DNA of 64,000 nucleotides from Anagrus nilaparvatae. Lineage: Eukaryota > Arthropoda > Insecta > Hymenoptera > Mymaridae. The notes under the pieces were generated by a model. It was not told the DNA's origin and searched no databases. It saw nothing but the letters and a program-made list of their open reading frames with translations. Positions 1 through 64,000 of the stretch are shown piece by piece (position 1 is the stretch's first letter; the number at the start of each line of letters is the position of its first letter). The stretch lies in NCBI GenBank assembly GCA_022575985.1, contig JAKSXM010000107.1:6014001-6078000 (forward strand). Reading direction: 5' to 3'. The position numbers and the translations under genes were made by a program.

Positions 1-2635
1 ATTATCCAGGAATTAAATTTTCATCTAACAATTTTTTCTCTGTAAATATTAAAACTCAAATCTAATCCCAGGCATATTTTAATTTTACTAAAACTGAGTT
101 AATCCAAAAAAAGAGAGAGAGAGAAAATATTGTTAAAGTACTTAAAATTAAAGTACATTTAAATAAATGATGAAAAAAGGGGAATTTTACAAGTTAGCAG
201 AAAGCTTTTACTTAACGTGTAATATCTCTACAATTAATTTATACCTTTTGCAAAAAGAGTTACTTGAGCTTAAAGCATTCGTTGAAAATCCTCTCTCTCT
301 CTCTCTTTATTTGAGTAACAAGATAATGGAGCAAGATAATAATTCTTTTATACAGTCGTTATTATTTATATTTAAAAAGCTTATTACACGATTATCTACT
401 TTTAAAGCTTATTTTTATTGCGTTTTACTCTTTGATCGGGCTTTCTTAAGCTCTGCTGGATTTTTAAGTATTCATTTTTTTCATATTAGAAAATTAAAGA
501 AAGAACACCGAGTGCATAAAAAAATGTTCCATTAAAAATTATTAAACTTTGTAAATAAAAAGTTTTTCTTTAAAGAAAAAAAAGTTTGTAAATAAATTTT
601 TTTTCCTTAGAATTCCTGAATAAAAAAAGTTGAAAAATTATTTTTTAAATAATAACGAGATAAACTTTAACGTCAGGATAATAAATGATATGTTGAACCT
701 CTGGAGGCAATTTCGGATAGTTTAGAATGGGAATTATTTAGGAATAATCGATTTTCTAGATACTGCTTTGAGAAATAATTTTATGGATGACGCATTGGTC
801 ATTTTACTCGGTTTAATAGTTGCTGATGACAGACGAATATTCAGGACGTCAAATTATCTCGAGAATTACTTCGATGCAGTTTGCCAAATATCCAATTTAA
901 TGTCACACGCATTTTACTAAAAAAAGTTTTATTTTTTAAAAATATTGCTGTCCTCGATTATTGATTTTTTTTTTAGCCTATCTGATTTTTAATTTGTCGT
1001 TTGCAGGATTCGAATTTATGATTGATAAAATTTTAATAATCTCGTTTGTTAATCTGTCTTTTAATGAAATTGCAAATTTTTTCAATATTTTAAAAAAAAA
1101 AGTATTTTAAAATTGTCGCATTGAAAAAATGTGCATCTGTCGCATAGCACGATTCTGTATCCGGTTTTTCATTATTTTAAAAACTAAATTAATGAATTAA
1201 CGGGAAGTTAATTAAAATCGTAAAACAAATATTTAAGCGATTTTATGATTAGTTAACTAAAAAATTAAATAAAATTTAATTAAACAAAATTTTATTTTTT
1301 ATTCACGTAAATTAACACCCGAGCAGAAAAAATTTTTATTGTCAAATTGACCGATAAGAGGAGACAATAGCGAGATATTATTGTAAAGCAATAACTGAAA
1401 TAATATATTATCAAGTTTCGATTATATTATTTTCCATATTATACGAATTTTATTTATTGTCTTGCAACTTTTACTATCGAGATTTCAAACCTGAATTTTT
1501 ATGAGCAAAGAAAAATATTAACTTTTTTACCTTACGTGTATTATAAATTTTAGTTTGCATGTATCTAAAAATTTTTATGCTTTGAAGTATACGTGATATG
1601 AATTATTTATAATTTTCGGGTTGTATATTAGCCTGGGGGTTACGAAAAATTTTTTTAGTCAATTTTGGACCAAAATTTAGTAAATTCGGTAATTATGAAA
1701 TTTTTAAAGAAAATTCGTTTGGGTTGAAAATTGGTAACGAAAAAAATCATCGAGAAACTTCCGAAATTCGTGTAAAAATGTAAATTTTTGAAAAATAACT
1801 ACCGAGCTAATATACACGGTCACATAAACCTTTTAGCTTATATTTTTATTTATTTATTTATTTATTTATGTTGAGAGTTATGTCAAGTAGTTTATTGTAA
1901 AATATTGTACTATTTCTTTACTTTTTTTATTAATAAATTTTATATGGCTTTTTTTCATCAAAATATGAAACTTAATCGAAAAAAGCGACATACCAAAAGT
2001 ATTTGCACTTTTTACGTGGAATTGCCCATATACCTAAACTATTGATTATCTCCACGATTCATAAATATTTTCCTTATTCATCAAAAATTCAAAAAGCAAT
2101 ATTTCAAATTTATTTTCATAAAAAATTGAAATTTTCGTCGTCAAAAAAAAATATTTAAAAAAAATTAATGTAAAATAAGTGTAATTTAGTTATTCCCAAC
2201 AATGCCCGAGGTACATTTATCAATTTTTTTATAAAAAGTTACATAAATATAGCTGAGGGAATATCTCCTGAATTACACGTTAAAATTAAATTTTAAATTA
2301 TTTCGTATAATTTAAATTTATTTCTCCTGTTTTTCATTTTTAATTTATATGAATTTTTTTTATTTTTTACTCGTATTTATATGTTAATGAGATTTTTTTT
2401 AATTTTGGAATAAAATTTTTTTTTTAAATTATTTTTCTTTTAATGTTTTGAGATGAAAAATAGATTAAATGAAAGTCCTAGTTTATTATGAACGTTTTTT
2501 CAATGGGGTCATTAGTTCAAAGTACACTGTCAGAAAATAAATGGCCCCAATTTTAGGTGCCCTAATATTTGCAATTTTGTAAAACAGTAATAAATTTTTA
2601 CATTTTTTAATATTTTACTTATTTTTTTGTTTCAG
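1..2635. other. AT-rich spacer, no gene seen
   Basis: No convincing coding sequence is visible. Short low-complexity tracts occur: GA near 110-123, CT near 290-305 and TTTA repeats near 1845-1870. An open frame at 167-535 has no recognisable domain and codon content like the surrounding spacer. Confidence 0.6.
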
Positions 2636-2941
2636 GTAAGTGTCTCATGCATTCGTAAGATTACTTGGAAAGGGCACAAAATTGAAAATATCCAAGTTAA
2701 GACACCAAAAAATTTCTCAGTTGAAGCTTTTATGGATTTCAGCCCTGTTAAAAATGGCAAAAGTCATGATGCACTTGGTTTTCTGATTTAGGTGGATTTT
2801 AGTAACACTCCTAATGGCCGTTTTTTCGTCAAGCATAATAAAAATTACGCTCTGAATAAACTTAAAAAAACTGACAATTTCCGTAAAAAAGACATAAAAA
2901 AGGATAAAGAATATCTCAATTACGCAAAAAAAACAAGATAA
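2636..2941 (+). pseudogene. possible exon relic, unrecognised protein
   Basis: A pyrimidine-rich tract ending in TTTCAG (to 2635) looks like a splice acceptor. It is followed by 102 codons in one frame, broken only by a TAG at 2789-2791, and closed by TAA at 2939-2941. The reading has plausible amino-acid content (stretches such as KITWKGHKIENIQVKTP and NGRFFVKHNKNYALN) and somewhat higher GC than its surroundings. I do not recognise the family. It could be a decayed exon of a host gene or of a transposon, or chance. No upstream exon was identified. Confidence 0.3.
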
Positions 2942-3972
2942 ATGACGTATATATTAAACTTTTTCCAGGTACATAAGACCATTAACTTCGTGTTAGTCTC
3001 AACATAAACGACGATGGTTAATTTACGTCTTTCTCTATAAAATTTTTTTAACCCAACGACTTTAAAAAGAAAAAAAAAAGGATTACAGGAAGAAATCCAG
3101 ATTGTCTTAATAAAGAAAAAAAACAATGTTATTACTTCTCGAGACCCTTAAAATCGTCCTCTGTAAATCTAGAGAAGTCAATTTTCCATGCGAACTAAAT
3201 CGTCTAGCGTATCTCCGTTTCCTTAAAAAACGCGATTATCTTGAAGAATAAAAAATACTCGAAGAACATTTTTTTTTACTGAAATTTAACGCGTTTTTCA
3301 TGTATCGAAAAATATTTCACGTGATTTGACTTTTATTTTACAAAACAAAGTTTTTTTTTTTGTTTTTATTTCTGTTGAAAATATTTACGAAAAATCATTT
3401 TTCATAAATTTATGCTTTTTAACTATTGAATTTTCTTACTTTTTTTTTATTATTTAAACTTTTTTTAGTTGTATAAAAAAGTTTCTTTTCTTGTTTCTTT
3501 TTGTAGTTTTATAATGTAATTCTTGTAGTTATTTGGAATTTATGTTTTAAAAGTTTATTTATTATTCTTAAGGAAGAAAAATTATTAAAGAGTTTTTTAT
3601 ATTTTGCATAATAAATTCTGTGTTATTAATTGTAAACTGTTGTGAATTCTGAGATGAATTTTACGGTATTAATACAAACAGAAAAGTAATGTGACCGACG
3701 CGACATCTCAAATCCGATGTTAATTTTGCTGGAACTAGCATACAACGCTAGTTCTAATGGGGAGACACACTACATGGTGGCGCTGTGATCAATTAGTTCC
3801 TTAGAGACTCAAAATTACCAGAGACAGTCAGATAGGAGGACCGATTTTGTTTGGACAAAAAAATACATGTATTTTAAATGGGAAAGTCGCCATCTTACCT
3901 AGCAACATTTTTGTGATTGGTTGGCAAAACGGGACCACGTGTGCTTTTGGCTGTCTCTGGTAATCTAGGATC
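2942..3972. other. spacer, no gene seen
   Basis: AT-rich with homopolymer runs. From about 3680 the composition becomes less AT-rich, which may mark an old repeat, but no coding frame or terminal repeat was found. Confidence 0.5.
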
Positions 3973-4090
3973 TCAATTGGTTCCAAAATACATGTAATTT
4001 AATTAATGGGAAGAAAAAAACTAATCGTGACTAATCTTGATTGGCCAGTTTTTTCCTATTTATTTTACATGTATTTCGGAACCAATTGCA
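3973..4090. repeat. short foldback repeat
   Basis: The sequence CAATTGGTTCCAAAATACATG near 3973 returns in inverted form as CATGTATTTCGGAACCAATTG at about 4069-4089, so the roughly 118-bp segment can fold back on itself. A related motif (AAAATACATGTATTTTAAATG) lies just upstream near 3859. Probably a small non-autonomous element. No target-site duplication was established. Confidence 0.5.
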
Positions 4091-7000
4091 TTTTGCGCCC
4101 TCTGCTTCAGTTTTGCGTGCGCCTCCTCATATACGAAATCAGTATTGAATTTACAGATATCGCGTCGGACATATTTTAAATATTTCTTCCCTACCAATCA
4201 GTGTAATGCGCAGATACTATAAGGCTTTTCAGGCTGGTCACGTGATAGGAAAAATAACATGTAATAGATGGGTACTGTCCTTGGATACCCCATATTTAAA
4301 GAATTGTCTCGTGATCAGCCCGAAAACCTTTATTAATGATTTTCTGCGCACTAACAAATTATTTAACGCGCATGCGTTTTTTCTCAAATTTTAGGTTTAT
4401 GTTAATAAATTCTAATTATAAATATGGAATTTATGCAAATAGCGTTCTTGAACTTAGAATCCTTTAAAAATTCTTTTATTATACCGATATGTTTAGAAAA
4501 CCTAATACTTTAATTTTTTCTTTCCGGGTCCATTACACTCAGCGCCCTCTGTTTCAGTTTGGCTTAAACTACCGGAAACCTAACCTGAATTATAAAAAAA
4601 TTCATAATAAATTAAAATCTAAACTTTTAGGCGAAAGCTACTCCCTTTTTACACCAAATAATATCATTTACCCATAAATCTTAGTCCCGCTCAGACAATA
4701 TTATTTACATGAAAATTAAAACAGTCGTAAAATGTCTCCAGATGTAATAGAAAAATCATAAATTTTATTGCCGTATACTAAACCGTCTAATTACCATCGC
4801 AGTACGTTGAAACTCGTATTTACATACGTGCATACTAATACGACATTTTCTTCCATTACTTAGCTTAAACTAGCACGAACGTGTTCGAATAAAAATCAAA
4901 ATTTTTTTAATCTAAATTTTTAAAAGTGTAAATAAATAAAAAAACGTGTTATTTACATTAAAACGTAATAAAAAAAGTCATCTCGACATTTATTAAAAAA
5001 CAAAGCATAAAAATAGAATCTTTTTATCTTAATAATATTTTTTTCTTATAAATTAATTCTATCCCGTAAACAAAACATGACTTTTTATTTTTAAATTAAA
5101 AGATATAAAACTGACTGATTATAATCATAGAGAACGTTTTTGTAATTATCGTCTTTTGAGATGAAAAAGTAGAAATTTTTTGTCTCTTAATTTTAGATAA
5201 TTAAAAGAGAGGATAAAAAGAAATAAACAATTTTTTCTTTTAATTACTTTGATGACTGAATTAACATTGAAATATAATCCTTTTTTCTTCAATTTCCGGA
5301 TTAAAATGTTATTTTCGGTCAAAGACTTAAAAAAAATTTTTAACTCGGTATCACTTTTGCGCTTAAGTGCCTTTTTTTAAAAAAGAAAATATCAGGTATC
5401 CAGGAAAACCTGGAGTAAGAATTTTTATCGAAAAAATTAGGTCATATTTTAGAAAGTAAATTTTTAATTTTTTTTTCTTTGCGTCTCGTTATTATTATTT
5501 TCTAATTTTATTATATTTTATGAAGATAAAAAAAAACTTGAATTATTCTATGTGAACTATATTTTGAAAAGGGTTCTTGTTATGCAGTTTTATCGTATGC
5601 ATGAGATAAATAATAAAATTCTTAATTTAATTATAGTATAGGGTTGTGGTACTGGTTACTGCTGGGTTGGAGTTTTTTAAATTTTTGAGGTTAGGTTTAA
5701 GTTGTGAATTTAACTTTATAGTATAATTAAATTATTATTCTCTTTTTTTAAAAAACTTTATTTAGTGACAATTTAGCTTAGTCAGCGCTCTTCCTTGGAA
5801 CTATTAAAATCAACATAAATTCAGATTAGAAAAAAAGCAATTTATAGTATAAGACACTTCTAATTATTTTTGAAAATATTAATTACTCGTTATCACCCAA
5901 AAGTATCTTACACGACCTGAACGTAAAAACTCTAGAGCAAAATCAGCAACTAAATGTTCTAAAAGCTCTCACTAAAACAAATGCCATAAATTTAAAAATA
6001 ACACTCGAGCAGCGATTATTAGCATTCAGCCAACTACCCCAAAAAATAAACGATTAGAATAATATAAGAAGCTAAAAAAAATGTGTATAAAATTATTTCA
6101 ACAAAGTACCCTACGTAAGTACCCACCCACGCAAAATATATCTCATTCGAATTTAAAATAATATCAGTTAAGAGAGTATATAATATAATGCAGTTAAACA
6201 CACAGTAGCAAAACTTATTATCTACTTTGAGAATGTAACAAGAACCAATGTGTAGTAACTAAGTACTTTAACTAAAACCCGCCCTCTTCTTTCCCCATCT
6301 CGTATTTTAATCAAGTTAGCCTTTTTTATATTAATTTATATTAAGAGCAAAAAATTACACACACACATGCATACTTGTGGTATAAAGAAAATATGCACAC
6401 ACGCCAGTCTCAGCGACTTCCTGCCATCCGTTTAGTACGTACTTCCGGTTACATGGCACGCGCCCATTATTTTTAATATATTTTTTTTTCACCACCTTTT
6501 TTATTATTATTAAGTATAATAAACTTTTTTTTTAATTGTATGTGTGGTCCATATTATATTACTTTTTAGAGTGTGGGTGACAGATGCTTTGGGGTGATTG
6601 ATCGAGTAGGGAGCACTCGAATAACGTAATTAAAAGTTAGTATTTTTTAAAATTTTACAAACTGTTTTTGGTTTAACATGATACTTACTCGTGTTTTACA
6701 AATATCCGAGATTTGATTATTCAGCTTTTTTTTTAATTAAAAATATTTTATTTAGACAGAATTATTCACTTTGATTGTTAAATTAATTTTCTTGAGTTTT
6801 AACTCGATGATACATCATTGTTTTTTGTTTGGATTACGTAATTTAAACAAATTTTTACGTAGGTGTATGTAAAATAATTTTTTTTTCAACGTTAATATTG
6901 CAATAAATTCAAATCAAAAGAGTTTCATTATTTATAATAAAACGAAATATTTTTTTTAACCGAGCAAAAAACAGGAATATATTGAAATTTTTTTATTTAA

Positions 7001-10000
7001 AATTTTTTATAGAATGAATTTATAAATATAAATAGAAATTTTTTTTCTACGTGTATATTTTTAAATAATAATATTGGCTTTTGGAAATATTTATTCGCAA
7101 AAAAATAAATTAAATACTGAGTGATCGTGCCTAAAAATTTAGTTCGTAAGTATCATTGAAAAGCACCCACTCCAGACCGTTCGAAAATAGAGTTGAAAAT
7201 TATATTTATAGGTTATAAATATTGAAAGTTTCCCGAGTTGAAAAAAAGACATAAATTTTCATACTCGGTATTTTCACCTTCTCGCGAACTTGCTCAAACA
7301 TATTTAAATTATTCTCTCGTTTCAGTACATTTCGTTGAATTGAGTGAGAGAAAGAGAGTCATTTTAAATTTAATACTTTTTGAATAATTTACCAACTGGA
7401 GCTTTATGTATCCTGCAAAAACACTCGCACGAACAACGCATCCTAGTTTCTAGTGTGCGAGAGAGACGGAATTATTATAAACCAAAAACGAAACAAAAAT
7501 AAACCAGGCGTATCTATCCGTTTCCTTGAACCGAAAGATTCCACACATTTAAATAAATTTTCTGTATGTACGAAAAAATGTGAAAAAATATTTTCCAACA
7601 TTTATGAAAATTCAATTTTTGAACTTGATTATCATTTGTCTGTATTGAAAAAATCATTAAACAGTTACATATTTCAATTCTAGTAATTTTTATTGTTTCC
7701 TTTACAAGCGGAAATGCGATAATAATGTACTCAAATGAAAAATGTCATTTTAACTTTCTGTATGTTTTTATCTCGGGTACACTCCGCGCTAACAATAAAA
7801 CATATTTTTCAGCTCGCATGGATGACGTTAATACCGTTGTGCCTACTTTTAATTAACTTTTGTATGAGAAAATTTCTGTTTTTACTTCTCTAATTATTAT
7901 GAATTTTTAATTAAATTCCATTATTCTTTATGTAATTATTGTGTCGTTTATGCTGCACACATGGAAAGGTCAAGCTGCGTGGGAAACTTGATTTTGGATC
8001 ACTTATTTGGACCTTCAGCAAATATTTTAGTTTGGTAATTCCATATTTGTCCACCTCGGCGCTAGAGTGTTAAAAAGCATCAAACAATAAACAAAGTTTA
8101 AAAACTGAAAAGAATTCACGTCATCAATCCAAAGTTTGATAATAACCGAAACTATGTAACAATAATACATACCTTGAGAGCTAGAAAATGTTATATAATT
8201 TGTAATGCAGAAAATACTCGAGTAATTTCAAAACTGTAACGTACATGTTAAACAAACTCGTCCTATATTATAATTCAAGAGACACAGAAATGTACATTGG
8301 AATTTCCAAAATTGCAAACTTGTGGTTTAAACATTGTTATTCTCATCTCGTTGTCTTAAAATCTGAACATTCTGCTTTTACATTATAATAATACTCGAGT
8401 CATCATTGAGACGTAACGAATCGTTAAAGCGCGGTCACCCACTCTAACCTGACCACTAGTTGCCCAATCCTGATAAAGCCAGACCTACGATCCGTTTATT
8501 ATTATTATTATATCATTTCCATACCAAATTACGTTTTATGTAAGATTTAGACGGATAAAATATGTATTATTTTTACATTTATTTTTTTTGACATTTTTAT
8601 ACTAAAAACCCACGCCGAACGTATATTTTTTTTAGAATTTTGTTTTTAGATTTTTAAAATAAGTTTTTATTTTTTGGTTTATTTGTGTTTTTAACGGATT
8701 ACAGACTATGCTTTTTTTCTTATTCTAAATATTTATGTTATTTTGTAACTCGAGTCTTGTTGTGTGTGTCAATGTCAGGCTTATACACGATTTTAGAATT
8801 TTCGTGTAAATAATTTATGAAATGAAGAAAAATAAAAATACATTTTTTATATTCAAGACGTTATCATATTTAATTTCCAGTAATAATAAAAATTGTTAAA
8901 ACAAAATTTTCCTTGGATATAATTTGATTATTATTCTTTAAAAATATCATAAATTTATAATTCCAGTCTTTTAGCATACGAAAGAAGAGTAGGTATAAAT
9001 ATTAAAATGAAAATTTCATACTTTTTACTCTTCCTCATCAAGCGTATTTTCCTAGAATTATCATACTAAGAGTATTGCAGTGAATAATAAAAGAGAATTA
9101 GAAAAGCTTATGAAAAATAGAAATATTTTTATTCTCAATAAATGTCAATTTTTTATTACGTTAACCTTTTTCTTTCGAGATGTTCATTTTTTAGGTTAGT
9201 TTTATTGAAAATTTCAAATAAATCTCGTAAAATCTTACCTTACTAGCTAGATTTTATGAATAAAATTTATTCAAAAATAAAATTTCAATATTTTTTCGAT
9301 TTATTTATAAAAAAAGAAATAAATAATTGAAAATATGTCAATACCTAACCTAACTTATTTTTATACTCAACACAACACATGTCAATTATTATCTAGACTA
9401 CTAGAGAGAAACTTTATATTTTTTTCGTATTGAGTAGGCGAATAATATGCAAGAGAGATTGAAGTCTTAAAGAAGAAGATGAATCTTGTCTTTTTCAAGT
9501 AAATCCGTTGGTATGTATAAGATAAAGCTTGGGGTAAGAAAAAGCTCTTTCGCGGAAATACGTGACTTGCGGTGTTGATAACCTCAACGACTATCTATTT
9601 TTTTATTCTAAGCTATTTTTTATCTAAACTGAATTTCTTCTTCTTTTTTTTTTTTAATTAATTTTGGTTTTAAAATGCAATTTTAATTTAGAGATTATTT
9701 GATTTCGTGGAAAAAGTTTTTCTTGGAAATTTTTTCATTATTTTGTTTTTTTTATACCTACCTTTTTGTAACTTTATAAAGTTAAAATGGAAATTAAATA
9801 AATTCAGTAAATTAAAATATAATTAAATATTTTCATTAATTATAATAATTTAGTCAAAGGGATAATTTAATTTAATTATATTTTACAAACAAATTATAAT
9901 CATGTATAATATTAAATTTTCGTTCATTTTATTATTTTGAAATATATGAAATTTTTAAATTTAATTTAATTTTTTAGATATTTTGATGGCCACTTTTCAG

Positions 10001-10999
10001 AAAGTAATTAAATTTTTCTCAGACTACGCCAAAAATTTGTAAAAATTTGAGGTTAGGAATTCGCCATTTTGAATTTTAAAAATCTAATTTCAGAATATAT
10101 AAGTTATAAGTGATCCCAAATACTCAATAGGTGAACTGTAATTTTTGCAAATTTTGGACCTATACTATGGACAAAATATCGTTATTTACTAAAAAGTAAC
10201 CATTGTAAAAAGGGAGTAAACCTTAAAAATCGCTTTTAGTGACCACCCAGAGATCTCACTTACTTCATTAAGTCTTGGATGCAACTAGCAATACTGCCAC
10301 CATTACTAATATAGAAATGTGTCTAATAAAATTAAAATTCGGTATAAATATAACCTGCAAATTTTAAAATGGATTCCTAGAATATGGGTAAAAAAAATTT
10401 CATAAATTTTGGCCCTTAAAATTTGTAGCACGCAAAAACTTAATATGGCTTCGATAAATAAAATAAGTACAAAAAACTACTAATGTATTTCTTATGTTCT
10501 TATGTAAACATGTCAAAAACGTGCATTTACAATCTTTACATAAAATGTTAGTAAAAGGACTTGTAATAAATACGTTATTTTCTTCTTGAAAAGCAATATT
10601 CAATATAAAACTTTATTTATTTACTGAAATTAAAAGTACTTTTACTCTACATTATTTATTTTGATAAACTTTTAGAGCAGTGTTGGAATTCTAGAGTGGA
10701 AAAATTCGATACATTCTTCTAATAAAGGGGAAATTTCATGGAGCATATATTTATTAGATTCTAGGGGCACTAGAGTAGAAATAATTAATTATGACTCAAA
10801 ATCTGTTAAAATTCTGCTCGAGCAGGATTCATAAACTCGCTCCGGAGCAAAATTTTCATTAATTTTTAGTTATGATTACTAAAGTTTAATTTTTTCAACT
10901 CTAGTATCCCCAGAACTCAGTAAAAATAATACTCCATGAAATCGAACCTTAAGATTCCATGACTGTTTCTCTATGTATTCTTTGTTTCAAAAAATTGAT
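4091..10999. other. long AT-rich spacer, no gene seen
   Basis: Several short open frames (for example 4206-4394, 4489-4677, 7453-7683) show no domain, no splice context and no coding-like composition. No tRNA or rRNA was recognised. A GC-richer patch near 8430-8500 was examined and could not be assigned. Confidence 0.5.
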
Positions 11000-11015
11000 G
11001 GCCCTGAAAAGGGCC
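11000..11015 (-). promoter_or_regulatory. histone 3' stem-loop, H2B relic
   Basis: On the minus strand this reads GGCCCTTTTCAGGGCC, a 6-bp stem with UUUC loop that fits the animal replication-dependent histone 3' end recognised by stem-loop binding protein. It lies 24 nt downstream of the stop codon of the H2B tail fragment at 11040-11102. Confidence 0.85.
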
Positions 11016-11039
11016 GATTGAATAATTCTTAATTTTTGC

Positions 11040-11102
11040 TTATTTGGAGCTTGTGTACTTAGTGACTGCTTTGGTGCCTTCACTGACAGCGTGCTTAGCA
11101 AG
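11040..11102 (-). pseudogene. histone H2B C-terminal fragment
   Basis: Minus-strand codons give the last 20 residues of H2B (LAKHAV...YTSSK) and a TAA stop, identical in protein to the two intact H2B genes at 51.7 and 53.5 kb. Homology stops abruptly upstream, so only the tail and its 3' stem-loop remain. This shows that the histone cluster, or a copy of it, once reached this far left of neur. Confidence 0.85.
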
Positions 11103-12550
11103 AGAGTAAAAGACATTTTCTAATATACGTGATTTGATTGGTTATTAAAAGTGGCGCGCGCATAACCTAACTAAATTTCTCTAAAAATTTAAATTATAAA
11201 AATATTATTTTTTCTCACTTATACTTAAATTGCACAAAGGCAAATAAATACATAAACACATTAACTAAAAATCCTCATTAAACTTATTATATATTTTAAA
11301 AATAAATACATAATTAAAAAATGAAGCTAAAAAGTATAATAATAACAAACAATAAACGTTAAAATATAAAAGTAAACAAAGCATATCGCTATTATAGTGC
11401 AGAAAATGTATAAATTTTCACTATATTTACTTTATCTCTCTCTCTCACATACCACAATTATATAATTCACTGTATGCGCATTTATTTTAGTATGAAAATC
11501 ATGTGTATGCATGCATAACAAGTTAGCTTTAATATTATAATACAAAAGGGTACCTATATTATCGTAAAAATTATGCTCTAATGATTATAAATATTTCGTT
11601 TTTTATTAACCAGTTAGTTAGTTGTATTATATTGTCATTTTACTAAATTATTTATCTATATAGACACGTGTCAGTAACACTAAAAAACATATGGTTACGT
11701 TAACGGGGGGTTTTCAAAGTCGTAATCATCAGAAAATGGGATATCACCTGCAAAAAAGAGGGTGGCTTAGCTTTATTTTTTTTTATTCTTATTTTATTGT
11801 ACTTTTTTTATTGTTATTAGACTAATAAGAGAAAATTTGTAGGGTGGTATTTTTATACGCGAGGCTAATAAATGAAATTTACGAAATTATGCATCAACAC
11901 ACTAGGTATAAAAAGGAAGCTACAAGTGGTGTTTTATTCTGAGCGCAACCCTACGCTTTTTTTTTAACTTTTGACTTTTTATTGTCGACGCTTATGTTAT
12001 GCATTTTAATAAATAGGACTTTAATGAGATAATTTATTTATTTATTTTTTCTGCTAAGTCAAATTTTTATTATTTCGAAATAAAAATATTTTTATTTAAT
12101 TAAAAATTTGACCGTACAAAAAAATTTTTTTTTTATTATATGGAAAATTATAATCTATTTTATGCTTTGTAATTCTGGAAACTCGTGCGTGAATATTATC
12201 TACAGCTTTTGAAATAAGCTCGAGTAATAATTTTTTATTCCGCCGGTGCGGCGATGCTTGAATTTCACACCTTTGTTATTTATCATAATATTTATCATGT
12301 ATATTTTTGAAATTTAAATAGAAAAATAGTTGGTTGGTGAAATTTAAATTTTTAGAATTTTTTTAAATTTTTGGTTAAACAAAAACTGGAAATGAACTCA
12401 GGAAAGAGCGGATTAGTTTTCTTTGTTTTTAATTATTTTACCTTGAAATAAGTGGTGCTCAAATCGGTTCTTTAAAAATATTTAAAAAGCCCGAAGATGA
12501 CCACCTCTTAGCAGTAAGAATTGAATGAAATTACGTTTTAAAATTTTGTT
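11103..12550. other. AT-rich spacer, no gene seen
   Basis: No coding frame of note. It contains a TC tract near 11433-11446. The last 50 bp before the next stem-loop resemble the corresponding flank of gene D near 18.8 kb. Confidence 0.5.
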
Positions 12551-12566
12551 GGCCCTGAAAAGGGCC
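12551..12566 (-). promoter_or_regulatory. histone-type 3' stem-loop of gene A
   Basis: GGCCCTTTTCAGGGCC on the minus strand, 50 nt after the stop codon of gene A. An additional small hairpin (ACTTGAT/ATCAAGT, 12586-12609) sits between stop and stem-loop. Confidence 0.85.
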
Positions 12567-12616
12567 GATTGTTAATATTTAACAAACTTGATAATTTTTA
12601 AAATCAAGTGTATCAG

Positions 12617-13261
12617 TTAAATGATAGTGCAGAGTTTTTGGTTCGCCCTGAACCACGGCTTATTTCGGATTTCTTGTTGAATCTCCTTGGACATGTGTCT
12701 ACCGTATTTTTGGAAATTAATCATAAATGCTTGGGTAACCAGTTTTCTCAGCTTGCTAACATTTACTGTTTGTCCATGGTCATCGAGAACACTACTTTCC
12801 ATCCAAGAAGATTCCTCTTCCCACCAGGTGTCGATCAACCAAAGGAGAGCTTTACTCAGAAATAATTTGCCGTTTTCAAGTTCTTTGTTGGATGCATTAA
12901 GTTGACTGTTGATTTTGAAAAATTCCAAAATTTCTTCATCTTCTTTAAGCATGACCTTGGAGAGGTTTGATTTTCCAAAGATATAATTCAACGTGTTTCT
13001 GCATAACTCATGGGGTATGGTATCGCCATGAGGAGCAAAAATTAAATACTTCATGTTCGTTAAGCAATTGAACATGAATTTAATCAAATGCACTTGAGTA
13101 TCGGACATCAAAAATATTATTTCTAATAAATTTGCAGAAATAAACCATCTTAATTTCTCAAAGTTTTCAACTTGATCTGAAAACTTTTTATATTTCAGAG
13201 AGTATCTGATGTCTTGAATTATCGTAGAAATTTCTCCGGGAGTATCGATTATAAGCTTCAT
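12617..13261 (-). CDS. CaaX-box protein with histone-type 3' end (gene A)
   Basis: Intact, intronless frame of 214 codons. I do not recognise the family; no known domain is apparent. Shared landmarks with genes B-F are an IRYS motif near residue 20, LMSDTQV near 55, an LLWLIDTWW block in the second half, LRKLVTQ, a GRHMSKE block and a basic tail ending in CTII. The C-terminus fits a CaaX prenylation signal, so membrane attachment is inferred. I chose the Met at 13259-13261 because it aligns with the starts of B, C and D; the upstream in-frame ATG at 13316-13318 overlaps the TATA box and is unlikely to be transcribed. This is the most divergent copy. Confidence 0.75.
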   Translation of the reverse strand: MKLIIDTPGEISTIIQDIRYSLKYKKFSDQVENFEKLRWFISANLLEIIFLMSDTQVHLIKFMFNCLTNMKYLIFAPHGDTIPHELCRNTLNYIFGKSNLSKVMLKEDEEILEFFKINSQLNASNKELENGKLFLSKALLWLIDTWWEEESSWMESSVLDDHGQTVNVSKLRKLVTQAFMINFQKYGRHMSKEIQQEIRNKPWFRANQKLCTII

Positions 13262-13317
13262 GATGAATATTTGACGATTTCTCCAAACGTACTGAGTTTT
13301 TTGTCTCTTAGTACTCA

Positions 13318-13363
13318 TATTTATAGTCTTTGGAAGTATTTAAATTCTTTTAAATGAACCAAT
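13318..13363 (-). promoter_or_regulatory. TATA and CCAAT boxes of gene A
   Basis: On the minus strand TATAAATA is at 13318-13325 and ATTGG (inverted CCAAT) at 13359-13363. The TATA box is about 57 bp before the chosen ATG. Spacing matches the promoters of C, D, E and F. Confidence 0.6.
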
Positions 13364-13958
13364 AAAAAAAAGGATTTAATTTTCTTTAAAATTTTTAGAT
13401 GCGTAGAAATGTAAAAGGAGCCTTTGTTAGCGCAAAGACTTAAGCTGTGAGGATTAAAATCCGGAGTGGGGATGTTGATTATCTTTTTAGAAATATTTAA
13501 ATATTTTTTTTGTTGTTCTTTTCAATTTGTTTTATAATTATTCAAGTCTTAAAAAAAAAGTTCTAGCCGAATTTAATACATTTTTGAGTTTTTGTAAACT
13601 GAAAAAAAATTCGGTTATTGTAAATGGCCTTCGGACAACCTGCGAAGTGAACAAAAATATTTGTATACACTCCGTGGATGATACGTATTTGGGCTTTAAA
13701 CTTCCTAACAGTATAAATCTAAATGGTTTCAAAAGGTAGTCCATGAAAAATTTGCCCCTCTCCCCCTTTGAATGCACACGATTATGTTTTTATGTTTCAA
13801 ATTTCAAACAAAATCATCAATTTTCTTTGAATCAAAATTTTTAGATTTATACTATGGTTTAAGATATTTAGGCCAATTTCTTACTCGCACATGAATTCGA
13901 TGACATTAAAAGTTACATTCATGAAAAAAAAAGGAATCAGATCATTTTTATCGCAATC
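13364..13958. other. spacer between gene A promoter and orphan stem-loop
   Basis: A 70-codon plus-strand frame (13527-13739) has no recognisable domain. By position this is where a divergent histone partner of gene A would have been, but no histone-like residues were found. Confidence 0.45.
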
Positions 13959-13974
13959 GGCCCTTTTCAGGGCC
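13959..13974 (+). promoter_or_regulatory. orphan histone-type 3' stem-loop
   Basis: GGCCCTTTTCAGGGCC on the plus strand with no recognisable gene upstream on that strand. Its 5' flank (CAGATCATTTTTATCGCAA) is shared with the orphan loop at 18683. Confidence 0.75.
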
Positions 13975-14359
13975 ATAAATTTTTTCAAACCTAATTTTTA
14001 TACTACTTATACACCAAGAATATCTTAAAAATGGTGCTATTTTATTTTATTTTTTTAAATATTTTTCTAAGTAAAAACCAATTATTCAATTTGCTCAAAG
14101 AGTTTAAATGGAACAGAAATTTGCATGCAAGAGCTAAATCTATAATTTATCCTTTGGTTAATAATTAATTGTAGAGTATCAATTACTATCAATTCTTGAA
14201 TAACCTTAGTATGAGTATCTTTAGATAAACCACGAATTGACAACCTCTTGATCATAATATGCTCTTGGCAGTATCAACAACGGACATACTTTATATAAAT
14301 AATATAAAGTATATTCGTTCATAGTATGCTTTGTTGAAATTACGTTAGATAAAATTGGT

Positions 14360-14375
14360 GGCCCTGAAAAGGGCC
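14360..14375 (-). promoter_or_regulatory. histone-type 3' stem-loop of gene B relic
   Basis: GGCCCTTTTCAGGGCC on the minus strand, 48 nt after the stop codon of the broken gene B. The auxiliary hairpin is at 14397-14416. Confidence 0.8.
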
Positions 14376-14423
14376 GTTTGCTATAAAATGTAACTAACTT
14401 GATATTTCAATCAAGTCTAACAG

Positions 14424-14977
14424 TTAAATTATGGTACAGTGTTTAATCTTCGCTTTGTAGTACCATAGTTTACGGCATACTTGTTTTTGAATCTCCTTGG
14501 ACCACTCCTTGGACATGTGTTTGCCATAATTTTTGAAATTGTCTACGAATTCTTGTGTAACAAGTTTCCTCAGCTGTTTAACGTTTACTAAATGTTCATT
14601 TTCATTTTCAATGTTACTTTTCATCCACGGAGCATCGTTTTTCCACACAATGTCAATTAGCCTTACCAGCAAATTACTCAAAGTTCGTTTGCCGCTTTCA
14701 TAAGCATTGTTCGATGAATTTATTTGCGTGTCTAAGGAGCAAAAATTAAATAATTCAATTTATTTATACATTCAAACAGAAATCGTACTAAAAAGACTTT
14801 AGTATGAAACATCATAACTAATATTTTCGACACATATCTATGAAGTTCCCAACATAATTCATGAAAATCATCAGAATAGTCAGATGAAAATATCATGTAT
14901 TCTATCGTCTCCAGAGAATATCTGATATCCTCAATAATCAAAGAAATTTCTTCTGGAATGCCAACTGTTCCATTCAT
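14424..14977 (-). pseudogene. CaaX family gene B, internal deletion
   Basis: The N-terminal part (from ATG at 14975-14977, MNGTVGIPEE...) aligns with C and A up to the LIFAP stretch, where a TAG stop follows at about 14732. The downstream part (to 14424) resumes in another frame around residue 140 of the family and runs to HCTII and stop. Roughly 50 codons are missing between the two halves. The tail also carries a short in-frame duplication (SKEWSKE). Promoter (TATAAATA, 15038-15045), auxiliary hairpin and 3' stem-loop are kept. Recent inactivation is likely; a shortened product cannot be excluded. Confidence 0.75.
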
Positions 14978-15037
14978 GATCAATATTTGACAACTTTAAC
15001 GACTGTACTGAGTTTTTTTATTTTTGAGTACTGTCAA

Positions 15038-15045
15038 TATTTATA
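15038..15045 (-). promoter_or_regulatory. TATA box of gene B relic
   Basis: TATAAATA on the minus strand about 60 bp before the B start codon. The CCAAT position is degenerate (CTAAT). Confidence 0.5.
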
Positions 15046-15140
15046 ACCCTAAGAGATTTTAAAATAATATAAAATAAACTAATCAACAAAAGATTTCATT
15101 TTATTTAGAATTTTTAAATGCAGCATGGGTAGGAGACTGG

Positions 15141-15732
15141 AGTAAAATTCGACATGTGAATGTCTTTTAGTGTGATGGTTACTCGTTTAGCGTGAATGGT
15201 GCAAAGATTGGTGGAGTAAAATTCGACATGTGAATGTCTTTTGGCATGATGGTTACTCGTTTAGCGTGAATGGTGCAAGGATTGGTAGAGTAAAATTCGA
15301 CATGTGAATGTCTTTTGGCCTGATGGTTACTCGTTTAGCGTGAATGGTGCAAGGATTGGTAGAGTAAAATTCGACATGTGAATGTCTTTTGGCCTGATGG
15401 TTACTCGTTTAGCGTGAATGGTGCAAAGATTGGTGGATTAAAATTCGACATGTGAATGTCTTTTGGCATGATGGTTACTCGTTTAGCGTGAATGGTGCAA
15501 AGATTGGTGGAGTAAAATTCGACATGTGAATGTCTTTTGGCATGATGGTTACTCGTTTAGCGTGAATGGTGCAAAGATTGGTGGATTAAAATTCGACATG
15601 TGAATGTCTTTTGGCATGATGGTTACTCGTTTAGCGTGAATGGTGCAAAGATTAGTGGAGTAAAATTCGACATGTGAATGTCTTTTGGCAAGATGGTTAT
15701 ACGTTTAGCGTGAATGGCGCAAAGATTGGTAT
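15141..15732 (-). repeat. 74-bp x 8 tandem array from histone H3 C-terminal codons
   Basis: Eight units of exactly 74 bp, starting at 15141, 15215, 15289, 15363, 15437, 15511, 15585 and 15659. On the minus strand each unit contains the H3 codons for [13 protein letters not shown] followed by a non-H3 stretch (HMSNFTP). The unit length is not a multiple of three, so the array cannot be read as one continuous frame. The rightmost unit joins a recognisable H3 body, which marks the array as an expansion of the end of that gene. Confidence 0.9.
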
Positions 15733-16010
15733 CTTCAAAAAGACCAACAAGGTAAGCTTCGCTAGCTTCTTGAAAAGCCACGACAGCTGAGCTTTCGAAA
15801 CGTAAGTAAGTTTTGAAATCTTGAGCGATTTTTCTGACTAAGCATTGAAATGGTAATTTTCTGATTAACAATTCTGTACTTTTTTGATAACGACGGATTT
15901 CTCCAAAAGCAACCATTCCAATACTGTAACAATGAGGTTTTTTTACTCCACCAGTTGCAGGGGCACTCTTACGTGCTTTGGTTGCCAATATTGTTTTCGT
16001 GGGGCTTTGC
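15659..16010 (-). pseudogene. degenerate histone H3 relic
   Basis: Minus-strand translation shows H3 from about residue 13 to residue 124 with many substitutions (for example [12 protein letters not shown] in place of [12 protein letters not shown]) and a frameshift near residue 19. After KDI the frame continues into array sequence rather than the H3 end [11 protein letters not shown]. One of the two adjacent Ala codons in ATKAARKS is deleted, a change shared with the 98-bp arrays elsewhere. It lies upstream of gene B on the same strand. An open frame of about 120 codons survives but does not encode a functional nucleosomal H3. Confidence 0.8.
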
Positions 16011-16411
16011 TTTTTTTTCTTTTTAGGTTTGGGAGTTTCCTCCCTAGTTTTCTACTGCGGGGCCTTACATTATTAATTGTATAACTGAGATTTTTGTCAA
16101 ACTCCTTGGGACTAAAGTGAAAATTATAATTTTTAATTAGCAAATTTGCATATAATTTTTATAACTTTAAGGAGTTACTTATGGAGACACAAACGGTATC
16201 GCTGTTTATCTCCCCTTTTAAATTTTATTTTAGAACAGTTTGTATCTCGCATAATAAATTACATAGTTTTGCGAATTTTATAAAATTCGCCCATAATTAA
16301 GATACGCGAAAAAAGTAAATAAAACATGGAAGCTTCATTTTTATCCACGTGACGTAAAAGTGAGAAAGAGGCAAGTAGATAATTTTGATACGCACACGTT
16401 ATATCGCAAAC
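16011..16411. other. spacer before orphan stem-loop
   Basis: No gene seen. Homologous in inverted orientation to the sequence right of gene F; the left edge of the inverted duplication is near 16270. Confidence 0.5.
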
Positions 16412-16427
16412 GGCCCTTTTCAGGGCC
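16412..16427 (+). promoter_or_regulatory. orphan histone-type 3' stem-loop
   Basis: GGCCCTTTTCAGGGCC on the plus strand without an upstream gene. Counterpart of 42494-42509 in the inverted duplicate. Confidence 0.75.
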
Positions 16428-16839
16428 ATATTATTTTGATTCGAAGTAAAATGAATTATTTGGTCGCTAATTATGAATTGCAGGGTCTCAATGGTTAAAA
16501 TTGAATAAAACAATGGTAAATAATTAGCAACATAAAATAATTAGCGAGTATATCTAAAATAATTAGCTTTTAAAATTTTAAATCAAAATAAAGAAAATGT
16601 TAAAAGATAATTTTTTAATAAATTCTAATTTATTAAAATATGAATCCATGCTCATGTAGTATTTTTGTTGTAATGTAATTTACAGAAATATTAAAAAAAA
16701 GAAATAAATTTTAATAATCACAAATTATTTTATGTGCAAAGAGGTTCAAATTTTTGGAATAGAGAAGATGTTTGCAAGTTGAGTACCTCAAGATTCCGTT
16801 GATCGTATGATTTTGTTGAAATAAGTTGAATATTATGTT

Positions 16840-16855
16840 GGCCCTGAAAAGGGCC
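16840..16855 (-). promoter_or_regulatory. histone-type 3' stem-loop of gene C
   Basis: GGCCCTTTTCAGGGCC on the minus strand, 48 nt after the gene C stop. The auxiliary hairpin ACTTGAT/ATCAAGT is at 16877-16896. Confidence 0.85.
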
Positions 16856-16903
16856 GATTGGTATAAAATTTAACTAACTTGATATTTTAATCAAGTGCAA
16901 CAG

Positions 16904-17560
16904 TTAAATTATGGCACAGTGTTTTTTGTTTGCTTTGTACCACCGTTTACCATAAACTTCTTTTTGTAACTCCTTGGACATGTGATTACCGAATTTTTTG
17001 AAATTAACCATGAATTCTTGTGTAACAAGTTTTCTAAGCTGTTTAACGTTTGCTGTACGTCCTTTTTCATTTTCAATACTACTTTCCATCCATGGAGAAT
17101 CGTTGTCCCACCAAGTGTCAATTAGCCATACTAATAATTTGCTCAATATTAGTTTGCCGGTTTCATGTGCGTTGTCCAATGAATTTGTTTGCATGTTACT
17201 TTTAAAAAAACTATGCATGTCTTCGTCTGGTTTCAACATAACTTTTGCTATATTTGGTTTATGTAAAATATATTCCAAAGTATATTTGCAATAGTTATGC
17301 AGTTTGGCATTGCCATAAGAACCAAAAAGTAGAAGGTTCAATTCAGTTAAACATTCAAATAGAAATCGTACTAAAAATACTTGAGTATCAGACATCAAAA
17401 CTATTATTTTCATCAAATTTCCACAAAATACCCAACGTAATTTATGAAAATTATTAGAATAAGCAGATGAAAGTATCATGTATTCTTCCGATTCTAGAGA
17501 GTATCTGACATTTTCAATCATCAAAGAAATTCTTTCTGGAATGTCAACTCTACGATTCAT
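16904..17560 (-). CDS. CaaX-box protein with histone-type 3' end (gene C)
   Basis: Intact, intronless frame of 218 codons starting MNRRVDIPERIS. It shares with A and D the VRYS motif (about residue 20), FCGNLMKIIVLMSDTQVFLV (about 45-64), FLFECLTEL, a VMLKPDED block, LLVWLIDTWWD, LRKLVTQEFM and a basic end KANKKHCAII. CAII fits a CaaX box, so prenylation and membrane targeting through lipid plus basic residues are inferred. No known domain is recognised. Composition suggests a mainly helical protein; no signal peptide or clear transmembrane segment. A degenerate H3 relic lies directly upstream on the same strand. The frameshifted duplicate F at 41.4 kb is very similar. Confidence 0.8.
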   Translation of the reverse strand: MNRRVDIPERISLMIENVRYSLESEEYMILSSAYSNNFHKLRWVFCGNLMKIIVLMSDTQVFLVRFLFECLTELNLLLFGSYGNAKLHNYCKYTLEYILHKPNIAKVMLKPDEDMHSFFKSNMQTNSLDNAHETGKLILSKLLVWLIDTWWDNDSPWMESSIENEKGRTANVKQLRKLVTQEFMVNFKKFGNHMSKELQKEVYGKRWYKANKKHCAII

Positions 17561-17595
17561 GATGAATATTTGACAGTTTTAGTTTTTAGTACTTA

Positions 17596-17641
17596 TATTT
17601 ATAACCCTGAGAGATTTTAAAATGATTTAAAATAAACCAAT
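17596..17641 (-). promoter_or_regulatory. TATA and CCAAT boxes of gene C
   Basis: TATAAATA at 17596-17603 and ATTGG at 17637-17641 on the minus strand. The same arrangement precedes D, E and F, which supports a short leader and histone-like transcription. Confidence 0.6.
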
Positions 17642-17719
17642 CAACAAAAGGTTTATTTAGAATTTCTAAATGCAGAGCGGGTGGGAGACTGGTGGCAGAA
17701 ACCTGTTCGTGTAAACTAG

Positions 17720-18214
17720 ACTAAGCGTTGAAAAGGCAATTATCTTAACTTTTGGTAACAACTGCCTTCGCGTTTCTCTAAATAGGTACGAGTCTGGCCT
17801 GTAACGAAAAATTTTTTCAATTTCACCAGTTGCAGGGGCACTTTTACGAGCCTTGGTTGCCAGTTGTTTTCGTGGGACTTTGCTCGAGGCCTTGCCTTAT
17901 TAATTGTAACTGAGATTTTTTCACCAGTTGTAGGGGCACTCTTACGAGCCTCGGTCTCCAGTTGTTTTCGTGGGGCTTTGCCCGTGGCCTTGCCTTATTA
18001 ATTGTAACTGAGATTTTTTCACCAGTTGCAGGGGCACTCTTACGAGCCTCGGTCTCCAGTTGTCTTCGTGGGGCTTTGCCCGAAACCTTCCCTTATTAAT
18101 TGTAACTGAGATTTTTTCACCAGTTGCAGGGGCACTCTTACGAGCCTCTGTCTCCAGTTGATTTCGTGGGGCTTTGCCTTAATATTTGTAACTGAGATTT
18201 TTGTCGATCTACTA
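17720..18214 (-). repeat. H3 relic with 98-bp x 4 tail array
   Basis: 17720-17822 resembles the middle of H3 (REIRRYQKS to KLPFQRLVR) in degenerate form on the minus strand. Four 98-bp units follow, starting at 17823, 17921, 18019 and 18117. Each carries the H3 tail codons for [20 protein letters not shown] plus a spacer with TTAATTGTAACTGAGA. One Ala of ATKAARKS is missing, as in the relic at 15.9 kb. 98 is not a multiple of three, so no long frame is kept. Confidence 0.85.
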
Positions 18215-18316
18215 GGGTTTGGAATCCAAAGTATAATCTTTAATTAATTAGCAACCTTGCACATAACTTTTAGGAGTTAATAATTGCTAACCTTATTTTT
18301 TCCATTTTTTCTAATC

Positions 18317-18332
18317 GGCCTTTTTCAGGGCC
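18317..18332 (+). promoter_or_regulatory. orphan histone-type stem-loop variant
   Basis: GGCCTTTTTCAGGGCC on the plus strand: one C-to-T change turns a stem pair into a G-U wobble, so the hairpin can still form. No gene upstream. Counterpart of 40494-40509. Confidence 0.65.
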
Positions 18333-18682
18333 ATCTTTTTTATTTGAGTGAAAATAAAATGTATTAATTGGTCGCTAAATATAAATTTCAGGATTTCAAA
18401 GATTAAAAATTAGTATTAAACTCTCAATTTTTCAAAAACAACCCGATAAGGAGTAGGTTCTTAAAATATTTTATAAAATAACAACTTTTGGGTAGCTGCG
18501 CGTTTTTTAAATCGGTTTTTATGAATTTGGAGGTCTTGTGCTTAAGTATACTTACTTATAAAGCTAAATTAAATTTTACAAATTTGATAAAATAATGAGC
18601 TGTAAAAAGGTATGCAAAAACTTAAGAAAAAAAATTACGTCTTTTGTGAAAAGGAGGCAAGCAGATCATTTTTATCGCAAAC

Positions 18683-18698
18683 GGCCCTTTTCAGGGCC
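18683..18698 (+). promoter_or_regulatory. orphan histone-type 3' stem-loop
   Basis: GGCCCTTTTCAGGGCC on the plus strand, converging on the gene D stem-loop 122 bp away. The 350 bp upstream contain no gene. Counterparts are at 40128 and 42782. Confidence 0.7.
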
Positions 18699-18820
18699 AT
18701 CTGTGTTACCAATCGACTTTTTTCATCGTAATAGAGAAGCTGCAAGCCTCCAGAATTAAGTATCTCTCTCGGTATCGTTGGTAGTATGATTTTGTTAAAA
18801 TTACGTTATAAAAATTTGTT

Positions 18821-18836
18821 GGCCCTGAAAAGGGCC
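18821..18836 (-). promoter_or_regulatory. histone-type 3' stem-loop of gene D
   Basis: GGCCCTTTTCAGGGCC on the minus strand, 48 nt after the stop of D; auxiliary hairpin at 18858-18877. Confidence 0.85.
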
Positions 18837-18884
18837 GATTGGTATAAAATTTAACTAACTTGATATTTCAATCAAGTGTAACAG

Positions 18885-19547
18885 TTAAATAATGGTACAG
18901 TTTTTCTTGTACGCTTTGTACCATGGTTTGGTAATAACTTCTTCTTGCATCTCCTTGGACATGTGTTTCCCGTACTTCTTAAAGTTTGTCATGAATTTTT
19001 GGGTCACCAGTTTCCTCAGCTTCTTAACGTTCACTTGACCTTTTTCATTTTCAACGTAACTTCTCATCCATGGAGATTCTTTGTCCCACCAAGTGTCAAT
19101 CAGCCACACAAGTAATTTACTTACTATTAATTTGCCGTCTTTAAGTGCATTGCCTGATGATTTAGTTCGCATGTTGCTCCCAAAAAAATTGTGCATATTT
19201 TTATCTGAATTCAACATAACCTTTTCCATTCTTGGCTTTTGCAAAATAGAATTCAAAGTAATTTTATAGTAGTTATGGAGTTTTATATGATAAGCTTCAA
19301 TAGAAGGATGATCCGAAATTGAAAAATCCAATTCAGTCAAACATTCAAATAGAAATTGTACCAAAAAAACTTGAGTGTCAGACATCAAAACAATTGTTTT
19401 CATTAAATTTCCACAAAATACTCGTTGAAACCTTTGGAAATTGATGTAATAACCATTTGTAAGCGTATAATATTCTGGCGTCCTGGAGTATCTGACATGT
19501 TCAAACAAGGAAGGATCTTCTGCTAGCTTTTGAATTGCACGATGCAT
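18885..19547 (-). CDS. CaaX-box protein with histone-type 3' end (gene D)
   Basis: Intact, intronless frame of 220 codons starting MHRAIQKLAEDP. The N-terminus differs from A-C (VRYSRTPEYY), while the core FCGNLMKTIVLMSDTQVFLV, LLVWLIDTWWD, LRKLVTQKFM, GKHMSKE and the basic CaaX tail KAYKKNCTII are conserved. Function unknown; prenylated, probably membrane-bound product inferred. Its duplicate E at 39.3 kb is nearly identical but has lost the CaaX end through a 10-nt deletion, so D is the only intact copy of this subtype here. Confidence 0.8.
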   Translation of the reverse strand: MHRAIQKLAEDPSLFEHVRYSRTPEYYTLTNGYYINFQRFQRVFCGNLMKTIVLMSDTQVFLVQFLFECLTELDFSISDHPSIEAYHIKLHNYYKITLNSILQKPRMEKVMLNSDKNMHNFFGSNMRTKSSGNALKDGKLIVSKLLVWLIDTWWDKESPWMRSYVENEKGQVNVKKLRKLVTQKFMTNFKKYGKHMSKEMQEEVITKPWYKAYKKNCTII

Positions 19548-19599
19548 GATGAATTTTCAACGATTTCAAATCCTACTGGATTATAAATTTCAGTTCTTA

Positions 19600-19645
19600 T
19601 ATTTATAACCCGCAGAGGTCTCAAGCATTTAAAACAAGAACCAAT
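19600..19645 (-). promoter_or_regulatory. TATA and CCAAT boxes of gene D
   Basis: TATAAATA at 19600-19607 and ATTGG at 19641-19645 on the minus strand, about 53 and 94 bp before the ATG. Confidence 0.6.
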
Positions 19646-19699
19646 CAAAAAGAAGGTTTTTTTTAAAAATTTTTAGTTGCAGCGCAGCATGAATAGTGC

Positions 19700-19870
19700 A
19701 GCGGCGAAGACCGTAATTAATATTTTTTTTCTTCTCAGCAGCAAGAAATCACGTGTTTCCCGGCCACGGCGTGATTATAAAACAAGCGTTTTATAACCAC
19801 TGATGAAAAAAAATTATGTTTTGCTCTCGGCCATAAAAAAAGAATGTCCCAGATCGCAAAGTAAAATAGA
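19700..19870. repeat. relic of GC-rich foldback element
   Basis: Contains CACGTGTTTCCCGGCCAC and a CTCGGCCATAAAAAAAGAATG stretch that match the foldback element at 36327-36752. It sits at the outer edge of the inverted duplication. Confidence 0.55.
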
Positions 19871-22800
19871 ATATCCTTTAACACCATAAATCTCGTCATA
19901 AATTCACTGTTAGGTTGAATGAATTTTGCTTAAATTTTCAAGTAATTTGCAGTGATCCGAGTAACCCGATAGTGTCAATAAAGTTCTTTAACTAGAATTA
20001 ACCTCTAAAAACAAAAATGACCACCAAAATCCAGAAGCAGGAAGTTAAAAATTATATTGAATTTAGTCAGCCATAACAAAAATGAAGCCAAAATTTTCAG
20101 CATGAAATAATCCAAGAAATGCTAAACTTTTTTAAAGATTTAAAACTAAACGCTGATAATAAATATCCGAATAGCAAAAAAGAAAAACAAAACTTTAAAT
20201 TTTATTAAAAAAACTTAAGTTGTCTTATCCAATACATATTAAAAACTAAATAGAAAAGAACATAAAATATATTAAAATAAAAAAAAACATGTTATTTTCA
20301 TCTGAAAAAAAGTCTAAACAAGCGAAAATACATAAAAGATTGTTTATAGAGAAACAGCCACGTAATAATAAATACTTATATATTTAGTTTTCATAACTTT
20401 TCCATCGAAATGAAAATGCAAGCGTAAACAAGAAAATAAAGGGCGCATTGAATAAAAAAGTTTCTTTCTCTTTACTTCATGAGACGATAGCACGAGATGA
20501 AATCCCAGGGAAACGCGATACTCTCTCCCTCAGCATGAGAAGATTTTTCTCGAATAAAAAGTATTCTTGACTTTTTAGAAATTGGCATCAATTTGTGGCT
20601 TTTTTATAAATTAACTAGGATCTTCCTTCTTTATTCCTTGAAGTTTAATTTTCTTCTCTGCTTTTTTTAGATTAAAAAAGGAGGTTAACCTAATTATATA
20701 TCAAAGCTTATTACCCTTTGATTGAATTGTAATTATTTAATTGAAATTAATGGATTTAAGATTTTATTTTTTAGTACTCTTTTTAATAAGAAAAATAATT
20801 ATTTTTATTTAAATAAAAACTTTTTTTGTATTTTCAACTTTTGAATTAAAACTTTTTACTTTTATCTAATTAGGGGTTGGAATTTAATTAACTGTTGCAT
20901 TTTTTACTTCCGAGGATATTCGGGACGTTGACTTTTAAGGGCGTTACTCGATTTTACGAGACAATAAAGGGAATACTTGTGTGCAATATGTTCGAGGTAT
21001 GTCGAACCTGTTTTGGGTTTGATGGCCTTTTTTTAAATTAGTCGGGTGTTCGAAATTGGAGATGACAAGTCAATTACTCGTGTTTATAGTCAAATTTTTC
21101 TTTACTTTACGTCAATTTTCAAATCTTTAAAAAATCATTGCTCTGAAAAAATCTAAAAAAAAAATTAAAATTACAATACCAAACTTTTCTATACTAAAAA
21201 TTTAATTTACGAGCTAAAAATAATGAATTAAAATTTTATAATTTTATTCCAAAATTCTTACAACAATAGAAGATAATAAAAATCTATCCAAAAAGGCAGA
21301 TGTTCTTCACACGCGTCTTAAAGAAAAGAAAAAAAAAAGTTACGTAAAAAAAATTAAATTAACATTTCAAAGATTTTTCTTAAAAAATTAAATTTACTAA
21401 GAAAAATAAAATAAAACAACAATAAAGTTAATAAAAATTAAACCAATAAAACTTTTAATAGACAAAATAATAAACGTCAAAAAAAATGCCGGTTAACAAA
21501 AGGAGATACATCTTTTGATATTACACACACACACACACACACACAAGGTTAATAATACTTAAAAATATAGTACGTCGATAAACACAATTTCATTAGCCCG
21601 TATAATTTATTGACGATATAGAATCCCTCAACTTGTTGATCTTTTGCATATACGGTTCAGAAATTGAAAACTACATTCACTTAGTTTTCATCAAACAATT
21701 TAATAATGCATACAGCAGTGTGTATTCGATACGTAGATGTAGCAGCTTCATAAATATTAACATTATAATTGAAATACTAGGTAGCTGATGTGTACATTTG
21801 ACTTACTGGATGTATGTGTGTAAAAAACTAATCAATAACTAACAAGTCTTTGTTTTATGTGGAGGTATATGAGTCGTTTCACGATAAATGAGCCGATTGA
21901 AGATTTAGTTTTTTGTTGGGGTAGATGGAGCGTGTCTGAATATCGTAAATCAAAATATTATGCTTTTTGAATAAATTATGGGCTTCGTGTATTTTAAAAG
22001 TCAATTTTTAGTACTTGAAAGAAATTCAATTTTAATAAGTACCAAATCGACACGGAACGCTTCGTATATCCAAGCATGAATATTTCATTTTTTTTGTTTG
22101 TTTTTTATTAACTTTTTTATGTACCTACCTTCCATATACCAGCAACCCAAAAAAAATTTATTATTTGTTTATTTTCGTATACCGATTATAAAATCAAGTA
22201 AATTTCTTCGCTTATATTATTTATTCAAATGTAGTAGCGCATTTACAGACATCCGCACAGATACTTCCTCTTCTATAACCTCAGGTAGCCTATAGACGAA
22301 TAATAATAAAAAAATCAATTAATATGAAATTTAAATTTTATTTCATAAAAATCTGTATGCATAAAATTAAAAAAGTTTAATATATTACGAAAAATTCAAT
22401 ACACGTGTGCATTTTAACGATCGCTTGTATTCATCACTTTCATACATAACCTATAAATTTTTTCTCACAATTTATTTTATTCATTAAATAATGATCAAAT
22501 TCTAATTTATTCTAAAAATATAAATCTCATTTTTTTGCTTTACTCATCGTAAATTCATGTATTTTTATTAATATTTATTATATGCGTTGTAATAAATTTT
22601 TAGAGGTTATGTGTGTGTAGGAAGCACCCTTATTTTATTATTACGTAAAATTTTTTCTGGATAATTTGAATAGTAAAATGAAATTATGTATTTTAGGGTT
22701 TGTGGATGATTGATATGCACACTTGTTCTATATTTTTTATGAATTATTAATTTTTGGCTAGTTTTATTGAAATTGGGCGGTCGAATCGTTTTTACAAAGA

Positions 22801-23869
22801 AAAAACCACTTTTACGTAAAATTGTGAATTAAATAATTTATTCAAAAGAAGAGTTAATCACAGGGGATTGCCTTGAGCTAAGTTTCTGGCAAAGAAAAAC
22901 GTTCGCTATTTTTTATAATTTTTGTTAAAAAAACAGGGAAAAACAGAGTAAATTATCAAAGGATTTCAAGTGTTTTTGCCGACTTCCACTAAAAAAATTG
23001 TAATTTTCATAGGTCGTCCTACTTCAAGATCTGACTGAAGTAAAATTATTTGTTACTTTTTCAATTTTTTTTATACCTTATTCGACAACTCTTATACTAA
23101 CTAGAGGAACTTAGTTATACTATAAAGACATGTCCTTAGAGTTTCAAAAACTTTTTTTTTTTAAACTTTGAAAACTCTTTGAATTAAGTTTCTAGTCAAG
23201 GGTTTGTTTTCTAGCTTATAAATTAATTGTAGAGACCTAGAAGACTTTCTTGTAAAATCTTGGAAATCTTGGAGATTTTATAAAATTTTGTTTAAAATTT
23301 TTTTTTGCTTCAATTATTTATCTAAAGTTTTGAGATTTTGGATAAATTAGGCTATTTTCAAAAAGTTTTAATTTCATTATGAATCTAGAAAATCTTTTTA
23401 AAAAAAATTGTTTCTTGGAACAAAACCTATGATTTACTACCCACTATAAAAGGTAATAAAATAAAACCAACCCTTAAAAAATTGATGGATTTTATTTGAG
23501 ATTCCAATAATACACCCCCCAGTAAAGAATAAAATTTCTATCCATCAAATCGGAAAAGCCAGTCGCATTTACAGAGGCTAAGTCCAAAAACTCTCTCAGA
23601 ACACATTTATAACAATAATAATAATAATAATAAGAGTCATAAAAATTCAAAAAGCACACATTTATGCCATCTAATAATAATACACATAAAATACAAAAAG
23701 TGATGCCGGCTGTTTTACATGTAAGTAATGTATGGGAAGAGGAGTGGAGAGAAAGAGGAGGGCAGCTGCTGCCGTCCTACACCAGGTGCCTTTTTTTTCC
23801 CTTATACATATATGAAAACCATAGCATTTTCATACATTATAACTCTCACATATAAAAGCAACTATTGGC
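19871..23869. other. spacer upstream of neur, no gene seen
   Basis: AT-rich. A CA microsatellite lies at about 21522-21545 and an AAT microsatellite at about 23609-23632. No coding exon recognised; distal neur control elements could lie here but cannot be identified from sequence alone. Confidence 0.5.
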
Positions 23870-24232
23870 ACGTGAGTAGGGAGTAGAAAACGAACGTTGA
23901 TTGGTCGATGGCTCGCGCCCCGGCGACTGAACTACTGCTTGTACAAACTATTTCTTTCTCTTTCTCGTATTATATTCAACGATATGCTGGTAACTTCTTC
24001 TTCTTTGAAAATTTCAGTCGGTCTTTGGCACTGGAGCAGAGCGTACATTTCGCTCTCTCGCCTTCTACAAAAACAAAAATTGTGCAGTTTACGTGTATAA
24101 AAAGTATTTATAGCAGCAGTGAAAGTTTATATATTTTGCAAATTTGCAAAAAAAAATTTATAGAAAATGAGTGGATCGTGTTGATTGAAAAAAAATCTTA
24201 AAAATATACCTGGTGCATTAGGGGATGCTCGG
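23870..24232 (+). promoter_or_regulatory. neur: promoter and leader of neur first exon 1a
   Basis: Composition rises sharply in GC around 23905-23930 and 24030-24060. A TTCAGTC word near 24014-24020 fits an insect initiator element. No TATA box at the expected distance. Placement of the start site is an inference. Confidence 0.4.
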
Positions 24233-24860
24233 ATGTGCTTGATCGCGTGGTTACGTTGGCTGGGTAGTAAAAAACTAGTGTCTAGTAGTAGTAGTAATAG
24301 TGTATATAATAATAACGATAATAATTACTATTATTATCTAAAACAAGAACGTTTAAAAAGCGAATTATTAAAAATGGGTGTCACAACTGGAGAATGCGGT
24401 GTTGTTATGCGTCCAACAATTGGATTAAATAAACAACAAATTTTAACTTCACACCAATGTCATTGTTGTTCTCGTGTTTTATCCTCACCAACAACTGTAC
24501 AACCATCTAGTCCAATAAATTCACCACAAACAACGAATCAGCCACCAGCAGTTGTTGTACAAAATGGTTTACACCATCATCATCAACATTATCATCATCA
24601 TCATCACAATAACCATCAACAACATCAAAAACAATATCCAACGATACAACAAACTCAACAACAAATAATACATCATCATCATAAACACAATAATGGAGTT
24701 TACTTAGATAATCATCAACATTTAAATAATAATAACAATAACATTAATAATAAATGCCAAAATAATAATAATAATGGACAGCAACAAGACACTAATATAT
24801 TAGCGCCTATTAAAAGTAAAGTTAAAGTACTCAAGAAACTCAAAAGAAAATTTGGATTAG
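24233..24860 (+). CDS. neur: neur alternative coding first exon 1a
   Basis: 209 codons plus one base, then donor G|GTGAG. It encodes MCLIAWLRWLGSKK, poly-Ser and Tyr/Asn runs, a long His/Gln/Asn-rich low-complexity region and the basic motif VLKKLKRKFGL. That last motif matches the segment preceding NHR1 in Drosophila Neur and probably binds phosphoinositide at the membrane (family knowledge). An earlier in-frame start at 24185 would be TTG and is not used. Confidence 0.85.
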
Positions 24861-27800
24861 GTGAGGATCGATTTCATAAATTTAAATTTATGCATAACGT
24901 ATATTTTAAAACAATTCCCCCTAACTTTTTTTTTTTGGTTTTTCTGTTTCCGCTTGATGCGTTCTTCCGTTTATTATAAGGAGGAAGCTTTATAAAAAAG
25001 TAAAGGAAATTGACGAATAAGAAAAAAAAATTTTTTTTTATTAAAAAATAAAGGGGAGATCTATTTCTTGTAATTTTTTTTTATTTTATGGATTTCTTTG
25101 TTGTTGTACGTTACTCTGTTTCTAACAATGAAATTGGTATTTTTTTGTTGTTGAAAAAGTTCGTTAAAAAATAATTAAAAAATTTAATGTTTTACTAATT
25201 ATAATTAAATCAATAATATTTAACGATGTACATTTCTCAAGTACCCATAATCAACATTCCATTCCGATGAAAAGTTGTGTTATTTACTCGTGTATTATTA
25301 TTATTTTCAAAAGGGTCAAACTCCGTTGAGAGAGAGCGAGGTTATTATAAACAACATTAGATTTTTATATCACGCGAGGTCACGAAAGGAAAGGATCGGA
25401 TAATATTCTAACATTAGTTTATATGAAAAACACAAACAAGCAGATTTTTTAATGTACAAAAGCGTAAAAAGTTCAAAGTTTATAACTTCCGTAATTTGTT
25501 TTTTTTAAATATTTAAAAAAAGTTAATACTTTTATCGTATTATTTTTATCTTAAGATATTTTAACTTAAAATTTTACCCTTATGTGTGATAATGTGGCCA
25601 GCTGTTCAATTTGAAATAAGCCCTATTTTTCTAAAAGCTACTCAAAGCCCCTTAAGGATTGCACCCCCGCTTTCTTTCTTGTAATACAGAACATCTCCCT
25701 TGTATAAATTTAACTCCCTTTGGAATTAAAATCTCAAAATATCGATTATCAATTTTATAAATAAGATAAACGACTTAAAGTTTGTATAATAAAAAATTTT
25801 TATATTTTCAAATGTAAAACTATGAATTTTTATGTTTTTACCTATAAAGTAATATAAACTTGCGATATTATACTCATCCTGACGGAAACGAGGCCGCAGA
25901 GAGAGCCGGAAGCCAATATCACTAGAGCGTGCTGCCGGCTTCAGTTATCTTCTCATATTTTTTATAAAATAAAAATTGATATAATTTTCTTTCGTTATAA
26001 TAATAATAATAATTCAAAATTTTGGAGCTACTTGAAAAATGTAACCTATAATTTCTAAAAATACATTAATTAAATTGCAGTGTTTAGCGAATAAAGAGAA
26101 TAAAAGACGCGCAGGTGAGAAAAAACGCGGTTTTATTAATGCTTGAAGGAATAGTGTTTTTTTATATTATTTCACAGGAAATAAGGTTCATGAGCAATAA
26201 TGCCCGCATTGCAAATATTATTCACATGAGAATTTTTTTGTTTTATTCTTCTTCCTTTATTTTTTTTTTCGCAAAGTAAAATAAAAGAATTCATTAAAAA
26301 GCTTTACTTTACTTACCTACTTTATTTCTCTGCCGGATATACTTAAATATTGGTGCATAATTTTTTTATTTAAATTTATCTCTAAGATCTTAACAATTGA
26401 TACAATAAATTATAAATTTTTAATATTCAATTTCTTGGAAATAGTAAATAATTTTTTTTTCTCAAGGTTTCTCTTTTATTAAAAACAGATGTCATTTTAT
26501 TTTGTAAGACCTTTTGTGTATACCTATAGCTTTTATTGTTTATATAGTAAATTAGAAAAAGATGGAACTATTTTTATTGGGACTTGGATTTTTCGAATTT
26601 CATAAATTACAGGAGTAGGGGGAAAATCAAATTAGTTGTGCCTGAACTTCGATAGTGCACGCATGTTTAACGAAAATTAAGGTCTTAATTAAAATTAATT
26701 TAGTATTAAAATTATTGTTAATAATCCTGCCACGAGGTGACGCCAAATTACGAACCAGTAAAAATTTAGAAATTACCGACTGCTGTAAAAAAATTACACT
26801 AGTCCCGCGTGTTCAGTGTTTATTTATTTGCTTGAGAAATTTAATGTACAAAAATGCCACGTGAAAATCGTAAAAGACAACATCAATCAGACGACGACGA
26901 TAAAGAATTGAAAGAATTAAAAAATCAATTAGCATTAATACAAAATAAAATAAAGAAAAAAATAATAGAGAAAAATAATAACGTTGCTCGGCGTTATCCT
27001 ATAAGAGCGCGCCGTCCTGCTAATAATCGTAATTATCAGAACACTATTACTGGTAAGAAATATTTTTAATTAACTGAACCTATTTTATACACATGTAAAA
27101 TAATTTTTTTAAACATATTTGCACAGTGTGTATTTCTAGGTTATGTAGATTTTTTTTCTTCAAAAATTTATTTATATTTCTAAAAGATAGAGACATTTAT
27201 TCTGTACTCTCTTTCTCTCTCATTCTCCGAACTACGATACAGTGAATTTATTCAAGAATAAAAATATAAATATCGATTTTTGTAAGTCATAAAAAATTAT
27301 TACATTCATAATAAATGAAGTTAGCGGCAGTATTTATGTATCGAAATCTCTTTAGACAGTTGTAAAAAAATAAAAGTAGGGTTGATCGAATTTAGGGCAC
27401 CAAGTGTTCTAATTTATTTTTTCAGTTCTGACTTTTTAAGAGCTATTATTTTTTTTTTAACTCCCTTTCTTTTAATTCTAATTCCACCCCCGCGCCGCAT
27501 TATACAAACAGAAAGAAAATTCATTATATTTGACTCGAGGGAATTTTTTCTATTCTGTTTGGCAACTCGCGAAATATATAGAAAAAATAAAAACTTTAAT
27601 GGAACAAATGTTCAAAAAAACAAGCGTATTTATAAACTTTTTGACTTGAATAAAATGCACCCACGCATTATATTCTCTCTCAATGGAATTAGGATTTAAA
27701 AAATTGTTATTTTTTTAAAAGGGGATGAAGAAATAAAAAGAAAAGTCTTTTTAATTCGATAAAATAATAAACCGATTATTTAATATTTTTTTTTTGATTA

Positions 27801-30800
27801 ATCGACGATAACTAATTCGTATTAATTAAGATCAATGAATTTAATATTTTTTTTTGCTTTAGCATATGCAATTGACATTTTCTTTAGATAATTAAATAAC
27901 ATCGATAAGGCGGAGTCGCATAATCTAAAAATAAAACACAAGCCGAGCACGGTCAAGTTTAATAGTATCAAATTTTTATTATTATTCTCAAGACTTTTTT
28001 AAAAAATCAATTTTTTGATGACTCATAAACGTTAATAAAAACGTTTTATTTATAAAAACTAAATCAAAACAATATCATTTAAACTGAAATTAACAAATAA
28101 AAGAAATTTTAACGTCATTTCTTAGAAATATTGTATTTAATGAAATTTTTTATAGGTTAAGCAATTAAAATAAGATTAAAAAATAATTTCTTACAATTAA
28201 AAAAAAAAAATGGTTTTTATTGTTAAAAAGATAAATCATAAAGAAAGATTAATTACTTTAAGTTTAGGTTAGGTAGTGGGGAGGGCGCCACAAAATCTTA
28301 TCATCCCGGAAGTAAGAGTTTATTTATATTATCAGCTTGTTGACCTAAAGTAAGGTGCATGATATCATTGACCCTTTTTTTTTATCTAAAAAAATGAAGA
28401 GAATAGAAAATTTTTTATACAAAGTGTAGGTACTTTTTTAAAAAAATGCACATGAATTATTTTTCTTTATGCTGAACAAGAGAATAGTGATTTTTTTTAT
28501 TCAAAGCATAACCTCTTTTGTTAGTTTTTTCATGCATCCAAAGTTCAATGACACCCCCACTTAATTTAAAGGGATTTTTAGCTGCTATCGCGCTTCCTTT
28601 CTTATAACGGAAAGTTGTTTCCGGATAGAAACCCTTTAATTCATCCAAATTTTTTTTGCATCTGTTTTTATTAATTTTTTAGTGTATGTAACGTACTTTT
28701 TTAAAAAATAAATCACGTACGTTTTGTATATGAACAAAAAATAAATTCGTGCTTTGCATATTTAAACATATAAAGACAGTTTTATTGTTGTTATAATTTT
28801 GTAACAATTTCTTGGAATTAATTTATCTATTGTGTCTAAACTTTCATGTGTGACACATAAGTGATATAGAATTTCTCTCATTTTAAAAAATTGTAGGTGT
28901 TTATTTAGAAATTTTTAAAACGTGAAATTTTTTTAGCCTTAATAACTCAGCCCCCACTCCTACTTTCTTATATTTTAGCACATTCGAATTTATTACGCAT
29001 TGGAATAAACAAAACATTTATTTTTCAAAGGGTTATAACTACCCTCTCTTTCGTTGCTCTATTTTTCAATTCCATTGAAGCAAGAAAAATTTTCATGCTC
29101 CGATAATATTTAACTTTCCCTTTATATTTATTGCGTTTAATTTCTTGTGCAACATTGAATTATTGCTAAATTTAATTGTGAAAAATGTGATCGATATTAC
29201 GTTTCTGACTCATTAACATATTCTATTAGAATTCAGTTAAATAAATTTTTATGCATATTATGCTGTTTTTTAAGGGTAGGGATATTAACAAGCCGGCTGT
29301 TTGTAATAATACATCAGTCGGTTGACGAAGGGAGAGCCAGGTGCTGACTAAAACCGTTTTTTTTTTCAAACATCCCCTTTTTTGTGTACCAGCTGCCACT
29401 TATTTTTAAGTCTTATTTTGAATCAGCCAATGAGAAAACGTTAAAAAAATAATTTTCTTCTCTATAAAAATAATTTTCCTTTGTGTGGTGAAGGGAAATT
29501 GTGATACGAGTTCGTTGGACTTGAAAAACCTTTTTCCTCTCGTAGTTAAAATAGTTTAAATCATCGAATAAACAATTTAATCTTTCCTTGATAAAAAACC
29601 CCTTGTGTCTGTGTATGTGTGAGTAAATAATAAGTCATCATCTTTTTAAAAAAAGGATTGAAGTGAGAAGAAGAGAAGTGCCTTTATAGTTAGAAAACAA
29701 CACGTACATAAACACACACATAAAGAAAAGGAGTGCCGCGCTCCTTTGTCCCTCCCCCTCCTCCTCCAATCCATCTTGTAATATAAAAAATACCCTGATG
29801 ATCCCGCTTTTTCAAAGTTTCTCTCTCTCGCTCTCTTGTTTGTTTGTTCCTTTTTCGATTATTACCACACATACCTATTCACTATAATAAAAGAGAAACG
29901 AGCTAAAAGAGAAAGATAAAAATATACACAAGCAGCTGGGGCCTCAAAAGACCATAAGTTCAGTCTAAGTATTAGCGTCGTTCAGACTGCACGCTAATTT
30001 TTATTTTTTTTATTATTATTAAATACAAAAATGTTAAATTAAAAATTCTAGTGCTAAATAAAATGTCACTTTATTATTCACAACCTCAGCAATCACAAAA
30101 TTCACAACAACAACAATTGCAACAACAACAATTACAACAATTACAATTAAGAACCAGAAAACCAATGACCATTAAAAAAGCTACGAAATTAGCTAGACAA
30201 AGACTTAATTCTAGTTCTCTTATCGGTGAGTTTTTAAAAATAAAATTTTCTTTATTATCGAGCAGGATGTAAAAACGTTATTTTTTTTGATTATTTTGTT
30301 ATTGTCTTAAATGTCTTATCGGTAATCAAACAAAAAGAGTTTTGTTATTCAAATATTTAAAAATTGTTTTTTTATCTTAATTTTATTTATAAATTTTTAT
30401 TTCATTTATAAAAATAGAAATTTTATTCTTTGGTGTTTGTCAGGGTCAAATTTTTTTTAAATCTTCAAAAAAAAAATTTTTTTTAAATGTATTTTTTGTC
30501 TGCTAGAATAAAAAAATTTAATATTACAAGCAAACTGAAATAATCTGATTTATAGTTTAGGGGGTTGGATTTTGAAAAAAAGTAGCCCCTATATTTAGAA
30601 GAAAATTGATATTTTAAGAAATTACAACGCATCATTTTACATCTTAACAAATGTCATTATTAAAGAGATAAGCTTCATTTCCTTATAATTTACTTTTATA
30701 AAACTCCAAAGGAGCGTGTGTATATTTAAAGAGAGAAAGAAAGGTCTTTTTGATCAAAAGATATACTATTTCTAAGTGTGCAATTGGGGGAGGTAGAATG

Positions 30801-33800
30801 TGAACTTAGAAAAGAAAAAGGAGGAAATATCGTTTCGTGGGAACGATGCCCTCTTACTTTATCAAGTTCACCTGGATTTTTCTCTCCTTTATTTAATTAT
30901 GCAGAAACTTGATTTTTTTTATGTTTAATCTTGTTTGATTACTTAATTAAAAAATATAAATTGACGTTTATTACGATTTAATTATAAATAGAAATCTCTA
31001 ATAACATTTTTTTTCTCACGAGTTGGAAAACCGCGAAAAAAATGTTTTTAAAAAAAGTACATAAATTTTAAACGTTAAACAGACATAAGTAACGAATAAT
31101 AAGAAAGCAAACGACGAATCAAAACATATGTTAATTTTTGGAGTACATGTGTGCGTTTAATAATAAATTTGTTTTTAGTGTCAATAACCTAAATAATTAT
31201 AAATTATTATTAATTCCCACGCCCTCTAAAAACAGTCTTTTCTTTTCTTTTCTTCATCTTCTTATTCATATATCCTTCTTATGTAACTACTACCTTGTAG
31301 TATCAAATTATAAATCCCTTTTATTTTTTATATACCTATATCGAGAGAAAAACTTGATTTTTTATTAGATTGATTAATTATTTGTTTATGTCTTGTTATT
31401 TTATTACATAAACGAGTTTTTTTTTTATTATTTCTGTTAATTAATTGCGGCAATTTAATGTAATTACATTAAAATAATTATTTTTTTTTTTATCTTTTTT
31501 TCATTTTTTTGTAAAAAAAAGTGTGAAAAGAAGAAGTCAATATAAAGAGATAACAATAACGATAAAAAAAAAATATACCGTTAAAAATATATTTTTTTTT
31601 TTTGCTAAAAAAAGTGTATGAGAGCGAAGTACGGAAAAAAAAATTGATTGATGCAACAAATCAGAAAAAAAAGAGTTCAATGGTGGTTTTCATTCATTCG
31701 ATTCACTGAACTTCCGGTCAACATTTTTTTTTTAAATATTCGACCACTATTTCCGTTTAACAAAAAAGCTTTGAGTGTTTCCCAATGATATCAATATAAT
31801 GAATAACGATTTTCTTTTTTTCTTTTTTAAAATAAAATTTTAATTTTTGTTTTTTTATTTTTTTGTTACAGCACCACGTTCATCCAATACTGGAACGAAT
31901 AATTTACCTCCTTTAACATTTCATCAAGTTCATGGTGACAATATTAGATTATGCAATGGTAATACAATCGCTAAAAGACACGAAAGTTTTTGCAAAGGTG
32001 TTACCTTCAGCGCAAGACCAGTACGAGTTAATGAAAAGGTAAAAATTATTAACATTTTACTTGTCTTTTTTAAATCCGTCAAACAAAAGACGTTCGTTAT
32101 AATCAACATTTCTCATTTTCAACCTACTTCGCAATTTACGCTTTTCTCTCTTAGTAGTTAAGTCTATTGTCATTTCAAAACAATATAACACAATATAATA
32201 CCTTTTATTCTACAATGCTTATTTTTCTTTTTACAGGTATGCGTTAAATTTCTTGAAATATCAAATAATTGGAGTGGAGTAATACGTTTTGGCTTTACAA
32301 GTAATGATCCAATTAATTTACGCAATGGTTTACCACGATATGCTTGTCCAGATTTAACTAATAAGCCTGGTTATTGGGCTAAAGCCTTAGCTGAAAGATT
32401 TGCTGAAACAGCTACGGTATTATTTTATTACGTTACATCGGCTGGTGATGTTCATTTTGGAGTTAATGGAGAAGAAAAAGGTATCTTCTTCAGTGGCGTC
32501 GATACCAGAGGCCCATTGTGGGCATTGATTGATATTTATGGAAATAGCACTGCTATTGAATTTATTGATCCTAATCGACAATATTTTAACAATATCAGAC
32601 GTGGATTAGAGCATAGTAACGAAGATAATTCCCAGCACAGTAGAACTTCTGCTCAAGATGATGCTAGTAATGCCCATAGAGATGCTGTTGAAAGAATTAT
32701 TGTACCGTCTATGCAAAATATCGCTATTCAGCAGCAGCAGCAACAACAACAACAACAACAACAACAACAGCAGCAGCAACTTCAACAGCCTCAACCAGTT
32801 CATGAAGCTGATGTTGAACTTCCTGGCTTAAGGTTCCAACCGTCAGGAGTGCTATTTACTTCATTACCTTTCCATCCGTAAGTACAAAATCATTTTCACT
32901 CATTTCAACAAATAATTTATGTTTTATATTAACAAAATCATTTCATATTTTAGAACTAGAGGTAGAAATATTCGCTTTAGTAACCAACAAACTGTAGCAA
33001 CTCGTACTGATACTGAATTCTGTCATGGCTATGCATTTACTTCAAGACCATTGTTGCTTGGTGAAAGATTAGTGGTCCAGATTTTAGCCACTGAACCAAT
33101 GTACGTCGGCGCTTTAGCACTTGGTTTGACTTCTTGCGATCCAGCAAAACTTTGCAGTGAAGATTTACCTGATGATAGTGATCTTTTATTGGACCGTCCT
33201 GAATATTGGGTTGTATCAAAAGACGTAGCATCAAGTCCACAACATGGAGATGAAATTGCTTTTACTGTTACACATCTTGGCGAAGTTCAGATGAGTAAAA
33301 ATGGCGGCCCACCAAGCGTTGTTATGCATGTAGATCAAAGTCTAAAACTTTGGGCATTTGTTGATGTTTATGGAAGTACCCAAAGTGTAAGAATGCTTGC
33401 TAGTAGACCATCTTCACCACCACAAAGTCAACGTCAAGCTGCAGCTCAAAGCTCTCCAGCTACCCCAGCCAACAATCCAGAATTATCTCGTTTTTCAGAA
33501 ATGGTTCAATTCAAACCGGCCGTAGGAGGTGGTACTGTATTAGTAGTTAATTTACCTCCTCAGATTCCATCACAACCTATTTATGGATCAACTAGGCCAA
33601 GTTCCTCAAGGCCGCAAAGCACACCTCCTAGTGGCACAATGGCTTCTACTGGATCTGCAACTTATATTGAGCCTGTAAGTTACAAGTCTTCAACATCCGA
33701 GTGCACGAGTAGTCTTCAACAATGGAGTGAAGGATTACAACCGACTCCTGGTCAGCCCAGCGAATGTTCTATTTGTTATGAAAGAAACATAGACAGTGTG

Positions 33801-33929
33801 CTTTACATGTGTGGACATATGTGCATGTGTTACACTTGCGCTATTCAACAATGGAGAGGTAAAGGTGGTGGTCACTGTCCTCTTTGCAGAGCACCAATTA
33901 GAGATGTCATACGTATTTATAGGTCCTGA
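24233..33929 (+). CDS. neur: Neuralized E3 ubiquitin ligase (whole gene, exon 1a form)
   Basis: Joined exons 24233-24860, 31872-32038, 32237-32877 and 32954-33929 give 803 codons plus stop, all with GT..AG junctions and consistent phases. Domains: low-complexity His/Asn/Gln-rich N-terminus, a LKKLKRKFGL basic motif at the end of exon 1a as in Drosophila Neur, NHR1 about 220-376, polyQ linker, NHR2 about 480-627, and a C3HC4 RING about 750-790. Neuralized ubiquitinates the Notch ligands Delta and Serrate at the plasma membrane and promotes their endocytosis; NHR1 binds ligand and the RING recruits E2. Two other first exons (1b, 1c) splice in the same phase. The gene lies between the arms of an inverted duplication. 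The ATG at 24233 is the first in frame. Confidence 0.92.
25885..25955 (+). promoter_or_regulatory. GC-rich spot in neur intron 1, possible promoter or enhancer
   Basis: A short GC-rich island in very AT-rich intron, with a GCCGGCTTCAGTTATC stretch that contains an initiator-like TTCAGT. It could start a further neur transcript or be an enhancer. Evidence is compositional only. Confidence 0.25.
26854..27052 (+). CDS. neur: neur alternative coding first exon 1b
   Basis: 66 codons plus one base from an ATG in good context (AAAATGCC) to donor G|GTAAG. The phase (1) fits the common exon at 31872. The product is highly charged: acidic DDDDKELKELK, then a probable coiled-coil stretch rich in Lys, then an Arg-rich segment ARRYPIRARRP. 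Joined to the common exons it would give a 660-aa Neur. A TTCAGTGT initiator-like word lies about 40 bp upstream. Not homologous to exon 1a; supported by splice phase and composition, not by transcript data. Confidence 0.65.
28457..28648 (-). other. minus-strand open frame in neur intron, possible coding relic
   Basis: About 64 codons with coding-like composition (FYPETTFRYKKGSAIAAKNP...). The start would be TTG and no splice site is convincing. It may be part of a degraded transposon or gene. I do not recognise it. Confidence 0.2.
30063..30225 (+). CDS. neur: neur alternative coding first exon 1c
   Basis: 54 codons plus one base from ATG (AAATGTCA) to donor G|GTGAG, again phase 1. It encodes MSLYYSQPQQ, a Gln/Leu-rich run and a basic end MTIKKATKLARQRL. 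The joined product would be 648 aa. Two initiator-like words lie upstream (TTCAGTC near 29959, TTCAGAC near 29983). The basic cluster just before the splice parallels the KKLKRKF motif of exon 1a. Confidence 0.7.
31872..32038 (+). CDS. neur: neur common exon 2, start of NHR1
   Basis: Acceptor TTACAG ends at 31871 and donor AAG|GTAAAA begins at 32039. The first two bases complete the codon split by any of the three first exons, giving Ala. It encodes PRSSNTGTNNLPPLTFHQVHG and the beginning of NHR1 through FSARPVRVNEK, a stretch strongly conserved among Neuralized proteins. Confidence 0.92.
32237..32877 (+). CDS. neur: neur common exon 3, NHR1 and polyQ linker
   Basis: Acceptor TTACAG to 32236, donor CC|GTAAGT at 32878. 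It completes NHR1 (IRFGFTSNDP, YACPDLTNKPGYWAKAL, GVDTRGPLWALIDIYG, IEFIDP). After that comes a linker with 17 consecutive Gln encoded by mixed CAG/CAA codons, probably length-variable. Ends in phase 2. Confidence 0.92.
32954..33929 (+). CDS. neur: neur common exon 4, NHR2 and RING
   Basis: Acceptor ATTTTAG to 32953. It encodes NHR2 (IRFSNQQTVATRTDTEFCHG ... VDVYGSTQSVRML), a Ser/Pro/Gln-rich linker, and the C-terminal RING CSICYERNIDSVLYMCGHMC...CPLCRAPI with the Cys/His ligands in place. The protein ends RIYRS and TGA, at the usual distance after the RING. Confidence 0.95.
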
Positions 33930-35965
33930 ACAACCAATTATGACACAATATTGAAAATGACTAAGAATAACAGCAGAGCTGTTGCACAAAAATCACATTA
34001 GTTAATTTAATAAGGCTAAAAAAAAATTTTTTTAAGAAAAATTTGTTATTGTTGTCACTTGTTTACCTTGAGTTGAAACAAGCTGTATAGCAGTGCAAAT
34101 TTAAACAGAATTTTTTTTCTATCGTTTATCTAATTACATTCTGTTTTATGTCAATTATTTATATGATGTTTGAGGAGAAAGAATTATGCTTTAACTCTGG
34201 TCTTGAGTTTTATAAGCAAAGGCTGTGTGTTTCTTTTTGTGTAACGTTATTTTCTTGTTCAGGATGAAAGAAACTGATAATCATTAACGTAACAGGATAG
34301 AGACAATCTTTCTATTCTCTACCTGGGATCAAACAATACAAAAAATTTTTTTAAGAGACTTATTTAGAATGTACACTAACCAAAGACGTTCTGAACGCCA
34401 AGTTTTTACTTTGCCAAAAGAATAATAATGTTAAAAGATTCAGAGAGAATATGATTTTCATGATGACAATGTTTGAAGGAATGTGAACTATGTTTAACAA
34501 TAATTTAACTAAAATCTGTTCTATGAATGACCAGTGCTCTATTCCTATTAACACTAGTAATATCTGTATTTTTCTGATTTATTTTCAAATCAAAGGTTTC
34601 TCTAAAAATAGAGAGACGTGCCTTATTATACAAATTTAAAATTTGGCAATAAATTATCTAGCAATAAATAAAATTAAAATGGTCTATAAAATCTTTTTGT
34701 GTGAACATTCCATCAAAATCATGTCATTATGAAATAAATCGAAAGAAGCATACCTACTGCAAAATAAAATTATTTCTGTAGTGAATTCTCTAGTCCAGTG
34801 AAAAGCAAAATCTAGCATCTCGCTAATTTGCTTATCCAAAAATGAAAAAAATAAGAAAATTAACAGAAAAGTTTAAATAATTATATTAAGACAAAAATAA
34901 ATTTTATACAAAGTAAAAATTAGAGGATTAATAAAGAAAGTTAGAGCCAGATCGATGAAGCTAATGATAATAAAAATTTTGAACGATTTAATTGTTCGCT
35001 TTTAAAAAGTATGTGTATGAAAAATGATTGAATTTATTATAAGTATATTTATTAGAATAAAATTTATCTTTCTCATGCAAATAATATCTTAGTTTTTAAG
35101 CTTCCTTGCAAAAATCATGCACAATATGAAGTGCATTTGATTAATCTTTAATTTTTGTCTTCTAAATAGATGTATAAATTGATGTTAACAGTCATGGCCA
35201 AGGGTAGATAAAAAAAGAAAAATATATTCCATATTTATAGTATAACGTCGATATTTTTTATTACTTATTATTATTATCATTATCTTTATTAATTATCTAT
35301 TTATACTGACAATTAAATATAAATTAGCTGTTTAAGTTGTAAAATTTTTTGAGATGTTTCTGTATAATATGTCGAATGGATGATTGAATTTAAACTGTCT
35401 GAATGTGTCATAAAATTTACTGGTTAAATGTATGTTATGTTTATTATATGAGTGTATGTTTTAGTAAGTAAACATTTTATATCGCTTATTGTTCATCTTT
35501 GATTAATTTTTTAAAAAGTTATTTTTTGTACTTTTCTTTTTCTTTATTTCGATATCTAATTTAAAAATGTGCCAATTTTTCATATCACAATAAAATACAT
35601 ACTATCTTGTTAAAGTATGTTTATGCTTTAAACTTGTATCAAGTGAATTATAATTGTTATTTATCAAATAACATTTTTTTCAATTCGTTAATTAATGTTA
35701 ATTCGTTATGTAAATTAAAAAAAGAAAAAAAAAAAGAAAAAGAAATTACATTATTTAAATAAAATTGTCGATGAACTTGCGATATATAAGCAAAATTTTT
35801 ATAATTTGTAAATTTAATATATATATATATCGAATATAAAATTATAAATATTGTAATATAAATTGAAAAAAATTTTTTTTGCCGGTTTTTAACTGGTGTA
35901 TAGCTTTTAATTAATAAACGCTTATATTATGTCAAAAAGTATCACGTTATCTTTTTATTAATTAA
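33930..35965 (+). other. neur: probable neur 3' UTR
   Basis: AT-rich non-coding sequence. AATAAA words at about 35590 and 35913 are candidate polyadenylation signals, so the UTR may be 1.7-2 kb. The exact end is not determined. Confidence 0.5.
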
Positions 35966-36326
35966 GATAATCTTACCTCTTTTTCCTTTCACAAAAATTC
36001 ATTCTAATTATACATTCATTTTAATTTCAATATATCAGTATTTCTTTACTAGCTGGCAATAATTATTATATTCCAATTTTGAGAGATCAAGATTTAGTAG
36101 CAAAATCCTTTCTTGGATTACGCTCGACCTTTACTTACTCATACGACAAGTTTCCTGATAATTATTTTAATTTGGTACAATCAGGGTACAATATTAAAAA
36201 AAATTAGTTAAACACTTTTAATCAACACGATTTACTGATTCTAATTATTGAGTTTTAGCGTATTTGGAAATATATTTTTTCAGAAACTTAATTCCTTACG
36301 ATGGATGAGATTTGAGAATGAATAGT

Positions 36327-36752
36327 ATATTACAGTCCTAGGCCAGAAAAATAAAGAATGGCCCAAATCGCACGTAAATTACCTTCCGAGGTGAAGCCGA
36401 AGATGGTAAACTGCGATTTGGGTCATTCTTTGTTTATGGCCGAGGATTGTACAAAATTTTTCTGCAACTGTGGCGAGAAAATACGTCTTTGCCGGACGCG
36501 CAGCGTCCGGGAAATACGTACTTTCGGGCCGCAGTACAGAAAATTAATTTTTCTGGTCAGCGGCCAGAAAGCACGTATTTCCCGGCCGCTGCGCGTCCGG
36601 CAAAGACGTGTTTTCTCGCCACTGATGCAGAAAAATCGTATACGACCCTAGGCCATAAAAAAAGAATGCCCCATCGGCTTCGCCTCGGAAGGTAATTTAC
36701 GTGCGATTTGGGCCATTCTTTATTTGTCTGGCCATGGGTCGTAATATACTAT
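36327..36752. mobile_element. GC-rich foldback element
   Basis: Terminal inverted repeats of about 80 bp (36327-36404 and 36671-36752) contain TCTGGCCATGGGTCG-type ends and GCCCAAATCGCACGTAAATT. Inside is a second inverted pair: GAGAAAATACGTCTTTGCCGG near 36477 with its complement near 36594. Much more GC-rich than the surroundings and located just after neur. The plus-strand frames of 82 and 97 codons are by-products of the palindrome. Non-autonomous; no transposase seen. Confidence 0.75.
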
Positions 36753-39049
36753 CTATAGATAGCTAGCATATAAATTTCAGTTCTGTTCCTACAATAACCG
36801 ACTTTAGCGGTTGAAGCCTGTTTCCGCGTAGGCTACACTCCTAACCTCATCTAGAAATATTTATTATTACCAAATGCGATTATAGGAGCTCAGCGCTACG
36901 CGACTGAACCTCCGCATTTGGCGAAATAAACATTTTTACGATATCCATAAATTAATTTAGTCAATTGAATGCAAAAGTAAATTTGATATGATATACACAA
37001 TTTTGTTACGTAAATTGTATGTACTCTTGCGAAGTTATACAAAGAGAGGATACAAAAGCAGAGATAATGTTTCTAAAGGGTTTGTACCATAATGGAAAAC
37101 CTCTTGAAAAGCACTGCTTGAATCAAAAAAATAAAATTATAATATTTGTTGTTTATGGGTCCACAAAAGATTATAAATCTTTTCATTATAGGCTGTAATC
37201 AGATGTAACAATGATTTATACTTTCTACTTTCATCAAGCAATCATTAAGCAATTAATAAAAAACCATATTTTGAACAACACGGTAAAAGTACACCCAGAA
37301 ATTTTACTTTCAATGCTGTTAGCAATTGCCTGCTACTCATTAAAATTTAAATTCTATTTTTTTTCTTGATTTTCAAGGGCAAAAATTTACCAAAAAAATT
37401 CAGCCAGTCAAAAATTAAGGACAGTTATAAGAAAAGTTTAAAATATTAATATTAAATAACTGTAACAGATGATCGGATACTCGAAATTTTTGACGTTTGA
37501 AAATTGCTCGGAAAATTGTTTTTTTTGCGCGTTTTTTGTAAAATTTGGATTGAACTATAATATAGATAGAACTATAACATTATAGAACTATAATATAGAG
37601 CTATAACGGCGCACAAAATTTATGAATCGCATACAAAACCTTTTCATCTCAAAAATTTATATAGAAAATTCTGGAAATTGTCATTTTAATCAGAATCAAA
37701 CGAATAGTAATATTTTAATAATATTAATTTTCTGATCAGTGGCCAAAAAACACTCATTAACTGATACCCAGAAGATACGTGTTATTTTCTAGCCACCGAC
37801 GAAGAAAAATTTGTATTTCAGTTACAAGAAACCAGCTTGATGTAACCTTGACGTCTTCATTTGTAGGCCAGAAGATCCGTTATAGATTGAATGGAGGATG
37901 AACGGATTGTTTTTTCAACATACAAAGCTCTGTACTTAAATGATGCAATTTGGTATTTTAAATTTCCCGACTCCCCTTGTTAAATACAATAAGAAAATCG
38001 GGAAAAAATTTTTTTTTATTAGAAACCAGATAACGAGAACAAACTTAGATATAAAGCTAAATTTCCAGATACACTAGAAAAGTATTAAGAGTCTGATAAT
38101 TTTATGAAAAAAAAATTTTTATAATTTATTAATTATCTTTTTAAGAAAAAAAATTTGATTTATACATCTAAATTTTGGCTAAAAATAATTGTACAAAAAA
38201 AATATCAAAGTTAAGAAGAGCAACCAACAAGCATTCTGGCCAGTAGATTCAGCACAATGTTAAGGACGAAAAATGAGGAATTCATCCATTTTCTTGTATT
38301 GGTAGCACTAATTTTTAATTACTAATATAATATAATAATCTAACTCAAAATAATTTATCATAAAAACTTAATGGTGATTATTTTAGTATATGCAAAGCTT
38401 TAACTTGGCAGGTTAAGACCCGCTAAAATCGACAATTTTTTTAATTATTGTTGTATTTACAACTGGTCTATTATATGACATTATTTTTTATTTTGCCAAC
38501 TTAAGGTTTTACAAATTAAATTTTTCAATGGAATATGAGCATTTCTACCACACACCTGCTTGAATGAAAATTTATCCGAACCAAAATGGTTACAAGAACG
38601 GATTATTTCTAATTATTAAAGATATTTTGTGCGTGACAAAAACAGCCGTCAAAAAACTGGTACTATAAATTGAAAATAATTATTCTTACATTAAGTACAT
38701 GATTCCATAAAATAATAGCTTAAAGAATTATAAGTCCGAAAAAAAGTTTACAATCAGAAGTAATATTTGAAATACTCTCTTTGGAAATTTTGGGAATAAT
38801 AAAAATTAAATATTATGGCAAAGATTTATTCAGTAGTGTATATATGGTTGAGAATTATAAGGGGCATTACTACTGCATTGGCAAATAGTAGAAGCTGGAC
38901 TTTCCAGAAGTATATTTTTCATTGCAGGCCCACAAACTTCCCAGTACCAATTTTGCAAAGAAGAAGTGTGCTTAAAAGTGAATTATAGACGAAATGCATC
39001 CATGAACTGAATAAGTAATACACGATTCAAATAATACAAATTGCGATAG
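36753..39049. other. spacer, no gene seen
   Basis: AT-rich. A degenerate copy of the foldback family lies near 37735-37815 (TTTTCTGATCAGTGGCC ... TTTCTAGCCACCGACGAAG). No coding exon recognised. Confidence 0.5.
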
Positions 39050-39189
39050 TAAAATTTTTACGGTCGGGAAACACGTGCTTTCTGGCTGATGACAAGAAAA
39101 AAAATATTAAATACGGCCTTCACCAGTGCACTATTTAAGCTTTCATGCTGCGCTGCAACTAAAAATTTTTTAAAAAAACCTTCTTTTTG

Positions 39190-39235
39190 ATTGGTTCTTG
39201 TTTTAAATGCTTGGTACCTCTGCGGGTTATAAATA
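39190..39235 (+). promoter_or_regulatory. CCAAT and TATA boxes of gene E
   Basis: ATTGG at 39190-39194 and TATAAATA at 39228-39235, 54 bp before the ATG. Same layout as gene D. Confidence 0.55.
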
Positions 39236-39288
39236 TAAGAACGGAAATTTTATAATCCAGTAGGATTTGAAATCGTTGAAAATTCATC

Positions 39289-39954
39289 ATGCATCGTGCA
39301 ATTCAAAAGCTAGCAGAAGATCCTTCCTTGTTTGAACATGTCAGATACTCCAGGACGCCAGAATATTATACGCTTACAAATGGTTATTACATCAATTTCC
39401 AAAGGTTTCAACGAGTATTTTGTGGAAATTTAATGAAAACAATTGTTTTGATGTCTGACACTCAAGTTTTTTTGGTACAATTTCTATTTGAATGTTTGAC
39501 TGAATTGGATTTTTCAATTTCGAATCATCCTTCTATTGAAGCTTATCATATAAAACTCCATAACTATTATAAAATTACTTTGAATTCTATTTTGCAAAAG
39601 CCAAGAATCGAAAATGTTATGTTGAATTCAGATAAAAATATGCACAATTATTTTGGGAGCAACATGCGAACTAAATCATCAGGCAATGCACTTAAAGACG
39701 GCAAATTAATAGTAAGTAAATTACTTGTGTGGCTGATTGACACTTGGTGGGACAAAGAATCTCCATGGATGAGAAGTTACGTTGAAAATGAAAAAGGTCA
39801 ACTGAACGTTAAGAAGCTGAGGAAACTGGTGACCCAAAAATTCATGACAAACTTTAAGAAGTACGGTCCAAGGAGATGCAAGAAGAAGTTGTTACCAAAC
39901 CATGGTACAAAGCGTACAAGAAAAACTGTACCATTATTTAACTGTTACACTTGA
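39289..39954 (+). pseudogene. CaaX family gene E, frameshifted C-terminus
   Basis: Near-identical to D for about the first 193 codons. A 10-nt deletion at about 39866 shifts the frame, so the GKHMSKE block and the CaaX tail are replaced by an unrelated basic tail ending FNCYT. The original NCTII codons are still present in another frame. Promoter, auxiliary hairpin (39949-39968) and histone stem-loop remain. Either a recent pseudogene or a non-prenylated variant; I favour pseudogene. Confidence 0.75.
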
Positions 39955-39989
39955 TTGAAATATCAAGTTAGTTAAATTTTATACCAATC

Positions 39990-40005
39990 GGCCCTTTTCA
40001 GGGCC
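39990..40005 (+). promoter_or_regulatory. histone-type 3' stem-loop of gene E
   Basis: GGCCCTTTTCAGGGCC, 35 nt after the shifted stop and about 50 nt after the ancestral stop. Confidence 0.8.
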
Positions 40006-40127
40006 AACAAATTTTTATAACGTAATTTTAACAAAATCATACTACTAACGATACCGAGAGAGATACTTAATTCTGGGGGCTTGCAGCTTCTCTATTACGA
40101 TGAAAAAAGTCGATTGGTAATGCAGAT

Positions 40128-40143
40128 GGCCCTGAAAAGGGCC
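40128..40143 (-). promoter_or_regulatory. orphan histone-type 3' stem-loop
   Basis: Minus-strand GGCCCTTTTCAGGGCC, converging on the gene E loop 122 bp away. Duplicate of 18683-18698. Confidence 0.7.
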
Positions 40144-40493
40144 GTTTGCGATAAAAATGATCTGTTTGCCTCCTTTTCACGAAAGACGTAATTTTTTTTC
40201 TTAAGTTTTTGCATACCTTTTTACAGCTCATTATTTTATCAAATTTGTAAAATTTAATTTAGCTTTATAAGTAAGCATACTTGAGCACAAGAACTCCAAA
40301 TTCATAAAAACCGATTTAAAAAACGCGCAGCTACCCAAAAGTTATTATTTTATAAAATGTTTTAAGAACCTACTCCTTATCGGGTTGTTTTTGAAAAATG
40401 GAGAGTTTAATACTAATTTTTAATCTTTGAAACCCTGAAATTTATAATTAGCGACCAATTAATAAATTTTATTTTCACTCAAATAAAAAAGAT

Positions 40494-40509
40494 GGCCCTG
40501 AAAAAGGCC
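40494..40509 (-). promoter_or_regulatory. orphan histone-type stem-loop variant
   Basis: Minus-strand GGCCTTTTTCAGGGCC with a wobble pair, the same variant as 18317-18332; the change therefore predates the duplication. Confidence 0.6.
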
Positions 40510-40639
40510 GATTAGAAAAAATGGAAAAAATAAGGTTAGCAATTATTAACTCCTAAAAGTTATGTGCAAGGTTGCTAATTAATTAAAGATTATACTTTGA
40601 ATTCCAAACCCTAGTAGATCGACAAAAATCTCAGTTACA

Positions 40640-41200
40640 AATATTAAGGCAAAGCCCCACGAAATCAACTGGAGACCGAGGCTCGTAAGAGTGCCCCTGC
40701 AACTGGTGAAAAAATCTCAGTTACAATTAATAAGGCAAGGCCACGGGCAAAGCCCCACAAAAACAACTGGCAACCAAGGCTCGTAAGAGTGCCCCTGCAA
40801 CTGGTGAAAAAATCTCAGTTACAATTAATAAGGCAAGGCCACGGGCAAAGCCTCACGAAAACAACTGGCAACCAAGGCTCGTAAGAGTGCCCCTGCAACT
40901 GGTGAAAAAATCTCAGTTACAATTAATAAGGCAAGGCCACGGGCAAAGCCCCACAAAAACAACTGGCAACCAAGGCTCGTAAGAGTGCCCCTGCAACTGG
41001 TGAAAAAATCTCAGTTACAATTAATAAGGCAAGGCCACGGGCAAAGCCTCACGAAAACAACTGGCAACCAAGGCTCATAAAAGTGCCCCTGCAACTGGTG
41101 AAATTTTTCGTTACAGGCCAGACTCGTACCTATTTAGAGAAACGCGAAGGCAGTTGTTACCAAAAGTTAAGATAATTGCCTTTTCAACGCTTAGTCTAGT
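40640..41200 (+). repeat. 98-bp x 5 H3-tail array and H3 relic
   Basis: Five units with the landmark AACTGGTGAAA at 40701, 40799, 40897, 40995 and 41093, exactly 98 bp apart. Units alternate between two types (AAAGCCCCACAAAAAC and AAAGCCTCACGAAAAC), giving a 196-bp higher-order period. Each holds H3 tail codons [20 protein letters not shown] with one Ala missing. From about 41113 to 41200 degenerate H3 middle codons follow ([16 protein letters not shown]). Confidence 0.85.
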
Positions 41201-41273
41201 TTACACGAACAGGTTTCTGCCACCAGTCTCCCACCCGCTCTGCATTTAAAAATTCTAAATAAACCTTTTGTTG

Positions 41274-41319
41274 ATTGGTTTATTTTAAATCATTTTAAAA
41301 TCTCTCAGGGTTATAAATA
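41274..41319 (+). promoter_or_regulatory. CCAAT and TATA boxes of gene F
   Basis: ATTGG at 41274-41278 and TATAAATA at 41312-41319. The F start codon is at 41355. Confidence 0.55.
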
Positions 41320-41354
41320 TAAGTACTAAAAACTAAAACTGTCAAAAATTCATC

Positions 41355-42013
41355 ATGAATCGTACAGTTGACATTCCAGAAAGAATTTCTTTGATGATTG
41401 AAAATGTCAGATATACTCTCTGGTATCGGAAGAATACATGCTACTTTCATCTGCTTATTCTAATAATTTTCATAAATTACGTTGGGTATTTTGTGGAAAT
41501 TTGATGAAAATAATAGTTTTGATGTCCGATACTCAAGTATTTTTAGTACGATTTCTATTTGAATGTTTAACTGAATTGAACCTTTTACTTTTTGGATCTT
41601 ATGGCCATGTCAAACTGCATAACTATTGCAAATATACTTTGGAATATATTTTACACAAGCCAAATATAACAAAAGTTATGTTGAAACCAGACGAAGACGT
41701 GCATAGTTTTTTTAAAAGTAACATGCAAACAAATTCATTGGACAACGCACATGAAACCGGCAAACTAATATTGAGCAAATTATTAGTATGGCTAATTGAC
41801 ACTTGGTGGGACAACGATTCTCCATGGATGGAAAGTAGTATTGAAAATGAAAAAGGACGTACAGCAAACGTTAAACAGCTTAGAAATCTTATTACACAAG
41901 AATTCATGGTTAATTTCAAAAAATTCGGTAAACACATGTCCAAGGAGATACAAAAAGAAGTTTATGGTAAACGTTGGTACAAAGCAAACAAAAAACACTG
42001 TGCCATAATTTAA
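41355..42013 (+). pseudogene. CaaX family gene F, N-terminal frameshift
   Basis: Duplicate of C. From ATG 41355 it reads like C for about 19 codons (MNRTVDIPERIS...VRY), then two inserted bases near 41412 shift the frame. The remaining 191 codons are open from an internal ATG at 41438 through to HCAII and stop. A shortened protein from the internal start is possible, but the first ATG would be used normally, so I call it a pseudogene. Auxiliary hairpin at 42021-42040. Confidence 0.7.
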
Positions 42014-42061
42014 CTTTTACACTTGATTCAAATATCAAGTTAGTTAAATTTTATACCAATC

Positions 42062-42077
42062 GGCCCTTTTCAGGGCC
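42062..42077 (+). promoter_or_regulatory. histone-type 3' stem-loop of gene F
   Basis: GGCCCTTTTCAGGGCC, 48 nt after the F stop codon, as in gene C. Confidence 0.8.
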
Positions 42078-42493
42078 AACATATATTTAACTTATTTCAA
42101 CAAAATCATACGATCAACGGAATCTTGAGGTACTCAACTTGCAAACATCTTCTTTATTCCAAAAATTTGAACCTCTTTGAACATAAAATAATTTGTTATT
42201 ATTAAAATTTATTTCTTTTTTTAATATTTCTGTAAATTACATTACATTCTTTAAAAAAATCAACAACGAAAATACTACATGAGCATGGATTCAATTAGGA
42301 TTTCTTAAAAAATTATCTTAATATTTTCTTCATTTTGATTTAAAATTTTAAAAGCTAATTATTTTAGATATACTCGCCATTTATTTTATGTTGCTAATTA
42401 TTTACCATTGTTACATTCAATTTTAACCATTGAGACCCTGAAATTCATAATTAGCGACCAAATAATTCATTTTACTTCGAATGAAAATAATAT

Positions 42494-42509
42494 GGCCCTG
42501 AAAAGGGCC
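42494..42509 (-). promoter_or_regulatory. orphan histone-type 3' stem-loop
   Basis: Minus-strand GGCCCTTTTCAGGGCC; counterpart of 16412-16427 in the left arm. No gene in front of it. Confidence 0.7.
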
Positions 42510-42623
42510 GTTTGCGATATAATGTGTGCGTATTAAAAATTATCTACGTCGCGTGGAATAAAAATGAAGCTTCCATGTTTTATTAACTTTTTTCACGTAT
42601 CTTAAGTATGGGCGAATTTTATT

Positions 42624-42702
42624 TATTACATCAATTTCCAAAGGTTTCAACGGGTATATTTTGTGGAAATTTGGTGAAAACAATTGTTTTGATGCCTGAC
42701 AC
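42624..42702 (+). pseudogene. 79-bp fragment of a D/E-type CaaX gene
   Basis: Matches the D/E codons for YYINFQRFQRV and FCGNLMKTIVLM with changes and an indel. It is joined on the left to the far flank of F and on the right directly to D/E 3' flank (CGAGAGAGATACTTAATTCT). A rearranged third cassette. Confidence 0.75.
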
Positions 42703-42781
42703 TGATACCGAGAGAGATACTTAATTCTGGGGGCTTGCAGCTTCTCTATTACGATGAAAAAAGTCGATTGGTAACGCAGAT

Positions 42782-42797
42782 GGCCCTGAAAAGGGCC
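42782..42797 (-). promoter_or_regulatory. orphan histone-type 3' stem-loop
   Basis: Minus-strand GGCCCTTTTCAGGGCC in sequence duplicated from 40128-40143. Confidence 0.7.
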
Positions 42798-43111
42798 GTT
42801 TGCGATAAAAATGATCTGCTTGCCTCCTTTTCCCAAAAGACGTAATTTTTTTTCTTAAGTTTTTGCATACCTTTTTACAGCTCATTATTTTATCAAATTT
42901 GCAAAATTTAATGTAGCTTTATAAGTATACTTCTGAACAAGACCTCCAAATTCATAAAAATCGATTTCAAAAACGCGCAGCTATACTCGGTTAGAAAAGA
43001 TGGAAAAAATAAGATTAGCAATTATTAACTCCTAAAAGTTATGTGCAAGGTCGCTAATTTATTAAAGATTATACTTTGAATTTCGAACCCTAGTAGATCG
43101 ACAAAAATCTC

Positions 43112-43360
43112 TCGTAAGAGTGCCCCTGCAACTGGTGAAAAAATCTCAGTTACAATTAATAAGGCAAGGCCTCGGGCAAAGCCCCACGAAAACAACTGGC
43201 AACCAAGGCTCGTAAAAGTACCCCTGCAACTGGTGAAATAAAAAAAATTTTTCGTGACAGGCCAGACTCGTACCTATTTAGAGAAACGCGAAGGCAGTTG
43301 TTACCAAAAGTTAATTTGATAATTGCCTTTTCAACGCTTAGTCTAGTTTACACAAACGGG
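43112..43360 (+). repeat. H3-tail relic of third cassette
   Basis: Between one and two 98-bp H3-tail units (AACTGGTGAAA near 43131 and 43228) followed by degenerate H3 middle codons near 43258-43345. Same missing Ala codon as in the other arrays. Confidence 0.75.
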
Positions 43361-43419
43361 TTTCTGCCACCAGTCTCTCACCCGCTCTGCATTTAAAAAT
43401 TCTAAATAAACCTTTTTTT

Positions 43420-43500
43420 GATTGAATTATTTTAAATAATTTTAAAATTTCTCATGGTTATAAATATAAGTAGTACTAAAAACTAAAACTACCAACGATA
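43420..43500 (+). pseudogene. promoter-only remnant of a CaaX family gene
   Basis: Matches the F upstream region, including TATAAATA at 43460-43467 and the AAAACTAAAACT leader, but the coding part is gone: the sequence continues with flank that normally lies after the 3' stem-loop. Confidence 0.65.
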
Positions 43501-43525
43501 CCAAAAGCTACTCAATTTACACGCT

Positions 43526-43803
43526 CGAGGGGTCCTATTAAAAAGTGGCTATAGTTTTTAATGTTGTATGAAAAAGTGGCTATTGTTTTTGATACTGTAT
43601 GAAAAAGTGGTTATAGATTTAGTGTATATGAAAAAGCGACTATGTGTTTAAAGCATATATGTAAATTCTCATATGCTTTAGAAAGATAGCCGCTTTTTCA
43701 TATACACTAAATATATAACCACTTGTTCATACAGCATCAAAAAGTATATCCATTTTTTCATACAGCATCAAAAACTATAGCCACTTTTTAATAGGACCCC
43801 TCG
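43526..43803. mobile_element. 278-bp foldback element
   Basis: Ends are perfectly inverted (CGAGGGGTCCTATTAAAAAG and its complement). The arms consist of three to four repeats of an AAAAAGTGGCTATAG-type word about 35 bp apart, with a short loop near 43665. The flanks are the two halves of an F-type 3' flank, so it inserted there. No coding capacity. Confidence 0.8.
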
Positions 43804-43899
43804 CGCTTCTTCTCTATTCCAATAATTTGAATCTCTTTGCACATAAAATATTTTGTTATTATTAAAACTTATTTCTTTTTTTTAATATTTCTGTAAATT

Positions 43900-44754
43900 A
43901 CATTAGAGTGATTCTTAGTGAATTCAGCAAAAGTTTCCAGGTCGGGTCGCTGAAACCAACTAAAAAGTTTTTTTTGCCAATTACCTATCCAAAATGGACT
44001 ATGTCCCCAAATTTTACCCCTTATTATTGAAAACTAAGCCCAGGGCGAATTTTGTCCTGCCATTAGTTTTTGAAAATTCCTACACGGGGAGCAGTAAAAT
44101 CGATAAATTCGCAGGGTATTTTACGAAAGAAAAAGCGTTTTTTTATATATATTTTTGGGTGCCATATCAACCTAGATGCGATCGAACTTCCTAGACCCTA
44201 AAATAATCGAAAAATCGTAAATTTTCCTAAATTTTTTTCAGTTTTTTGAATTTTCCCGCTCTAAATGACTCCGAATGATTTAAATAAGGGAAAATTTGGA
44301 TTCCCAGGGAAATTTTACATACTTTTTTTATTTAAATAATTTTTAAGCTTTAACTTAAACGTGCTCACACCAAATGCCTTAAATACAAAAATCGGATTTT
44401 CATCATTTTCAACAGTTTTTCTGAATTTTCTTGCACTAAATGACCTCGTGCGAGTCAAATAAGTTCAGATTAAAGGTGGGTTTTTTTTTCTTTCACCGTG
44501 GGTGCCAAGTTGGACCGATGCCAAAATCGTCATAGTGGACACCGGATTTTTTCGTTCCGGATTTTTTTTAGCAAAACTGAGCGGACATTTTGGCCAAAAC
44601 ACTTTTTTTTACTAAAGTTGAAATGTTTATCTAAAACCTAAAAAAAAAAATTTGGCCAAAAATTATTTTTTAAATACATAAAAAATGACCCAACCGAAAT
44701 CGTCATAGTGGACACAGCGCGTAGGTAAAAAATAAGTGGACACACGGAGGGTTA
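43900..44754. other. unassigned repeat-like spacer
   Basis: CGTCATAGTGGACAC occurs at about 44528 and again near 44700, and a related GTGGACAC word near 44735. GC content is higher than usual for the window. Probably transposon-derived, but no ends or coding sequence were recognised. Confidence 0.35.
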
Positions 44755-45805
44755 ATGAAAGAATCAATACTTTTCAATATTTGCTACAAGAATATAAAAA
44801 AAAAAAATTAAAAATGTTTATTTGTTTGAATAAATACGACCTGTTTAATTTTTGTAATTTTTGGCTCATATAAGCCTAAGATTCCAAATTTGAGCAACTT
44901 GGATCAAAATTCTGCTTGGCTCATATTGAAGATTATTCAATTCTAGGGGGAGGTATCATGGGAAATTGTTGCGGCCAATAGCTTAAAAATCATATTTTTA
45001 TATATTTTCATTTAAATATTCGCGGTAAGTAAAGTCTTACGCGATATTGTAATTATTTAATTTATCGGCCCCCCGTTTTAGGGCCCCTTCTCTTATGTTA
45101 AAATTTCACCGGTTCTATAAAACCGTTTCATGCGCATACGTCGCTCTCATTCTGTGGTCGGCTATCGCGCCTTTAACATTTCAATTCACACAACTCATTA
45201 ATAACTAAAATCATGTGCCACCCGGCGTGTCAAATCAATTTATTCAGTGTAAATTCAGTGTTCAAATTCAAGTAATTCTCTTAAACACCAGCTATTATTT
45301 CTCTCAATTTTTATACAGTCCGCTAATTAATTTTTATTTATATTGTTATAATTATCGAAGTGACTTAATAATTAATTTTATTATTTTAAATACAAGATAT
45401 GAATTTATTCATTTACCCAAACCAAATTTCCTACAATTTCCCCAAATATTTCCTCAAAATATTACAGAAATTTTTCGCCAAACCTTTTCAGTAATGAGTT
45501 ATGCCTATTTGTTTATAAATTTTAGAGCATTTTTAACTTTTTTTTTATAAACAATTAGCTGTAACTCATTACTGAAAAGGTTTGGCGAAAAATTTTCCAT
45601 GATACCTCCCCCTAGAATTGAATGATCTTCAATATGAGCTAAGCAGAATTTTGATCCAAGTTGCCCAAATCTGGAATCTTAGGCTTATATGAGCCAAAAA
45701 TTACAAAAATTAAACAGGTCGTATTTATTCAAACAAATAAACATTTTCAATTTTTTTTTATACTCTTGTACAAAATACTGAAAAGCGTTGATTTTTTAAT
45801 TAAAA
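44755..45805. mobile_element. inverted-repeat element with nested palindrome
   Basis: Arms of about 200 bp (44760-44961 and 45597-45800) share inverted GGCTCATATAAGCCTAAGAT and GAATTCTAGGGGGAGGTATC-type words. The interior has a GC-rich, TATA-containing stretch (TCTATAAAAC near 45114) and a second inverted pair near 45468 and 45562. It may be a non-autonomous transposon or a solo promoter-bearing repeat. No transposase. Confidence 0.65.
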
Positions 45806-45944
45806 AATTATTATAAATAAATATATGGCTAAAATATTTCAGTTACAAATATGCTGCGCAAAAAACACCCAGTGGTGGATAAAACGACCTTAAATACCCA
45901 ACTAAAACTGCACTCTAGTTATTAAATTTACTGAATTTTCTAAA

Positions 45945-46065
45945 TTCTAGAAAAATGAAATTATTCCCTGACATTCCCTGACTTTCCCTGACCAAAAAAA
46001 AATTCCCTGACATTCCCTGACTTTCCAGAATTCCAGAAATGTGGCCACCCTGAAATAATTATGCC
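45945..46065. repeat. CCCTGAC-rich repeat end
   Basis: Seven ATTCCCTGAC/TTTCCCTGAC-like words in 80 bp followed by TTTCCAGAATTCCAG and GTGGCCACCCTG. It resembles the end of a short DNA transposon; the other end was not found. Confidence 0.4.
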
Positions 46066-46177
46066 GCTAAATCATTATAAATACTATTATTAAAATTGAG
46101 TATGATATTTTAGATATTAACTTTGTGCAGTTTTTATATTAAATTAATTTTCAAATTTCGTAATTTTTTTTATTACC

Positions 46178-46330
46178 TTAATAGATCTCATATTGTTGCA
46201 ATCGCGATACTAACATCAGAGCGTTTTCGAAAATGGATGTAACTAGATTAGTATCATCTTCTTCAGTCCATGACTTTTCCATATCTTGAGTTGTTAATGG
46301 CACTTTTATATTGATTTTGAAAAGTGAATA
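46178..46330 (-). other. unrecognised minus-strand coding fragment
   Basis: On the minus strand about 50 codons read KINIKVPLTTQDMEKSWTEE and on through an aromatic and acidic stretch to SRLQQYEIY and TAA, with balanced, protein-like composition. An AAG|GTAAT donor-like site overlaps the stop. Could be an exon remnant of a host gene or a transposon-encoded protein. I cannot name the family. Confidence 0.3.
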
Positions 46331-46734
46331 AAGAAATAATTATCAACGAAATATTCACAGGTATCTGTGCAGTCCTTGTTTAATTTTAAATAGTAATACT
46401 GCTAAAAATTGGCTTCTTAATTCAGATAGGCAACCCAGCTCCAATGTAAGTTGTGATTTGTTTGAGAACCGAATCAAAATGTACAAAAATCGGACCTTTA
46501 TGTCCTATTTATGGATTTTATTTTTATTAGAAATAAAAAAATAAACAATGAGAATGGACAAAATTTAAAATTAAAAAAAAAAAAATATTAATATTCTCGA
46601 TTTTCATTTTTTGTTGGGAGGGTGCTTTTTAAACATATGAAAGTCGTACATAACTATAGATTTTAATTTGGTGACCTTGTAAGTAAAAAACATTAAAAAC
46701 AGTTTTTGAAATAAAAGTTGTTTAATATAGGATA

Positions 46735-46925
46735 TTTACGGCTCGTGTAAAGAAAGGTGAAGAATATTCCAAATCTCAAGTGAATTACCATTCTAAGCGA
46801 TTTGGGGCACAATTTATTTTTGGATAAGGGCCTTACAAAATATTTCTGCGTAGATGGCAAAACAGGACGTTCGGTAAATACGTGCTTGCTGGCCGCTGAC
46901 CAGAATATCAAAAGTTATGAAAAAA
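46735..46925. repeat. relic of GC-rich foldback family
   Basis: Matches half of the element at 36327-36752 (GCGATTTGGGGCAC, TACAAAATATTTCTGCGTAGATG, GCTGGCCGCTGACCAG), degenerate and with only one arm preserved. Confidence 0.55.
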
Positions 46926-46988
46926 TCCGTCCAAATCTTACACGATCTTACAATAAAAAAATCTTTCAATATACTTTTGCCATTTCAG

Positions 46989-47325
46989 ACTTATAAAGTG
47001 ATCTTTGACAATGGAAATGATTTTAAGAAATTTGAAGATCCTAAAAATTTGCGCTTAAGATTAAAAACACTTTGCAAAGAAAAAAAACTTAGATATCTTC
47101 ACAAGTTACTGGACATGGAACGCATAGATGATCCTCAAAAAGTAGAAAAATTAAAAAGAACGTGCTCTGAACTTAGCGCACGAGTGATTGACGTCGCTGA
47201 TGTAAAAAATATTTTTATTACGTAAACTTTGTAAAAAGGCCCAGGCCCTGTACAATAGATCCGAGTTAAGATCTGATTTATTAAAAGAAATAAAGAAAAA
47301 AACCTCAGAAACAGAAAAGTTGTAA
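46989..47325 (+). pseudogene. unrecognised charged-protein exon fragment
   Basis: An acceptor-like CCATTTCAG (to 46988) precedes about 78 codons rich in Lys, Glu and Leu (KVIFDNGNDFKKFEDPKNLR...), ending at TAA 47223-47225. One frame over, about 33 further coding-like codons follow (KLCKKAQALYNRSELRSDLL...) to TAA at about 47325. This suggests one protein end broken by a frameshift. Probably helical or coiled coil. Family not recognised; it may be a duplicated host exon caught among transposons. Confidence 0.35.
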
Positions 47326-47514
47326 AACTGTCAAATTAGTTTATTGATAAATAAAAAGAAGAAAATTTACAATTTACGTTTATTTATTAATTTCTCCATA
47401 ATTCAAACTTTTTTTTTAAAAACAATAAATAAGTCATAAAAGGGGGTGGGGAGATGGCTTCTATTCATACATAGGGTACACTGGACATTCAATGTTTACG
47501 CAACGACCATTTTT

Positions 47515-48746
47515 ACCGAAGCCGGAAGGTATACTGGTAGGGTGAGAGGGAGAGAGAGAGCAAGTTAGGGGACTATAGGCCCTGGTGGTGTAGGACTAGG
47601 CAGTGGTGTTGTAGGACATGGGGGCGGTAAAAAGAAAAAAATCTCGCACAAAAAGAACCATAATGGTTTTCCATATGATAATCCAAATGGTTAACCATAA
47701 GGTATATTATTGACCCAAAAAGGTTATTTAAATATTTTCCGATTTTCCAAGATGGCGGAACTAAAAGCATTAAACAAGCAAGTTTCTGCATTACCTGGGG
47801 GGTTTTTGAGGTTGAGAAAAACGTTTTTATGGATGAAAATATTCATTTTTTCACCCCACTATATTTTCCGATTTTCCAATATGGCGGACCAAATAATATA
47901 ATAGAATGAACTTTTTACATTTACATTACTTGGGGATTTTTGAGGATGAGAGAAACGTTTTCATAGAGGAAAATTTTAATTTTTTTACCCCAACATATTT
48001 TCCAATTTTCCAAGATGGCGGACTAAAAATAATTTAACAAGCAACTTTCTACATTACCTGAGGATTTCTGAGGATGAGAGAAACGTTTTCAAGAGAAAAA
48101 TTTTTATTTTTTTATCCGAACATATTTTCCGATTTTCCAAAATGGTGGACCAAAAAATACAAAAAAGTGAATTTTCTTCATTTTAAATGTAAAAAATTCA
48201 ATAGAGAATTAAATGCAGAAAATTCAATTTTTTTGTATTTTTTGGTCCACCATTTTGGAAAATCGGAAAATATGTTGGGGTAAAAAAATTAAAATTTTCC
48301 TCTATGAAAACGTTTCTCTCATCCTCAAAAATCCCCAAGTAATGTAAAAAGTTCATTCTATTATATTATTTGGTCCGCCATATTGGAAAATCGGAAAATA
48401 TAGTGGGGTGAAAAAATGAATATTTTTATCCATAAAAATGTTTTTCTCAACCTCAAAAACCCCCCAGGTAATGCAGAAACTTGCTTTTTTAATGCTTTTA
48501 GGTCCGCCATCTTGGAAAATCGGAAAATATTTAAATAACCTTTTTGGGTCAATAATATACCTTATGGTTAACCATTTGGATTATCATATGGAAAACCATT
48601 ATGGTTCTTTTTGTGCGAGATTTTTTTCTTTTTACCGCCCCCATGTCCTACACCACCACTGCCTAGTCCTACACCACCAGGGCCTAGTCCCCTAACTTGC
48701 TCTCTCTCTCCCTCTTTCCCTACCAGTATACTTTCCGGCTTCGGTA
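47515..48746. mobile_element. 1.2-kb foldback element with tandem subunits
   Basis: Ends ACCGAAGCCGGAA (47515) and TTCCGGCTTCGGT (to 48746) are inverted; the centre is near 48199. Each arm is built from units of about 130 bp containing CCGATTTTCCAAGATGGCGG and ATTACCTGGGGATTTTTGAGG-like words: four in the left arm, three in the right. Open frames of 60-85 codons in it are palindrome by-products. No transposase. Confidence 0.8.
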
Positions 48747-49020
48747 CATTTTGGGTAATTATGGGTCAGTTCAACCCCTTTCAACGTTTAATACTCAGTC
48801 CTACTAAAATGTTGCGACAAATTTTAATTTTAAAATTTTCAGAAATAGAGTGTAATTATTTTTAAATAATTAAACTCTGATGGGGGCTCTACAAATCCGG
48901 TAATGATATGCTTCAGAAATTAAATTTGACGATTGATTTTTAACCAACGTTTAATTTTTATAAATTATAATATCGACTATGCAATGTGTATGAATTCTAT
49001 GTAACGTATAAATATGTGAT

Positions 49021-49036
49021 GGCCCTGAAAAGGGCC
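49021..49036 (-). promoter_or_regulatory. histone 3' stem-loop of H4 (copy 1)
   Basis: Minus-strand GGCCCTTTTCAGGGCC, 31 nt after the H4 stop. Confidence 0.93.
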
Positions 49037-49067
49037 GATGGTTTTCTTTTGTTCGGATTTAAAAAAA

Positions 49068-49994
<927 letters not shown>

Positions 49995-50028
49995 ATCATA
50001 TTAAAGGAAGCATATGTATTTCCCAACC

Positions 50029-50044
50029 GGCCCTTTTCAGGGCC
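50029..50044 (+). promoter_or_regulatory. histone 3' stem-loop of H3 (copy 1)
   Basis: GGCCCTTTTCAGGGCC followed by AACA, the same downstream context as most CaaX family genes. Confidence 0.93.
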
Positions 50045-51070
50045 AACATTTATTTAAAGCGTTAATAATAATTTTATTCAGACAAATATAAGCATAATTT
50101 ATAGCAGAATGCAATTTACTTTATGACTGCAGGATATGAATTATATAAATTGCTACAATATAATAGTATTTACTTATGCGATTTTGAATCCTTATCAGAA
50201 TTTTTAGTTTGGATACTTTTTGATTGATTGATTGATGTTTTTATTTATACAGAATTGTACAAAATTAAAGATACAGAGTTAAATGTAAATAGATAATACT
50301 GTGCAAGCACGTTAATTTACAAATGTTTTAAAAAATGAAATTAAAGTAAAAGTATAAATCCTAGTTAATATTGGAAATACTATAATACTAAATACTATAC
50401 TTATTACTTTTTCCCAAGAAATATTTATGAGTTTTATTTTATTTTTAATAAAAATTTTAATACCCGTAAAATACTTTCTGGTTATAATTATTATAATTAG
50501 AAAATTGCCAAGAATAGTCTTATATACCGTGTAAATAAAATCGAAATAAAAAATTACTATATTATTATTGTTTATTATTTTTATATTATAAAATAAAATT
50601 ATTATTTATTTACTCTAATTACCTCATTGTAAATTAATGTGACTACGGAATTTGAAAATTTATTATTTATTTGTAATATCATAATTTTTTATAATTAAAA
50701 AAATTATAAAATCAAGCGACCCATGTACTTGAAAATGAAGACTTAGGTAGTTATTTTTGTAAAAAACAAATAAAATATGAGAAATTAAAAAAAAAAAAAA
50801 AACTATTCAAACAAAATAAAAATACCTGACAGTACTCAAGGAATTCTTTAACGTTAGAGAAAAAAATTCTTTTACTATATCTAAATTTGTGTGGAACTCA
50901 GGGAAGTTTGTTTTAACATTTAAAAAAAAACTCGAATAATTAAAACTTTAGGCCTGCGGTGTACTTGGATAACAATTTAGAAATGCATAGCGGTAACTAT
51001 ATATTTGTCTGTTGGAAAAACAATTGCAATAGAAATGAAAATAGTATGTATTCGTTAAAAAAAATATGAT
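50045..51070. other. spacer, no gene seen
   Basis: AT-rich; GATT repeats near 50223-50237 and homopolymer runs. No coding exon. Confidence 0.6.
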
Positions 51071-51086
51071 GGCCCTGAAAAGGGCC
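51071..51086 (-). promoter_or_regulatory. histone 3' stem-loop of H2A (copy 1)
   Basis: Minus-strand GGCCCTTTTCAGGGCC, 27 nt after the H2A stop. Confidence 0.93.
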
Positions 51087-51113
51087 GATTGATCATGAAG
51101 CAATAATGATTTT

Positions 51114-51488
51114 TTATGCTTTTTTCTCTGTCTTCTTAGGAAGAAGAACTGCTTGAATGTTAGGAAGAACACCACCTTGTGCAATAGTAACTCCGGAGAG
51201 AAGTTTGTTTAATTCTTCGTCATTACGGATGGCCAATTGAAGGTGACGAGGAATAATTCTGGTCTTCTTGTTGTCACGGGCAGCATTTCCTGCCAATTCA
51301 AGAACTTCGGCGGCTAAATATTCCATTACTGCTGCTAAATAAACTGGAGCTCCTGCGCCTACACGTTCAGCGTAGTTACCTTTTCTCAATAAACGATGGA
51401 TTCTACCAACTGGGAATTGAAGACCAGCTCTGCTAGAACGAGTCTTTGACTTAGCCTTGCTCTTGCCTCCTTTGCCACGTCCTGACAT
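51114..51488 (-). CDS. H2A: histone H2A (copy 1)
   Basis: 124 codons, canonical H2A ([20 protein letters not shown] ... [10 protein letters not shown]). It lacks the SQ(E/D) tail of H2A.X and the features of H2A.Z. It dimerises with H2B, whose gene is divergent. Same protein as copy 2, but many synonymous differences. Confidence 0.97.
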
Positions 51489-51703
51489 TGTATAATATTT
51501 TTACGTAGTTGCTTCGAAACAGAAAGAAGTAAAAACAATTTTTGAGAAAAAAAACTCTATCTTGTTAATTCAGATAGATTACAGCGCACCAATAAGAGAA
51601 CGTATTAAGTTTTGATTAGTGGGGAGAGAAACGCAGAAAGTTACAAAACTGAGTATTTTTTTAAAAAAAATATTACACTCGACTTTATCGTTTGAACGTT
51701 AAG
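51489..51703. promoter_or_regulatory. divergent H2A-H2B promoter (copy 1)
   Basis: Block 51563-51625 (TAATTCAGATAGATTACAGC, then GCACCAATAAGAGAACGTATTA, with CCAAT at 51589-51593) is almost unchanged in the second pair (53400-53460), which suggests shared control elements. Confidence 0.65.
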
Positions 51704-52078
51704 ATGGCACCTAAAGCAAGTGGAAAGGCTGTAAAGAAAGCCGGCAAGGCTCAGAAAAATATCAGCAAAGGCGGTGACAAGAAAAGGAAGCGTAAGAGGA
51801 AGGAATCCTACGCCATTTACATTTACAAAGTACTTAAGCAAGTACATCCCGATACCGGAGTTTCCAGTAAGGCTATGTCTATTATGAATTCTTTCGTAAA
51901 TGACATTTTTGAACGTATTGCTGCTGAATCTTCCCGTTTGGCTCATTACAACAAGAGATCAACCATCACCTCCCGGGAAATCCAAACTGCTGTCCGTCTC
52001 TTATTGCCCGGAGAACTTGCTAAGCACGCTGTCAGTGAAGGCACCAAAGCAGTCACTAAGTACACAAGCTCCAAATAA
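51704..52078 (+). CDS. H2B: histone H2B (copy 1)
   Basis: 124 codons, canonical H2B ([19 protein letters not shown] ... VTKYTSSK). The initiator is the Met in AAGATGGCACC; an upstream MNVK extension is not expected. Intronless with 3' stem-loop 21 nt after the stop. The nucleotide sequence is nearly identical to copy 2, especially the second half. Confidence 0.97.
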
Positions 52079-52099
52079 AAAATTAAAAATTATTCAATC

Positions 52100-52115
52100 G
52101 GCCCTTTTCAGGGCC
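52100..52115 (+). promoter_or_regulatory. histone 3' stem-loop of H2B (copy 1)
   Basis: GGCCCTTTTCAGGGCC followed by ATCA. Confidence 0.93.
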
Positions 52116-52905
52116 ATCAGATTTTTATAACGAAAAAAACTATTAAATTACATTTTTTTTTATTATACTTAAAAATATTACCTACCCAAAACCTAAAATT
52201 TTTATTTGTTTATTCAAAGGTTCGCAGGTTTTCGGCCTTTTATCATTTAATTTTTTTACTTGCCATAGTTACAACTTACTTTGTGAGCAATTATTTAAAA
52301 TTCTACTAGATAATTACCGGTTAAAAGTTCAGATGTTTTTTTTGTCATTTAACTCAATGAAACAAAAATTGACATAATTAGCAATTATTTTTAATAACAC
52401 TAAGTAGACAAAAAAAGTTTCTTTGCTTAAGTATATTGATTAATAATTAATATTTCGTATCTCGTCCTTTGGCTCGACTCTTACAAAATATATGGGACTT
52501 TCTTTGGTCAAAAAGTTAAAAATTTTAGGTCGTTCAAGTTCTGGTGCAAAAAACGTATCGTGAATATTATCACTTATAAGATAATATTTATTAAATTTTT
52601 GAATTTTAATCAACGAAAACCATTAATCCATGTACTGGTATGAGTACCTAACATGTTCTTAGGCTTAATCTAGGCAATTTTTGTGCGATAAAAGTTTTTT
52701 ATAAAATTAACAAATTAACCCTTGAAAGCAAAAAACTAAAATATATTTTCAAAGGCTATTTTCTTTTATTAAATATCCTGAATTTTTTTTTTCTTAATAA
52801 TAACGTAGCTTATAAAAATTTTCATAGTAAAAAAAGTGCTAATTGTTTAACGAAATTAAATTTAAAAAAGTAATAAACAATGTTTCGTACGTTTAAAAAA
52901 CTGTT
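52116..52905. other. spacer, no gene seen
   Basis: AT-rich sequence between convergent H2B and H2A genes; no coding exon recognised. Confidence 0.6.
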
Positions 52906-52921
52906 GGCCCTGAAAAGGGCC
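52906..52921 (-). promoter_or_regulatory. histone 3' stem-loop of H2A (copy 2)
   Basis: Minus-strand GGCCCTTTTCAGGGCC, 22 nt after the H2A stop. Confidence 0.93.
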
Positions 52922-52943
52922 GATTGATTATGTCAAAAATATT

Positions 52944-53318
52944 TTATGCTTTTTTTTCAGTCTTTTTAGGGAGAAGTACTGCTTGAATATTGGGAAGTAC
53001 ACCACCTTGAGCGATAGTGACACCAGAAAGAAGTTTGTTCAATTCTTCGTCGTTACGAATGGCCAACTGAAGATGACGAGGAATGATTCTGGTTTTTTTG
53101 TTGTCACGGGCTGCGTTTCCTGCCAATTCAAGAACTTCAGCAGCCAAATATTCCATTACAGCGGCTAAGTAAACTGGAGCTCCAGCACCAACGCGCTCAG
53201 CGTAATTGCCTTTTCTTAATAATCGATGAATTCTACCGACTGGAAACTGAAGACCAGCACGGCTTGACCTGGTCTTTGACTTAGCCTTGCTTTTTCCTCC
53301 TTTGCCACGTCCGGACAT
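52944..53318 (-). CDS. H2A: histone H2A (copy 2)
   Basis: 124 codons, protein identical to copy 1 with numerous third-position differences, so purifying selection rather than recent copying keeps the protein. Divergent from H2B copy 2. Confidence 0.97.
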
Positions 53319-53538
53319 AGTGTAATATTGTTATGTAGTTGCTACGAAAAAGAACGAAGTAACAATATTTTTTTTTTTCGAGAAAAAATCTTAATCTTGT
53401 TAATTCAGATAGATTACAGCGCACCAATAAGAGAACGTATTAATTTTTGATTAGTGGGGAGAAAAACGTAGGAAGTTACAAAACTGAGTATTTTTTAAAA
53501 AAAATAATTATTCTCGATTTTACCTTTTGAACGTTAAG
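53319..53538. promoter_or_regulatory. divergent H2A-H2B promoter (copy 2)
   Basis: Contains the same conserved CCAAT-bearing block as copy 1 (53400-53460). Confidence 0.65.
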
Positions 53539-53913
53539 ATGGCACCTAAAGCAAGTGGAAAGGCTGTAAAGAAAGCCGGCAAGGCTCAGAAAAATATCAG
53601 CAAAGGCGGTGACAAGAAAAGGAAGCGTAAGAGGAAGGAATCCTACGCCATTTACATTTACAAAGTACTTAAACAAGTACATCCAGATACCGGAGTTTCC
53701 AGCAAAGCCATGTCTATTATGAATTCTTTCGTAAATGACATTTTTGAACGTATTGCTGCTGAATCTTCCCGTTTGGCTCATTACAACAAGAGATCAACCA
53801 TCACCTCCCGGGAAATCCAAACTGCTGTCCGTCTCTTATTGCCCGGAGAACTTGCTAAGCACGCTGTCAGTGAAGGCACCAAAGCAGTCACTAAGTACAC
53901 AAGCTCCAAATAA
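53539..53913 (+). CDS. H2B: histone H2B (copy 2)
   Basis: 124 codons, protein identical to copy 1. Only a handful of synonymous changes, clustered near 53670-53710, separate the two genes. This fits gene conversion or recent homogenisation limited to H2B. Confidence 0.97.
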
Positions 53914-53937
53914 GCAAAAGTTAAAAATTATTCAATC

Positions 53938-53953
53938 GGCCCTTTTCAGGGCC
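53938..53953 (+). promoter_or_regulatory. histone 3' stem-loop of H2B (copy 2)
   Basis: GGCCCTTTTCAGGGCC, 24 nt after the stop. Confidence 0.93.
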
Positions 53954-55324
53954 ATCAATTTTTTAAAACAAAGAATATACGTTACGTTCTGTATCTCCAT
54001 TTTATAATAAAAGGTTGCATGTAAACTTAATTCGTGTAACTTTAATTTTTCACGAAATCATTGAATATATGTAGCTAAATTTCAATGTCAATTTTTAATT
54101 AAATTATTTTTTATGCTTAACCATTCAATTCAAGGTTAGATAATCTATCGTTACAAAATTATTGTAGATCTTTTTGTCTTTGAAAATAATAATTTAATAA
54201 ACTAGAGTTTGGTTTTAATTTTGAATATATATATATATTGAAATAAATGTTTATTACGGAAGTATATTCGTGGAGTAATTACAGAGAGATATTTTTCCGA
54301 CCTCTCTTCCTTTCGCGAGTTTTGTATAAGAAATTCGAAAATATTTTTTTTTATGATTCTGTAAATAATCATCTAGGAGCTCTGAAATTTTTTCTACGAG
54401 TTTTTATAATAATAAATTATATTTAACCAAATATTATCTGTTTTGTAAATTTTTTTTTTTAAGCCTTTAAAATCTCTTACGTGAATACACAAGTAATTTA
54501 ATAAGTACGTATTTTATAAACAAAACAGATTTTGATAATATTCTGTTAAAATATAATTTATTATTATGAAAACTCGTGGAAAAAATTTTAGAGTTCCTAG
54601 ATGTTTGTTTACAGAAATATAAACAAAACATTTTGGAATTTCTTATACAATACTCGCGAGAAGAAGAGATTCTCGCGCACTCATGGATACACTACTTACT
54701 AAAAGTACTACCTATAAAAATTTTTAGTTACTCCCGTATAGATCAAAGGCCTCAATCAATATATACATTTTTAAGAAAAATTAGTTTTTTTTTAATAATT
54801 ATGGGCTTATTCGTCGCGAAGTTATCTATCGGATGATGCAAATAATTTTTTATTATCACGTGTAATTTGAAAAATTGCATGGCTCATCTAAAAGGTCATC
54901 TGCATTGAGAAAAAATTTTACATGTATTTCTAAAAATAATACTGGAAGAAATGGCTCATCTGCAGATTTTTCTCCTATGTTATAACCGCGCAACGCATGT
55001 ATTTCTAAAAATAATGCATTAGAAGTTACAGCTGCATTAACATGGTTTTTTAGCAATCATTTGTTAATTTGGATTTAAAAAAAAGTAGTAAATATAAGCT
55101 GAAGGATCACTGCTTAACTAATCATTTAAATTATCTAACGGGTACATTATTTACATTTATAAAAACGAAAATTGTACCGCAAAAATCTAGCTTTTGATTA
55201 TTCTGTATAATTCCTATCTTTTATTTAGTTATGTTAAAATTAATAAATATATTGTCAATTTTTGAAATTTAAAAAATTGTTAGTAAATATTAGCGAATAT
55301 CGCACTACGTAAGAAAGACATGTT
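53954..55324. other. spacer with an inverted repeat, no gene seen
   Basis: Apart from the inverted repeat at 54308-54660, nothing assignable. The stretch 54895-55045 contains CATGTATTTCTAAAAATAAT twice, about 85 bp apart, in a short minus-strand frame that I could not identify. Confidence 0.5.
54308..54660. repeat. imperfect inverted repeat
   Basis: Arms of about 140 bp: CTCGCGAGTATTGTATAAGA-type sequence near 54648 is the complement of that near 54310, and both arms include AATAATAAATTATATTTTAAC-like ends around a loop of about 70 bp. Likely an old foldback element. Confidence 0.6.
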
Positions 55325-55340
55325 GGCCCTGAAAAGGGCC
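55325..55340 (-). promoter_or_regulatory. histone 3' stem-loop of H4 (copy 2)
   Basis: Minus-strand GGCCCTTTTCAGGGCC, 29 nt after the stop. Confidence 0.93.
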
Positions 55341-55369
55341 GATTGTTTACTATTTGTAGATTTGTCAAA

Positions 55370-56295
<926 letters not shown>

Positions 56296-56333
56296 GTTAC
56301 AAAACTGAAAAAAAAAAATACTGCACACCAATC

Positions 56334-56349
56334 GGCCCTTTTCAGGGCC
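56334..56349 (+). promoter_or_regulatory. histone 3' stem-loop of H3 (copy 2)
   Basis: GGCCCTTTTCAGGGCC followed by AACA. Confidence 0.93.
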
Positions 56350-57606
56350 AACATAATTTTTTCAACGTTTAAATAATATTCTAACATCTAAATAATTTTA
56401 AATTATTCTTTATTAAGCAAGTAGTTATTTTGAAATTAAATTAAGTTTTTAATGTTGTTATAATAATTTTTTTGTAAAATCTGATGAAGCTAAAATATAA
56501 TAGATATGCAATCTTTCTTCAGTCAAGAATACGCATTTTGTGTGGCTGGACGTTTCAAAAATGCAAAAATATTTTTTCCATTATTGATTCTGGATTTTTG
56601 ATTCTTAAAAAACTCGATGCTTAAATAGAAAATAAAAAAGAAAATATATATTTATATATATTACTTATTATTTATATATATTATTTTTTATATATTTAAT
56701 ATATAAATACATATATATTAGAGTGGACCTATCTTTGGACTTTTTTGGAAAAACTTTGCTCCCCGGGGTTTTTTTGTGAAGTTTTGGTCATAAAAAGTTC
56801 CCAGTTCCAAGGATTTTGCTTTAGCCTTACAAAAACACGTGCCTGTAACCACATCAATTTTCCCATTTAAATAACATGGGAATTTTGAATTTTTAGCTAT
56901 AAAAATTTTCACAAAAGCCAAAAAGCAAAATCCTTGGAACAGGGAACTTTTTATGACCAAAACTTCACAAAAAAACCCAGGGAGCAAAGTTTTTCCACAA
57001 AGTCCAAAAATAGTTCCACTCTAATATATATATTAAATACACAATTCTTTTGCATAGGAATTGAATAAAATTAAATTATTTATCAAAAGTAAATTATTTT
57101 CTTCAGATTCGTATGGTTTCTGCTGTGAAAAGGTGCAAATTTTAAATTGTCAATAGATAATTCTAAAACAAAGAATCATCAATTACTTTTTATTAAAAAA
57201 ATATAATTTGGAGCTTTTAACTGTTTACTACAATAAACAAATTAATACTCATCAAAATAATTCATAGTTCAACCCCAATTCTGGTCAGTAAAGTATTAAA
57301 TTATTTTTACTTTTAAAAATATTTCATTATTTGTATGTTAGCCGTATATTAAAAAGAAAAAAAATGGCGCATAATTAATTCATTACTCGCATTCAATAGG
57401 CAAATCTTTGGTTCGAAAAAGGTATCTGGTTAAATAGAAGAAAAGTACTTACGATACCTGCAGTGCTGAACAAAAAATTTATTACTCACTTATGTTTTGA
57501 ATAAACAATCAGCAAGTTATGAAAATTGATATTACTTAATACTTACTTAAAGTAGAAGGTATTTATAATTATGCAATAGTTGTTTATTTGTTTAAAAATT
57601 GTTGAT
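56350..57606. other. spacer with a foldback element
   Basis: A TATA-rich stretch near 56640-56720, the foldback element at 56717-57025, then AT-rich spacer. No gene. Confidence 0.6.
56717..57025. mobile_element. 309-bp foldback element
   Basis: ATTAGAGTGGAC at the left end and TCCACTCTAAT at the right. The arms of about 105 bp are inverted copies containing TTTTTGGAAAAACTTTGCTCC and GGTCATAAAAAGTTCCC. It sits in a TA-rich target. No coding capacity; MITE-like. Confidence 0.75.
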
Positions 57607-57622
57607 GGCCCTGAAAAGGGCC
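57607..57622 (-). promoter_or_regulatory. histone 3' stem-loop of H1
   Basis: Minus-strand GGCCCTTTTCAGGGCC, 46 nt after the H1 stop. Confidence 0.93.
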
Positions 57623-57668
57623 GATTGTAGCATTGTCCTAAAAAGGACAGATTTAAAATGATTAATAT

Positions 57669-58268
57669 TTATTTTTTTGCTGATTTAGCTTTTGGAGCTG
57701 CCTTTTTGGGCTTTGGAGCTTTTGGCTTAGCTGGAGCTTTTGTTTTTTTTGCCTTTGATGGAGATTTAGGTGCAGTAGGTTTTGTGGCTTTGACTTTTTT
57801 TTCAGCAGCTGGTTTTTTTGCTGCTGCGGATTTTTTGGCTGCAACAGGTTTCTTAGTAGATGTTGGTTTCTTGACAGCGGCTGTTTTCTTACTTGCTGCT
57901 GGTTTTTTAGTTGCAGGTTTCTTTACTGGCTTCTTTTCAGCAACTTTACTGCTAGCCAACTTGAATCTGCCTGATGCTCCAGTACCTTTTGACTGTACCA
58001 ATTTGCCCTTGGTTACTGCAGATACCAAATACTTCCTTATGTAAATGGCATTTTTCTCAACGTCTATTTTGTAGTTAGCAGCAATATATTTCTTGATTGC
58101 CTGTAGAGAAGATCCTTTAGTTTCTTTTAATTCACTTATGGCTTTATTGACCATATCAGATGTTGGAGGATGTTCTGCCTTGCTTGCAGCTTTTTTTGCT
58201 GCTGGTTTCTTCACCTTCTTCGGGGAAACTGATGCCGGGACGGCTGGTGCTGCTGCTGTATCTGCCAT
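57669..58268 (-). CDS. H1: linker histone H1
   Basis: 199 codons from ATG at 58266-58268 ([13 protein letters not shown]). Short Ala/Pro/Lys N-terminal tail, winged-helix globular domain about 33-106 ([36 protein letters not shown]), then a long Lys/Ala/Pro tail. H1 binds linker DNA and compacts chromatin. Intronless, TATA promoter and 3' stem-loop, single copy here at the end of the cluster. The hydrophobic frame on the opposite strand is a shadow. Confidence 0.96.
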
Positions 58269-58345
58269 GTTAATCAATAGAGTTGCCGATGAACATTAAC
58301 AAAAAAAATTTTCAAAACACAGTGCGGTCATTTTATATATAGTAT
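58269..58345 (-). promoter_or_regulatory. H1 promoter
   Basis: TATATATA at 58334-58341, about 66 bp before the ATG on the minus strand. Confidence 0.55.
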
Positions 58346-58920
58346 GAGCGCGGACCTCGTAGAAAGGCCGAGACTACTAACTAAATTTTTTTACTCAATT
58401 TTATACTTAAAAATGTATCCTTCTTAAATTTAAAATAATAATATTCCATATAAAAATTGAATAAGCAATATATTTAAACAAATAATTCTATTACGTGAAT
58501 ATCATATCTTTCATTAAAAACAACAAAAAAAAGCAAAGAAAAGTTTTTTACAATAAAAAATACTATTATTAAGACGGATTCCATCATCGTAGAAGTTATT
58601 AACGACATTTAATTTACAATTATTTAAATTTTCAACAATCATTTATTAATTAATGTGAAATAAAAAATCAATCAGAATATAATTATCTCAATAATTTATA
58701 GATTTTTAAATTTTTACGACAAAAATGCTTTTCTTTTGTCTCAAAGGAATCGATGTATTTAAGACCGTAAGTATTATAGTACTATTTGATACCGAACGTC
58801 TTTCCAGAAAAAATACATTGATTTATCATAAAATTTTTGTTGCGACCACGTTTTATTACGTTATAATAAAAATTTTGTTGGACCTATAACATAAATCTTT
58901 TCGATTTATAACTTACATTT
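58346..58920. other. AT-rich spacer, no gene seen
   Basis: No coding exon or RNA gene recognised. Confidence 0.6.
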
Positions 58921-59294
58921 GATTGTATGATTAAACGAACTTGTAAGTGAAGTTCGATCATAATTATACGTAGAGCCTCGTTCGAAGAGATTACAAATGT
59001 AGTTACCTACTTTTCATGCTAGATGTCACGACTTTTTAGAGGAAATTCAAAAAATTTCATACCGCTTCCTATACTTTGTACCTGCTTCCACCGTTCGTGC
59101 GCGCTCATCATCAGATTGTTTAGAGGAGAAAAGATTCCTATTTTTAACTGCAATAAATTGTCAGATTACAATTTGGGCTGGGAAATTAATTAATTAATTA
59201 AATTGTTGGGCGGGAAAATTGTAATCTCTTCGAACGAGGCTCTACGTATAATTATGATCGAACTTCACTTACAAGTTCGTTTAATCATACAATT
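58921..59294. mobile_element. inverted-repeat element with 76-bp arms
   Basis: 58921-58996 and 59219-59294 are reverse complements at 75 of 76 positions (GATTGTATGATTAAACGAAC... arm). The 222-bp interior includes a segment that reappears inverted at 63817-63941. The high arm identity suggests a young insertion. No coding capacity. Confidence 0.8.
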
Positions 59295-60188
59295 ATACTT
59301 CAAGCCTCGTTCTCGAGATTACAAATGTAGATATTCAGAGAAGACAATTTATTGTAGTATCTATATACCTATCCAAAATTAAATAAAGAAATTGGGAAAA
59401 CCAATAGGCTATAGGCCTCTCAGTATTTTACTGATCCATTTCATTAAATTATGAAGAACTAAATATGTAGAACCATTCCAAAGACTATCTTAATATAGCA
59501 TAGCCTCTGACCATTCAATTTTAATTGGTTTTTAAGGTAGAAAAAAATGTATCAGAGAATTTTTTATTCATTAGTAATAGCGTATTGTTTGACAAGGCCT
59601 TTAACAGCAAATCTCCATAAATCCTTCTGCTTTTATGAATTTGTAAACAATTTTTTCCATACTCATCCAGTTTTATAAACATTTAAAAGACAATCATTTA
59701 AAAATAAAGATATTCTGGATAATTAAACAACAGGAAACATTTTTAATTTTGATCTACTATTTCATTATATGACTGTCTAAATTCTTGAATTTACCCCCAT
59801 CACAATAGGCATGTTTTGCCTAAGTGCCTGGTATGTAATATGTTGATCATTTATCATAACAAATTTGATAAATAAGACAGTTCTGAGCAACCAAATTGCA
59901 AGTTATCGAACAGTGTAGCCAATCTTTTGGTTTCTTTATTAAGTTTACCTAAATTAGATATATATAAAAATATTATTTTAAATAGATTATAAGTTCTATC
60001 AAAAATAAGGATAAATACACTGTGATCCCTATAGTATCTCAATTATAATGAATCAATTAAGTATAATTGTTCTAAAAAAGGATATTGTTGTAAACCATTG
60101 TATAAGTTAATTTGTATACAAGTATAAAAATTAAGCTTATAGGTTGATATTTGGGTAATTCCTTTTTTTACAAAAAAATTCCTTTCTA

Positions 60189-60220
<32 letters not shown>

Positions 60221-61144
60221 CAAATAATAATAAAAAAATTGAGATCTTGGCATCTCTCTATAATATTCAATGAATTATAAAATTATTATGGTTAAAAAAT
60301 GTATGTAATAGTAACAATAATAACAGTAAAAAAAAAATAATAAATTACTATTTAGTAGGTGAAAAAAGTTTTCATGTAAAAAGAGACTTTTTCATATATT
60401 AATATTGTCATATTAAATAGTCATTGGTGATGCAGCAGAAGTATTCTAACGATAGATAGTAGCAAATATTCTTTGATAGTAGATAGTATTGCTGCATTTA
60501 TATAAAAAGGTAAAGATAGAATTCCCACAGAATTAACCCTCATCAAAGGAACTGTCAGTATAGTTAATAAAATAGAATAAGAGGCAATTTAGATATCATC
60601 TCTTGTATAGCAAAAGATAGTTTAATAGAATGCATGTGGCTTGTTTTATGCATCTATTTTAATAATACCGGACCTGGTCAATATTTGAACCTGCAGTACT
60701 TATCTAAGTATATGCAACAATTTTACAAAAAATTAGTAATCTAATAGATGACAAGGATTCTTATAGTATCTTGTGATAGAATTGATAATTTTATAATTAG
60801 AAATTATGTGAAATTTAATGATACCATTGGTTATAGATTTTTAATGTAATTTCTTTTTGAAATTATTAGAAAACCTAAATGCACAAAAAATAAAATGTCA
60901 TTATCTTTAAGATTTTAACTTCTTGAACATAGATAAATTGAATTTATTCATTTTTCTAGAGAGAATTTAGAATAGGGGAATATTTGCCTTATTAAGGAAT
61001 TAGATCACCTTACTCTTAATTAATAATTTTTGTTCATAAATTTTGAACACCATTTTAAATTTTTAATTTGGCCACCTAAGATTTTGCAAATATTAGTTTA
61101 ATTAAGCTTATATTAGAAAATTGATTCTATTTTCTTAAACCATA

Positions 61145-61320
61145 TTTAGGTTGGATATCCTACCTTAGGTTAGGTCCATTTCTTAGTTAGGTTAGGTTGG
61201 TTTTGACTAGGTTAGGTTGGCTCTTGCTTAGGTTATAGGTTAAGATTTAATTAAACCATGGGTTAGGCTCATTGATATATGGTTAGGCTACAGTAGGTTG
61301 TTAAATTAATTTATTAATTA
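61145..61320. repeat. degenerate TTAGG-like telomeric words
   Basis: Multiple GTTAGGTTAGG, ATGGGTTAGG and GGTTAGGTTGG words, interrupted. TTAGG is the common insect telomere repeat. Too degraded for an active telomere; an interstitial remnant or chance enrichment. Confidence 0.45.
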
Positions 61321-62579
61321 AATTAAGTTAAATAATTGAATTATGCCTTGTGATCTAGACCCCAAGAAAAAAATTTTCAGTTAAGTGACTGGTCGAGAAA
61401 ACGCATCTTTATATTTTAAAATGCATTTTCCTAAACATTAAAATTATAGTCAATTTTGTTACTTTATTATTATACGTTTGGAATTATTATATAGATTTAA
61501 TTATTAAATACTGCTACATATAGCAAAAAAAGGAGATTGGTAAATCAATCAAAGAACAATGGGGACCGTATGCCCAGTGCGCCTGCTTATTTTAAGAATG
61601 GCAATCATCAAATATAGAATACTTAAAGTATATCTAGGTTTTTTTTTTTTTTTTTTATTTTTTTAAATACACTTTAATATATTTAGTGCTTTAATTAATT
61701 TTTGTCAATAGAAAATTTTTAAAATTTAAAAGTTAACAATTTTGTTTTGGCAGTCATACCTACCAGATATCCCATCCTGTTCAGAGTAAGTTACGTACCC
61801 TCCCCAATGGTACTTTATTAGTTCCTTCGATTCATAAGATTTTAAATTTATATTTAATTAAGCAAATGTCTTAGAATGAAATGACTTAAGAACAACAATC
61901 ATATTCAACTCCAGCGAGGACAGCAAAATGTCTTATATTGTTCAGGTCTTACACTTAATGTGTATACCCAAACATTGGTATTATTTTACAATGACTAATA
62001 GGAGTAAAAAACAAAAATAATAATAAGGGATTGAATTGATTTATAATTGATCATAGGAAAAGATTACTTGTGTTATCTTTAGGAAAAAAAAAACTTACCT
62101 TAGTTCTTTAAATAGAAAAAATGCCCCGCAAACTTAGCTTATGAAGTAATATTATCCTATTAAGTTAGGAAGGAAAGAGAGGGGTTACCTCGTCTTTTTA
62201 GATAAACTTCCCATGTGGGTGCACTCTCCAAAGATTTATTCTTTGGTCTCATTCTGTCTGTATTTCTGAAATACCATATAGACAACAATATAGGATTTAG
62301 TCCCTAAATTCTATACTTCATTATCACTTGGATGTAGTGACCCAAAACAATAAAAAGTTATGTTTGAAAAAGGTTCTCCGGTTTTCAATTGAGAAAGAAA
62401 TTTCTTCTACTTAGAATATTTAATTTTTATCGGTGTATTTGTATAAAAACATGCATGTATAACTGGATACATGTAATATTGTTTTGATACTAAATATGTA
62501 GAAATATGTATCAAACTACAAAGTTTATTTATATGTAATTTTTTATTATATATAATGCATACAGAAAATTATTCTATAT

Positions 62580-63290
62580 TCAAAACAGATATGTTGCATT
62601 ATAACATATTCATGGTTACTGAAATGGCTGTTGAACTATATATCAAAATCCTGTAAATAGGCCTAAGTCTAGATTTTACAGGTAACTTATGGAGAAATTT
62701 AACATATAAATGTATCATACTACGAACATGTCAATGGTTACTTTAGTAAATCCATGATGTTAGATAGATATAGGAAAAGGACTATATCTAATTTGTTATC
62801 CTGTGAGGAGACAAAGGTCTAGACTGTACATGTAATGTATAAGTATTAATTTGTACATACAGACTACAAGATAAGAAAAACAAATTATAAATATTTAATT
62901 TGTACGTATACATGTATCATATTATAAACATATCGATGGCTGCCTTTATGCAAATCCATCATGTTTGATAGATATAGAACTATATATCTAGTTTAATTAT
63001 TCGGCAACTAGACATAAGTCTAGGTTTTTCAGGCATATTATGTATCGTATAAGCATACAGATGGTTACTTTTGTAAAGCCATCATATTTGAAAGATATAG
63101 AACTATATATCTGGTATATTATTCTGCAACTAGACATAAGTCTAGATTTTGCAGGCATATTATATGTATCATATAAACATATCGATGGTTACTCATGTAA
63201 AGCCATCATGTTTGAAAGATATAGAACTATATATCTGTTTATTTTAAACATGGAGAAAGAATACAAATATATTTATTGTATAATTTCTGA
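62580..63290. repeat. degenerate ~124-bp tandem repeat
   Basis: GATATAGAACTATATATCT recurs at 62971, 63094 and 63218 (123-124 bp apart), each followed by an AACTAGACATAAGTCTAG palindromic stretch. Older, more diverged units extend left to about 62580. The frame at 63040-63297 merely reads through these units. Confidence 0.7.
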
Positions 63291-63816
63291 TACATAAATG
63301 TATTTGTCTATAAAAATATCGTAGAACTATACGATATATACTTTTATAGACAGATTTATACCAATTTTGGTAATAATAAAGAATTCAAACAGTCTGAATT
63401 CACTTGAATTCCGAGAAAATCGGTCAAGTTATACTCGCCTCAAATATTTATCAATAAGTGAGGTTAACGAGTTTTCAGTTAAAATAAGTGTAAAAACACC
63501 CTTTAACTTTCATTAACAACAGGTTTTATTTTTCTTTTAAAATAAAAGATAGTTTTTTACCATTATTATTTCTGAGGACCTAAAATTGTTGTTGACGTCC
63601 TTCCCTCGTGTCCGAGTACATCTTCTTTAATTGCATTCCATATTTTTCACTATTTCGCATATAATTAAGATTTTTTGGGATGCCTAAATTCTAAATTTTT
63701 TATTCTTTAAAAATTATAATGGAATATGGATAATTTAATTTTAATAATTAATAAAATACAATAAAAATTAGCAAGGGTTAGAAAAGCACGTGTGACACCT
63801 TCGCACGACAAAATAG

Positions 63817-63941
63817 ATCTGATGATGAGCGCGCACGAACGGTGGAAGCAGGTACAAAGTATAGGAAGCGGTATGAAATTTTTTGAATTTCCTCTAAAAA
63901 GTCGTGACATCTAGCATGAAAAGTAGGTAACTACATTTGTA
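63817..63941 (-). repeat. inverted copy of 58991-59115
   Basis: About 125 bp almost identical in reverse complement, including ATGTCACGACTTTTTAGAGG and CACCGTTCGTGCGCGCTCAT. The short minus-strand frame through it (63707-63910) is present in both copies, but I cannot assign it. Confidence 0.7.
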
Positions 63942-64000
63942 ATCTCGAGAACGAGGCTTGAAGTATAATTCATGGATATAATCATTTACATTTCTTTAAT

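Follow-up and report, generated by a model that had tools for sequence, protein, structure and literature searches.

A multi-copy non-histone gene family with CaaX-type tails and histone-type stem-loops in a histone array of Anagrus nilaparvatae

Metazoan replication-dependent histone genes are intronless, have a short 5' leader and a CCAAT/TATA promoter and end in a 16-nt stem-loop with ANCA behind it, and to our knowledge it is a rule that this ending, together with the replication-dependent histone mRNA pathway, belongs to histones alone. SLIP1, a partner of SLBP, is a helical protein of the MIF4G/HEAT type. Proteins featuring a CaaX box and a basic tail include, e.g., Rho/Rap GTPases and lamins. 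Here, we describe a gene family in a 64,000-nt stretch of DNA from Anagrus nilaparvatae (the window, analysed as a whole) which shares the gene structure, promoter and ending of these histone genes at the level of sequence, down to the same 16-nt stem-loop and a location in a histone array, but encodes a product that is not a histone.

Gene family, coding sequence and protein

The family consists of three intact genes on the minus strand, namely A (12617-13261; 214 aa, C-terminal end CTII), C (16904-17560; 218 aa, CAII) and D (18885-19547; 220 aa, CTII), and of three broken copies. Copy B (14424-14977, minus strand) is disrupted by a frameshift and a deletion and has kept its CTII end, while the two plus-strand copies E (39289-39941) and F (41355-42013) are inverted duplicates of D and C, with a frameshift near the C-terminal and the N-terminal end, respectively. 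All copies are located among histone fragments and relics. An initial reading based on the sequence only had proposed related proteins of 214-220 residues alongside broken copies, which coordinates and identities confirmed: the C protein is 52% identical to the 233-aa ORF of A and 61% identical to D. The ORF of A is open further upstream, to these 233 aa; since an initiator-like CAGTA is found 32 nt past TATAAATA, we favour the second ATG (214 aa), as did the sequence-only reading. Each intact gene appears to be a single open frame without intron, with a candidate TATA 43-64 nt upstream of the ATG. Chance ORFs were ruled out, as ORFs in 100 Markov-generated copies of positions 10501-20000 were at most 130 aa long vs. 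214-220 codons in A, C and D.

A, C and D are under purifying selection. Pairwise omega was 0.29-0.36 (bootstrap 0.16-0.54, from 977 usable values of 1000 for the A-D pair and 1000 for each of the other two), and the frames are still open over 214-220 codons at a dS of about 0.8-1.4. A dN/dS near 1, named beforehand as speaking against a functional family, was consequently not seen. Between D and E, codons 1-190 differ by five non-synonymous and one synonymous change (omega 1.22), which are too few changes to interpret.

The H1, H2A, H2B, H3 and H4 proteins of the window all match Pfam histone models, and none of these models matched the family; a histone-derived protein was therefore ruled out, in agreement with the earlier statement that the products are not histones. 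Likewise, Pfam yielded no family for A, C and D (best APC1_C for D, E 0.013, 16 bits vs. a cut-off of 22.9) and neither a GTPase nor a lamin domain. The fold is predicted to be helical. In PHROGs, D had a weak match to phrog_33814, a group of unknown function (E 0.0028), and A one to phrog_1976 (E 0.27). PDB sequences gave no match at E 1 in one search and a best E of 0.86 in another, and predicted viral folds a best E of 0.88. Among viral contigs there was no pattern match, and none of 23 stretches from a further search, nor of 15 stretches from prokaryote genomes, was confirmed. Viral contigs containing the stem-loop 16-mer (65 stretches) showed neither a family (E 0.01) nor a histone (E 1e-5) tblastn match, a result that is uninformative. 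In a protein collection, searched by a method that depends on shared exact words, 1543 candidates contained none at E 0.01 and 4909 candidates none at E 10. A clear match to a known family, the second outcome named beforehand as contradicting the reading, was thus absent from the Pfam, PDB, viral, prokaryote and protein collections. The source species seems to be poorly covered in the protein collection, because even its own H1 had no near-identical match among the 120 listed of 3067 (67% across 36% of the query for the top match; no identity above 78% among those listed). The searches hence lend weak support to a lineage-specific family.

Read in the frame that applies to its final stretch, every one of the six copies ends in C-T-I-I or C-A-I-I, and the net charge of the last 20 residues is +3 in A, +5 in C and +2 in D, in line with the basic residues before CTII or CAII noticed earlier. 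The motif of GGTase-I is Caa[L/F/I/M/V], with X = I accepted at times, and the available part of the source does not name CTII or CAII (PMC11304957). Putative prenylation of the C[T/A]II tails would fit these published rules.

Histone-type 3' end and promoter

An exact 16-nt histone stem-loop lies just 3' of the stop in 6/6 family copies. On the minus strand, it is found at 12551-12566 (A) and 18821-18836 (D), in both cases followed by AACA and AACGTAA, at 14360-14375 (B, followed by ACCA) and at 16840-16855 (C, followed by AACA), and on the plus strand at 39990-40005 (E) and 42062-42077 (F), each followed by AACA. The distance from the stop is 50 nt in A, 48 nt in B, C, D and F and 35 nt in E, whose stop is frameshifted; these coordinates confirm the spacing of 48-50 nt (35 nt in E) reported in the first reading. 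Ownership by a neighbouring histone gene was ruled out, as each stem-loop is located on the strand of its own gene, right behind the stop. The window holds 24 matches to the 16-mer with at most three mismatches, 22 of them exact, vs. a mean of 0.11 in shuffled sequence. Across A-D the stem-loop is identical in 96/96 pairwise cells (100%), and the 4-fold sites of A, C and D agree in 12/25, 11/26 and 23/36 cases (42-64%). Moreover, a second hairpin is present in the 3' UTRs of A (12586-12609, ACTTGAT...ATCAAGT), C (16877-16896) and D (18858-18877), all on the minus strand.

Two further groups of stem-loops in the window served for comparison. The intact histone block (49021-58268, unstranded) comprises two H4/H3 pairs, two H2A/H2B pairs and H1, all of them carrying the same stem-loop. 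Eight others, at 13959, 16412, 18317 and 18683 on the plus strand plus their inverted copies, are without a gene: upstream of the four plus-strand ones, histone matches apart from the stem-loop itself were limited to short, weak pieces, and the nearby plus-strand ORFs that start with ATG and span 30 aa or more were short and unrelated. We read these stem-loops as probable relics. Since 6/8 are letter-perfect, an exact stem-loop can outlast its gene or be homogenised without one. Behind the stem-loop, ANCA is present in 6/6 family copies, 10/10 histone ends and 0/8 gene-less stem-loops; without inverted-repeat duplicates, the contrast is 4/4 vs. 0/4 (Fisher 0.029), with the ANCA and ACG motifs both picked after the alignments had been inspected. 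An ACG at +10 to +24, with a putative role in U7 pairing, occurs in 4/6 family copies (C and F being those without it), 6/10 histone ends and 0/8 gene-less stem-loops. The TTTTATAACGTAA stretch behind the stem-loop is a candidate pairing partner of U7 snRNA.

At its gathering score, Rfam RF00032 called nine stretches in the window: one of the six family copies (B), 4/9 intact histone genes (H2A at 51.1 kb, both H2B and H1) and four relics (three gene-less stem-loops and an H2B fragment). With such a distribution, this cut-off fails to separate genes from relics here.

Apart from the 3' end, the CCAAT/TATA promoter block is conserved across the family copies, as seen in the alignment of A-D. 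On the minus strand, it covers 13262-13402 in A and 19548-19685 in D, both with a CCAAT box, TATAAATA and CAGTA, and 17561-17673 in C, with a CCAAT box and TATAAATA. The arrangement of CCAAT, a 32-nt spacer and TATAAATA recurs in 6/6 family copies (with ATTAGT in B), and both H4 genes feature ATTGGT, 36 nt and TATATATA. To judge from sequence, the family genes appear to have every part of a histone-type gene unit, except that their product is not a histone.

Possible origin and mode of expression

From the interpretation given by the sequence-only reading, a selected non-histone family with histone-like stem-loop, cleavage context and promoter, and with no known family found, has held up; from these features we infer RNA processing, timing, prenylation, location and the job of the protein. 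We consider it rather probable that a non-histone gene was captured into the histone array, or arose inside it, and is now run as a histone-type transcription unit. Its CCAAT/TATA promoter would be transcribed, probably inside the histone locus body, SLBP would bind the stem-loop of the pre-mRNA and the U7 snRNP machinery would cut after ANCA, so that the resulting short mRNA would have neither intron nor poly(A) and may persist chiefly during S phase or in germ cells rich in SLBP. Translation would yield a mostly helical protein of 25-26 kDa, and geranylgeranylation of its basic C[T/A]II tail could place it on a membrane; the nuclear envelope is one guess, as envelope growth goes with S phase. 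On balance, we lean slightly towards a cellular non-histone family that relies wholly on the mRNA pathway of replication-dependent histones for its expression, with the stem-loop, cleavage by SLBP/U7 and no poly(A). The amount of what would be a prenylated membrane protein would then be linked to DNA replication or to the SLBP of the germline.

Several observations count against histone-type expression, namely letter-perfect stem-loops without genes, the breakage of half of the copies, the 5:1 ratio of changes between D and E, the RF00032 call for B only, the missing ACG motif in C and F, the selection of ANCA and ACG with the alignments already in view and possible read-through to poly(A).

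A fairly unlikely alternative is that the genes are real and selected and their mRNAs mainly polyadenylated downstream, the stem-loop being inherited from the array or used in some cells only, like in histone variants with dual 3' ends. In fact, AATAAA is located 269-543 nt past the stop in all six copies, exact stem-loops do survive without genes, and the available parts of the literature describe bdelloid H2A variants combining the stem-loop with a putative poly(A) signal (PMC2642717) and H2A.X mRNA with dual 3' ends (PMC7807067). However, AATAAA is also found within 600 nt of the stop in 7/9 intact histone genes and therefore says little, similarity across A-D spans the stem-loop and drops to background about 50 nt 3' of it, short of any AATAAA, and ANCA is kept in every family copy vs. 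none of the gene-less stem-loops.

The broken half of the family, the histone fragments strewn through the array and the mostly non-synonymous D-E changes could also reflect decaying duplicates in a dying histone array, without present function, the low omega stemming from selection before the loss of function. This we regard as improbable, given that A, C and D remain open at the above dS, well past the Markov maximum, and that promoter and 3' end are conserved as well. A domesticated viral or mobile-element gene, using the histone 3' signal for expression in dividing or germ-line cells, would account for an orphan, multi-copy protein with rapid turnover in a repeat-rich array; we deem it very improbable, as viral contigs and predicted viral folds gave no match, PHROGs a single weak one for D, and no terminal repeats were noticed around the unit, without use of a dedicated method.

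Comparison with known systems

Among the titles and abstract openings listed for non-histone genes with a histone-type 3' end in the open-licence PMC literature, none names a non-histone family. If the RNAs described here truly end at the stem-loop, the histones-only rule would be broken, and a selected multi-copy non-histone family with a histone signal would be a natural exception. Such a family would allow one to test whether other genes can borrow the pathway, whether a position in the histone locus suffices to acquire it and which non-histone protein needs a supply linked to DNA replication.

With CaaX proteins with basic tails, the family shares a C-terminal Cys-a-a-X after basic residues, but in contrast to Rho/Rap GTPases and lamins, neither a GTPase nor a lamin domain nor a Pfam family was found for it. 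Its 3' UTR differs from that of replication-dependent histone genes by the second hairpin and by a stop-to-stem-loop distance of 48-50 nt, as against 21-46 nt across the nine intact histone genes of the window. Like the family, bdelloid H2A (PMC2642717) and H2A.X (PMC7807067) depart, according to the available parts of these reports, from the standard set of genes using this ending; both, however, are histones, whereas the family is not.

Locus architecture and gene family

With a GC content of 29.5%, the 64-kb window carries an intact histone block at 49.0–58.3 kb (two H4/H3 pairs, two H2A/H2B pairs and one H1) and a degenerate histone array at 11–19 kb and 39–43.5 kb containing fragments of H3 and H2B. 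A 3′ end of H2B stands by itself at 10976–11102 (−), comprising the last 20 codons, stem-loop and flank; it shares 97.6% identity with H2B at 53.5 kb. Tandem arrays were built from H3 pieces: one of 74-bp step at 15138–15731 (a pseudogene piece, H3 residues 105–128), adjoined by a larger H3 remnant (15665–15988), and two of 98-bp step at 17821–18202 and 40624–41103 (N-terminal piece, H3 residues 14–34). Foldback-type inverted or palindromic repeats at 36322–36752, 43523–43806, 47514–48746, 54303–54669 and 56711–57031 are perhaps small mobile elements.

The CaaX-type family comprises three intact genes, A (12617–13261, −), C (16904–17560, −) and D (18885–19547, −), and three broken copies, B (14424–14977, −), E (39289–39941, +) and F (41355–42013, +), along with a further small fragment at 42602–42703. 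E is an inverted copy of D, and F of C; neither is independent of its counterpart, because both sit in an inverted repeat of ~3.5 kb (16.3–19.8 kb versus 39.1–42.6 kb, 92–96% identical) with a neuralized gene (ORF 32919–33929) between its arms. Codon evolution among the intact genes was not neutral, with omega values of 0.36 for A–C (95% bootstrap 0.21–0.54), 0.29 for A–D (0.16–0.46) and 0.31 for C–D (0.20–0.48), and in each pair the third codon position is the one that differs most. The predicted proteins (25.4–26.3 kDa, pI 7.7–9.5) end in C[T/A]II in all six copies, and a strong transmembrane stretch was not found in them (best 19-residue hydropathy 1.22–1.74).

The proposal that the family is a new one agrees with our profile, sequence and structure searches, which gave no clear match. 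Pfam, PHROGs, PDB sequences, viral contigs, prokaryote genomes and a protein collection, the last searched by a method depending on exact words in common, yielded no relative beyond sub-threshold scores. With the window's H1, the same protein search reaches insects: among the best 120 of 3067 matches, those with a named organism were mostly insects, the best-scoring match of the 120 showed 67% identity across 36% of the query, and the highest identity was 78%, none being near-identical. The best structure model, that of C (7 rows; pLDDT 68.7, pTM 0.70), is helical with a small beta-hairpin and had no clear structural match in fold searches, which returned a faint run of HEAT/MIF4G chains at a level that, per the tool, is common for helical models. 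SLIP1, a MIF4G protein, aids histone mRNA translation; despite this parallel, the resemblance of the model is not evidence.

Promoter block and 3′ ends

Upstream, ~110–140 nt are conserved among the family copies. The CCAAT box (ATTGGT, in B ATTAGT) is followed in all six by a 32-nt spacer and TATAAATA, while both H4 genes carry ATTGGT, then 36 nt and TATATATA. In A, D and E, an initiator-like CAGTA lies 30–32 nt past the TATA start; B has its first CAGTA at 13 nt and another farther on, and across the six copies compared the motif was absent from C and F. The TATA sequence and the ATG are separated by 43–68 nt; the genes therefore have a short 5′ leader and seem to lack introns.

That related non-histone genes with C[T/A]II tails carry the histone stem-loop after the stop was confirmed, the 16-mer being exact in 6/6 copies. 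Across A–D it is identical in 96/96 pairwise cells, and the stretch between stop and stem-loop reaches 81% identity; 3′ of the stem-loop, identity is 68% over the next 20 nt, 62% over the following 30 nt and 33–38% farther on, the latter taken as background. Agreement at 4-fold sites is 12/25 (A–C), 11/26 (A–D) and 23/36 (C–D). The conserved unit thus ends ~50 nt past the stem-loop, a distance that would be expected of a gene ending in a histone downstream element. The first AATAAA follows 269–543 nt 3′ of the stop in the six copies. A second hairpin, ACTTGAT...ATCAAGT, is kept between stop and stem-loop in every copy, in A with a longer loop on the same stem; its seven-base stem is invariant, so that covariation is not countable. 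The H1 3′ UTR has its own extra hairpin (TGTCCTTTTTAGGACA; 57634–57649, −) directly ahead of the standard stem-loop, with histone stem-loop geometry (6-bp stem, 4-nt loop).

Gene-less stem-loops and the case for use

Eight further stem-loops, at 13959, 16412, 18317 and 18683 (+) and at 40128, 40494, 42494 and 42782 (−), have no gene before them and are oriented tail to tail with the family genes; probably they are relics of lost histone genes. Six of them are exact and two have one mismatch, a real caution, since with letter-perfect gene-less copies present a stem-loop alone is no proof of use. Rfam is not decisive here either, as its gathering score accepts four relics but only one family copy (B) and 4/9 intact histone genes. 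The bases 3′ of the stem-loop do tell genes from relics: ANCA follows it in 6/6 family copies, 10/10 histone ends (nine genes and the H2B fragment at 11.0 kb) and 0/8 gene-less stem-loops, and ACG at +10 to +24 in 4/6, 6/10 and 0/8, respectively, both motifs having been chosen post hoc from alignments already inspected. When copies duplicated by the inverted repeat are left out, the counts for ANCA become 4/4 versus 0/4 (Fisher, 0.029).

Interpretation and comparison with known systems

A selected non-histone family shares promoter layout, stem-loop and cleavage context with histone genes, and to this extent the sequence-only reading of a prenylated family with histone-type 3′ ends is supported. 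Its remaining parts stay conditional: judging from the known pathway, the transcripts would be processed by SLBP/U7, lack poly(A) and be tied to either S phase or germ cells rich in SLBP, and the C[T/A]II proteins are predicted to be prenylated. GGTase-I substrates are described as Caa[L/F/I/M/V], where X is usually leucine and isoleucine is taken at times (PMC11304957). The likeliest reading is a predicted membrane-tethered protein whose supply would be coupled to DNA replication, and the nuclear envelope is one guess for its site.

The gene unit resembles a known kind, that of histone genes, with an orphan product. In C. elegans, the hairpin likewise lies within a conserved stretch, followed by a short element which may be the downstream element (PMC1924863). 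According to a 2024 preprint, the combination of a missing poly(A) tail and the terminal histone stem-loop is unique, among cellular mRNAs, to those of replication-dependent histone genes (PMC11702538). Among the open-licence papers listed, none described a non-histone family with a histone-type 3′ end. The reported departures from the standard 3′ end met in this literature, bdelloid H2A (PMC2642717) and H2A.X (PMC7807067), concern histone variants, whereas the family in the window is non-histone.
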